A model generated the notes under the pieces. The model ran no database searches and was not told where the DNA came from. It saw nothing but the letters and a program-made list of their open reading frames with translations. A DNA stretch of 38,919 nucleotides from Deltaproteobacteria bacterium (GTDB lineage: Bacteria; Myxococcota_A; Polyangia; JAAYKL01): contig JAFGQN010000120.1 in NCBI GenBank assembly GCA_016935665.1, positions 1 to 38,919 of the forward strand, given 5' to 3'. Made by a program: the position numbers and the translations under genes. The first letter of the stretch is position 1. Every line of letters begins with the position of its first letter. Shown piece by piece: positions 1 through 38,919 of the stretch.

Positions 1-181
1 ATTTTTTCATTGTCACACCTCCATTTCGGGCATGAATCTACACCATCAAAAAAATTTTCTCGCGCGCGTGTTCACAGGACGGATACGGATATAATGTGCG
101 GGTCGACTGGACGAATCTGTTCTCCTTTCCTACTGCTCCATACCAATTCAATGATTACTAACCAGAATTGAATCTAACGAG

Positions 182-892
182 ATGGAAACGGATATTAAAA
201 TTCCGCCGAATGGGGCAGCACTTAGGATTTTTGTAAAGCCATTGCAGGGGGCTACAAAGTCACGGCTTCAGGTGATAGCAATTGTCAAAAAAAAGAAGGG
301 ACCGCACTTCGGTCTTTCTTTGCCTGAACGACAGGAACTTTTTGACGCAGGGTGGATACCAGAAATTAAATATCAGTTTGGCGAGCATAATACAGTTGAG
401 ATAACGGTATCTCCACGTGTGTCGCCTTTCAAAGGCGAGGAGGACATTAAGCCGATATTGAGCGTCAACAAGCGTCTGGAAGGCGGAGGGCGATTATCGC
501 ATGATGCTTGTGAATTGCCATTGGACCACAAGGAGAATTGTGGCGGAAATGCCACCGCAAGCAGCGTGATGTACGAAGTGTCGTATGAGCAACGCGCGAT
601 ACGTATCAACGGCATCCTTCTTTCCAAGCCTCATTTCGATAGTGAAAATGATCTGGTGTTTGACTACATCTACAAAAATCCTGGACGCAAAATAAGCCTT
701 GATGAAATCGAGCGGGAGCTTAAGCGACCGCTGAAGAAAAAGCTGGGAGATATAGTTCGTGACCTTGGATTCAGACATAGTATGAGAATGTTTTTCCCGG
801 ACATCTCCAAGACCGCTGTAAAATTTGTGCGTACCATTTCAATCGATGACTTTCAGCGTTCGGGATGCGGGGAAATTCGTATTATCCGATAG
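182..892 (+). CDS. Unknown protein, possible C-terminal winged-helix
   Basis: A 236-residue open reading frame whose product I do not recognise. The N-terminal half (about residues 10-80) looks like a small beta-rich domain. The segment from about residue 155 to 205 reads like a helical DNA-binding or winged-helix fold, with motifs FDYIYKNPG and LDEIERELKRPLKKKLGDIV, similar in flavour to the HTH tails of mobile-element regulators. No signal peptide or membrane segment is seen. It is on the same strand as the DUF5659 and recombinase genes but separated from them by about 250 bases. The ATG has only a weak ribosome-binding site. It could be a regulator of the first recombinase; this is inference from position only. 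Confidence 0.6.
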   Translation: METDIKIPPNGAALRIFVKPLQGATKSRLQVIAIVKKKKGPHFGLSLPERQELFDAGWIPEIKYQFGEHNTVEITVSPRVSPFKGEEDIKPILSVNKRLEGGGRLSHDACELPLDHKENCGGNATASSVMYEVSYEQRAIRINGILLSKPHFDSENDLVFDYIYKNPGRKISLDEIERELKRPLKKKLGDIVRDLGFRHSMRMFFPDISKTAVKFVRTISIDDFQRSGCGEIRIIR

Positions 893-1141
893 CTGAAATG
901 GGATTTAGCGAGAATTGAATAGAAAAGTGTTGTTTTTGATTCTGGGCGTATCCTTTCAGGTCGGGCTTTTCGTTACTGCATGCAACACTGCAATCCCTTA
1001 CGCGGAGAAATCTTATGTCGGTTGCGTGAAATTTGTGGGGAAATGACAGGAAATGCTCGAAGATGGTGGAATCGACCGTGAAACCCACGCGGGATTTTTA
1101 GCTTTCATGGAAAATAGGATTCTATTTTTAACCCCAATCCT

Positions 1142-1381
1142 ATGAACTTCTCTACCCATGACATCCGCCTCGCTGCGACAATTCTTTCAACCACGCCTGC
1201 CCAACTAGTCGGTTTTGATAGAAGTGACCCCAAGCGTATCTATTTTTATTTTTCCCAAGACGACGTCGCAGAAGAGATCGTAGAGAGTTTTAATAATCGG
1301 GAGATTCGTGTCGACCCACTACGATACGGCATGGCGAAGGCATATCTGTCTCGTCTTGCATACGAAGGCTTCGTTTTGTAA
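1142..1381 (+). CDS. DUF5659-type small protein
   Basis: A 79-residue protein that matches, from memory, the pattern of DUF5659 proteins: an N-terminal ST.D..LAA..L segment, a middle YFYFSQDD strand with acidic residues, and a C-terminal NNREIRVDPLRY block followed by a helix. The function of the family is unknown; members often accompany phages and integrative elements. The gene ends where the downstream tyrosine recombinase probably begins, suggesting translational coupling and a role linked to recombination, though this is inference. The start codon has no Shine-Dalgarno sequence; the leader instead has a pyrimidine-rich TAACCCCAATCCT run directly before ATG. Confidence 0.65.
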   Translation: MNFSTHDIRLAATILSTTPAQLVGFDRSDPKRIYFYFSQDDVAEEIVESFNNREIRVDPLRYGMAKAYLSRLAYEGFVL

Positions 1382-1406
1382 TTTTATTTGCTATCCCCAT
1401 TCCGAA

Positions 1407-2294
1407 TTGGATTTACTTGAACTTCATCGCAGATTCCGCAGATATTGCACCATTGAAGAAGGATTAAGCCCCAGAACGGTTTCTGCCATGCAGAGCTGCA
1501 TAAGCACCTTTGTCGGCAGAAGTAAGGCAAGAATGCTTGATGACATTGGTGTGGAGTTGCTTAGAGATTTTTTCTATGAAGGGAAGGAGCGGTTCCATTG
1601 GTCCTATTGGCATTACTGTAATCACTACAAGTATCTAAAGAAATTTCTGGGCTGGTGCGTGGAGAATGGATACTCAAAGGTGAATCCAATGGACAAGATC
1701 AGGAAACCGAAGAAGCCACAGAGTTTGCCGCGTCGGTTGACCCACCAACAAGCCCAGAGCATTTTGTACACGTCGTTTAATTATCGATGGCGGTACAAAT
1801 TCGAACGCCCAAGAAACCATGCTATCATCGCGACCCTCCTTTACACCGGGCTTCGGGCACGGGAGCTTATCAATTTACAGATGGTGGATGTGAACCTTGG
1901 CGCGGACGTCATTCTGGTTCGTTCCGGGAAGGGAAACAAAGACCGGTATGTGCCGGTTCATTCCAAATTGAGCTATATCCTGAAACAATATCTCATTGAG
2001 CGCATGGCGACAGGCAAGATGTCACCATATTTTTTTACGAGTGCTCTGCGCGACGAACCGCTTTGCTATCAGGCGCTGGGAAAAATTTGTCGGCGTATAT
2101 CGGGAGCCACTGGCGTCAAGTTTACGCCACATTGCTTAAGGCATACTTTCGGCAGCGTCGCCATTGAACAGGACATGGGATTGGTACAGCTGAAGGAAAT
2201 TATGGGACACAGTAATATCAGTTCGACCATGATTTATTTGAAGATGTCCCCGGCCGGTCTGAAGACCAGTTTAAATCGTCTTGACCTGTTTTAG
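1407..2294 (+). CDS. Tyrosine recombinase, XerC/XerD-like (first of tandem pair)
   Basis: Site-specific recombinase of the phage-integrase family, about 295 residues. The SAM-like core-binding domain covers roughly the first 105 residues and the catalytic domain the rest. Visible catalytic residues: Arg in GLRARE (about residue 150), Lys in GKGNKDR, the HxxR box HCLRHTF (about 242-245), His in MGHSNISST, and the nucleophile Tyr in MIYLKM. The frame is open from 1308, but those extra codons only shadow the DUF5659 gene, so I prefer a start near the TTG at 1407; no clear Shine-Dalgarno decides it. The gene ends about 120 bases before a tRNA-Leu 3' fragment, consistent with an integrase next to its attachment site. 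It is clearly related to the recombinase at 2606. Confidence 0.85.
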   Translation: MDLLELHRRFRRYCTIEEGLSPRTVSAMQSCISTFVGRSKARMLDDIGVELLRDFFYEGKERFHWSYWHYCNHYKYLKKFLGWCVENGYSKVNPMDKIRKPKKPQSLPRRLTHQQAQSILYTSFNYRWRYKFERPRNHAIIATLLYTGLRARELINLQMVDVNLGADVILVRSGKGNKDRYVPVHSKLSYILKQYLIERMATGKMSPYFFTSALRDEPLCYQALGKICRRISGATGVKFTPHCLRHTFGSVAIEQDMGLVQLKEIMGHSNISSTMIYLKMSPAGLKTSLNRLDLF

Positions 2295-2314
2295 GGCGAC
2301 CTGTATCTTGTAGT

Positions 2315-2323
2315 AGCTATGTA
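2315..2323. repeat. Copy of 9-bp arm AGCTATGTA
   Basis: The 9-mer AGCTATGTA here is identical to the right arm of the inverted repeat at 2574-2594. The copies bracket the tRNA-Leu fragment, which suggests recombinase binding sites, but a 9-mer match alone is weak. Confidence 0.35.
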
Positions 2324-2412
2324 GCCTTGAAGAATTAATCAAAAATTCAAACGCTGCAGTCGGAAATCGCTAATACAAGCCAAAATCATCGCAAAATTAC
2401 CCGGGCAAAAAC

Positions 2413-2482
2413 TGCGTTAGAGCTTGAGGGGCTGGTGGCCACTTTATCGGCCGTGGAGGTTCAAGTCCTCTCCTGAGCACCA
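2413..2482 (+). pseudogene. 3'-half tRNA-Leu(GAG) fragment, probable attachment-site scar
   Basis: The sequence contains the anticodon loop TTGAGGG (anticodon GAG), a long variable arm whose GGCC/GGCC stem encloses ACTTTATC, a T-arm GGAGG-TTCAAGT-CCTCT, the 3' acceptor strand CCTGAGC, discriminator A and an encoded CCA ending at 2482. The D-arm and the matching 5' acceptor GCTCAGG are missing: the bases upstream do not fold as tRNA, and even the anticodon stem is only partly paired. This is what remains when an element recombines at the anticodon loop/3' half of a tRNA-Leu gene. It lies between two tyrosine recombinase genes. The intact tRNA-Leu is expected at the other end of that element, outside the window. 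Confidence 0.75.
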
Positions 2483-2573
2483 CTCAAAGAAATGGCTGAT
2501 GTATAAGCGGAATGTCCCCGTTCGTTTGTTTTCGATTGTGGCGAAAAATGGCTGATTACTTTGTCAAGTACGC

Positions 2574-2594
2574 TACATAGCTCCAAGCTATGTA
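2574..2594. repeat. Perfect 9-bp inverted repeat with 3-bp spacer
   Basis: TACATAGCT and AGCTATGTA are perfect inverted copies separated by CCA. The repeat sits 11 bases before the ATG of the second recombinase. It could be a core site for one of the recombinases or an operator for the downstream gene. A third arm copy lies at 2315-2323. Confidence 0.6.
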
Positions 2595-2605
2595 ACCTAT
2601 TCACT

Positions 2606-3577
2606 ATGAAAAATGAGCTATTACAAATCCATGATGTGTTCTGTCAAGAAGCCATCAATCAGAATTATCGGAAGACCACCATCAGGTGGTGGAAGGAATC
2701 CATTCGCGCTTTCATCCGGTTCTACGGTAATGAAGGAATTCACAGTGTTCAGCACATCACCCTCGACCGGTTGAGACGATACCTGTTCGACGGTATGAAC
2801 AGGGGGTGGACATCGGATTCATTCAATAGTCAGCGGCGGTCTTTAAACGCCTTTCTAAAATGGTGTGTTTTCCGTGGCCTATTGCCGGAAAATCCCCTTG
2901 ACCAGATTCCGCGCCAAAGATTGGAAAAGAAACTTCCCAAGGCGGTCTCCATGGTCGATGCCCAAAGGATATTGGAGTATGCCTTCAATGCCCGTGTTCA
3001 CTATGAATTTCAGCGCTATCGCAACAGAGCCCTGCTGGCAGTGATGATTTTTGCCGGACTCCGCTGTGCGGAAACGCTGAATTTAAAAATGGACCATGTT
3101 GATTTAGTCAATGGTGTGATTGCAGTCCGAAACGGCAAAGGAGGAAAGGACCGTCTTGTACCGATTCATTACAGTTTGGCGTCCATACTCAAAGAATATG
3201 TTGACGCACGGAAAAGACGAAGACGAACCTGTGAGTACTTCTTCGCCAGTGCCCAAGAGGACCGCCAACTTACTTATTTTGCTATTCGTCGTCTTGTACG
3301 GCAGGTCAGAGACGGTACTGGCATCGCTTTTTCTGCTCACCGACTGCGACACACGTTTGCCACGCTCATGTTGGAAGGCGAATGCGACTTGTTTAGTTTG
3401 AAGGAAATGATGGGGCATAGCGATATTCAGACGACCTCGATCTATTTATCTGCGACCACCAACAAGCTGAAAGCCCAGATGTCAAAGCACCCCATGGGAT
3501 TTGGGGGCGGATATGGTGAATCCACAGGACTGCAAATACAAAATATTGGGCAGCCGTATTTTGCGAGACGACGGTAA
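2606..3577 (+). CDS. Tyrosine recombinase, XerC/XerD-like (second of tandem pair)
   Basis: A 323-residue phage-integrase-family recombinase. The N-terminal core-binding domain (about residues 1-115) has the typical SFNSQRRSLNAFLKWCV helix. The catalytic domain shows Arg in GLRCAE, Lys in GKGGKDR, HxxR in HRLRHTF, His in MGHSDIQTT and Tyr in SIYLSAT. ATG 2606 (MKNELLQ) is preferred; the frame extends to a TTG at 2561, but that extension overlaps an inverted repeat and adds no conserved residues. It aligns well with the recombinase at 1407 along the catalytic domain, so the two are paralogues or partners. A C-terminal tail of about 40 residues after the nucleophile Tyr is longer than in XerC/D. 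Confidence 0.88.
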   Translation: MKNELLQIHDVFCQEAINQNYRKTTIRWWKESIRAFIRFYGNEGIHSVQHITLDRLRRYLFDGMNRGWTSDSFNSQRRSLNAFLKWCVFRGLLPENPLDQIPRQRLEKKLPKAVSMVDAQRILEYAFNARVHYEFQRYRNRALLAVMIFAGLRCAETLNLKMDHVDLVNGVIAVRNGKGGKDRLVPIHYSLASILKEYVDARKRRRRTCEYFFASAQEDRQLTYFAIRRLVRQVRDGTGIAFSAHRLRHTFATLMLEGECDLFSLKEMMGHSDIQTTSIYLSATTNKLKAQMSKHPMGFGGGYGESTGLQIQNIGQPYFARRR

Positions 3578-3611
3578 AGTGCATTATGAGCGTTGTGATT
3601 GGTATCGTGTC

Positions 3612-3640
3612 TTGATTTAATTCTGTAACCATGTTATAAT
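3612..3640 (+). promoter_or_regulatory. Sigma70-type promoter of the island operon
   Basis: TTGATT (3612-3617), a 17-base spacer and a perfect TATAAT (3635-3640). The expected transcription start near 3647 lies about 10 bases before the first ATG of the following gene run. Confidence 0.75.
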
Positions 3641-3656
3641 TATACTGGATAATTTT

Positions 3657-3899
3657 ATGTTTATGAAAAAAGGACTCAAACTGCTTTCAGATAGCGGTTT
3701 ACCAGTGGAACAGGAAGCTGAAAGAAATGTTGAGGAAATTGTTCAGAGTTGTCGTGCTGATCTTGAATCTATGTGGAATGAAAAAGGCATGTCAGCAAAA
3801 ACTCAATATTTTCGTCTTCAGATAATACGAAGGGTTGTCACAAAGGATTTGAAAAGTGCCTTCGAAGAAGAAATCAAAAAAAGACGAGAATCGTATTGA
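3657..3899 (+). CDS. Unknown small helical protein
   Basis: An 80-residue, charged, probably all-helical protein that I do not recognise. It follows a strong promoter by a very short leader. Two ATG codons (3657 and 3663) are possible starts and neither has a clear Shine-Dalgarno. Its 3' end overlaps the next gene by about 44 bases in another frame, which implies co-expression. No membrane segment or known motif is visible. As the promoter-proximal gene of the cassette it could be a regulator or an accessory protein. Confidence 0.6.
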   Translation: MFMKKGLKLLSDSGLPVEQEAERNVEEIVQSCRADLESMWNEKGMSAKTQYFRLQIIRRVVTKDLKSAFEEEIKKRRESY

Positions 3900-5169
3900 A
3901 CAGGGAAGCGAAGATGAACTGCTTCTAATCGATACAGAATTGATCGATCATCTTAAGAAAACCGCTTGTTGGGAATTTACCAAAAAAGGGATAGCGCTTT
4001 TTCAGGAGCTGTTTCCTCGCTGGCAGAACGAAAGAAAAAACAAAAGAAAAGAATACACAGAGGTTTATTTCGCTATCGAGATTATGGTGTTTGAACGCGG
4101 GGTGAATTCTGGTGGTGCTTCAGCAAATATGAAAAAGGTCGTTGCGGGGAAAAAGCGCTGCAATGGGTGGTCGCTGTACCGATTAGTCTGCGAGTTCAAC
4201 AGAGTATTTAAAGCAGATTATAAACCATCAGATTTTGCGAAAGCGGTGAAAACGGGACGTGTTTCGACTGCAAATTTGGAAAAGTCCAAGAAGTATATGG
4301 ATGAACTTTGGAATCTTTATCCGCAACGTATTGCATTTGAGCCTGAGGCACGAAGTCTATTTGAAAAATATAAAAGTTCTGGAGCGAGGAAATCTCTGCG
4401 GGAAATAATGAAAATGTTTCTTCGCGATTTTCGAGAAACGATTGCAAATCAGCATAGCATGTTAGGGCCTGTAGCTTATTGGCTCATTCGAAAATGGAAT
4501 GACAGGATAATTGTATTGGCGCGGATTATTTTGCTGTTGGGATTAATAATACCTTCAGATACTTTTATTGTAGCGACAAATAAGCATGGCGGGATTCAGG
4601 TGATAGAGAGATCGAACGGTTCAGCTATTGTAAGGGATGAAATTTTGACACATCCTCGCAATGTGGCGGGAACTCAGCCAATACATGTCGATGAGAAAGG
4701 CACGATATTCGATGAACAAGTTGATGCTGTAGTTATTGCCGATTTGGAGGACAAGAAAGTGGAGCGATTGGAGGTGATGGAATTAGATACTGTTCAAGAG
4801 GAGATGGCAATCGGTTCGCCTGAAGAGAATGAAAAATCAGACACAGCAGATATTTATATTGAAACCAATTTAGGAGAAATTACTGTCTCAGTATCTCTTA
4901 TGTTCGATTTTAGTGTATTCGAAGATGTCGAAACTGTGTACAACGCGCCTGCAAAGTATTTTTCTACCAAATATGAGTTGTATCCAGATAATGACGCGAG
5001 ATGTTCGTACAATGGGAACACGTATCTCTGCAAAGTAGCCGGCAGCCCCCTCGGGATATATGAAATCCGATTTAGCGATGTTGACGGTTATATCTCACCG
5101 AAAGACGTTTCGATAGAATTAAAAAATCCCAGTGCTTATATAGAGCGAATTTATTTACATGGTGAATGA
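3856..5169 (+). CDS. Unknown single-pass membrane protein
   Basis: A 437-residue protein not recognised as any family. The start is GTG at 3856 with AAAGGA eight bases upstream. The N-terminal 20 residues are highly basic. Residues of about 30-210 are helical and basic and presumably cytoplasmic. One strongly hydrophobic segment (RIIVLARIILLLGLIIP, about residues 216-233) would span the membrane. The remaining 200 residues are acidic and beta-rich, and near the C-terminus contain two Cys (CSYNGNTYLC) that could form a disulfide outside the cytoplasm. This bitopic layout would suit a scaffold of a membrane DNA-transfer complex. That role is inferred only from the ATPase encoded downstream. Confidence 0.7.
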   Translation: MPSKKKSKKDENRIEQGSEDELLLIDTELIDHLKKTACWEFTKKGIALFQELFPRWQNERKNKRKEYTEVYFAIEIMVFERGVNSGGASANMKKVVAGKKRCNGWSLYRLVCEFNRVFKADYKPSDFAKAVKTGRVSTANLEKSKKYMDELWNLYPQRIAFEPEARSLFEKYKSSGARKSLREIMKMFLRDFRETIANQHSMLGPVAYWLIRKWNDRIIVLARIILLLGLIIPSDTFIVATNKHGGIQVIERSNGSAIVRDEILTHPRNVAGTQPIHVDEKGTIFDEQVDAVVIADLEDKKVERLEVMELDTVQEEMAIGSPEENEKSDTADIYIETNLGEITVSVSLMFDFSVFEDVETVYNAPAKYFSTKYELYPDNDARCSYNGNTYLCKVAGSPLGIYEIRFSDVDGYISPKDVSIELKNPSAYIERIYLHGE

Positions 5170-5343
5170 ATGCTAGGGACCGCCAATATTTTTTCTCAGA
5201 CTGTAAAATTAGCCGCTCAGACGAATGTGGTTGTTTTTTTTCTGTAGTATTCTTGTTTGCGGTGTTGCAGTTGGGACTTAATTTCCGGAGCTAATTTAGC
5301 CAGCAGTCAACCAACATTTTTTTTGATGTCGTACCCTCTGGTG

Positions 5344-5362
5344 GTGGAGCGCTTTGCTCCAC
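5344..5362. promoter_or_regulatory. Hairpin GTGGAGC-GCTTT-GCTCCAC upstream of cassette genes
   Basis: A perfect 7-bp stem with a 5-base loop in the 231-base gap before the gene at 5401. It lacks a following T-run, so it is not a convincing terminator. It may be an mRNA leader structure, a processing site or a protein-binding site. Otherwise the gap shows only poly-T patches. Confidence 0.4.
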
Positions 5363-5400
5363 ACAGGTGAGGTGCGCCCTAAAACAGCAGAGGTCAAACC

Positions 5401-5811
5401 ATGAAAAAATTTAAAGAGCCTATCGTTTTCTTTGTTCGACATATGGTTGAGCAAACATTGGAAGATATTCGGGAGAACCGTATATCGCGTTTTGAAGCTG
5501 CTCTTCGCTTGCTTCTGACATCCTTGATAGCGAATGCCGGTAGTTTGAGCGAAGGTACCATTGAGTTAAATACCGCCATTTTAACAACTTTCTTTGAGTA
5601 TCTAGGTGGCGATGAATCAACGGGAAGCATTGTACTGACACCGAATTTGATTGCATCGAAGTTTCTCATCAACGGGTGGGATCAGGACTTATTCATCTGC
5701 GACAATTCCTCTGTTCTGTTTCTTGAACAGTTTATTTCCGAAGCCATGACGAATGAACTACCGGTTAGTTGTGACCCGGAAATGAAGGAGGCTCGTGATG
5801 GTGCGTTTTAA
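5401..5811 (+). CDS. Unknown 136-aa protein
   Basis: Not recognised. The protein is mostly helical, with a moderately hydrophobic stretch (ALRLLLTSLIANAG, about residues 33-47) that is too short and mixed for a confident membrane segment. The ATG has AGAGG upstream (spacing about 9). The end overlaps the start of the next gene by 14 bases, so translational coupling is likely. It belongs to a run of same-strand genes that leads to the P-loop ATPase at 8901, and is probably a soluble component of the same system. Confidence 0.6.
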   Translation: MKKFKEPIVFFVRHMVEQTLEDIRENRISRFEAALRLLLTSLIANAGSLSEGTIELNTAILTTFFEYLGGDESTGSIVLTPNLIASKFLINGWDQDLFICDNSSVLFLEQFISEAMTNELPVSCDPEMKEARDGAF

Positions 5812-6340
5812 AAAGAGCTGCCAAAAAAGAGTTAGCAGTGGTTGGTGGCCATCACGGTGGCGAAGAAGGAATAGGTCGAAGAAGTCTCGCGTACTTACAC
5901 TTGTGGATGGTGGGAAAAGAAGCGGGAAAAGCACTCCTTTGACGATGTTGGAAAGTGCGAAGACGGCTCCACTGATGCGATTTAACAGCGATGATTCATT
6001 TCGCGCGTATTGCTTGCTTCAGTCTCTGCAATTCATGTTCTTCCAGAGATTAACTCGTAGCTATGAGAGTTTGTTGTCTGAGCTTGTCATGTTGATGCAA
6101 TCTGTTGAATTCCGTGATTTCGAGGTGCTGCGGCGGATGAGCGACATAGAGAATTGTAAATGGTCTGCATTATCGATGTTCAGGGAACTGTCGGATATCG
6201 GCAGCGAAGAGGAGTTGTTATCTATACAGCTTCAGAAATGGTTGCGGATGGCGTTGGAAGTGACGTCCTCGATTTATATACAAGAAAAACGTTTCACTCC
6301 GAGTGTCGTGCGTACTTCCGAAGGAGATAGTGATGACTAA
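5798..6340 (+). CDS. Unknown basic 180-aa protein
   Basis: Not recognised. The first 35 residues are strongly basic with several Trp (GWWPSRWRRRNRSKK), suggesting nucleic-acid or membrane-surface binding. The rest is helical. ATG 5798 is chosen over the GTG at 5795 because AAGGAG lies 7 bases upstream. A segment GGKRSGKST superficially resembles a P-loop, but there is no Walker B and the context does not fit a nucleotide-binding fold. It overlaps both neighbours by a few bases, so the genes are likely co-translated. Confidence 0.6.
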   Translation: MVRFKKSCQKRVSSGWWPSRWRRRNRSKKSRVLTLVDGGKRSGKSTPLTMLESAKTAPLMRFNSDDSFRAYCLLQSLQFMFFQRLTRSYESLLSELVMLMQSVEFRDFEVLRRMSDIENCKWSALSMFRELSDIGSEEELLSIQLQKWLRMALEVTSSIYIQEKRFTPSVVRTSEGDSDD

Positions 6341-7823
6341 GACTGGTGCCATCGGCGTTATCGCCGGATTATTATTCATCGTTTACGTTTTGATTCTTGG
6401 CGGGCAAGCAGTGAGGAGAACGGGCGTCTTTGTATTTGATAAGGTTGATACCGTCGTTTCTTGGATTGTTAATTTGTTTGTTTGGGGTGGCTTCGTGCTT
6501 GTTGGTCTTTTTATCGTTGCGGTCGTGATCGATTTGCTGTTTCGCCCGGTTTGGAGTGTGGTAAACGCGCAACTGAAAACACGTCGTGCCATACAAACAT
6601 GCTCACTCCCCTCTTTGGGGGCATTTCGGGATTTGTCTGGCGTCACAGGTTTTTCTGCATTGACTGCAAAACATTTGCGGGAGGTGTTCTATACACAGAC
6701 GGGGCGTTTGCCTTGCGTTGATACCTTTCGGAATTGTGAAGTTGATTATCTCTCATATAGAGGCACGACGTTGCGACATTTTTGTATGGGCGTTGGAAGA
6801 CCATTCATTGAAAGCTATTTTTCCAAGGTTCATGGGATCTATCTCGCTGGGACTCTCGACTGGCTGACAGCAATAGTTGACGGATGGATTACCGGGGAAA
6901 AACGATATAAGCGCATGGCTTGTACCGGGATGGCCATTCATTTTCTTTCGTTTGGGAAGTTTGGCTACAACGAGCAATCCTGTTTGATTAAGCAGGACTT
7001 AGAATCCGTGAAGCAAAATCGTGTCCGGGTGATGCGGCTTCTGTGGCAGAATGCGTTTTCCGTTATCGGCCAGCTTGAGTCCTATGTACCAATGGACGTG
7101 GAAATTGAGGCGGAGAAGGCATCTTGTAGGAACGAAGCAGTGTGTCAGCACAATAGAGTCAGTGACGTGCAGACAACACGGTTACTTCCGCCCGCCGTTA
7201 AAGCTGAAGAAGCAAACGAAGACGTTTGCGAGGATGACGAGTCGGAGAGGAGTGATTCTTTTATTTCTGGACATGCGTTGATAGTTACTGATGAAGAACA
7301 GGAGCGGAAACAAAAAGAAGCAGTCGCGATTGAGCTTTTTGATGCAGCGACGAGTATTTGTGATGGAGATGGCCCGGAGTGGAATGACATTCCCAAGATG
7401 CTCACCGAATCACTGACGGTTTTAACGTCGTCCGGTATGCATTTTTATCCAAACAAAGATGAGTTATTTGAGGCTATCGCGCACTTTCGGATGATGTGGG
7501 AGCGTTTTCCCGAATTTGAATCTGCTTTTGCAGGAGTGATGCAGTTGGAGGGCGATTCCTCAGAAGTTTTCTCTGCGCCTTGGATGAATGCGGCGATCAG
7601 TGACCTCGATGGCAATATCGCGGCTGGCATTTCCGTTTTGAAGCGAAATGCCGCGCGACATTTTCTGACCTGTGAATCCCCTCTCTGGAAGGTTGAAAGC
7701 GTCAAGCCAACTTTAGACCGCGATGATGAGGTTGAAACCATCAAAACCAATACGAAACAGAAAACTGAATCCACTGTTCACTCCGTGAGTGAGCCGCCGG
7801 AATTCGAATCTGTATTTTCTTGA
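6333..7823 (+). CDS. Unknown membrane-anchored 496-aa protein
   Basis: Two N-terminal membrane segments (about residues 5-25, GVIAGLLFIVYVLILGG, and 42-69, around VWGGFVLVGLFIVAVVI) are followed by a large soluble region of over 420 residues with an acidic stretch near 280-320. The family is not recognised. ATG 6333 is preferred over the upstream in-frame start at 6303 because AAGGAGAT precedes it at optimal spacing. It overlaps the upstream gene by 8 bases and is followed 11 bases later by another membrane protein. Two N-terminal TM helices plus a cytoplasmic body resemble the anchor layout of VirD4-type coupling proteins, but there is no Walker A here; the ATPase is a separate gene further down. 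Confidence 0.65.
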   Translation: MTKTGAIGVIAGLLFIVYVLILGGQAVRRTGVFVFDKVDTVVSWIVNLFVWGGFVLVGLFIVAVVIDLLFRPVWSVVNAQLKTRRAIQTCSLPSLGAFRDLSGVTGFSALTAKHLREVFYTQTGRLPCVDTFRNCEVDYLSYRGTTLRHFCMGVGRPFIESYFSKVHGIYLAGTLDWLTAIVDGWITGEKRYKRMACTGMAIHFLSFGKFGYNEQSCLIKQDLESVKQNRVRVMRLLWQNAFSVIGQLESYVPMDVEIEAEKASCRNEAVCQHNRVSDVQTTRLLPPAVKAEEANEDVCEDDESERSDSFISGHALIVTDEEQERKQKEAVAIELFDAATSICDGDGPEWNDIPKMLTESLTVLTSSGMHFYPNKDELFEAIAHFRMMWERFPEFESAFAGVMQLEGDSSEVFSAPWMNAAISDLDGNIAAGISVLKRNAARHFLTCESPLWKVESVKPTLDRDDEVETIKTNTKQKTESTVHSVSEPPEFESVFS

Positions 7824-7834
7824 GGAGGTGAATC

Positions 7835-9019
7835 ATGCATTCTGAACTCGCTTTTTTTGAGAAGGTGGCTATCGTCACCAATGCGATATTAACACTATTA
7901 AGCTCCATTTTTACGTGGGAAGGACTTTCATATTGTGGGGCGGCATCCAATTTTCAGGCATTTCTTCGTGTTGCCGGTGCCGCATTGATCTCCATCGTTT
8001 CATGGTGGTGGTACTTCAAATATTTTCCTAGCGCGACTTCTAAACAACGTGGAGTTATGTCTGTCGGTATAGTCGGAGTTTCTGTTTTGATGATCAGCTT
8101 ATCGTCAGTTTACGGCGCGGTTGGCTTAAGCGCGGAGCGCCTGACAAAAATTCATTTGCAAGAGAATTTAAAAGCCATCGAGGAAATTCGGGACGAACTT
8201 ATTAAAAGGCGACGTGGAATTGAAGAAATTAAAAGTACTTTAGAAAATGGAAAACAAGCATTCGTTACCTTTTCTGAGCAGGAAAAGAATGGACTGATCA
8301 CTGGAAGGCGTGGCAAAGCGAGGGCTGTTAAGAGTTTAAGAGGTCTTGTGAAGGGATTTGATACTATTATCGAATCCATTGAGGATTATACCGCAGAAAC
8401 TGATCTACTTGAGCAAAAATCCCAAGCACTAAGTAGACAGCTAGCGAGTGTAATCGAAGGAGAATTGTCGATTCTAGAAAAGAGCCAACAGGCGCAAGTT
8501 TTGTTTAATCGCATAAACGCGACATTTACATCAATGCAAAAGAGCCCAGCAATCGATAATTGGATACAGAACATTGACAGCATTTTTTTGATAGATTCAG
8601 AGAAAACAGAAGTCCTTTCAAAGAGCTTATCCACGCCATTGCGGAAAGTAAAAGGCAGCCTGTTGGATCAAATCCAAAGCATGCCGAAAGTTGATGAGGT
8701 GGTTTTACAAAGGTTTGTTACCCTTGACAGCCTTCAATTGCTTATCAGGTATGCACATCTTTCGTTTGCCGAAATAATTGGAATTTTGTCTACAGACGTT
8801 TTGGCTAATTTAGCTTCATTGGCCGGGCTCGTTTTCCTGCATGCGCGCTTCAAAGAGAGTTCAAGTAACAGTTCTTCAATTAACGAAAATGAGGATTCAT
8901 ATGGGCAACGTGCCGCTTCAGATAAAGACTCTAATCAAATCCCAGAGTGGCTTGAGAAAAGAATTGCTGAGCAAGTCGAACGAAAGTCAAAAGGCAATAA
9001 GAAAGGAAAAGCCGCCTGA
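7835..9019 (+). CDS. Unknown multi-pass membrane protein with coiled coil
   Basis: A 394-residue protein with three N-terminal membrane segments (about 10-30, 42-62, 73-97), a long charged coiled-coil-like region (about 100-225) and a fourth hydrophobic segment (about 308-336), followed by a polar, lysine-rich tail. The layout recalls DUF4407-like or stalk-forming membrane proteins, but I cannot assign a family. It has the best ribosome-binding site of the cassette (GAGGAGGTGA just before ATG 7835). Its 3' end overlaps the ATPase frame by about 120 bases. It is a candidate partner of the ATPase in a membrane channel or tether. Confidence 0.68.
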   Translation: MHSELAFFEKVAIVTNAILTLLSSIFTWEGLSYCGAASNFQAFLRVAGAALISIVSWWWYFKYFPSATSKQRGVMSVGIVGVSVLMISLSSVYGAVGLSAERLTKIHLQENLKAIEEIRDELIKRRRGIEEIKSTLENGKQAFVTFSEQEKNGLITGRRGKARAVKSLRGLVKGFDTIIESIEDYTAETDLLEQKSQALSRQLASVIEGELSILEKSQQAQVLFNRINATFTSMQKSPAIDNWIQNIDSIFLIDSEKTEVLSKSLSTPLRKVKGSLLDQIQSMPKVDEVVLQRFVTLDSLQLLIRYAHLSFAEIIGILSTDVLANLASLAGLVFLHARFKESSSNSSSINENEDSYGQRAASDKDSNQIPEWLEKRIAEQVERKSKGNKKGKAA

Positions 9020-11345
9020 GAGCGACCGGATTTATTTGGGAGAGACTGAGGATAAGCAAATGTTTTACATCACGTGGGAAATGATTCGGCGGCACTTTCA
9101 AATGCTTGGCATTACTGGCTGCGGGAAGACTTTCTTGGCGTTGGCGATGATTTATCAAGGGATTTTGCTCGGTAAGAATTTGGTCGTTATAGACCCTCTG
9201 GGAACACTTTTCAGGCAAGCAAAATCCTTTGTTCGATATTTGTACTCGCAGCTTACAGTGATGACGCGGACGCGGTATCCCAAGTACAACCAGCAAATTC
9301 TTGCTGAACGTGACTATTTGGTCGGTCGTATGCTCTTCCAGAGTTTTGTAAATAACGACCTCTGTGGTTTTAAACTTGGGGCATTGGCTACGAGTGCAAG
9401 ATTCGACGCTGAAGCAGTGACCGATATAGTTATAAAAGCGTTCGCTCGCGCGACAGACGGTAATCTTGCTGAACAACTCCGTCGGGTGCAAGTAATGCGT
9501 GCTGCCTTATCATTAACGGCGTTTGCTGGGGGCGCTCTAACAGATGCGCCGTTACTACTCATGAAGTCCGGCGAAGAAATAGTCAAATTTATCGACGGTC
9601 TTGTGATTAATGCGAAGCGAGCAGGGCGACCCTTAAATCTTGAATATGTACGCATGTACATGAACGAGTATTTTGTGGCCTTGCAGGACAGACAGCGAAA
9701 TGACCTTGTTGCGTCTACCTATACGGCGTTTGGGCCCCTTCTCGGAAAGAGTAAGCTTTTCAACTGGTTGAATTCACCCATTGGGAATCTTCATTTTGAG
9801 CGTGTGTGCGATGTACGCGGTGTTTGCTTTTTTTGTGAAATTCCTAGGAATCTCGGCTTGCAGGAACAACGCGTTGCCGGAGCATTGGTGCTTGAGTGGG
9901 TGAAGCAGGTCTGTATGAGCCGTAAAAACCCTCAAGAAAATCCTGTGGTGTATTTGATTGTGGATGAGGCGCATTTGATCATGGACGTTGAGATGGGTAT
10001 AGATTCCGCCACGGTCAGAAACTACAATTTGTCCATGACATATATGGGGCAAAGTACGGCTCAATTTCTGGATGAATCTGGTAACGATATGTTGCTCCAA
10101 AATCTCACCCAAAATACATGGACGAAAATATACTTCACGCTCGGTTCATATGATGGTGAGAAGTTGGCCAAGGAAATTTTTCAGCCTCGTGGAGAGATGG
10201 AAAAAGCTCCCCAGAATACCATCACGAATTCTCATCAAGAGAGTTATGCGCAAAGTATCACGGAATCAGTCAGTCGGGCTATAGGAGAAGCGAATGCCCA
10301 TTCTGATGGAACGACCATTTCTTTTGGTGAGGGACAGGTATATGCCGTTGCCGTTAATAATGGTCATGGCTATGTGCATTCCGAGGGGCATGCCATCTCA
10401 GTGGGAGAAACGGACTCCGAAGTCTTTGCAAAATCAGAGACGTTGGGCACGACTTTGGTTCAAACAAAAACCAAAGGAGAAAGCTCAGGTACTGCAGATG
10501 CCCATGGAACAGCTGTTTCCAACGGGACGATGGAATCGTCGGGGCAAGGGAATTCAACAAATTTTGGTGAAGCCTCTTCTCAGAATCTTTTTTATAGCTT
10601 CAATGACGGAAGAAGCGTGAAGACCGGAATGATTGATGCCGGTATGGGAGGGGTACAAATGAGTACTGGCAATGGGGAATCTTCCGCTAAAAATTCAGGT
10701 ACAAGCGATTCAACAATGCACAGCACGGCGACCAGTTTTCAGAAGGCTGCTTCGGATGTGCTGTCCGCGACTAAAAGTAGGATGTCCTCCCGTGGAGAAG
10801 CGGTAGGAGTAAATAAGGGGACGTCGAAAACGACTGCAAAAGGAAAGGCATGGTCGAAAACGACCGGCAAATCTCTTGCCGATGCCTTTTCAATCATTGA
10901 AAGCTTGATGCGGTCAATCAGTCATTCTGTCTCGGTATCAGAAGCTCGAAGTCAGAGTGATACGGAGACGCATTCTGAAACCAATACCAAGTCATTCGGT
11001 ACGTCTACCACCCGTGGTCATAGCGATAGCGTCAGTGTGGCTACCAGCACACCCTATATGAATCTTTCTGAAGAAGCGGTTGTTCGTGGGTATAAACTGT
11101 CATCGTTACCTGCCAGACATGCATACGTATTAACGAAACATGACAATCAAGTGAGGAAGATTAAGACTTTGGATTTGCCGACGTCGTGGGAGCTTCCGTT
11201 TAAAAGTGAGAAACTGGAACGTCAATTTGAAGAAGCCATTCGGCCTGAGCCAGTTGTTGTTCCTGAAAAGAATTTATTTGAGCGTATCGAAGATGAAAAA
11301 CATCGCCAGTTTCAAAAACTGGAAAAACCGAAAGGATTTCAGTGA
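8901..11345 (+). CDS. VirD4/TraG/HerA-like P-loop ATPase with Ser/Gly/Thr-rich region
   Basis: A protein of about 814 residues. Walker A is GITGCGKT (about residues 70-77), Walker B is VVYLIVDEAH (about 348-357), and a sensor-like MGQSTAQFLDE follows, the arrangement of type IV coupling proteins and HerA/FtsK-related DNA translocases. The TM helices typical of VirD4 are absent here; membrane proteins are encoded just upstream. From about residue 445 to 715 the sequence is unusual: Ser, Gly, Thr, His and Ala-rich, with repeated SxSxGE-like runs, ending in a normal C-terminal region with YKLSSLPARHAYV. Start choice is uncertain: the frame is open from ATG 8841, and 8889 or 8901 are alternatives; the ATPase domain begins near 9024. 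It is likely to move DNA across the envelope or act with the Replic_Relax protein that follows. Confidence 0.85.
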   Translation: MGNVPLQIKTLIKSQSGLRKELLSKSNESQKAIRKEKPPESDRIYLGETEDKQMFYITWEMIRRHFQMLGITGCGKTFLALAMIYQGILLGKNLVVIDPLGTLFRQAKSFVRYLYSQLTVMTRTRYPKYNQQILAERDYLVGRMLFQSFVNNDLCGFKLGALATSARFDAEAVTDIVIKAFARATDGNLAEQLRRVQVMRAALSLTAFAGGALTDAPLLLMKSGEEIVKFIDGLVINAKRAGRPLNLEYVRMYMNEYFVALQDRQRNDLVASTYTAFGPLLGKSKLFNWLNSPIGNLHFERVCDVRGVCFFCEIPRNLGLQEQRVAGALVLEWVKQVCMSRKNPQENPVVYLIVDEAHLIMDVEMGIDSATVRNYNLSMTYMGQSTAQFLDESGNDMLLQNLTQNTWTKIYFTLGSYDGEKLAKEIFQPRGEMEKAPQNTITNSHQESYAQSITESVSRAIGEANAHSDGTTISFGEGQVYAVAVNNGHGYVHSEGHAISVGETDSEVFAKSETLGTTLVQTKTKGESSGTADAHGTAVSNGTMESSGQGNSTNFGEASSQNLFYSFNDGRSVKTGMIDAGMGGVQMSTGNGESSAKNSGTSDSTMHSTATSFQKAASDVLSATKSRMSSRGEAVGVNKGTSKTTAKGKAWSKTTGKSLADAFSIIESLMRSISHSVSVSEARSQSDTETHSETNTKSFGTSTTRGHSDSVSVATSTPYMNLSEEAVVRGYKLSSLPARHAYVLTKHDNQVRKIKTLDLPTSWELPFKSEKLERQFEEAIRPEPVVVPEKNLFERIEDEKHRQFQKLEKPKGFQ

Positions 11346-12280
11346 TGGCACGCGTTCAGGGCGACAATATTCTTTTGGTTGGTCTGTTCGAGCATCGTTA
11401 TTTACGTAGTGGCCAGCTTGCACTGTATAGCGGTAGGAGCGGCCCTGTCGTGAGAAGACGCATGAATGAACTGATTCGTTTGAAGTTGGTGATAGCGCTT
11501 GAGAGAGAGCCGATGCACGAAGTAGTTTATGCGCTTACGGTGAAGGGATATGACTGTGTTGGAGAGTTTCTGGAACTTGAAGGCAGTCTTGCGTTCTCGT
11601 CTTCTACATCCAAATCTGCTGAAACCATGTACTTGCAGCATACGTTGCTTTGTAATGACATCCGTATCGCCTTTGCACACGCTTTGACGAGTCATCCTAA
11701 TGTGGGGATGTTTGAAAGTATCCCAGAGTGGCGCATTGCAGAGAGTAAGGCAAGGAAACCGGCTCAGAAGTATGTATTGGCCGAGGATTTCAAATCCAAG
11801 TTGGGTGATAAAAAACGAACAGTTCGATTTCGACCGGATTGTTTGCAGGTGCTGTATGCCAAAACTCAAGGGTTGGATTATCGCGCAGCCTATTTTGTAG
11901 AGGCGGATAGGTCATCTCAGCCTTATTATCGGATTCGGGAAAAGTATTTCTCGTATATGATTTATTTCTCAGAACGGCGCTTTACGACGACATGGAAATC
12001 ACAAATCATGCGAGTGCTGTTCGTTATTGCCCGAGGAAACCCTGAGCGACGCATTCATAGAATGCAGGAAGAATTACTTTTCACCGTGAAGAAGTTCGGG
12101 GCTGACATCCTTCCCGATAAATCTCAGCAGGAAGAGTTCTTGAAGTGCTTTCGGTTTTGTTGTGCCAGTGAGCTGAGTACGGAAACTGTCATCGATAATC
12201 CAATCTGGCGTGATTGGCGTAATGTTCCCATCGCTATTTACAAACCATCGCAACGTAAAACGGAGAGTAAAAGTGCGTAG
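11345..12280 (+). CDS. Replic_Relax (replication-relaxation) family protein
   Basis: A 311-residue protein. Residues 8-75 form a winged helix (LFEHRYLRSGQLALY; VRRRMNELIRLKLV; VYALTVKGYD). The signature YFVEADRSSQPYYRIREKYF near residues 185-205 resembles the E.D...K nuclease-like core typical of the Replic_Relax family, which is common on conjugative plasmids and integrative elements and is proposed to act in replication or mobilisation. TGATG stop-start overlap with the ATPase gene and an AAAGGA ribosome site indicate tight coupling. The partner ATPase immediately upstream suggests a DNA-processing plus DNA-pumping pair. The biochemical activity of the family is not firmly established. Confidence 0.82.
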   Translation: MARVQGDNILLVGLFEHRYLRSGQLALYSGRSGPVVRRRMNELIRLKLVIALEREPMHEVVYALTVKGYDCVGEFLELEGSLAFSSSTSKSAETMYLQHTLLCNDIRIAFAHALTSHPNVGMFESIPEWRIAESKARKPAQKYVLAEDFKSKLGDKKRTVRFRPDCLQVLYAKTQGLDYRAAYFVEADRSSQPYYRIREKYFSYMIYFSERRFTTTWKSQIMRVLFVIARGNPERRIHRMQEELLFTVKKFGADILPDKSQQEEFLKCFRFCCASELSTETVIDNPIWRDWRNVPIAIYKPSQRKTESKSA

Positions 12281-12410
12281 GAATTTCAATATATCTACGG
12301 TTCTGTGTTTTTTTAACATGCTTCGAAAAACGGATTCTTGTTTAGGAAGATTGGCTCATTGTCTTCACAACCTGTTTGGCTGGGGTTTTATTTTTGTAAT
12401 TTATAATATT

Positions 12411-12608
12411 ATGAAAATTGCAGCATCCCCAATTGATATGGTCTGCTTGGAATGTCATTCCACGGATTGTATCTCCCAAATCTTTGATTCCGAAATACAT
12501 GGTGTCGACGAGTATGCTCGTTGTATGCGCTGTGGAAGCTACGACATCGCGTACCGTGATACTGCGGTGTTCGATGAATTGTGGCTTCGTGGAGTGATTA
12601 AATGTTAG
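12411..12608 (+). CDS. Small double-CxxC (zinc-ribbon-like) protein
   Basis: A 65-residue protein with CLEC near residue 11 and CMRC near residue 41, spaced as in zinc-ribbon folds, plus two further Cys. The same frame is open upstream to 12318 or beyond, where a hydrophobic stretch would be added, so a longer form of about 97 residues is possible. Neither start has a Shine-Dalgarno. The stop overlaps the ATG of the next gene, suggesting coupling. Possible roles include DNA binding or protein scaffolding. Confidence 0.5.
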   Translation: MKIAASPIDMVCLECHSTDCISQIFDSEIHGVDEYARCMRCGSYDIAYRDTAVFDELWLRGVIKC

Positions 12609-13303
12609 GAAACACGGAATTTTTATCATTGGAGAGAAGAGTAGGGCTTACCAGCCGCTATGGCAGGTTCTTTTGGCATGAGCCGATTTCCAAGCAGATT
12701 CGTTTGGAAGCGTCACTCCCTATGGAGTCTGATACGGCCTTACTCTTTTTTCCGGTGATTTCTAGCGTTCCTCAATGGTCTGAATTGTCAATTGTACATC
12801 GCAAGATGCTTTACGATTCTATTGCAGATTTCAAGGAATGTTTGGCGAGCACTTGTTTGCTTGCAGGTACTGCTTGCGTTTGTGTTTGGTTTTGTTGTCA
12901 GGAACGTGCCTTTTGTTTCAGAAGGTACGTTTCTGACCATATGGTCGGAGTTTTATTATTAACTCTAATTCCTATGAGTACAAAACCATACCGAGTCTTA
13001 ACAGCAGACTCAGGCTTCCAAATTGGAAGAGCTTTCGTCAATAAGGATGGAAGTATTAACGTGGATTTCTTCGGATTTCCCGTTGATGGTCGATTTTCGA
13101 TTCACAACATCGAGAACGATTTTTCCAATGAAGAACGCTTGAATGCTTTCACCGTTGTAGAAAGCAAAGGCCATAATTATTGGCATCATGTCGGGAAAGC
13201 GTATGCTATCCACGAGCATGGTTCCATCGAAGGCCTGCTTTCTGCAATACCAGCGAATGGCGTTATTACCATTCGCAGACAGAAGCAAAATGTTGAGGCT
13301 TAA
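12602..13303 (+). CDS. Unknown protein with C-terminal NKDGSINV-type domain
   Basis: The frame is open for 233 codons from an ATG overlapping the previous stop. The C-terminal 110 residues (from an internal ATG at 12974, MSTKPYRV) look like an independent small beta-rich protein: IGRAFVNKDGSINVDFFGFP recalls short proteins found on integrative elements, of unknown function. The preceding part (about residues 80-124) is Cys-rich and hydrophobic and less convincing as coding sequence. Either one fused gene or two genes are possible. A strong terminator follows the stop by 20 bases, so this ends the cassette. Confidence 0.55.
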   Translation: MLGNTEFLSLERRVGLTSRYGRFFWHEPISKQIRLEASLPMESDTALLFFPVISSVPQWSELSIVHRKMLYDSIADFKECLASTCLLAGTACVCVWFCCQERAFCFRRYVSDHMVGVLLLTLIPMSTKPYRVLTADSGFQIGRAFVNKDGSINVDFFGFPVDGRFSIHNIENDFSNEERLNAFTVVESKGHNYWHHVGKAYAIHEHGSIEGLLSAIPANGVITIRRQKQNVEA

Positions 13304-13322
13304 ATCACAGCGCAAGTTGGTT

Positions 13323-13374
13323 GGAGCAGTGGATACTTTTTGGGTATTCACTGCTCCGCTTCTTTTTGTTTCTT
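13323..13374 (+). terminator. Strong intrinsic terminator of the island cassette
   Basis: A 14-bp stem (13323-13336 pairs with 13344-13357, one G-T wobble), a 7-base loop, and then the T-rich tract CTTCTTTTTGTTTCTT. It follows the stop codon at 13303 and closes the gene run started at 3612. Confidence 0.85.
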
Positions 13375-13428
13375 ACCCGTGCCACACAGGCGCAGATAAG
13401 GTATTTTATTTTTCTAACCGGAATTATT

Positions 13429-13605
13429 ATGCATTGCTCCATTTCAATGGCGCTGTTTATTGGCGGCGCTTTCTGGATGGCGACTGCTGTCCTTGGTCTA
13501 CGTATTTCCAAGCCTCCTCGCGCACCTCAGCGAAGGAAGCAGAAGAAAATGACGGTACCACGCGTTACACCTCAAAAATCACGGTTCTGGGAGATTTCTG
13601 CCTAA
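13429..13605 (+). CDS. Possible small membrane protein, 58 aa
   Basis: A short frame with one hydrophobic segment (MALFIGGAFWMATAVLGL) and a very basic tail (RAPQRRKQKK). CCGGA precedes the ATG. The one-helix-plus-basic-tail layout is plausible for a real small membrane protein, but there is no further support. An overlapping frame on the same strand (from 13188 through to 14036) also lacks stops, so the assignment is tentative. Confidence 0.35.
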   Translation: MHCSISMALFIGGAFWMATAVLGLRISKPPRAPQRRKQKKMTVPRVTPQKSRFWEISA

Positions 13606-13678
13606 AAGGTATGAGGGGAATGAAGACGTTGTTTTTATCCTCTCTACCACTCGTCTGTGTTGTACGGTTTAGCCGAAT

Positions 13679-13700
13679 CAAAGACAATGCATGGTCTTTG
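13679..13700. promoter_or_regulatory. 22-bp near-perfect palindrome, operator-like
   Basis: CAAAGAC and GTCTTTG arms with an inner ATGCAT core; only one base pair of the eleven does not match. This symmetry and size is typical of a dimeric repressor operator. It lies about 350 bases upstream of the excisionase gene. Confidence 0.5.
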
Positions 13701-13952
13701 GTGTCCATAGATTACATTTTGGAAAAAGCCGAGTTAAGCGTTGCACGCTTCTTTCATGTTGGATGTCGTATTGCTGACGTTCGCAAGTTCTTGATGGTGA
13801 TTTGGCCAGACCATTATTTGCGCAATGTTGAGCACATAGTGACCACAACTGAGAGAGACTTAAGTCCTTTGGGCGCAGCTGACCTTGGTCTCGGTAATAC
13901 CAGAATGCAGAGCTGCTTCAGCTCAGGTGCGGACTTATTTCTAAGTCTTGCC

Positions 13953-13981
13953 GGAACAGGGAGATACTTTCTCCCTGTTCC
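13953..13981 (+). terminator. 12-bp perfect hairpin, possible terminator
   Basis: GGAACAGGGAGA pairs perfectly with TCTCCCTGTTCC around a TACTT loop. The following bases are AT-rich (CGCTTTATTCTTTATTTATT) but without an immediate T-run. It may insulate the xis-int pair or encode the 3' end of a small RNA. Confidence 0.5.
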
Positions 13982-14048
13982 AACGCTTTATTCTTTATTT
14001 ATTAGGGATAGTGAGAATCTGATAATTCAATTTTAGTGCGAGGAAAAA

Positions 14049-14282
14049 ATGCGTAAATGCGGCGACAATATCGATAGTCCTTGGTTAAATGCTGACCAAG
14101 CGTTCGAATACTTGGCAATGCCGTCGCGTAAAGCGTTGTATGAGGCGGTCAGGCGAGGAGATATACCAGCGTATCGTATTGGCCGCCGGTTGCGATTTCA
14201 TCGCTTGGAATTGGATGAATTCCTGAAAAACCACAGATTGTATGAACCGCATTCCTTTGATTTCGCTTCTGTGATATCTTAG
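14049..14282 (+). CDS. Excisionase-like helix-turn-helix protein
   Basis: A 77-residue protein of the MerR-like HTH_17/excisionase type. The characteristic pattern is visible: WLNADQAFEYLAMPSRKALYEAVRRG (helix-turn-helix), then IPAYRIGRRLRFHRLELDEFL (wing plus final helix). GAGGA lies just upstream of the ATG. It directly precedes the integrase gene, the usual place for a recombination directionality factor. It may also regulate the integrase. The tail of about 15 residues after the HTH is not conserved. Confidence 0.85.
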   Translation: MRKCGDNIDSPWLNADQAFEYLAMPSRKALYEAVRRGDIPAYRIGRRLRFHRLELDEFLKNHRLYEPHSFDFASVIS

Positions 14283-14321
14283 GCCCCGGTAACGCCCATC
14301 TGCTGGTTGGAAGGACATTTT

Positions 14322-15404
14322 ATGGGTGTTACGAAATATAAATCCAATACAGGAAAAGCTCTTTGGAAATTAGATACGTGGTTGACTTTGCCGGATGGAC
14401 GCCTGAAGCGTGTACGACAAAGCAAGATACCGACTAAGGAAATGGCGCTTACCTTGGAAGCGAAGCTGAAAGCTGAAGCCTTCGAGGGCAAATTCTTCGA
14501 TAAGGTTAAGACGGTGTCAGTCGAAAAGGTGTGGAAGAACTACGCTGACAAAGCCGAGCGGGATAATCGGGCGTGGGCGACAGACAAAGGTCGCGCGGCA
14601 CATCTGTTGGAGCATTTAGGCAAGATAACTGCAAATGCCCTTACAGAGAAGCATGTTGAGGATTATCGCAAAGCGCGATTCAGTGAAACGACATGCCGAG
14701 GTGGCGCACCGAAATCGGGAACTATTGACCGTGAGGTGGAGTTACTCAAGCGGATTTTGAACTACAGCGTTCGCACGAAATTACTTCAAACGAATCCCAT
14801 TGCTCATGTACCGCTGCTCAACAAACCGAATACACGAAAGCGTACATTGGATGAGGATGGCTTTGAGAAGCTTCTGGAAGTCGCTGATGACCATATCAAG
14901 CCGATTCTCATCGTTGCCTTTGATACCGGTATGCGGAAAGAGGAAATTCTTGGGTTGCGCTGGGAACAGGTTGATTTGGCTGATGGTCGGATTTTTCTCT
15001 ACGAGGAAGACACAAAGGCCCAACAGGCTCGGTTAATTCTGATGACTGGACGCGTTTTGGACACTTTGGAGGCGTTGCCGAGAGCATTGAGCGGATATGT
15101 GTTCATCAATCCCGAAACTGGAACTCGCTGGAGCTGTATAAAGAAGTCATGGAAAAGCGCTTTGAAGCGGGCAGGACTGGACGGCATGTGGTTTCACGAT
15201 ATGCGCCGAAGCTTTGTTTCCAATTCAAGACGGGTCGGTGTGCAGGAAAGTGTGGTCATGCGGATGTCCGGTCACAAGAGCCGGAAAGTCTTTGATAGAT
15301 ACAACATCGTTTCTGATGATGACCTAAAACAGGCGGTTCAGCTTATCGAGCAAAGTCGCCAAAAAGAAATCTCAACAGAAGAAAGCAAGGTAGCCGAGGC
15401 CTAA
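14322..15404 (+). CDS. Phage-type tyrosine integrase next to tRNA-fMet
   Basis: A 360-residue integrase with an N-terminal arm-binding-like region (residues 1-65), a SAM-like core-binding domain (about 68-170) and a catalytic domain. Catalytic residues: Arg in TGMRKEE, Lys in EDTKAQQ, HxxR as HDMRRSF, His in MSGHKSR, and Tyr in FDRYNIV. ATG 14322 is chosen because GGAAGGA lies 6 bases upstream. Its sequence type differs from the tandem recombinases at 1407 and 2606. The stop is about 115 bases from the 3' end of tRNA-fMet, so it most probably inserted the island there, with the preceding HTH protein as its directionality factor. Confidence 0.9.
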   Translation: MGVTKYKSNTGKALWKLDTWLTLPDGRLKRVRQSKIPTKEMALTLEAKLKAEAFEGKFFDKVKTVSVEKVWKNYADKAERDNRAWATDKGRAAHLLEHLGKITANALTEKHVEDYRKARFSETTCRGGAPKSGTIDREVELLKRILNYSVRTKLLQTNPIAHVPLLNKPNTRKRTLDEDGFEKLLEVADDHIKPILIVAFDTGMRKEEILGLRWEQVDLADGRIFLYEEDTKAQQARLILMTGRVLDTLEALPRALSGYVFINPETGTRWSCIKKSWKSALKRAGLDGMWFHDMRRSFVSNSRRVGVQESVVMRMSGHKSRKVFDRYNIVSDDDLKQAVQLIEQSRQKEISTEESKVAEA

Positions 15405-15424
15405 GGTTTTCTGTTCCTCGTGTT

Positions 15425-15471
15425 TTTGTAGACGCCTTTTGGACACTGCGTGTTATTTAGGGGTCTACAAA
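15425..15471. repeat. Inverted repeat TTTGTAGAC...GTCTACAAA near presumed att site
   Basis: Nine-base arms at 15425-15433 and 15463-15471 lie between the integrase stop and the tRNA. They could be integrase or excisionase arm sites. The 29-base spacer makes a functional RNA hairpin less likely. Confidence 0.45.
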
Positions 15472-15476
15472 GACGA

Positions 15477-15515
15477 AAGCCCCTCAGGCTAAGTACCTGA
15501 GAGGCTTAAGTTTTT
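15477..15515. terminator. Bidirectional terminator between integrase and tRNA-fMet
   Basis: A 12-bp stem with one mismatch (15477-15488 with 15496-15507) and a 7-base loop. On the plus strand it is followed by TTTTT at 15511-15515. On the minus strand it is followed by a looser CTTTCGTCTTT. It can end both integrase and tRNA transcripts. Confidence 0.7.
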
Positions 15516-15520
15516 GCATT

Positions 15521-15594
<74 letters not shown>

Positions 15595-15607
15595 GCAAGT
15601 GTTGGCA

Positions 15608-15636
15608 CTTATAGGCGTTTCGTACTTTGGCGTCAA
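15608..15636 (-). promoter_or_regulatory. Promoter of tRNA-fMet
   Basis: On the minus strand: TTGACG, a 17-base spacer and TATAAG, ending 13 bases before the tRNA 5' end. The spacing and position are ideal for a sigma70-type stable-RNA promoter. Confidence 0.82.
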
Positions 15637-15657
15637 TCTTTTTTTGTGACGTTTATG

Positions 15658-16554
15658 TTATTTTTTTTGGGGTCTTTTTCTGGAATTTCGGTCTGATTGC
15701 GGACGCTTGTCAGCGTGTGCGCCACTGTTGTTCTTGCGGGTTCTTTGTTTGGGGACTGATGCACTTTGACCGCGCCTTGGCATGTTTGTTTTTTTGGGTT
15801 TGTCCATATTGGCGAAGTCTTTAGGGGTGACGGCGTATTCGGTTATGAGGCGATCGAGCTCTTTGGGGGTGAGTCGTCGGTACTTGCCCACCGGGAGACC
15901 TTCGATGTCGATTCCAGCGAATGCCACTCGTTTGAGTTTGCTGATTTGCATTCCCGTGGCGTCGGCCATGCGGCGAATCTGGCGGTTTTTGCCTTCTTTA
16001 ATGATAACAACTACCCATGTGCCACCGTCACTCTCTTCGATTCGGGCAATATCGATGACTGGTCGGGTCCGAGTGCCGTCGTCCAGTACTACTCCCTGTT
16101 TCCACTGCTGGAGATGATTGTCGGAGACTGCGCCGCGAAATTTAACCATATACTTTTTGGGGGCACCGAACCGGGGGTGGGTAAGGGCATGGGCCAACTC
16201 GCCGTCGTTGGTGAGCAGCAGGGCGCCGGATGTGTTGTAGTCGAGTCGCCCCACCGGAAAGAGACGCAGGCCTTCCTCTTTTACGATGTCGAGGACTGTC
16301 TCGCGTCCTTCGGGGTCGTTGACGGAGCAGATGACGCCGCGGGGTTTGTTCATCACAATGACCACTGGACGCTCTTTGGTGAGCTTTTGACCAAAAACGG
16401 TGATGGTCTGAGTGGTGGGGTCAACCTTGGTGCCCAGTTCAGTAACTGTCTGGCCGTCAACGGTCACTTTGCCCGACTGAATGAGTTCTTCGCACTTTCG
16501 GCGGGATGCGATGCCCGCCTGTGCCATTATTTTCTGTAATCGTTCTTCTGTCAT
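15658..16554 (-). CDS. rluB: 23S rRNA pseudouridine synthase, RluB/RsuA family
   Basis: It isomerises a uridine in 23S rRNA to pseudouridine (RluB-type; RluB modifies helix 80 in E. coli). Residues 3-50 form the S4 RNA-binding domain (RLQKIMAQAGIASRRKCEEL). The catalytic domain carries the Asp motif GRLDYNTSG and the family box KEGKNRQIRRM. The last 50 residues are a basic, low-complexity tail of Lys, Arg, Pro and Ser, longer than in E. coli and probably RNA-contacting. The start ATG at 16554 (MTEERLQ) has AGGA upstream; an in-frame extension to 16632 exists but lacks family residues. It is the first housekeeping gene beyond the tRNA. Distinguishing RluB from RluE/RsuA relies on general similarity. 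Confidence 0.88.
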   Translation of the reverse strand: MTEERLQKIMAQAGIASRRKCEELIQSGKVTVDGQTVTELGTKVDPTTQTITVFGQKLTKERPVVIVMNKPRGVICSVNDPEGRETVLDIVKEEGLRLFPVGRLDYNTSGALLLTNDGELAHALTHPRFGAPKKYMVKFRGAVSDNHLQQWKQGVVLDDGTRTRPVIDIARIEESDGGTWVVVIIKEGKNRQIRRMADATGMQISKLKRVAFAGIDIEGLPVGKYRRLTPKELDRLITEYAVTPKDFANMDKPKKTNMPRRGQSASVPKQRTRKNNSGAHADKRPQSDRNSRKRPQKK

Positions 16555-16722
16555 TTGGTTTTCCTGATTTGTTCTTTGGATGGAACTCTCTGTGGATGCG
16601 CCATGTGGGCCAATAAATGTTGCGTCAGGCAATCTTATGTTCAGGTCAAATGAATGCCTGGCTGTTGCAATTCTTCTGTCGATTATAGGCCGTATCCAAA
16701 TTTTGCGCGATGTGCGATTGGA

Positions 16723-17490
16723 TTATTCCTGACTTTTTTTCACGCCTTTTTTTCTGTTGGATTTTTTTGGGGAGGTGTCGCCTGAATCGGGTGCGCTGTC
16801 AGCGGCGTCGTGGGGCGTCTGCGCGTCTTCATCGGTTTGTTCGCTGTCGCTGGATTCAGCGGCTTCCTGCGCTGCCTCTTCGGCTTTTCGCTCGGCTGAA
16901 GCGATTTTGTCCCGATCCCATCTGTCGGCTTTCCCGTCGCCGTTGACATCGTATCCGATGCGCTGAAGCTGTCCATTGACGTAGTATTCCCAGTAATCGA
17001 TATGTCCGTTCTGGTCCATGTCCCCTTCCACTTTGTACACTTCGCCATCTTTGAGGTGCCGAATGGTGTCCACATAACCATCGGAATTCTGGTCCAGTTC
17101 CTGCTTGAACACTTTTCCTTTGGACCAGTGGGACACCACATCAATGCCGCCATCGAAATCCAGGTCCACTTCATCCCGTTTCATCTGTCCATCGTCGTCG
17201 AGAAACTGGTACAAATCCAGAACGCCATCGTAGTTTAAGTCGGACTCCCGGCAAACAAGGACCTTTTCATCGCCGTTTTGTTTGTAGAGTTTTCTCACAT
17301 CAATGGCGTCGTCCTGGTTGAGGTCTTCTTTTACTTCGATGGCGTCATCGGCAACGCAGCGTGCGCTTTCTGCAATGGATCGCAATGGACCTCTTCTGGC
17401 TCTGGCGTCATCGCCCGACGCGGCATTTTTATTGTGTCCGGCGCAGGAAACGAGTAGTAACAGGGTAAGCAGAAAAATGGTTTTTTTCAT
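16723..17490 (-). CDS. Lipoprotein with EF-hand-like calcium-binding repeats
   Basis: A 255-residue predicted lipoprotein: signal peptide with lipobox LLLVSC (Cys about residue 16). At least six Asp-rich loops of the DxNxDGxxD type follow: DLNQDDAID, DLNYDGVLD, DLDFDGGID, DQNSDGYVD, DMDQNGHID and DVNGDGKAD. These resemble thrombospondin type 3/EF-hand-like calcium loops alternating with short beta strands. The C-terminal 60 residues are Ala/Glu/Asp-rich and end in a Lys-rich tail. ATG 17490 (MKKTIF) is the start because it opens the signal peptide; the frame continues upstream to 17580 without added sense. Probably a periplasm-facing structural or calcium-binding envelope protein; function unknown. 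Confidence 0.82.
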   Translation of the reverse strand: MKKTIFLLTLLLLVSCAGHNKNAASGDDARARRGPLRSIAESARCVADDAIEVKEDLNQDDAIDVRKLYKQNGDEKVLVCRESDLNYDGVLDLYQFLDDDGQMKRDEVDLDFDGGIDVVSHWSKGKVFKQELDQNSDGYVDTIRHLKDGEVYKVEGDMDQNGHIDYWEYYVNGQLQRIGYDVNGDGKADRWDRDKIASAERKAEEAAQEAAESSDSEQTDEDAQTPHDAADSAPDSGDTSPKKSNRKKGVKKSQE

Positions 17491-17595
17491 CAGGTGCCTC
17501 TTTGATTGTCCTTTCAACTGATGAGAAAATAATGAAGTAAACCAGGGAAAACTGCAATCGGATTTTCCAGTGGAGATCATATGGGCCAGGGAGGG

Positions 17596-19107
<1,512 letters not shown>

Positions 19108-19196
19108 ATGTCAGCCTATTTACGCCAGTCCAGGCGCCATTGCGTTTATGCATCAACTTCTGTGATCCATAAAACGCCTCATCCCTCAACACCAGG

Positions 19197-19517
19197 TTAT
19201 TTCTTTTTCTTTTTCGGGGTTTTCGTTTTCGCTTTACCTGCCGTTTGTGCCACAGCTGCCACTTTTTTCTCTTTGGCGACTTTTTCCGCCTTGGTAATTT
19301 TTTCTTTCATGGCAGACACGTGCGCTTCTCTCGAATCGATGGCAGCAATGCGTCTTTTGCCCTGGAGCACAGCAGCTCTCAGTTTTCGATAAACCGAATC
19401 TTTGGCAGCTTCTTTATCGCTTAATCCTTTTTCCTTTAAAGATGCTTCGACAGCTTTAAAGCTGGCAACGGCTTTCTCAAGTTGTTTTTCTCTCAGTTCT
19501 TTGCTCATTGAACCCAT
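19197..19517 (-). CDS. Small Lys/Ala-rich basic protein
   Basis: A 106-residue protein. The first 70 residues are helical and charged (SKELREKQLEKAVASFKAVE). The tail is extremely Lys/Ala-rich and ends in KTKTPKKKKK, like histone H1-type or nucleoid-associated bacterial proteins. The start at 19517 is supported by AGGAG seven bases upstream. It is transcribed away from rpoN, separated by about 260 bases. DNA or RNA binding is suggested by composition only; the family is not recognised. Confidence 0.7.
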   Translation of the reverse strand: MGSMSKELREKQLEKAVASFKAVEASLKEKGLSDKEAAKDSVYRKLRAAVLQGKRRIAAIDSREAHVSAMKEKITKAEKVAKEKKVAAVAQTAGKAKTKTPKKKKK

Positions 19518-19663
19518 TTTTATCTCCTGTGAACGCTAAAAAGGATATTTCAACCTTGTCAAATATCCTTCCTAAACTAAGCAGGGCACCATCGCACAAC
19601 CTGGACAAGAGTGCAAGCCCCTGATTTAACTATCCACACCAGTTTTTTTAACTCTTTTGGGTA

Positions 19664-19691
19664 TTGTATGTACGTTTTTTGCAATTATAAT
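19664..19691 (+). promoter_or_regulatory. Probable rpoN promoter
   Basis: TTGTAT, a 16-base spacer and TATAAT, about 85 bases upstream of the rpoN start. The -10 lies inside a 12-bp palindrome CAATTATAATTG (19682-19693) that could bind a regulator. Confidence 0.55.
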
Positions 19692-19776
19692 TGTATAAAG
19701 CGGGTGATAATCGAAATGTTTGCACTTTCAAGACATAACCATCGCCCCTTACAGGAATTGGGCAGAAACGAAGTGT

Positions 19777-21219
19777 ATGGCGGGAATTGAGTTAAAACAG
19801 CAGCTGAAATTACAGCAACAACTGGTGATGACCCCTCAGTTGCAACAGGCAATCAAGCTGTTGCAGCTCTCACGGGTGGAGCTTGTGGATATGGTGCGGA
19901 CGGAACTGGAAGAAAACCCCGTCCTCGAGGAGAATCTGGAATCCCCATCGCGAGATGTTGACCGTTACTCGGAGAATGAGGCGCCCGAACCGAATGTTCA
20001 GGTCAATTCTGAACCCACCGGCGAAGAGGCAGTTGAGGGCAGCAAAGAGATTGACTGGGAGAAATACCTGGAAAATTATGCCAATCAGCCGCCCACCAGT
20101 GCGTCTCGAAACCTGGCTGCAGAGGAGGGGCCTTCGCTGGAAGCGACTCTGGGCTCCAAAACCACCCTTACAGATCATTTAATATGGCAGTTGCAGATGA
20201 CGCTGGTGACCGAAGAGGAAGAGCGGTTCCTCATGATGGTTATAGGCAGTTTGGACAAGGACGGGTATCTGAAGGAGACATCTATAGATGAATTGGCGGA
20301 TGATGCGGGGCTGGATCCGGAGGATGCGGAGGAAGTTTTGAAAATATTGCAGTCCTTTGACCCCGTTGGGGTTGGCGCACGTGATTTGAGGGAATGTTTA
20401 CTGGCCCAGGTGGATGCGCTGGAACTGGACATTGACGTTCGTACCGTAGTAGAAAATCATTTAGAGAACCTGGAGAAGCGGAACTACAAGGCCATTGCCA
20501 GGGATTTGGGGCTTGATCTGGAAGATGTGTACGATGTGGCGCGTATTATAAGCAACCTGGAGCCCAAGCCGGCACGTAATTTCATCACCGAGGAACCTCG
20601 TTATATTACACCCGATGTGCATGTGCATAAAATAGGCGACCGGTATTTTGTGGTCCCCAATGATGATGGCTTGCCCCGTTTGAAAATTGCCGGTTTTTTC
20701 AAAAATGCGATGGATGCCGGTGATGATGCCAGGGAATACGTTCAAAATAAAATGCGGTCCGCACAATGGTTGATTCGATCTATCGATCAGCGCCGACGCA
20801 CGATCACAAAAGTGACCGAATGCATCGTGGAAAAGCAGCAGGAGTTTTTTGAGAAGGGAGTGAACTATCTCAAACCACTGATTCTGCGGGATGTGGCTGA
20901 GGCCGTTGGTATGCATGAATCCACCATCAGTCGTGTGACAACCAACAAGTACATACAAACGCCTCAGGGGTTGTATGAACTGAAGTATTTTTTCAATTCT
21001 TCCATCAAACGAACCGATGAAGACGACATTGCCTCAGAGAGTGTCAAAAACAAAATCAAGGAAATCGTTGATGGGGAAAATAGCCGAAAACCTTACAGTG
21101 ACCAGAAGATCGTGGATATACTGAAGGATAACGGTATTGTAATCGCCAGGCGGACAGTGGCGAAATATCGGGAGATGCTTGGTATTTTGTCGTCCACCAA
21201 GCGCAAAAAACTTTTCTAG
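19777..21219 (+). CDS. rpoN: RNA polymerase sigma-54 factor
   Basis: An alternative sigma factor that recognises -24/-12 promoters and needs AAA+ activators. About 480 residues. Region I is glutamine-rich (LKQQLKLQQQLVMTPQLQQAIKLLQ at the N-terminus). Region II is acidic. The core-binding and HTH parts follow (MHESTISRVTTNKYIQTPQG), and the diagnostic RpoN box IARRTVAKYREML lies near the C-terminus. ATG 19777 (MAGIELKQ) gives the canonical N-terminus; the frame extends to a TTG at 19720 without conserved residues. It begins the block rpoN-hpf-ptsN-hprK, an order known in Proteobacteria, linking nitrogen/carbon signalling to the PTS. Confidence 0.97.
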   Translation: MAGIELKQQLKLQQQLVMTPQLQQAIKLLQLSRVELVDMVRTELEENPVLEENLESPSRDVDRYSENEAPEPNVQVNSEPTGEEAVEGSKEIDWEKYLENYANQPPTSASRNLAAEEGPSLEATLGSKTTLTDHLIWQLQMTLVTEEEERFLMMVIGSLDKDGYLKETSIDELADDAGLDPEDAEEVLKILQSFDPVGVGARDLRECLLAQVDALELDIDVRTVVENHLENLEKRNYKAIARDLGLDLEDVYDVARIISNLEPKPARNFITEEPRYITPDVHVHKIGDRYFVVPNDDGLPRLKIAGFFKNAMDAGDDAREYVQNKMRSAQWLIRSIDQRRRTITKVTECIVEKQQEFFEKGVNYLKPLILRDVAEAVGMHESTISRVTTNKYIQTPQGLYELKYFFNSSIKRTDEDDIASESVKNKIKEIVDGENSRKPYSDQKIVDILKDNGIVIARRTVAKYREMLGILSSTKRKKLF

Positions 21220-21250
21220 GGTTTGAGTATCAAACCAGGAAGGATTGACA

Positions 21251-21559
21251 ATGCAAATTACGACTACTTTTCGACACATGGAGTCATCCGACGTTATGAA
21301 AGATCTCGTCCAGGAGAAGGTATCCAAGTTGAAAACGTATATTCAAGGGCATTTCGATGCCCAGGTTGTGCTGTCAGCAGAAAAATACCTACATGAATGT
21401 GATATGACAATCAGTACCCCCTGGGGACAGACCTACAAAGGTCATGAGAAACATGAGGATATGTACACCGCCATCGGAAAGGTAATGGACAAAATTGAGC
21501 GCCAGGCGGAAAAAGATAAAGGTCGGATGCGCGCCCACCGAAGCGCAACCGCCGAATAG
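21251..21559 (+). CDS. hpf: Ribosome hibernation-promoting factor (short form)
   Basis: A 102-residue protein of the HPF/YfiA (RaiA) family, which binds the 30S decoding region of idle ribosomes. Visible marks: N-terminal MQITTTFRHMESSD, an AEKYLHECDMTIS strand, and HEDMYTAIGKVMDKIERQ, the conserved central helix. No long C-terminal extension, so it is the short form. ATG 21251 is used, with AGGAAGGA upstream, rather than the TTG six bases earlier. It lies 31 bases downstream of rpoN, the conserved position in proteobacterial rpoN operons. Confidence 0.93.
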   Translation: MQITTTFRHMESSDVMKDLVQEKVSKLKTYIQGHFDAQVVLSAEKYLHECDMTISTPWGQTYKGHEKHEDMYTAIGKVMDKIERQAEKDKGRMRAHRSATAE

Positions 21560-21788
21560 GTTCTCTTCTCTACTTTGTACCCACGAATAATTGTTGACTG
21601 CTGCTTTGCGGAATGGGTCTCGTTTGACCCTTAAAAAGGCCCATATGTTCGTTTTTGTAGACGATCTCTTTATTAGTTGTATACGTCCTATATATTTGTT
21701 TTACTGCATGATTGTTCATGTTATAAACCGCGCGGTGATTTACTTTGCAATGAAATTGCATAATTAACCGGGATTTATATATATTATA

Positions 21789-22247
21789 ATGCAGATCAAA
21801 GAATTTCTACTACCAGAGGCAGTTACGTCGGATTTGGAATCTTCAGGAAAACTGGATGTATTATCGGAATTGGGCAAATTACTCTCCGGTGTGTGCAAAG
21901 GGGCCAGTGAGGCAGATATAGTTGCTGCTCTGGTGGAGCGGGAGCGTCTGGCGACTACCGGAATTGGCGACGGGGTGGCTATTCCTCACGCCAAGAGCGA
22001 CAAATTGACAGAAATCCGTGGCGCATTGGGCATTTCCCGCACGGGAATTCCCTTTGATGCCGTGGATGGCAAGCCGGTTCATATTTTCGTGGCATTGCTG
22101 GCGCCACAGGGGGTAGCCAGTGAGCATCTGAAGGCGCTGGCTCGAATCTCGAGGCTGGTAAGAGAGCCCGATTTTCGAAATCGACTGATGACGACACAGA
22201 GTGCTCGGGAATTGTATCAGGCGATTGTCGAGGAAGACGGAAAGTGA
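21789..22247 (+). CDS. ptsN: PTS EIIA-Ntr-type regulatory protein
   Basis: A 152-residue EIIA of the fructose/nitrogen type, a phosphoryl acceptor in the regulatory PTS. The active-site His is in GVAIPHAK (about residue 68). Conserved boxes ATTGIGDG and VHIFVALLAPQG are present. It follows hpf after a 229-base gap and precedes hprK by 6 bases. The gene has no Shine-Dalgarno: TTTATATATATTATA lies directly before ATG, so a promoter overlapping the start and a leaderless transcript are possible. Its phosphorylation likely controls targets elsewhere such as potassium transport or RpoN-linked genes. Confidence 0.94.
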   Translation: MQIKEFLLPEAVTSDLESSGKLDVLSELGKLLSGVCKGASEADIVAALVERERLATTGIGDGVAIPHAKSDKLTEIRGALGISRTGIPFDAVDGKPVHIFVALLAPQGVASEHLKALARISRLVREPDFRNRLMTTQSARELYQAIVEEDGK

Positions 22248-22253
22248 TTTATT

Positions 22254-23249
22254 ATGGAGGTTTCAACTCTACTCAGAGCGTTGCGCGTTGAACTGGGACT
22301 GGAACTTATTGCAGGAAAAAGTGGCCTGGACAGGCGAATAACAGGTCCGGGTATTCAGAAGTCCGGTCTCGCGCTAACGGGGTTTAACCATATGGTGAAA
22401 CCGGGACTTATCCAGGTCCTGGGAAAAACCGAGATTGACTATCTGTGGAGCCTGGAACCCAAAAACAGATATGAGGCGTCGAATCATTTGATTTCGTGCA
22501 GTCCGCCGGGAATCATTGTCACGCGCAGTCTGGATATTCCGGAACAACTGATTCGTAGCGCGACAGATTCCCGTGTGCCATTGATGAGCACGGGATTGCG
22601 TTCCGCGCTGCTGATTGAATCTCTTCACAAATTTCTGGCCAATCGCATGGCGCAGGTACGTTCCATTCACGGCGTTCTGGTGGATGTCTTCGGCGTTGGG
22701 ATTTTACTGATTGGGAAAAGCGGAATTGGAAAAAGCGAGTGTGCACTGGAGCTGGTGATGCGAGGACATCGGCTGGTGGCGGATGATGTGGTGGATGTGA
22801 ATTTTGTGCCACCGTCGTCGATTATTGGCGCCGGGAACGAGCTCATTCGACATAATATGGAGATTCGTGGCTTGGGCATTATTAATATCAAGGATCTTTT
22901 CGGGGTCGCTGCAATCCGGGAATCCAAAAAGATACAGTTGGTTATCAATGTTGAGGATTGGGATAATTCCAAGGTGTACGATAGATTGGGGATTGTAACA
23001 CAAACCCACAGCATTTTGGGGGTTTCCATTCCACGGATTGATATTCCGGTCCGCCCGGGTCGTTCATTGACTTCGATTATAGAGGTCGCGGCCAGAAACC
23101 AGATTCTCAAAGTGATGGGGCATCATTCCGCACTGGAATTTCAGCATAAAATCGATGCCAGTGTGGAGCATTCGGTGCAGGTGGTTCGAGGAATCAGTGA
23201 ACTGCCCCATTCACTTCCAGCGGGAATAATTGATGATGATGCGGAGTAA
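22254..23249 (+). CDS. hprK: HPr kinase/phosphorylase
   Basis: It phosphorylates HPr on the regulatory Ser (and removes the phosphate), coupling carbon state to gene regulation. The 331-residue protein has an N-terminal domain (residues 1-130) and a kinase domain with P-loop GKSGIGKSE (about 155-163), catalytic HRLVADDVV, and the signature EIRGLGIINI (about 203-212). In Gram-negative bacteria HprK typically lies beside ptsN and a mannose-type PTS, as here. The HPr encoded at 25685 has the Ser target motif, so the pair is complete. Confidence 0.96.
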   Translation: MEVSTLLRALRVELGLELIAGKSGLDRRITGPGIQKSGLALTGFNHMVKPGLIQVLGKTEIDYLWSLEPKNRYEASNHLISCSPPGIIVTRSLDIPEQLIRSATDSRVPLMSTGLRSALLIESLHKFLANRMAQVRSIHGVLVDVFGVGILLIGKSGIGKSECALELVMRGHRLVADDVVDVNFVPPSSIIGAGNELIRHNMEIRGLGIINIKDLFGVAAIRESKKIQLVINVEDWDNSKVYDRLGIVTQTHSILGVSIPRIDIPVRPGRSLTSIIEVAARNQILKVMGHHSALEFQHKIDASVEHSVQVVRGISELPHSLPAGIIDDDAE

Positions 23250-23359
23250 GGTTTTGGCGGAGATGACAACGCTGATTATTTCATTCAAACGCATTGCACT
23301 GATATGAAAAAAGTTGGAAGCAGATATTCGAAAGCGGTATTAGTGAGGAATCAAATACT

Positions 23360-23764
23360 ATGATTGGGATTATTTTGTGTTGTCATGGTGAGATGGCCTC
23401 TGGAATGCGTTCCGCTGCGGAGTTGATTGTGGGACCTCAGGAGCAGTTTGAGGCGCTGGGAATCAAGCCGGGCGAAGGTCAGGATGTATTGAGGAGTGCC
23501 TTGAAAAAGGCCATTCGCAAAATCGGTCGGGACGGAGTGGTTATTTTAACGGACTTGCAGGGGGGAACGCCATTTAATGTATCGGCGCCGCTGCTGGGAG
23601 ACAATGTTCGGATGTTGGCTGGATTCAATTTGCCCATGCTGTTGCAATTGTTGATGGGACGGCTGATGGAGCACGATCTCGACAAGCTGACACAGGGGGC
23701 GACAGAGCATGCGTGTCAGCACATCGTGAACGCATCAGACGTTTTGGCACAGGTGAAGGAGTAG
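23360..23764 (+). CDS. PTS EIIA, mannose/fructose/sorbose family
   Basis: A 134-residue mannose-family IIA domain. The phosphorylated His is in ILCCHGEMASGM near the N-terminus, and the DLQGGTPFN box (about residues 61-70) is the family signature. It receives phosphate from HPr and passes it to EIIB encoded next. TGAGGA lies upstream of the ATG. It starts the EIIA-EIIB-EIIC-EIID-HPr-EI gene run. The 110-base gap after hprK holds no gene, so the rapZ gene often seen here is absent. Confidence 0.95.
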   Translation: MIGIILCCHGEMASGMRSAAELIVGPQEQFEALGIKPGEGQDVLRSALKKAIRKIGRDGVVILTDLQGGTPFNVSAPLLGDNVRMLAGFNLPMLLQLLMGRLMEHDLDKLTQGATEHACQHIVNASDVLAQVKE

Positions 23765-23770
23765 CCGCGA

Positions 23771-24271
23771 ATGGATTGTCAGAATCTATTTGTCCGCATT
23801 GACAACAGGTTGCTTCATGGTCAGGTGGTTCAGTTCTGGATTCCATATTTGAAAGTGGAACATCTCATTATTGCGGACGATGTGGCCGCTTCGACGCCGG
23901 CGATGACGTCGGTGTATCGAATGGCGGTGCCCAAGCGGATAAAGCTTTCAGTGGTGCAAATTACCGCTTTGCAGGATTTGCTGGAACAGCAGACCACGCG
24001 CGAGAAAACGCTGATTGTAGTGAGCGATGTTTTTGATTTGGCCAGGGCGATGATGAGTCGATTCGACTGTCCCTGTATCACTCTGGGCAATGTGCATTCA
24101 GCTGCGGGTCGCAAAAGAGTGACGGATGCCGTTTTTCTGTCTAAAGAAGAAGAAAATGCGTTGGTGCAATTCAAAAACAATGGTCGGGTGGTGGAAATAC
24201 AGACGTTTCCGGGAGATACTTTGCAATTGAATTTTTCAGATGAAAAAGGGGCAACATGGTTCAGGCCCTGA
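23771..24271 (+). CDS. PTS EIIB, mannose/fructose/sorbose family
   Basis: A 166-residue mannose-family IIB protein. The N-terminal signature RIDNRLLHGQVVQFW contains the phosphorylated His; IIADD follows. It accepts phosphate from EIIA (6 bases upstream) and gives it to a sugar bound by EIIC/EIID. The 3' end overlaps the EIIC start by 16 bases, indicating translational coupling. The substrate cannot be told from sequence. Confidence 0.94.
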   Translation: MDCQNLFVRIDNRLLHGQVVQFWIPYLKVEHLIIADDVAASTPAMTSVYRMAVPKRIKLSVVQITALQDLLEQQTTREKTLIVVSDVFDLARAMMSRFDCPCITLGNVHSAAGRKRVTDAVFLSKEEENALVQFKNNGRVVEIQTFPGDTLQLNFSDEKGATWFRP

Positions 24272-24948
24272 GTATTTTTGCCGCCGTCTTTGTGGTGGGC
24301 GCAATGTTATTGCTTGAACGGCGTTGTCTGGGCAAACCTGCCGTGGTTCAGCCTCTGGTGCTGTGTCTCATAGCGGGGCTGCTGCAAGGGGAGTCCACCA
24401 CCGGATTGTGGCTGGGAATTTCTCTGCAACTGCTCAGTATGGGACAAAGTCATTACTGCAACTGGGTGCTGGCAGCGATTACAGCCGGGGGCTCTGTAGC
24501 GATACTGGGAGCGTACGATATTCTTCTCGTCCCTGGAGCGCCCGCGGCCGTTGCTCTTTTGCTCGTCAGCATATTGGTGGGAATTGTTTTTGATTTTATC
24601 GACCGGAAGCTGAGCTTCAGTCGTGGCAACTCGGTGATTGCCGGGGCGGATATCTGGAAGAGCGAGAGCGGAGAGGAATTCAGTCGTCTCATTTATCGGA
24701 TGGTTTTTCGTGGCTTTCTCTTTGGTGGTATGCAAAGCATGCTGGGTGTTGGACTTGCGTCGGCGCTGGGATACGCAATGACGGTACTGACCTCGGTGCA
24801 ACCCCATCTGTTTGTTCAGCAAATAGTGGCGTTGCTGGTTCCCCTCTTTGGCGTGTCAGTCACTCTGGGGTCGTTGTCGGGGCGGGTTTTTCCGTTTTAT
24901 GCGTTTATTGGTGTTGCGGTTTCCGCAGGTGTTGGAGGAATACTGTGA
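24256..24948 (+). CDS. PTS EIIC, mannose family permease subunit
   Basis: A 230-residue, very hydrophobic IIC subunit with about six or more membrane segments, including LVLCLIAGLLQGESTTGLWLG near the N-terminus, where the IIC family has a substrate-related loop. It forms the sugar channel with EIID. AAGGGG lies upstream of the ATG. It is somewhat shorter than the usual 250-270 residues. It ends with an overlap (4 bases) with the EIID start (GTG). Confidence 0.9.
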   Translation: MVQALSIFAAVFVVGAMLLLERRCLGKPAVVQPLVLCLIAGLLQGESTTGLWLGISLQLLSMGQSHYCNWVLAAITAGGSVAILGAYDILLVPGAPAAVALLLVSILVGIVFDFIDRKLSFSRGNSVIAGADIWKSESGEEFSRLIYRMVFRGFLFGGMQSMLGVGLASALGYAMTVLTSVQPHLFVQQIVALLVPLFGVSVTLGSLSGRVFPFYAFIGVAVSAGVGGIL

Positions 24949-25685
24949 CAGCAAAAATTACCAAAACCGATTTGTTGAAAGTAAGCGCCCGTCTCATGCT
25001 CATTCAAAGCGCGTGGACAATGCAGTCGATGCAGTCCGAAGGGTTTGTGTTCTGTCTGATGCCGGTGCTGAGAAAGTTGTTTCCCGACAATTCAAAGTTG
25101 CGTCGGGTCATTAATCATTTTCATCTACCCATTAATACGCATCCATTCCTGGTTAGCATCCTTGCCGGGTCTATTTTGAAAATGGAGTCTGAGGGCCAGT
25201 CTCAGCGGTTGATTATTTCGTATTTGCGCACAGCGATGACTGCTCTGGCGGCGCTTGGGGATTCCTATTTCCATGCCGTACTTGCGTTTTCATCCATGGT
25301 AGCTGTTCTGGCAACCCTGATTTTTGGAGCGGTGGCGGGACTGGTCACTCTATTGGTTATGTACAACGCCGTTCATTTTTTAATCCGTTTTGCAGGCATT
25401 TTCATTGGATTTCGAAAAGGAGATGCCACCATATCCGCGTTGGGAAAATGGATTGACAGCGGGAAAACAAAATTATTGCGGACCCTCACCGGAATTGCCG
25501 GTGGTTTTGTCATTTCAATGATTTTTACAAAAATGGCACAGGATATTCTTTCCCTGTTCTGGATCGTTCCAATCGCAACAGGATTGGTCCTGGTGGCGTT
25601 CGTGTTGAATCTGAAACGATCTTTGTGGGCATATGTGTTGCCCTCGTTTTTATTGCTGGTACTCATTTCGGAGGTATTGATCTGA
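24945..25685 (+). CDS. PTS EIID, mannose family permease subunit
   Basis: A 246-residue IID subunit starting with GTG. The family opening is recognisable: LLKVSARLMLIQSAWTMQSMQSEGFVF. Two C-terminal membrane segments follow in the part around DILSLFWIVPIATGLVLVAF. It pairs with EIIC. It is shorter than typical (about 270-300). The stop TGA at 25683-25685 overlaps the ATG of HPr, so the permease and HPr are coupled in expression. Confidence 0.9.
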   Translation: MTAKITKTDLLKVSARLMLIQSAWTMQSMQSEGFVFCLMPVLRKLFPDNSKLRRVINHFHLPINTHPFLVSILAGSILKMESEGQSQRLIISYLRTAMTALAALGDSYFHAVLAFSSMVAVLATLIFGAVAGLVTLLVMYNAVHFLIRFAGIFIGFRKGDATISALGKWIDSGKTKLLRTLTGIAGGFVISMIFTKMAQDILSLFWIVPIATGLVLVAFVLNLKRSLWAYVLPSFLLLVLISEVLI

Positions 25686-25963
25686 TGGACGAAATTGCAA
25701 CAACCAGGCTTACGATAATCAACGATTTGGGCCTACATGCACGAGCGGCGACGCTGCTTGTCCAGACCGCTTCCCGGTTTGAGTCGGATTTGTACATCAG
25801 CAAGGACGGCAGGCAAATAAACGGAAAAAGTATTATGGGAGTTCTGCTTCTTACCGCCGGCAAGGGGACCGAGTTGGAGATGGAGGCAATTGGTCCGGAC
25901 TGCAACCAGCTGATTGCCGCAATTGAAGAGCTTGTTAAAAACAAGTTTGGGGAGGACAAATGA
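25685..25963 (+). CDS. ptsH: Phosphocarrier protein HPr
   Basis: A 92-residue phosphocarrier. His-15-equivalent in NDLGLHARAA receives phosphate from EI. The regulatory Ser is in GKSIMGVLLL, the target of HprK. Start ATG 25685 overlaps the EIID stop. It is followed by ptsI with an ATGA overlap. A small N-terminal extension (MDEIATTR) is slightly longer than in E. coli. Both phosphorylation sites are present, so HPr can take part in both transport and HprK-dependent regulation. Confidence 0.96.
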   Translation: MDEIATTRLTIINDLGLHARAATLLVQTASRFESDLYISKDGRQINGKSIMGVLLLTAGKGTELEMEAIGPDCNQLIAAIEELVKNKFGEDK

Positions 25964-27744
25964 AAAGAAGTCTTCGTCTGGAAGGGATTGCTGCAGCACC
26001 GGGGATCGCGGTAGCTATTGCCCGGGCCATCGACAGGAAGAAAATACTCGTTCCCAAACTTGATTTGGAGCGCGGTCACGTTGAAGACGAGCAGGCCCGT
26101 CTGGATCTCGCAGTCGCCGATGCCCGTTCGCAGATTCAAAGAAGCATTGACTCTCTGGCGAAAGAAGGGCAGGGGAAGCAGCATCGCAATCACTCGATGA
26201 TCCTTCAGACCCATCTTTTGTTGCTGGGAGATATTCTTCTGATTGACGCCACCAAAGATATGATTTCTGAACGCCAGATCAATGCGGAGTGGGCACTTTC
26301 CATTGTCACCGACGATATTATGGACCAGCTTTCCAGTGCAGATAACGAATATCTGGCTGAACGTGCTGAAGACATTGGGTTTGTCAGTACACGAGTGATG
26401 CGAAATCTCCTCGGGCATACTGAAGAATTGATGGGCACCGAGCTCAAGGCAGAGACTGAGTGTATTATTGTGACCATTGATCTGTCGCCGGCGGAAACGG
26501 CACAAATGGTCAGCAGCCCCATTCAGGGGTTTGCCACCGAGAAGGGAACACAGACAAGTCATACCGCCATCATGGCGCAGGCGCTGGGTTTACCTGCGGT
26601 GGTGGGAGTGGAGGGACTTACTGAAAAAGTGAATCCCGGAGACACTCTGATAGTGGACGGTCTCGATGGAATTATTATTGTGGAGCCGGATGAAGAGACG
26701 CTGGCGCGTTACAAGGAGCGGGCAGCACAGTGGTCCGCCATCGAGAACCGCCTGCGTTCAACCAAGGACGAACCCTCTGTTACCTCCGATGGCGTGGAAA
26801 TTAAATTGAAGGGAAATGTGGAATTTCCAGGTGAAGCGCCTTTTGCCCTGGACTACGGCGCGCAGGGCATTGGCCTTTACCGTACCGAATTTCTGTACCT
26901 GGACAGGGAGGTTCCCCCCACTCGGGAAGAGCAGGTCAAGACATATGTTTCGATGCTGCGGGCGGTGGCGCCCAGACCCATTTATTTTAGAACGTTCGAT
27001 ATTGGCGCCGACAAAATGCCCCGGTGTCTCCACATGACCAAAGCGCGAAATCCGGCGCTGGGCATGCGAGCCATTCGCATTGGTCTACGGAAGAACCGGG
27101 ATTTGTTGAAAGACCAAATCAAAGCCATTCTTATCGCCGCCCGCGAAGTGAACGTGGAGTCCGCAGACATTATGTTTCCGCTGGTGAGCGGCGTGAAGGA
27201 GCTGCGCGAGCTGAAGGCAATGGTGGAGGAGTGCAAGACCGAACTGTCGGCTGAAATCTCCGGCTTTATACCAACTGTTGTAAAAATCGGGTGCATGGTG
27301 GAATTGCCATCCGCGGTTTTGTTGAGCGATATACTGGCAAGGGAAGCGGACTTTTTGTCGATTGGAACGAACGACCTTATTCAGTACATGATGGCCATCG
27401 ACCGCGTCAACGATGATGTGGCGTACCTGTATTCACCGTTTCATCCATCGGCATTGCGCGCGTTGAAGATTATTGTGGACGCAGCCGACAGTGCAGGTGT
27501 ACCTGTCTCGCTTTGTGGCGGTGCGGCCGGAGAGCCAATGATGACACCATTGCTGGTGGGCCTGGGGATTCGCGAAATGTCCATGGCGCCACATTCCATT
27601 CCATTTATCAAAGCCGCTGTGCGTACTATCAGTTATGAGGAATCTCGCAAATTGGCACAACAGGCGCTGGAAAAAACCACGGAAGACGAAATTCAGCAGC
27701 TGGCGGTATCGTTCATGCACGGCAAAATGGATATTAATGTCTGA
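25960..27744 (+). CDS. ptsI: PTS enzyme I (phosphoenolpyruvate-protein phosphotransferase)
   Basis: Transfers phosphate from PEP to HPr. The 594-residue protein contains an N-terminal HPr-binding domain, the active His region TEKGTQTSHTAIMAQALGLPAVVGV (His about residue 193), and the C-terminal PEP-binding TIM barrel with GIGLYRTEFLY, FDIGADK and the catalytic CGGAAGEP Cys region. It overlaps the HPr stop by 4 bases. It ends in a 20-bp palindrome that also holds the stop codon of the convergent Fur-family gene. Confidence 0.97.
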   Translation: MKRSLRLEGIAAAPGIAVAIARAIDRKKILVPKLDLERGHVEDEQARLDLAVADARSQIQRSIDSLAKEGQGKQHRNHSMILQTHLLLLGDILLIDATKDMISERQINAEWALSIVTDDIMDQLSSADNEYLAERAEDIGFVSTRVMRNLLGHTEELMGTELKAETECIIVTIDLSPAETAQMVSSPIQGFATEKGTQTSHTAIMAQALGLPAVVGVEGLTEKVNPGDTLIVDGLDGIIIVEPDEETLARYKERAAQWSAIENRLRSTKDEPSVTSDGVEIKLKGNVEFPGEAPFALDYGAQGIGLYRTEFLYLDREVPPTREEQVKTYVSMLRAVAPRPIYFRTFDIGADKMPRCLHMTKARNPALGMRAIRIGLRKNRDLLKDQIKAILIAAREVNVESADIMFPLVSGVKELRELKAMVEECKTELSAEISGFIPTVVKIGCMVELPSAVLLSDILAREADFLSIGTNDLIQYMMAIDRVNDDVAYLYSPFHPSALRALKIIVDAADSAGVPVSLCGGAAGEPMMTPLLVGLGIREMSMAPHSIPFIKAAVRTISYEESRKLAQQALEKTTEDEIQQLAVSFMHGKMDINV

Positions 27745-27757
27745 GAGCTCTCAGACA
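27738..27757. terminator. 20-bp perfect palindrome at ptsI/Fur-family convergent ends
   Basis: TGTCTGAGAGCTCTCAGACA is self-complementary over all 20 bases and contains both stop codons (TGA of ptsI at 27742-27744, and TGA of the minus-strand gene at 27751-27753). It could act as a bidirectional hairpin, but has no T-run. Confidence 0.55.
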
Positions 27758-28191
27758 CAGTCCGGGCAGGTGCCGTAGAATTCGAGAACTACGTCATCAA
27801 CTTTCCAGTTGGACATATCGAGTTCTGACGACAGCGGATATGGCTTTAGATTTTCACAATGTCCTTCAATTAAGATGTCCATTATGTTGCCGCATTGTCG
27901 ACAGACGATGTGGTGATGATGTTCCGGCATTGCATCATGCAACAACATGCCCTCGGGACCCGTGTATCGAGTCAGTATCCCTTCGTCTGCAAGCAGGTTA
28001 ACATTCTGATACAGCGTGGCCTGACCAATTGAGGCGTCCTCCCTGAGAAGCGTTTTAACCACTTTTTCGCAGGTCAAATGGTTTATTTCGGGCGACTGAA
28101 ACAGCTCCAGAATCCGCATTCGTGCTTTCGTCGGTCGCAGGTTTTTGTTTCTCAGCCTTGTTTCCAAATGGTCATTTTTCGATTTTTCCAT
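27751..28191 (-). CDS. Fur-family regulator, PerR-like metal ligands
   Basis: A 146-residue Fur-family repressor. The N-terminal winged helix includes LRPTKARMRILELF and SIGQATLYQNVNLL. The C-terminal domain has EHHHHIVCRQC, CPDC and a structural Zn site of two CxxC pairs. Compared with Bacillus PerR from memory, the regulatory ligands His-37, Asp-85, His-91, His-93 and Asp-104 all have counterparts (NHLT, HDAMP, HHHH, MDI), so a peroxide sensor is more likely than an iron Fur. ATG 28191 is preferred; a GTG at 28236 would add 15 residues. An inverted repeat lies immediately upstream and may be an autoregulatory operator. Confidence 0.9.
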   Translation of the reverse strand: MEKSKNDHLETRLRNKNLRPTKARMRILELFQSPEINHLTCEKVVKTLLREDASIGQATLYQNVNLLADEGILTRYTGPEGMLLHDAMPEHHHHIVCRQCGNIMDILIEGHCENLKPYPLSSELDMSNWKVDDVVLEFYGTCPDCV

Positions 28192-28194
28192 GAA

Positions 28195-28216
28195 GCAAAT
28201 TGTAATCAGTATTTGC
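28195..28216. promoter_or_regulatory. Inverted repeat upstream of Fur-family gene, possible operator
   Basis: GCAAAT-N10-ATTTGC is centred about 15 bases upstream of the Fur-family ATG. The AT-rich symmetric layout fits a Fur/PerR box, though the exact consensus is not met. Confidence 0.4.
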
Positions 28217-28443
28217 AAAATTTCCAGGAAAATCACTGGATTGTGAAGGAAAGTGGTTCTTGCCGAAGCAAATGCGATGATTTTTTTTGCACAGAGTTTA
28301 CTCGTTTAAAACGATATATGTGTATTGTCTGCCATTTTTGCCTCGTGAAGAGGATGCGACCTGACGCAAAAATTCAATAAAAGTTGGTCGAGGTGCTGCA
28401 ACAAACTGTTGCGTTTGGGGCATGGGATTTGTAAGGTGCCGCA

Positions 28444-30810
28444 ATGATTGATTTGAAAAGTGAGCTGAACGAACAACAGTATCATGCGGCCTCCCATGTG
28501 GAAGGGCCGCTGCTGGTCATTGCCGGCGCCGGTTCCGGAAAGACCCGGGTTATTACATATCGAATTGCAAATCTGATTCAAAATCATGGGGTTGCGCCGT
28601 GGAAAATCATGGCGGTCACTTTTACCAACAAGGCCGCTCGGGAGATGGCGGAACGCGTGGAAAAACTGCTGGGAAGCGGCGCCAACTGCTGGATAAGTAC
28701 CTTTCACTCCAGCTGTGCGAGATTCCTGCGCAAGTACGGTGAAAAAGCGGGGGTACACCCTCAATTCACCATCTACGATGATGGCGATCAGAAAGCGATG
28801 GTCACTCGTGTGTTGAAAGAGTTGAATCTGACCACCAAGCAGTTTCCGCCACGCGCCATCCAAAGTGAAATCAACAAAGCCAAGCGGGAATTGCTCTCTC
28901 CGTCGGATTATCCGGAAACAGATTTTTACAGAAGAAATATTCGGCAGATTTACGATTTGTATGAGAAGCGAATGAGGGATGCCAAAGCACTCGATTTTGG
29001 TGATTTGATGTATCGTACTGTGCGGGTCATGCAGGAAAACAGGGATTTGGCACGGGAAATTTCAGGGCAGTTTGAGTACGTTTTGGTGGATGAGTTTCAG
29101 GATACCAATCGCGTACAGCTGGAGCTGGTCCGCCTGCTGACACCGCATCGCAATATTTGTGTGGTCGGGGATGACGACCAGTCCATTTACTCATGGCGTG
29201 GCGCAGATGTGACCAATATTCTGGACTTTGAGAAACTTTTTCCCGGTGCGCGCGTGGTGACACTGGATAGGAACTATCGATCCACTGAGAATATACTAAA
29301 AGCCGCGCACGCGGTGGTCTCCCTGTTGCCAGGAAGGCGCGCCAAAGAGCTTTGGACCAGTGAACCCGCAGGAGATCAGATTGGGTTGATGGTGGCTCCC
29401 GATGAGCGGGAAGAGGGACGCATGGTGGCCAGGGAGGTCAAATCGCTGGTGGAAAAGGGATTTCCTCTGAATCAACAGGTGGTATTTTACCGAACGAACG
29501 CGCAATCCAGGGTATTCGAAGAAGTGATGCGGGCCATGAATATTCCCCATCGGATTGTGGGTGGGATGCGCTTTTATGAGCGTGCGGAAGTAAAGGATTT
29601 GGTGGCCTACCTGAGGCTCATTCAGAACCCCTCCGATCACACTGCGTTTATTCGCGTCGTGAATGTCCCGGCGCGGGGAATCGGGAAATCCACGCTGGAC
29701 AAACTGGTGGCGCTGGCGGCGGGCCACGGGATGAGTGCGTATGACGCCATTGAGCCGGCGCAGCACGAGATTGGAGGCGCCCCTGCCAAAAAGCTGATGG
29801 CGTTCAGACAGATGGTGGAACAGTGGCGCCAGGAGATAAATGAGGGGCCGTTGCACCTCATTAATCGCGTTATTGGAGATACGGGTTACGTGGCGGAGTT
29901 GGAGCGTGAAAATACCGCTGAAGCGGATGCACGTGTTGAAAATATCAACGAACTTGTGGGGTCGGTATCGGATTTCGAGCAGGATGCGGAAACCCCTGGT
30001 CTGGACAACTTTCTCGAAGTGGTGGCTTTGCAGACCGACGTGGATGCCGCCAAATTTGACGAAGATCAGTTGACTTTGATGACCGTCCACGCCGCCAAGG
30101 GATTGGAGTTCGATGCGGTTTTTGTCACTGGTATGGAAGAGGGAATGTTTCCGCTGATTCGGCAATCGGACATGGGACTGGAAGATACCGACGAATTGGA
30201 TGAGGAGCGGCGTTTGGGCTATGTGGCCATGACCCGGGCCCGGAAAAAGCTGATTCTGACCCGGGCAGCCACTCGCAGACTTTACGGGGATACCCGCAGT
30301 AATCCGCCGTCGCGCTTTATCAACAATGTACCGGTGACACTGATTCAGCATCTGGCTGGCGGGGCGCCTCCTGTGCGACTGATTCAGTCTCCTGGGAAAA
30401 GAAGCGCGGCCATGGGGTCGATGGGTAGAGGCGTGGGTGGTGTTGGTGCCGGGTCGCAACCGATGGTGGCGGGAAATCAGATATTGCAGGGGGGGATGGC
30501 ATCGAGGGCCGCTGCTCAGCGGGGGTTACAACACAGTAAGTTCGGCTCATTTGGTTCCACACAGCCGGCATTTAAAAAAGCCGCTGAAGCCGGCAGGCCG
30601 CGAACGCCCGGTGAGGAATGGGTAGACACCAGTTTCGACCAGTCCCAGTCGCCTATTGTGAATATTTTGCCGGGGCAGATGGTGAGTCATCCCCGGTTTG
30701 GAAAAGGCAAAGTGGTGGGCATTCATCCGGGGGCCAAACCCAAGGCCGATATCCAGTTTCCAGGGTTTGGTCGTAAAACGATATTGCTTAAATATCTGGA
30801 GATGGCTTAG
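28444..30810 (+). CDS. uvrD: UvrD/PcrA-type ATP-dependent DNA helicase
   Basis: A 3'-5' superfamily 1A helicase for excision/mismatch repair and replication-fork clearance. The 788-residue protein has Walker A GAGSGKT (about residues 29-35), motif II DEFQDTN, motif III DDDQSIYSWRGA, motif V TVHAAKGLEF and motif VI VAMTRARKKL. The C-terminal region (residues 640-700) is Gly/Gln-rich, followed by a conserved tail with GQMVSHPRFGKGKVVG, the PcrA/UvrD Tudor-like end that binds RNA polymerase. Start is ATG 28444 with AAGGTG upstream. The metal exporter follows 18 bases after the stop, so a shared transcript is likely. Confidence 0.96.
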   Translation: MIDLKSELNEQQYHAASHVEGPLLVIAGAGSGKTRVITYRIANLIQNHGVAPWKIMAVTFTNKAAREMAERVEKLLGSGANCWISTFHSSCARFLRKYGEKAGVHPQFTIYDDGDQKAMVTRVLKELNLTTKQFPPRAIQSEINKAKRELLSPSDYPETDFYRRNIRQIYDLYEKRMRDAKALDFGDLMYRTVRVMQENRDLAREISGQFEYVLVDEFQDTNRVQLELVRLLTPHRNICVVGDDDQSIYSWRGADVTNILDFEKLFPGARVVTLDRNYRSTENILKAAHAVVSLLPGRRAKELWTSEPAGDQIGLMVAPDEREEGRMVAREVKSLVEKGFPLNQQVVFYRTNAQSRVFEEVMRAMNIPHRIVGGMRFYERAEVKDLVAYLRLIQNPSDHTAFIRVVNVPARGIGKSTLDKLVALAAGHGMSAYDAIEPAQHEIGGAPAKKLMAFRQMVEQWRQEINEGPLHLINRVIGDTGYVAELERENTAEADARVENINELVGSVSDFEQDAETPGLDNFLEVVALQTDVDAAKFDEDQLTLMTVHAAKGLEFDAVFVTGMEEGMFPLIRQSDMGLEDTDELDEERRLGYVAMTRARKKLILTRAATRRLYGDTRSNPPSRFINNVPVTLIQHLAGGAPPVRLIQSPGKRSAAMGSMGRGVGGVGAGSQPMVAGNQILQGGMASRAAAQRGLQHSKFGSFGSTQPAFKKAAEAGRPRTPGEEWVDTSFDQSQSPIVNILPGQMVSHPRFGKGKVVGIHPGAKPKADIQFPGFGRKTILLKYLEMA

Positions 30811-30828
30811 CCGCTTCAAAGGAGCATT

Positions 30829-32127
30829 ATGCACGCGGTTTGGGATATTTTACAAAATACGGTGGTTATCACGGCGTTTGTATCGATGATGATGCTGGTT
30901 ATCGAATATCTGAATGTGGTGACCAAAGGTCATGCCGTCGACAGGTTGCTCAATCGCCGTTCAAAAGGGTATGTTGCAGGAGTGTTGCTGGGCTTGACGC
31001 CCGGTTGCCTTGGTGCGTTTGTCATGGTGAGTCTGTATGCCCATCGCCGGGTCAGCATTGGGGCGATAGTGGCCACCATGATTGCCACCAGCGGCGACGA
31101 GGCGTTTGTGATGCTGGGCCTGGTGCCAGAGACAGCGATAATAATGTTTGCGATGATGGGCCTGCTGGGCCTTATTGGCGGCTGGGCGACGGATCGCTTT
31201 GTGTTGAAAAAACACGATAGCAATCGGCAACTGAATTGCGCATTTGAAACCCATCCCCACAAGGAACACGAAACGTTTGCATGGCAACGTGTGGTGGCTG
31301 ACTGGCGGCATCCGTCCCCGGTGCGTGCCATTCTTTCTGTGACCATTGCATTGTGCATTGCGCTGATGATGGCGTTTAAGCTGGGGTTGTTTGTTCCTGC
31401 GTCTGAATATGAAAGTGCGCATTCCAGGAGCCATCCGGAAGTCGAACAGAATGATGCATCCCCTGAACACGACGCTCATGGCGACCATCGTGACGATAGC
31501 AACCATAGCAGCCATGGCGAAGACGAGAATGGCCATGCACACATGGAACACGGGTCTCGCGACAGCCATGCGGCACACAGCGAAGCTGGCGAGGATGCCC
31601 ATGGGCTGCGTGCGCATGAGTCAACGGATGGCGCGCTCACCGAACATAAACATAATCATGGCACTGGTGGGTGGACCTGGTACATGCTGATGAGCCTTCT
31701 TCTGTTTGGACTGTTTGTGGTGGTCACTGTATCGGAACACTTCCTTGAGGATCATTTGTGGGGACACGTTTTGAAGGTGCATGTGCCACGAATGTTTTTA
31801 TGGACCCTTGGCGCACTGACGTTCATTGTGGTTCTGGAGCACTATGTAAACGTGGCTCATCTGGTTCAGGAGAAGGTTTGGATTGTATTGGGGCTGGCGG
31901 TGCTTATCGGTTTAATTCCCGAATCCGGGCCCCATCTGATATTTATTTCTCTTTTTGTAAAGGACGCTATTCCGTTGAGCATCCTCATGGCCAGCAGCAT
32001 TGTTCAGGACGGTCATGGCATGGTGCCATTGCTGGCCCACTCGCGACGTGATTTCCTGCTCGTGAAACTCATTAATGCATTGGTGGGTGCACTTGTTGGC
32101 GCGGCAATGCTGGCAGCGGGCTGGTAG
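30829..32127 (+). CDS. Putative 10-TM metal exporter with His-rich loop
   Basis: A 432-residue membrane protein matching the ArsP_2/'putative manganese or heavy-metal transporter' type: two blocks of hydrophobic helices at about residues 8-120 and 286-432, with conserved GLTPGCLGAFVMVSLYAHR and SGDEAFVMLG. A large cytoplasmic or periplasmic loop (about 198-285) is unusually rich in His, Asp, Glu and Ser (HGDHRDD, SHGEDENGHAHMEHG), a probable metal-buffering segment. AAAGGAG lies before the ATG, and the gene follows the helicase closely. Which metal is exported (Mn, Zn, As) cannot be told from sequence. Confidence 0.8.
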   Translation: MHAVWDILQNTVVITAFVSMMMLVIEYLNVVTKGHAVDRLLNRRSKGYVAGVLLGLTPGCLGAFVMVSLYAHRRVSIGAIVATMIATSGDEAFVMLGLVPETAIIMFAMMGLLGLIGGWATDRFVLKKHDSNRQLNCAFETHPHKEHETFAWQRVVADWRHPSPVRAILSVTIALCIALMMAFKLGLFVPASEYESAHSRSHPEVEQNDASPEHDAHGDHRDDSNHSSHGEDENGHAHMEHGSRDSHAAHSEAGEDAHGLRAHESTDGALTEHKHNHGTGGWTWYMLMSLLLFGLFVVVTVSEHFLEDHLWGHVLKVHVPRMFLWTLGALTFIVVLEHYVNVAHLVQEKVWIVLGLAVLIGLIPESGPHLIFISLFVKDAIPLSILMASSIVQDGHGMVPLLAHSRRDFLLVKLINALVGALVGAAMLAAGW

Positions 32128-32165
32128 GGCGTACTCTCCACCGTCTTTACACATATTTGATTAAA

Positions 32166-33245
32166 TTAAATCAGGCCGGCCAATGGATAGGGGTCCAGCT
32201 CGCTTAGCGATGTGGGAAGCGGGGTATCTTCGGGACAACTTTGGGAAAGGGGAATGTTGTCTCCGTGGAAAACGAAATACGTGATAAAATAATCATACGT
32301 GCAATAGCACTGGTCGCATGAGATAAAGCCCTGGTGTATTTCGATGACTTCCATGCCGGCCTGGGTCCAGCCGCAACGGGTGGTCGCAATATCCGCCTCG
32401 GCCAGGAGCGTCTCAAGATCCGGGGGATCTGCAAAGGAAAATGTGTTACATGGAATTTCTGCATCGGCACATATTTCAGTGGCATCGAGCGTATCGTCCA
32501 CCCGGATTTCAACGGGGATGCTGTTGGACGTTTTAACCAGCTGACGATTGCAGACAAGGTCACTTTTCATAATGAGTTCCGGCGCGGAATTCAGGTCCAG
32601 CACCGGTAAATCGTCCGGGTGACTGACGCCTTCGGTGGAAGATGTTTCGAACGTTGGATACAGATGGGTACTGAAATACTGCGACGCTCCCACATACAGA
32701 AACGGTGTGTATTTTTGCAGTGTCCATTCGTAAAAAACACTCTGATCATCCGGTGTCAGCTGAGACAATAGAAAATCCACATCCAGCAGAGCGGCGATGG
32801 CCTGATATCGATCATACCCGGCGCCGTCCAGGGCGATCATTCGATCGGCATTCATATCAAATGCCTTGTTGTCGTTCAAATCCTCAAAAATCACGACTCT
32901 CGGTCGACGTGCCGGAACCTCGGGATAATAGTGATAGTTGAAGGAAAGTGTGTCTTCCGGATAGACCGAATACAACACGTCCGGTTCGGGCAGACTGAAA
33001 TGCACCGAAAACGGTGCGTGCATGTCGGGGATGACACCCCGATTGGTCACCTGGTACGTGGCTGTTCCCGTCCAGAGCACCTCATATCGCAGCCGTTCCG
33101 GGCGAGTGATGTGTTCGGTGGTGTTCAGGCGGTACTGCACTGTCAGTCCCGAAGGGATTGGCTTTGTAACTTCGCAGCCCAAAAGCAACAGCAACGCAGT
33201 AATGACGAATGCATTCATCCATGTTGATGTTGGATTTTCCCTCAC
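32166..33245 (-). CDS. Predicted lipoprotein, unknown function
   Basis: A 359-residue protein with signal peptide and lipobox LLLLLGC (Cys about residue 24). The mature part has many aromatic and Asp/Glu residues and several Cys (FISCDQCYCTYDYF), but no recognised domain. The DLNDNKAFDMNAD segment looks like a calcium-loop. The start GTG at 33245 is supported by GGAGG eight bases upstream; ATG 33218 would shorten the signal peptide. It is co-translated with the upstream outer-membrane-type gene (GTGA overlap), so the two products likely act together at the cell surface. Confidence 0.8.
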   Translation of the reverse strand: MRENPTSTWMNAFVITALLLLLGCEVTKPIPSGLTVQYRLNTTEHITRPERLRYEVLWTGTATYQVTNRGVIPDMHAPFSVHFSLPEPDVLYSVYPEDTLSFNYHYYPEVPARRPRVVIFEDLNDNKAFDMNADRMIALDGAGYDRYQAIAALLDVDFLLSQLTPDDQSVFYEWTLQKYTPFLYVGASQYFSTHLYPTFETSSTEGVSHPDDLPVLDLNSAPELIMKSDLVCNRQLVKTSNSIPVEIRVDDTLDATEICADAEIPCNTFSFADPPDLETLLAEADIATTRCGWTQAGMEVIEIHQGFISCDQCYCTYDYFITYFVFHGDNIPLSQSCPEDTPLPTSLSELDPYPLAGLI

Positions 33246-34627
33246 AGGAATACCTCCAGTTCGAATCCATACAGTGGTTCTGTGACAAAACGTACCTGCA
33301 TAGGGGTCGTGGCTTCAACATCGCTGGCCACCCACTTGTTGGAGACAAAAACTGATACACGATGGGGGAGCCCCCTGGACAGACGGTAGCGCAGGCCTAC
33401 ATCGAAAAATATGTCTTTCCATACGCCAGGCGCTCTGCGCCGTTTATTCAGATACAGGACCCGTTCGTCGGCACTGTTGTTGAACACCCACCTGAACCAG
33501 CATTCGAGTTCGTAATAGAGTTGCACTCTGGAAGTGACATTGAGTTGAACCTCTGTCATTGCCGTATGAGACAACTGATTGTACCAGGGAGAGAGGGACA
33601 TGTATTCAAAACTGTTGGTGACATATGTGTTCTCGCGTTGGGGTATTTGGGGGGCCGTCGTCGCCGAAGAAAGGGAGTCCAGAGGGGCAAACTCTTTTTG
33701 ATAAAAGCGAAACTGGTAACCCAGGTGAAGATTGAATCGGCTTTTTGAATTGTACATCAAATCGGCTCTCAGCAACACTGCATTGGAAACATGTTGCGAC
33801 TTGATTCTGGCCAGATACTCCGCAGAGACTCTGAACTGCTTTTTCCAGTCGTATTGCGCGGATATGCCCACAAACGGAAAATAACTCTGGATTTTGTTGG
33901 AGGTGCGGAAAATATCCAACGCGTCGCCATCTGTTTCGGGCAACGGTTCGGTGAAATACCAGATGGCGCCGAGCAGTTTAATGCGACCGTTGAACAGGCT
34001 GAGAGGCATCATCAGTAAGTCGTCATAGTGCCAGAAAACGCGGGCGGCAATATGGGCCGAAAGTGACATCTCTTTCCACTTAAGAGAGAAGCTGAAGCCT
34101 TCGAGGGGCACTTGTTCGATGAGCAGGCCTTCGCCAAAAGTCACAGTATCCAAATCCATCAGAAGTGCGTTAAACACAAGGAGATCTCCCGCCATTGCGA
34201 ATAACTCGTGATGATAATGAATGGACATTCCGGCGACCAGTTGGAAGCTTTTTCGATAGCCATCACAAAAGCTGGGATTGAGAAAATTCAGATTCAGATT
34301 AACATCCAGTGCGTCAAACAGCCGGACGGCGCCGTAGCTGTCGAAAATAAAAAATCCGTGATATCGCGTCTGGTCGTAGTTGGTTTCCGGCAGGGATTGC
34401 TGCCCGCCGGTGGATGCATCCACCATGAAAGCGAATCTGGAATCCGGTCTCTGCCACAAACGCGTCCGTTGGCTGGAATCCTGCAGCTGTTCGTGAAGTT
34501 GCCGGTTAATTGGGGACTTATCCATCAGAGACCAGTGGTCTCTCCCGTCTGCATATATGTCACCAGCCCAGGTGGTTTGCGCTGTTGTCGATAGCAGCAA
34601 GACTGCCCAAATTGTCAGCAGTTTCAA
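33242..34627 (-). CDS. Outer-membrane-type protein, unknown function
   Basis: A 461-residue protein with a clear N-terminal signal peptide (MKLLTIWAVLLLSTTAQTTWAGD). The body consists of alternating hydrophobic/aromatic strands (LNLHLGYQFRFY, LQLYYELECWFRW-like patterns, final YGFELEVFL), as in beta-barrel porins; the C-terminal residue is hydrophobic and aromatic residues are frequent near the end. Family is not recognised. AGAGGA lies upstream of the ATG. The gene overlaps the lipoprotein gene by 4 bases. A barrel-plus-lipoprotein pair may form a surface complex, but this is inference. Confidence 0.78.
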   Translation of the reverse strand: MKLLTIWAVLLLSTTAQTTWAGDIYADGRDHWSLMDKSPINRQLHEQLQDSSQRTRLWQRPDSRFAFMVDASTGGQQSLPETNYDQTRYHGFFIFDSYGAVRLFDALDVNLNLNFLNPSFCDGYRKSFQLVAGMSIHYHHELFAMAGDLLVFNALLMDLDTVTFGEGLLIEQVPLEGFSFSLKWKEMSLSAHIAARVFWHYDDLLMMPLSLFNGRIKLLGAIWYFTEPLPETDGDALDIFRTSNKIQSYFPFVGISAQYDWKKQFRVSAEYLARIKSQHVSNAVLLRADLMYNSKSRFNLHLGYQFRFYQKEFAPLDSLSSATTAPQIPQRENTYVTNSFEYMSLSPWYNQLSHTAMTEVQLNVTSRVQLYYELECWFRWVFNNSADERVLYLNKRRRAPGVWKDIFFDVGLRYRLSRGLPHRVSVFVSNKWVASDVEATTPMQVRFVTEPLYGFELEVFL

Positions 34628-35049
34628 AAATGTCCTCTTTTCCCGTTCCGGTATTCAGGTGTTCAAATTCTGACTGAGGTTACAATACTACCGCATTTTC
34701 GCGTGGGAATCGATTTTAATGATTGGAAATACATAATATAACCTGGCGCCAATGCAAATACAAACCTCTGGCACCGTCTGGCTCTCCTCGAATTGCCATC
34801 TTTTACGAGAAAGCACCGCGTATTTAAGTTTTTAAGCTGTGAGCCGTTAAATAACCACTGGTAAAAACACAGCATATGTATTACAGGGCTGTACAAATTT
34901 GCAGGGATTCGTTCCGGCGATACAATGGAGCCAACGCACGCAGTGCGTGGGCGAAAAACGCGCTCCCTTACGCGGGGCTCGACGCGACAGGTAGCTATGA
35001 CACAGTCAATTTAAGATTGTAAAGGTCACCATACCACCAAGAGGAAATC
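34628..35049. other. Non-coding gap between divergent genes
   Basis: Contains promoters presumably serving the outer-membrane protein operon to the left and the yciO gene to the right, but no consensus pair stands out. A hairpin ACGCAC-GCA-GTGCGT (34934-34948) and nearby GC-rich inverted elements resemble REP-like sequence. An AT-rich minus-strand frame of 77 codons has no support as a gene. Confidence 0.5.
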
Positions 35050-35664
35050 ATGTTATTGCCTATTCATCCTGAAAATCCGCAACCGAGAAAAATCCAGCAG
35101 GCCGTGGACGTTCTGAAACAGGGCGGCGTTATCGCGTATCCCACGGGGACGGTGTTTGGTTTTGGGGCAGATGTGCACAACAAAAAAGCCGTGGAAAAGG
35201 TGTATCGAATTAAAAACACCTCCCCCAAAAAACACAAACCATTTTCGTTTTTGTGCGCGGACCTTTCAGAGATCAGTCGATACGCCATTGTCCCCAACTC
35301 TGCATATCGCTTAATGAAAAGGTTGGTTCCCGGGCCATACACCTTCATTCTTGATGCGACCCGGGAAGTTCCCAAAATGAGCATCAGCAATCGCAAGACG
35401 GTGGGTATCAGAGTGCCGGAGCATCCAGTGGCGCGGGCGCTGCTCGAAGCGTTTGGCAGCCCCATCATCTCCACATCTGCGCAAAAAGAGGATGACGAGT
35501 GGATATTGAATGATCCGGTGGATATCGCAGAAGCGTTTCCCCTGGTGGATTTGGTGCTCGATGCCGGATTGGGGGGAATATCGCCGTCCACTGTTGTTGC
35601 ATTTAATGAATTTGGGGAAGTTGAAGTGTTGCGCGAAGGCGCAGGGCCAATCGACATTTTTTAA
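35050..35664 (+). CDS. yciO: YciO/TsaC-family protein (threonylcarbamoyladenylate synthase type)
   Basis: A 204-residue YrdC-domain protein. It resembles E. coli YciO closely in several blocks: IHPENPQ at the start, FSFLCADLSEISRYA, GPYTFILDATREVPK, RVPEHPVARALLEAFGSPIISTSA. The YrdC domain forms threonylcarbamoyl-AMP for tRNA t6A37 modification; the main cellular enzyme is TsaC/Sua5 and YciO-type proteins are considered weaker homologues. AGAGGAAA lies upstream of the ATG. No other t6A gene (TsaB, D, E) is nearby, so whether this is the main synthase of the organism is unclear. Confidence 0.88.
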   Translation: MLLPIHPENPQPRKIQQAVDVLKQGGVIAYPTGTVFGFGADVHNKKAVEKVYRIKNTSPKKHKPFSFLCADLSEISRYAIVPNSAYRLMKRLVPGPYTFILDATREVPKMSISNRKTVGIRVPEHPVARALLEAFGSPIISTSAQKEDDEWILNDPVDIAEAFPLVDLVLDAGLGGISPSTVVAFNEFGEVEVLREGAGPIDIF

Positions 35665-35672
35665 CGTTTGTC

Positions 35673-36854
35673 TTAATCGGATTCTTTGAGAATTTCTTTC
35701 AGCTGCACTTCGGTAAGGCGGCCTTTGTATTGCTTATTGTTCACAACAAAAGTGGGCGTGGCCGAGACGCGATCTTTCACTCCTGCTTCAATATCTTTCA
35801 AAATAGTTTCCTGAACAGAATCCTCTGTCATGCACTGTTTAAACTCGCTGCGGTCCAGTCCCAGTTGAATGGCGAATTTTTCCACATCAATGGCATTCGC
35901 CTTCTGCTTGTCCTGACTTGAGAAAATGGCATCGTTCATTTCCCAGAAACGGTTGTCTTTGGCGGCACATTCCGCAGCGGTGGAAAAATGACATGCATAC
36001 TGATGAAACTTTTGACGGATGCGGGGATTACACGCCTGGTCCAGTGGAAAATGCCGATGCACAACACGGACTCTATCGGCATATTTCGCCAGCAGTTCCC
36101 GCAGTTGTTTGTGGGCCATGCGACAGTACGGACACTCATAGTCGGTATATTCGATGATGGTCACGTCGGGGTTGCGTGCGCCAATCCAGTGATCACCATC
36201 CGTATCGATGCCCGTGGGTAGCGAAGGAATATCTTCGAAGCCCGAGGTATTCCAGTAAGGCTTAATCCGGGAGTACGTGGCAGCCAAAGGCGCAGCTCCC
36301 ATGCTCACAATGAACAATAAAATTAGTGGACGCCCAAATAAAAAAGCTAAATCATCTCTGATGGCGCCAATGGGGTTTTTTCGTATTTTGCGCAACAGCG
36401 CGATGTTGAGTGCGAGTAAAAGTGTGTTTAGCAGATAGGTCCCCATGCAGAAAATGCACAGAGAGTCAATTCGGGTGAAGGAAATCCAGGCCAGTATGGC
36501 AGAGGAGAGAAACGCCACCGCACTGAATCCGAATACCGCACCGAAAAGAGGCGTTTCCTTAAACGACAGTTTCAAAGATACCCCGGTCAGAACAATAATC
36601 ACCAGATAGCCCAGCATCCCCCATACGCTGACCGGCAGTCCCATGAATACAGAGTAGGGAGACAGGGCCACCGTTTCGCAATTGAGTCCCTCACTGATGG
36701 CGCACATGGAATGATATTCGGGATTCTGATGTGTGTTGTAATGAATGCTCGTTAATTCCGCTGCCAGACCGAAACCGACCAGCGCAAGCGCAATAATAAA
36801 AAGAAAATATATCAGAGTCGCTTTTTTCGAGGAGCGCTGTGTGTCATTGGACAT
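35673..36854 (-). CDS. VKOR-DsbA fusion thiol oxidoreductase
   Basis: A 393-residue fusion. The first 200 residues are a vitamin K epoxide reductase-like membrane domain with about five helices, the loop Cys pair MCAISEGLNC (about 50-59) and the active CIFC (about 135-138). The C-terminal half is a DsbA-like thioredoxin fold: EYTDYECPYC (active CPYC about 228-231) and the cis-Pro segment SATPTF. Such fusions replace DsbB and DsbA, making disulfides in extracytoplasmic proteins using quinone. The Cys-containing lipoproteins encoded nearby could be clients. The stop is 9 bases from that of yciO (convergent). Confidence 0.92.
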   Translation of the reverse strand: MSNDTQRSSKKATLIYFLFIIALALVGFGLAAELTSIHYNTHQNPEYHSMCAISEGLNCETVALSPYSVFMGLPVSVWGMLGYLVIIVLTGVSLKLSFKETPLFGAVFGFSAVAFLSSAILAWISFTRIDSLCIFCMGTYLLNTLLLALNIALLRKIRKNPIGAIRDDLAFLFGRPLILLFIVSMGAAPLAATYSRIKPYWNTSGFEDIPSLPTGIDTDGDHWIGARNPDVTIIEYTDYECPYCRMAHKQLRELLAKYADRVRVVHRHFPLDQACNPRIRQKFHQYACHFSTAAECAAKDNRFWEMNDAIFSSQDKQKANAIDVEKFAIQLGLDRSEFKQCMTEDSVQETILKDIEAGVKDRVSATPTFVVNNKQYKGRLTEVQLKEILKESD

Positions 36855-36966
36855 AAGTGTAACCCTGTGCTTCCTGAAGGGTGATCAAAGCGTGAATTGT
36901 AGATACTTTTTGATTTCGGGCAATGAAAAAATGCAATGGTTTGAATGGGATAAAACCATACGCGCG

Positions 36967-37458
36967 CTAAGGTGACGCAGTTGTCGCCTCTGCCGCGGAT
37001 TTGGCCGCTTCGTATCGGATTTTTTCCTTTTGGGCCTGTTCTTTCATTGGCTGTGGAATGGTTTTGTTCAGATTGATTTTCCAGACATTTTCAACCCGGT
37101 CCAGATGAATGGTCGCTTTTCCTGCGATGATTTCCGCCGTTGTTTTTTGTCTGTTTTCCACCAGTTGCGATTGATTTCGCGCCAGTGCGCCCAGTATGAT
37201 GCCCACATACAATTCACCGGTGAATTTATCAAACCGGTCCAAATCCACGAACAGGGATTTCAATTCGTCGCTGTTGACCAGTGTGTTTTTTTCCTCTGGT
37301 GATCTTTCGGACGGATTTTTCCCAAGTAATCCATGCAATGCCAGCAGTTTGAGTGTTGTCTCCGCCGGCGACATTGGGGGCTGGTCGCTGCACGAACTCA
37401 GTGCAGCGATACCTGTGGCAAGTAGAATGAGCCGACTGTATTGGAGAATCCGACGCAC
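36967..37458 (-). CDS. Predicted lipoprotein, unknown function
   Basis: A 163-residue protein with lipobox ALSSC (Cys about residue 23) after a GTG-started signal peptide (MRRILQYSRLILLATG). The mature part is helical, with a conserved-looking middle (FDKFTGELYVGIILGALARNQ) and an Ala/Lys-rich end. Not recognised. It is the third gene of a minus-strand operon with the lipoprotein at 38118 and purN, spaced by 3 bases from purN. Confidence 0.75.
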   Translation of the reverse strand: MRRILQYSRLILLATGIAALSSCSDQPPMSPAETTLKLLALHGLLGKNPSERSPEEKNTLVNSDELKSLFVDLDRFDKFTGELYVGIILGALARNQSQLVENRQKTTAEIIAGKATIHLDRVENVWKINLNKTIPQPMKEQAQKEKIRYEAAKSAAEATTASP

Positions 37459-37461
37459 AGG

Positions 37462-38121
37462 CTATTGCTCCGAACGAATGACGGTACGGTTGTCTTTTAT
37501 CGTTACCAGACCTTTGGCAATCATCGCCACAGCCTTTGGGTAGATGCGTCGCTCTGCATCCTGCACTCTTGCCGCCAGCGAATCGGGGGTGTCGTCTTCT
37601 TTCACCGGTACGGCCTCCTGGCAGATAATGGGGCCGCGGTCGTACTGAGAGTTGGCAAAATGCACCGTGGCGCCGGAAATCTTCACACCGGCATCCAGGA
37701 CGGACTCATGCACGTGGTGACCATAAAATCCTTTGCCACCAAAAGAGGGTAACAGGGCAGGGTGAACATTGATTGTCTGAAATCGGTTCAAAAAGGGGGC
37801 TGCCAGCTGTGTCATGAATCCCGCCATCACAACCAAATCCGGGCGGTGCGGTTCCAGCAGATCGGCCAATGCCTGCGAGTACCCGTCTGCGTCGAATGAT
37901 TTGTCGTGGGTGAACCGCTTCCTGCCGAGCACCGATACGGGCAGGCCGAGTTCCTTTGCACGTTCAATACCGAGTACATTGCGTCTGCTGGACACGACCT
38001 GGACGATTTTGGCCGGCACCTGCCCTGCGTCAATGTGTTTTTGCAGATTGACCATGGTAGTGCCCGACCCCGAAAGAAGAACAGCAAGTCTGAATGTGGA
38101 ATCCGATACAGCGGAGTTCAT
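37462..38121 (-). CDS. purN: Phosphoribosylglycinamide formyltransferase
   Basis: Catalyses the formyltetrahydrofolate-dependent formylation of GAR in de novo purine synthesis. The 219-residue enzyme has N-terminal LAVLLSGSGTTM (phosphate-binding), active-site region FLNRFQTINVHPALLPSFGGKGFYG (His and neighbouring Asn), and the catalytic Asp in SQYDRGPIICQE. It overlaps the upstream lipoprotein gene by ATGA (38118-38121) and precedes another lipoprotein gene by 3 bases. Other purine genes are not near. Confidence 0.96.
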   Translation of the reverse strand: MNSAVSDSTFRLAVLLSGSGTTMVNLQKHIDAGQVPAKIVQVVSSRRNVLGIERAKELGLPVSVLGRKRFTHDKSFDADGYSQALADLLEPHRPDLVVMAGFMTQLAAPFLNRFQTINVHPALLPSFGGKGFYGHHVHESVLDAGVKISGATVHFANSQYDRGPIICQEAVPVKEDDTPDSLAARVQDAERRIYPKAVAMIAKGLVTIKDNRTVIRSEQ

Positions 38122-38861
38122 TGAAAGTTCACCGTCGCGCTGTAGGTCTGACCGGGAAGCACTCCAAAATCCGTGGTGATACCGTCTGCCAATACATGCT
38201 TCGCGGTGTACAGCACATTTCCCGATGCATCCAGCGCCTGTGCGCTGATATTGTGCAGCTGATTGGTGGCAATTTTGTCAAGCGTGAGCAAGCCATCCCC
38301 ACAGCTCACAATCGTGGGGGCAGCACCGTCCAGACTGATTGCCACATTGTCCACTTCGCCGGGCATGGTGACGCCACAGGTCTTCGCAAATGTCCAGTCC
38401 ACGATTATCTTGCCTTTTCCCACTACAAGAGGAACATCCACTGCGTCCCCTTCTGCGGGTATGGAGACCTTGCTTGTGCCTTGAAAGAATGGAATAACCT
38501 GTCCCTGATAGTTCCCGAATGCATCCACGCTAATGTAAAATGTATCCCGCGGCAGGCCATTAAGCTGTGCCATCCCAGCACTGCAAAGCACTTTTGTTGG
38601 TGTCTGGATTGGCGGATTGGTTTTTGATTCATCTTCGTAAACCCGAATCTCAATTCTTTCAAATTCAATGCTGGCCTGAGCATATTGGTCAGTTGGCAGT
38701 GTCTGTTGACAGACATTAAGGCCTCCAATACTCCATGTGACTTCTAAATCGAACGTTTCGGTTTCTTCTGAATCACATCCTGCAGTGGCAATTGCCATTG
38801 CACAAAGCGCCAAAATGAGTATTGGTAATCTTATTTTTGAATTCCTGTTTTGTGTGTTCAT
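38118..38861 (-). CDS. Predicted lipoprotein, unknown function
   Basis: A 247-residue protein with a signal peptide and lipobox TAGC (Cys about residue 29). The mature part is beta-rich with an alternating-strand pattern and repeated Ig-like/carboxypeptidase-regulatory-like blocks (LNGLPRDTFYISVDAFGNYQG; LDKIATNQLHNISAQALDASG). This architecture is common among deltaproteobacterial cell-surface lipoproteins of unknown function. It leads the operon with purN. About 60 bases remain upstream in the window, without a clear promoter. Confidence 0.78.
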   Translation of the reverse strand: MNTQNRNSKIRLPILILALCAMAIATAGCDSEETETFDLEVTWSIGGLNVCQQTLPTDQYAQASIEFERIEIRVYEDESKTNPPIQTPTKVLCSAGMAQLNGLPRDTFYISVDAFGNYQGQVIPFFQGTSKVSIPAEGDAVDVPLVVGKGKIIVDWTFAKTCGVTMPGEVDNVAISLDGAAPTIVSCGDGLLTLDKIATNQLHNISAQALDASGNVLYTAKHVLADGITTDFGVLPGQTYSATVNFQ

Positions 38862-38919
38862 TCTGATTTCTCCAATGGGTTAGGTAAATACCTTATTAAA
38901 CGCGCCCGCAGGGTATCAA

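Follow-up and report, generated by a model that had tools for sequence, protein, structure and literature searches.

Elements that encode a relaxase and a coupling protein (T4CP) of their own and lack a type IV secretion system (T4SS) have been described before. The mobilizable plasmid CloDF13, with MobB and MobC, combines its own T4CP with a MOBC relaxase in the absence of a T4SS (PMC7431656), and two streptococcal integrative mobilizable elements (IMEs) of class 8 pair a MobC relaxase with a VirD4 coupling protein, likewise without a T4SS (PMC5357655, PMC5704250). Coupling proteins without a transmembrane domain (TMD) work with a separate membrane protein, as in the TraJ/TraI pair of pIP501. 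The plasmid pIP501 itself carries a full T4SS.

The window, the whole stretch of DNA analysed here, is contig C177 (38 919 bases) of an 8.16-Mb draft genome (G000). Genes from 182 to 15404 form one unit, in which a tyrosine integrase (PF00589 profile match; 14307-15404, plus strand) faces the adjacent tRNA-Met(CAT) gene (15521-15594, minus strand), its integration target. To the right of the tRNA lies apparently ordinary chromosome, where the gene at 17596-19104 encodes a protein that has an extended Arg-Asp repeat and, at its C terminus, a weak KOW match. We consider it likely that a run of genes within this unit serves as the mobilisation module for an integrative element lodged in the 3′ end of tRNA-Met, namely an IME that supplies relaxase and coupling protein itself but relies on a borrowed channel. 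This reading draws on the integrase beside the tRNA, a duplicated tRNA 3′ half, a conserved gene set, a T4CP-type ATPase core, a PD...E signature in the candidate relaxase and the lack of any visible T4SS genes.

CloDF13 resembles the window element in having its own coupling protein and MOBC relaxase and no T4SS, but MobB has an essential membrane domain, whereas the window ATPase has none and the membrane proteins are encoded separately; the window element is also integrative and much larger. The class 8 streptococcal IMEs come closer in being integrative, with a PF13814 relaxase, a VirD4-type coupling protein of their own and no T4SS. They use serine integrases and reside in Firmicutes, whereas the window element has a tyrosine integrase at a tRNA and adds two Xer-like recombinases, a serine-rich coupling protein and unmatched membrane proteins. 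With TraJ/TraI the window element shares a soluble coupling ATPase and a separately encoded membrane protein, although the described partners are small and those of the window large, and the likeness is one of description, without comparison to TraI. The relaxase class and the arrangement of own relaxase plus coupling protein without a T4SS are known, and it is the composition of the element that is unusual. Since a T4SS-less IME that encodes both a coupling protein and a MOBC relaxase has already been described (PMC5704250), the original prediction of an undescribed minimal transfer system is narrowed to an unusual form of this arrangement.

The run lies on the plus strand from 3657 to 13303 and encodes proteins of 80, 437, 136, 181, 496-506 and 394 aa, the ATPase, a Replic_Relax protein, a double-CxxC protein and a 233-aa protein. 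The original prediction had listed the bitopic protein, ATPase, Replic_Relax and double-CxxC proteins correctly, and had described the genes as bound together by stop-start overlaps between one promoter and one strong terminator. Most neighbours do overlap or almost touch, with the ATPase start (8901) 119 nt inside the 394-aa gene and a 4-nt overlap between the ATPase and Replic_Relax genes, but gaps of 231 nt (5170-5400) and 130 nt (12281-12410) interrupt the run. The strong intrinsic terminator is present (13322-13358, plus strand), with a 17-bp stem followed by CTTCTTTTTG. A sigma-70-like match, TTGATT-N17-TATAAT (3612-3640, plus strand), is suggestive, but a single promoter is a guess, because promoter-like matches are no commoner than in shuffled sequence (10 found, 15.9 expected). 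The run probably comprises at least two units, because in an element of another genus of the same family (genome G009) the 80-aa gene and its large bitopic partner are located elsewhere, on the opposite strand. A 282-aa frame at 13188-14036 is unlikely to be a gene, as it has no matches and overlaps both the terminator and another gene.

Three further plus-strand genes of the element precede the run: one for a 236-aa protein with no assigned function (182-892), conserved in the G009 element at 36% identity and upstream of the Xer pair there too, and two for XerC/D-like tyrosine recombinases (both PF00589; 1308-2294 and 2561-3577). The first recombinase is 56% identical to its G009 homologue, the second 54% in G009 and 51% in G271, a genome of another family. 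No genes of the element are better conserved than this tandem pair (1308-3577; 51-56% identity), which is separate from the integrase; could the pair serve in dimer resolution?

The ATPase gene (8901-11345, plus strand; open frame from 8841) encodes a coupling-protein-type enzyme with a serine-rich insert. By sequence comparison its core is that of a conjugative coupling protein, the T4CP nucleotide-binding domain: aligned with four T4CPs by hhalign, it scored 99.7% with an E-value of 1.5e-25 over 336 columns, while the Pfam T4CP models gave sub-threshold matches. A Foldseek search with the predicted structure returned TrwB for all of the best 17 matches (top 1.7e-6), followed by Cag-beta, VirB4 and HerA (2.5e-3). 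The model is poor (mean pLDDT 42.6, core mostly 55-78, serine-rich part too poor to interpret), so we take this ranking as supporting evidence only. No N-terminal transmembrane segment is predicted, which sets the protein apart from the canonical VirD4 type and is compatible only with the TMD-less class. Serine makes up 19% of residues 461-740 of the open frame, in an alternating pattern, and over this insert of approximately 280 residues (window 10221-11060) serine autocorrelation occurs at even spacings with a peak at 6, which suggests strand-like repeats. The serine-rich NCBIfam family NF033849 matches residues 462-738 (E = 1.2e-15), but with a score of 56 against a cut-off of 650 and a match confined to the compositionally biased part, we do not regard the ATPase as a member. 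Relatives were absent from the plasmid and phage collections. Among 379 genomes of the phylum, close members of the family occur only in G000, G009 and G271; many weaker matches elsewhere in the phylum are other ATPases, and those inspected (L027, L029 and L030) lie in unrelated settings.

The Replic_Relax protein (11342-12280, plus strand) combines a winged helix with a predicted PD-(D/E)XK-type nuclease domain and is most likely a relaxase of the MOBC type. It matches PF13814, the Pfam family given for MOBC relaxases (PMC5357655), with an E-value of 3.4e-15 (57.1 bits against a curated cut-off of 25.3). For a MOBC yardstick we used pAM373, a plasmid typed MOBC by PLSDB, whose relaxation protein also matches PF13814 and aligns modestly with the window protein (hhalign, 82.9%, E = 9e-6); the CloDF13 record shows a broken-up mob region. 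The original prediction had seen no relaxase of a known MOB class, which these matches contradict; its view that the ATPase/Replic_Relax pair points to DNA mobilisation is supported. P165, D166, E187 and Y205 are invariant in 15 homologues, with E-x-D in place of E-x-K and a nearby lysine in most. In the predicted structure (mean pLDDT 80.7) the winged helix is followed by an alpha/beta domain, where D166 opens a strand, E187 sits close to the end of the following one and the catalytic-type residues are placed as expected on strands and helix. By structure comparison, residues 1-81 resemble winged helices of the MarR type (Z up to 13.8) and also the centromere-binding protein AspA; an N-terminal winged helix has been reported in TraX of pAD1 too (PMC12857230). 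All structure matches of the full model were to winged helices, so that the absent nuclease match is uninformative there. A search of the plasmid collection for relatives was negative at E-values up to 1, and the intergenic stretches inspected showed no oriT-like array of repeats.

The original prediction had counted two multi-TM proteins, a description that suits the 394-aa membrane protein (7835-9019, plus strand), with its three transmembrane segments flanking a long middle part (four in its homologue), but is generous for the 496-aa protein (6333-7823, plus strand; 506 aa if the open frame from 6303 is used), which has two N-terminal transmembrane helices and a large soluble part. The former is conserved in G009 and weakly in G271, the latter in both. 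Their conserved position upstream of an ATPase without an anchor, by analogy with TMD-less T4CPs, makes either or both candidate membrane partners of the ATPase. The 437-aa bitopic protein (3856-5169, plus strand) has one transmembrane helix (218-236) and a distant 551-aa homologue in G009; with the 80-aa gene (3657-3899, plus strand) it forms a conserved pair. Homologues were not seen for the 136-aa (5401-5811) and 181-aa (5795-6340) proteins, both on the plus strand. Downstream of the Replic_Relax gene, also on the plus strand, lie the genes for the 65-aa double-CxxC protein (12411-12608), which has a weak homologue between Replic_Relax and the integrase in G009, and for the 233-aa protein (12602-13303), which has no assigned function. 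None of the membrane and small proteins of the run gave a significant match in Pfam, NCBIfam or PHROGs, in keeping with the original prediction, which had called the membrane proteins unknown.

The gene order also recurs elsewhere. Eleven genes of the element have homologues in the single G009 element: those for the 236-aa protein, both Xer recombinases, the 80-aa/437-aa pair, both membrane proteins, the ATPase, Replic_Relax, the CxxC protein and the integrase. The order there is 236-aa, Xer 1, Xer 2, 507-aa, 414-aa, ATPase, Replic_Relax, CxxC-like, integrase and tRNA-Asp, with the 80-aa/large bitopic pair off to one side. G271 keeps part of it (Xer 2, a 496-aa homologue, a 394-aa-like stretch, ATPase, integrase and a tmRNA), and its ATPase gene is followed by no Replic_Relax gene; the element has a divergent Replic_Relax-like gene instead. 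Across the class, 10 of 116 genomes carry Replic_Relax genes. These often have an ATPase nearby, and at several independent loci they are near a tyrosine integrase adjoining a tRNA or tmRNA. In Micromonospora (L083), VirB6-like, PrgI and VirB4-like genes, which are missing in the window element, precede a T4CP gene and then a Replic_Relax gene that closes the cluster. The same order of the pair at the end of a T4SS cluster ties it to conjugation.

The element extends beyond the gene run: in the window it covers at least 182-15562, and approximately 16 kb more probably lie on another contig, which would bring it to at least 31.7 kb. The att core is the 3′ half of the tRNA-Met gene (15519-15562, plus strand), of which 44 bp are repeated identically on contig C146. 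A 17-bp repeat, GACGCSTTTTGGACACT, for which approximately 0.01 chance matches are expected per sequence, occurs twice near the element's window end, within int as GACGCGTTTTGGACACT (15049-15065, plus strand) and as GACGCCTTTTGGACACT (15431-15447, plus strand), both possible arm-type sites for the integrase, and a third time approximately 125 bp from the att copy of C146. This contig also carries a DnaG-like primase gene divergent from a second Replic_Relax-like gene (L079, 1753-4878), and both have homologues that lie side by side with matching relative orientation in the element of G271 (L025, 18149-19888). The two contigs share no overlap, and from the att copy, the 17-bp repeat and the conserved gene pair we infer that C146 probably holds the other end of the element, which then has an integrase and a site-specific insertion with a flanking repeat, the second repeat being on a separate contig. 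The second Replic_Relax-like gene keeps the PD...E and KY motifs, and the element may encode two such nucleases. Contig C42 carries another copy of the tRNA-Met 3′ half (L080, 1482-1529), next to genes that look AbiE-like by eye; we preferred C146 because the arm-type repeat is absent from the C42 copy, which probably marks another island using the same tRNA. Gabija genes (GajA, 6.7e-235; GajB, 2.9e-158) with an HNH-containing gene (L079, 8572-13871) and a PDC-S06 candidate (5503-8226) lie on C146 and are probably cargo of the window element.

In agreement with the original prediction, which had seen no VirB4, VirB6 or VirB8-10, no T4SS genes, mating-pore genes included, were recognised in the element's window part or on C146; the stretch between the contigs lies outside the sequence seen. 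VirB4 (PF03135) matched in none of the 116 genomes of the class, the element's own included, P-loop_TraG (PF19044) in two of them, and TrbI only below the cut-off in one of the 11 element-bearing genomes. In these profile searches the control genomes were positive, while the genomes searched are drafts with missing parts, and a divergent T4SS could escape the HMMs. A helper T4SS is therefore hard to find where such elements live, which weighs against a borrowed channel. Either helpers are rare or divergent or the elements need none, and we favour the first, as no candidate for crossing the outer membrane is visible.

Were no helper needed, the ATPase and the two membrane proteins, with the MOBC nuclease, would form an envelope-crossing channel of their own. 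Such self-sufficiency would explain why such elements are spread through a class with almost no VirB4, and it is consistent with the presence of Replic_Relax in genomes of that class, with the absence of VirB4 and TrbI matches from all three genomes that hold this ATPase family and with the conserved membrane proteins directly upstream of the ATPase. We nevertheless regard it as unlikely, given the limits of drafts and profiles, the lack of any recognisable outer-membrane or periplasmic component in a host that is probably diderm, the fact that helpers need not reside in a sampled genome, and the reliance of known T4SS-less conjugation on FtsK-type pumps in mycelial Gram-positives.

It is more doubtful still that the genes are anti-phage cargo, a HerA-like ATPase with a PD-(D/E)XK nuclease on a Gabija-bearing island. 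The defence genes on C146 and weak PADLOC matches of the ATPase (mad8, 2.4e-9; HerA, 4e-4) point that way, but the HerA matches are at 4e-4 or worse with no accompanying nuclease, the Replic_Relax and membrane proteins have no PADLOC match, the fold matches rank TrwB ahead of HerA, and the ATPase/Replic_Relax pair stays with the integrase core in several elements and is not exchanged as cargo would be. Equally improbable is replication or partition of an excised circle without cell-to-cell transfer, Replic_Relax being the initiator or centromere binder and the ATPase a DNA pump: the PF13814 name, the AspA-like winged helix and the primase on C146 fit this, but the winged-helix match is generic (MarR families score equally well), the ATPase resembles T4CPs and the Micromonospora T4SS cluster contains the same gene pair.

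An IME with a borrowed channel thus remains our preferred explanation, although the scarcity of VirB4, the lack of a recognised oriT, the poor ATPase model, the filling of the Replic_Relax structure matches by its winged helix, the G271 arrangement and the indirect joining of the element's left end to C146 all detract from it. In such an element, the integrase would excise a circle, and the Replic_Relax protein, as a MOBC-type relaxase, would bind oriT via its winged helix and nick one strand. The 496-aa and/or 394-aa proteins would tether the anchor-less coupling ATPase to the inner membrane, from where it would pass that strand to the mating channel provided by a conjugative helper, and the element would re-integrate in the recipient's tRNA-Met.

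If it is an IME, the rare combination of own MOBC relaxase and own coupling protein would extend to a group of bacteria, possibly the Myxococcota, in which conjugation has hardly been described. The family also offers natural coupling proteins with an apparently separate membrane anchor, useful for studying the role of that anchor. The recurrence of relaxase/coupling protein elements in a class where VirB4 is nearly absent raises the question of which channel they use.
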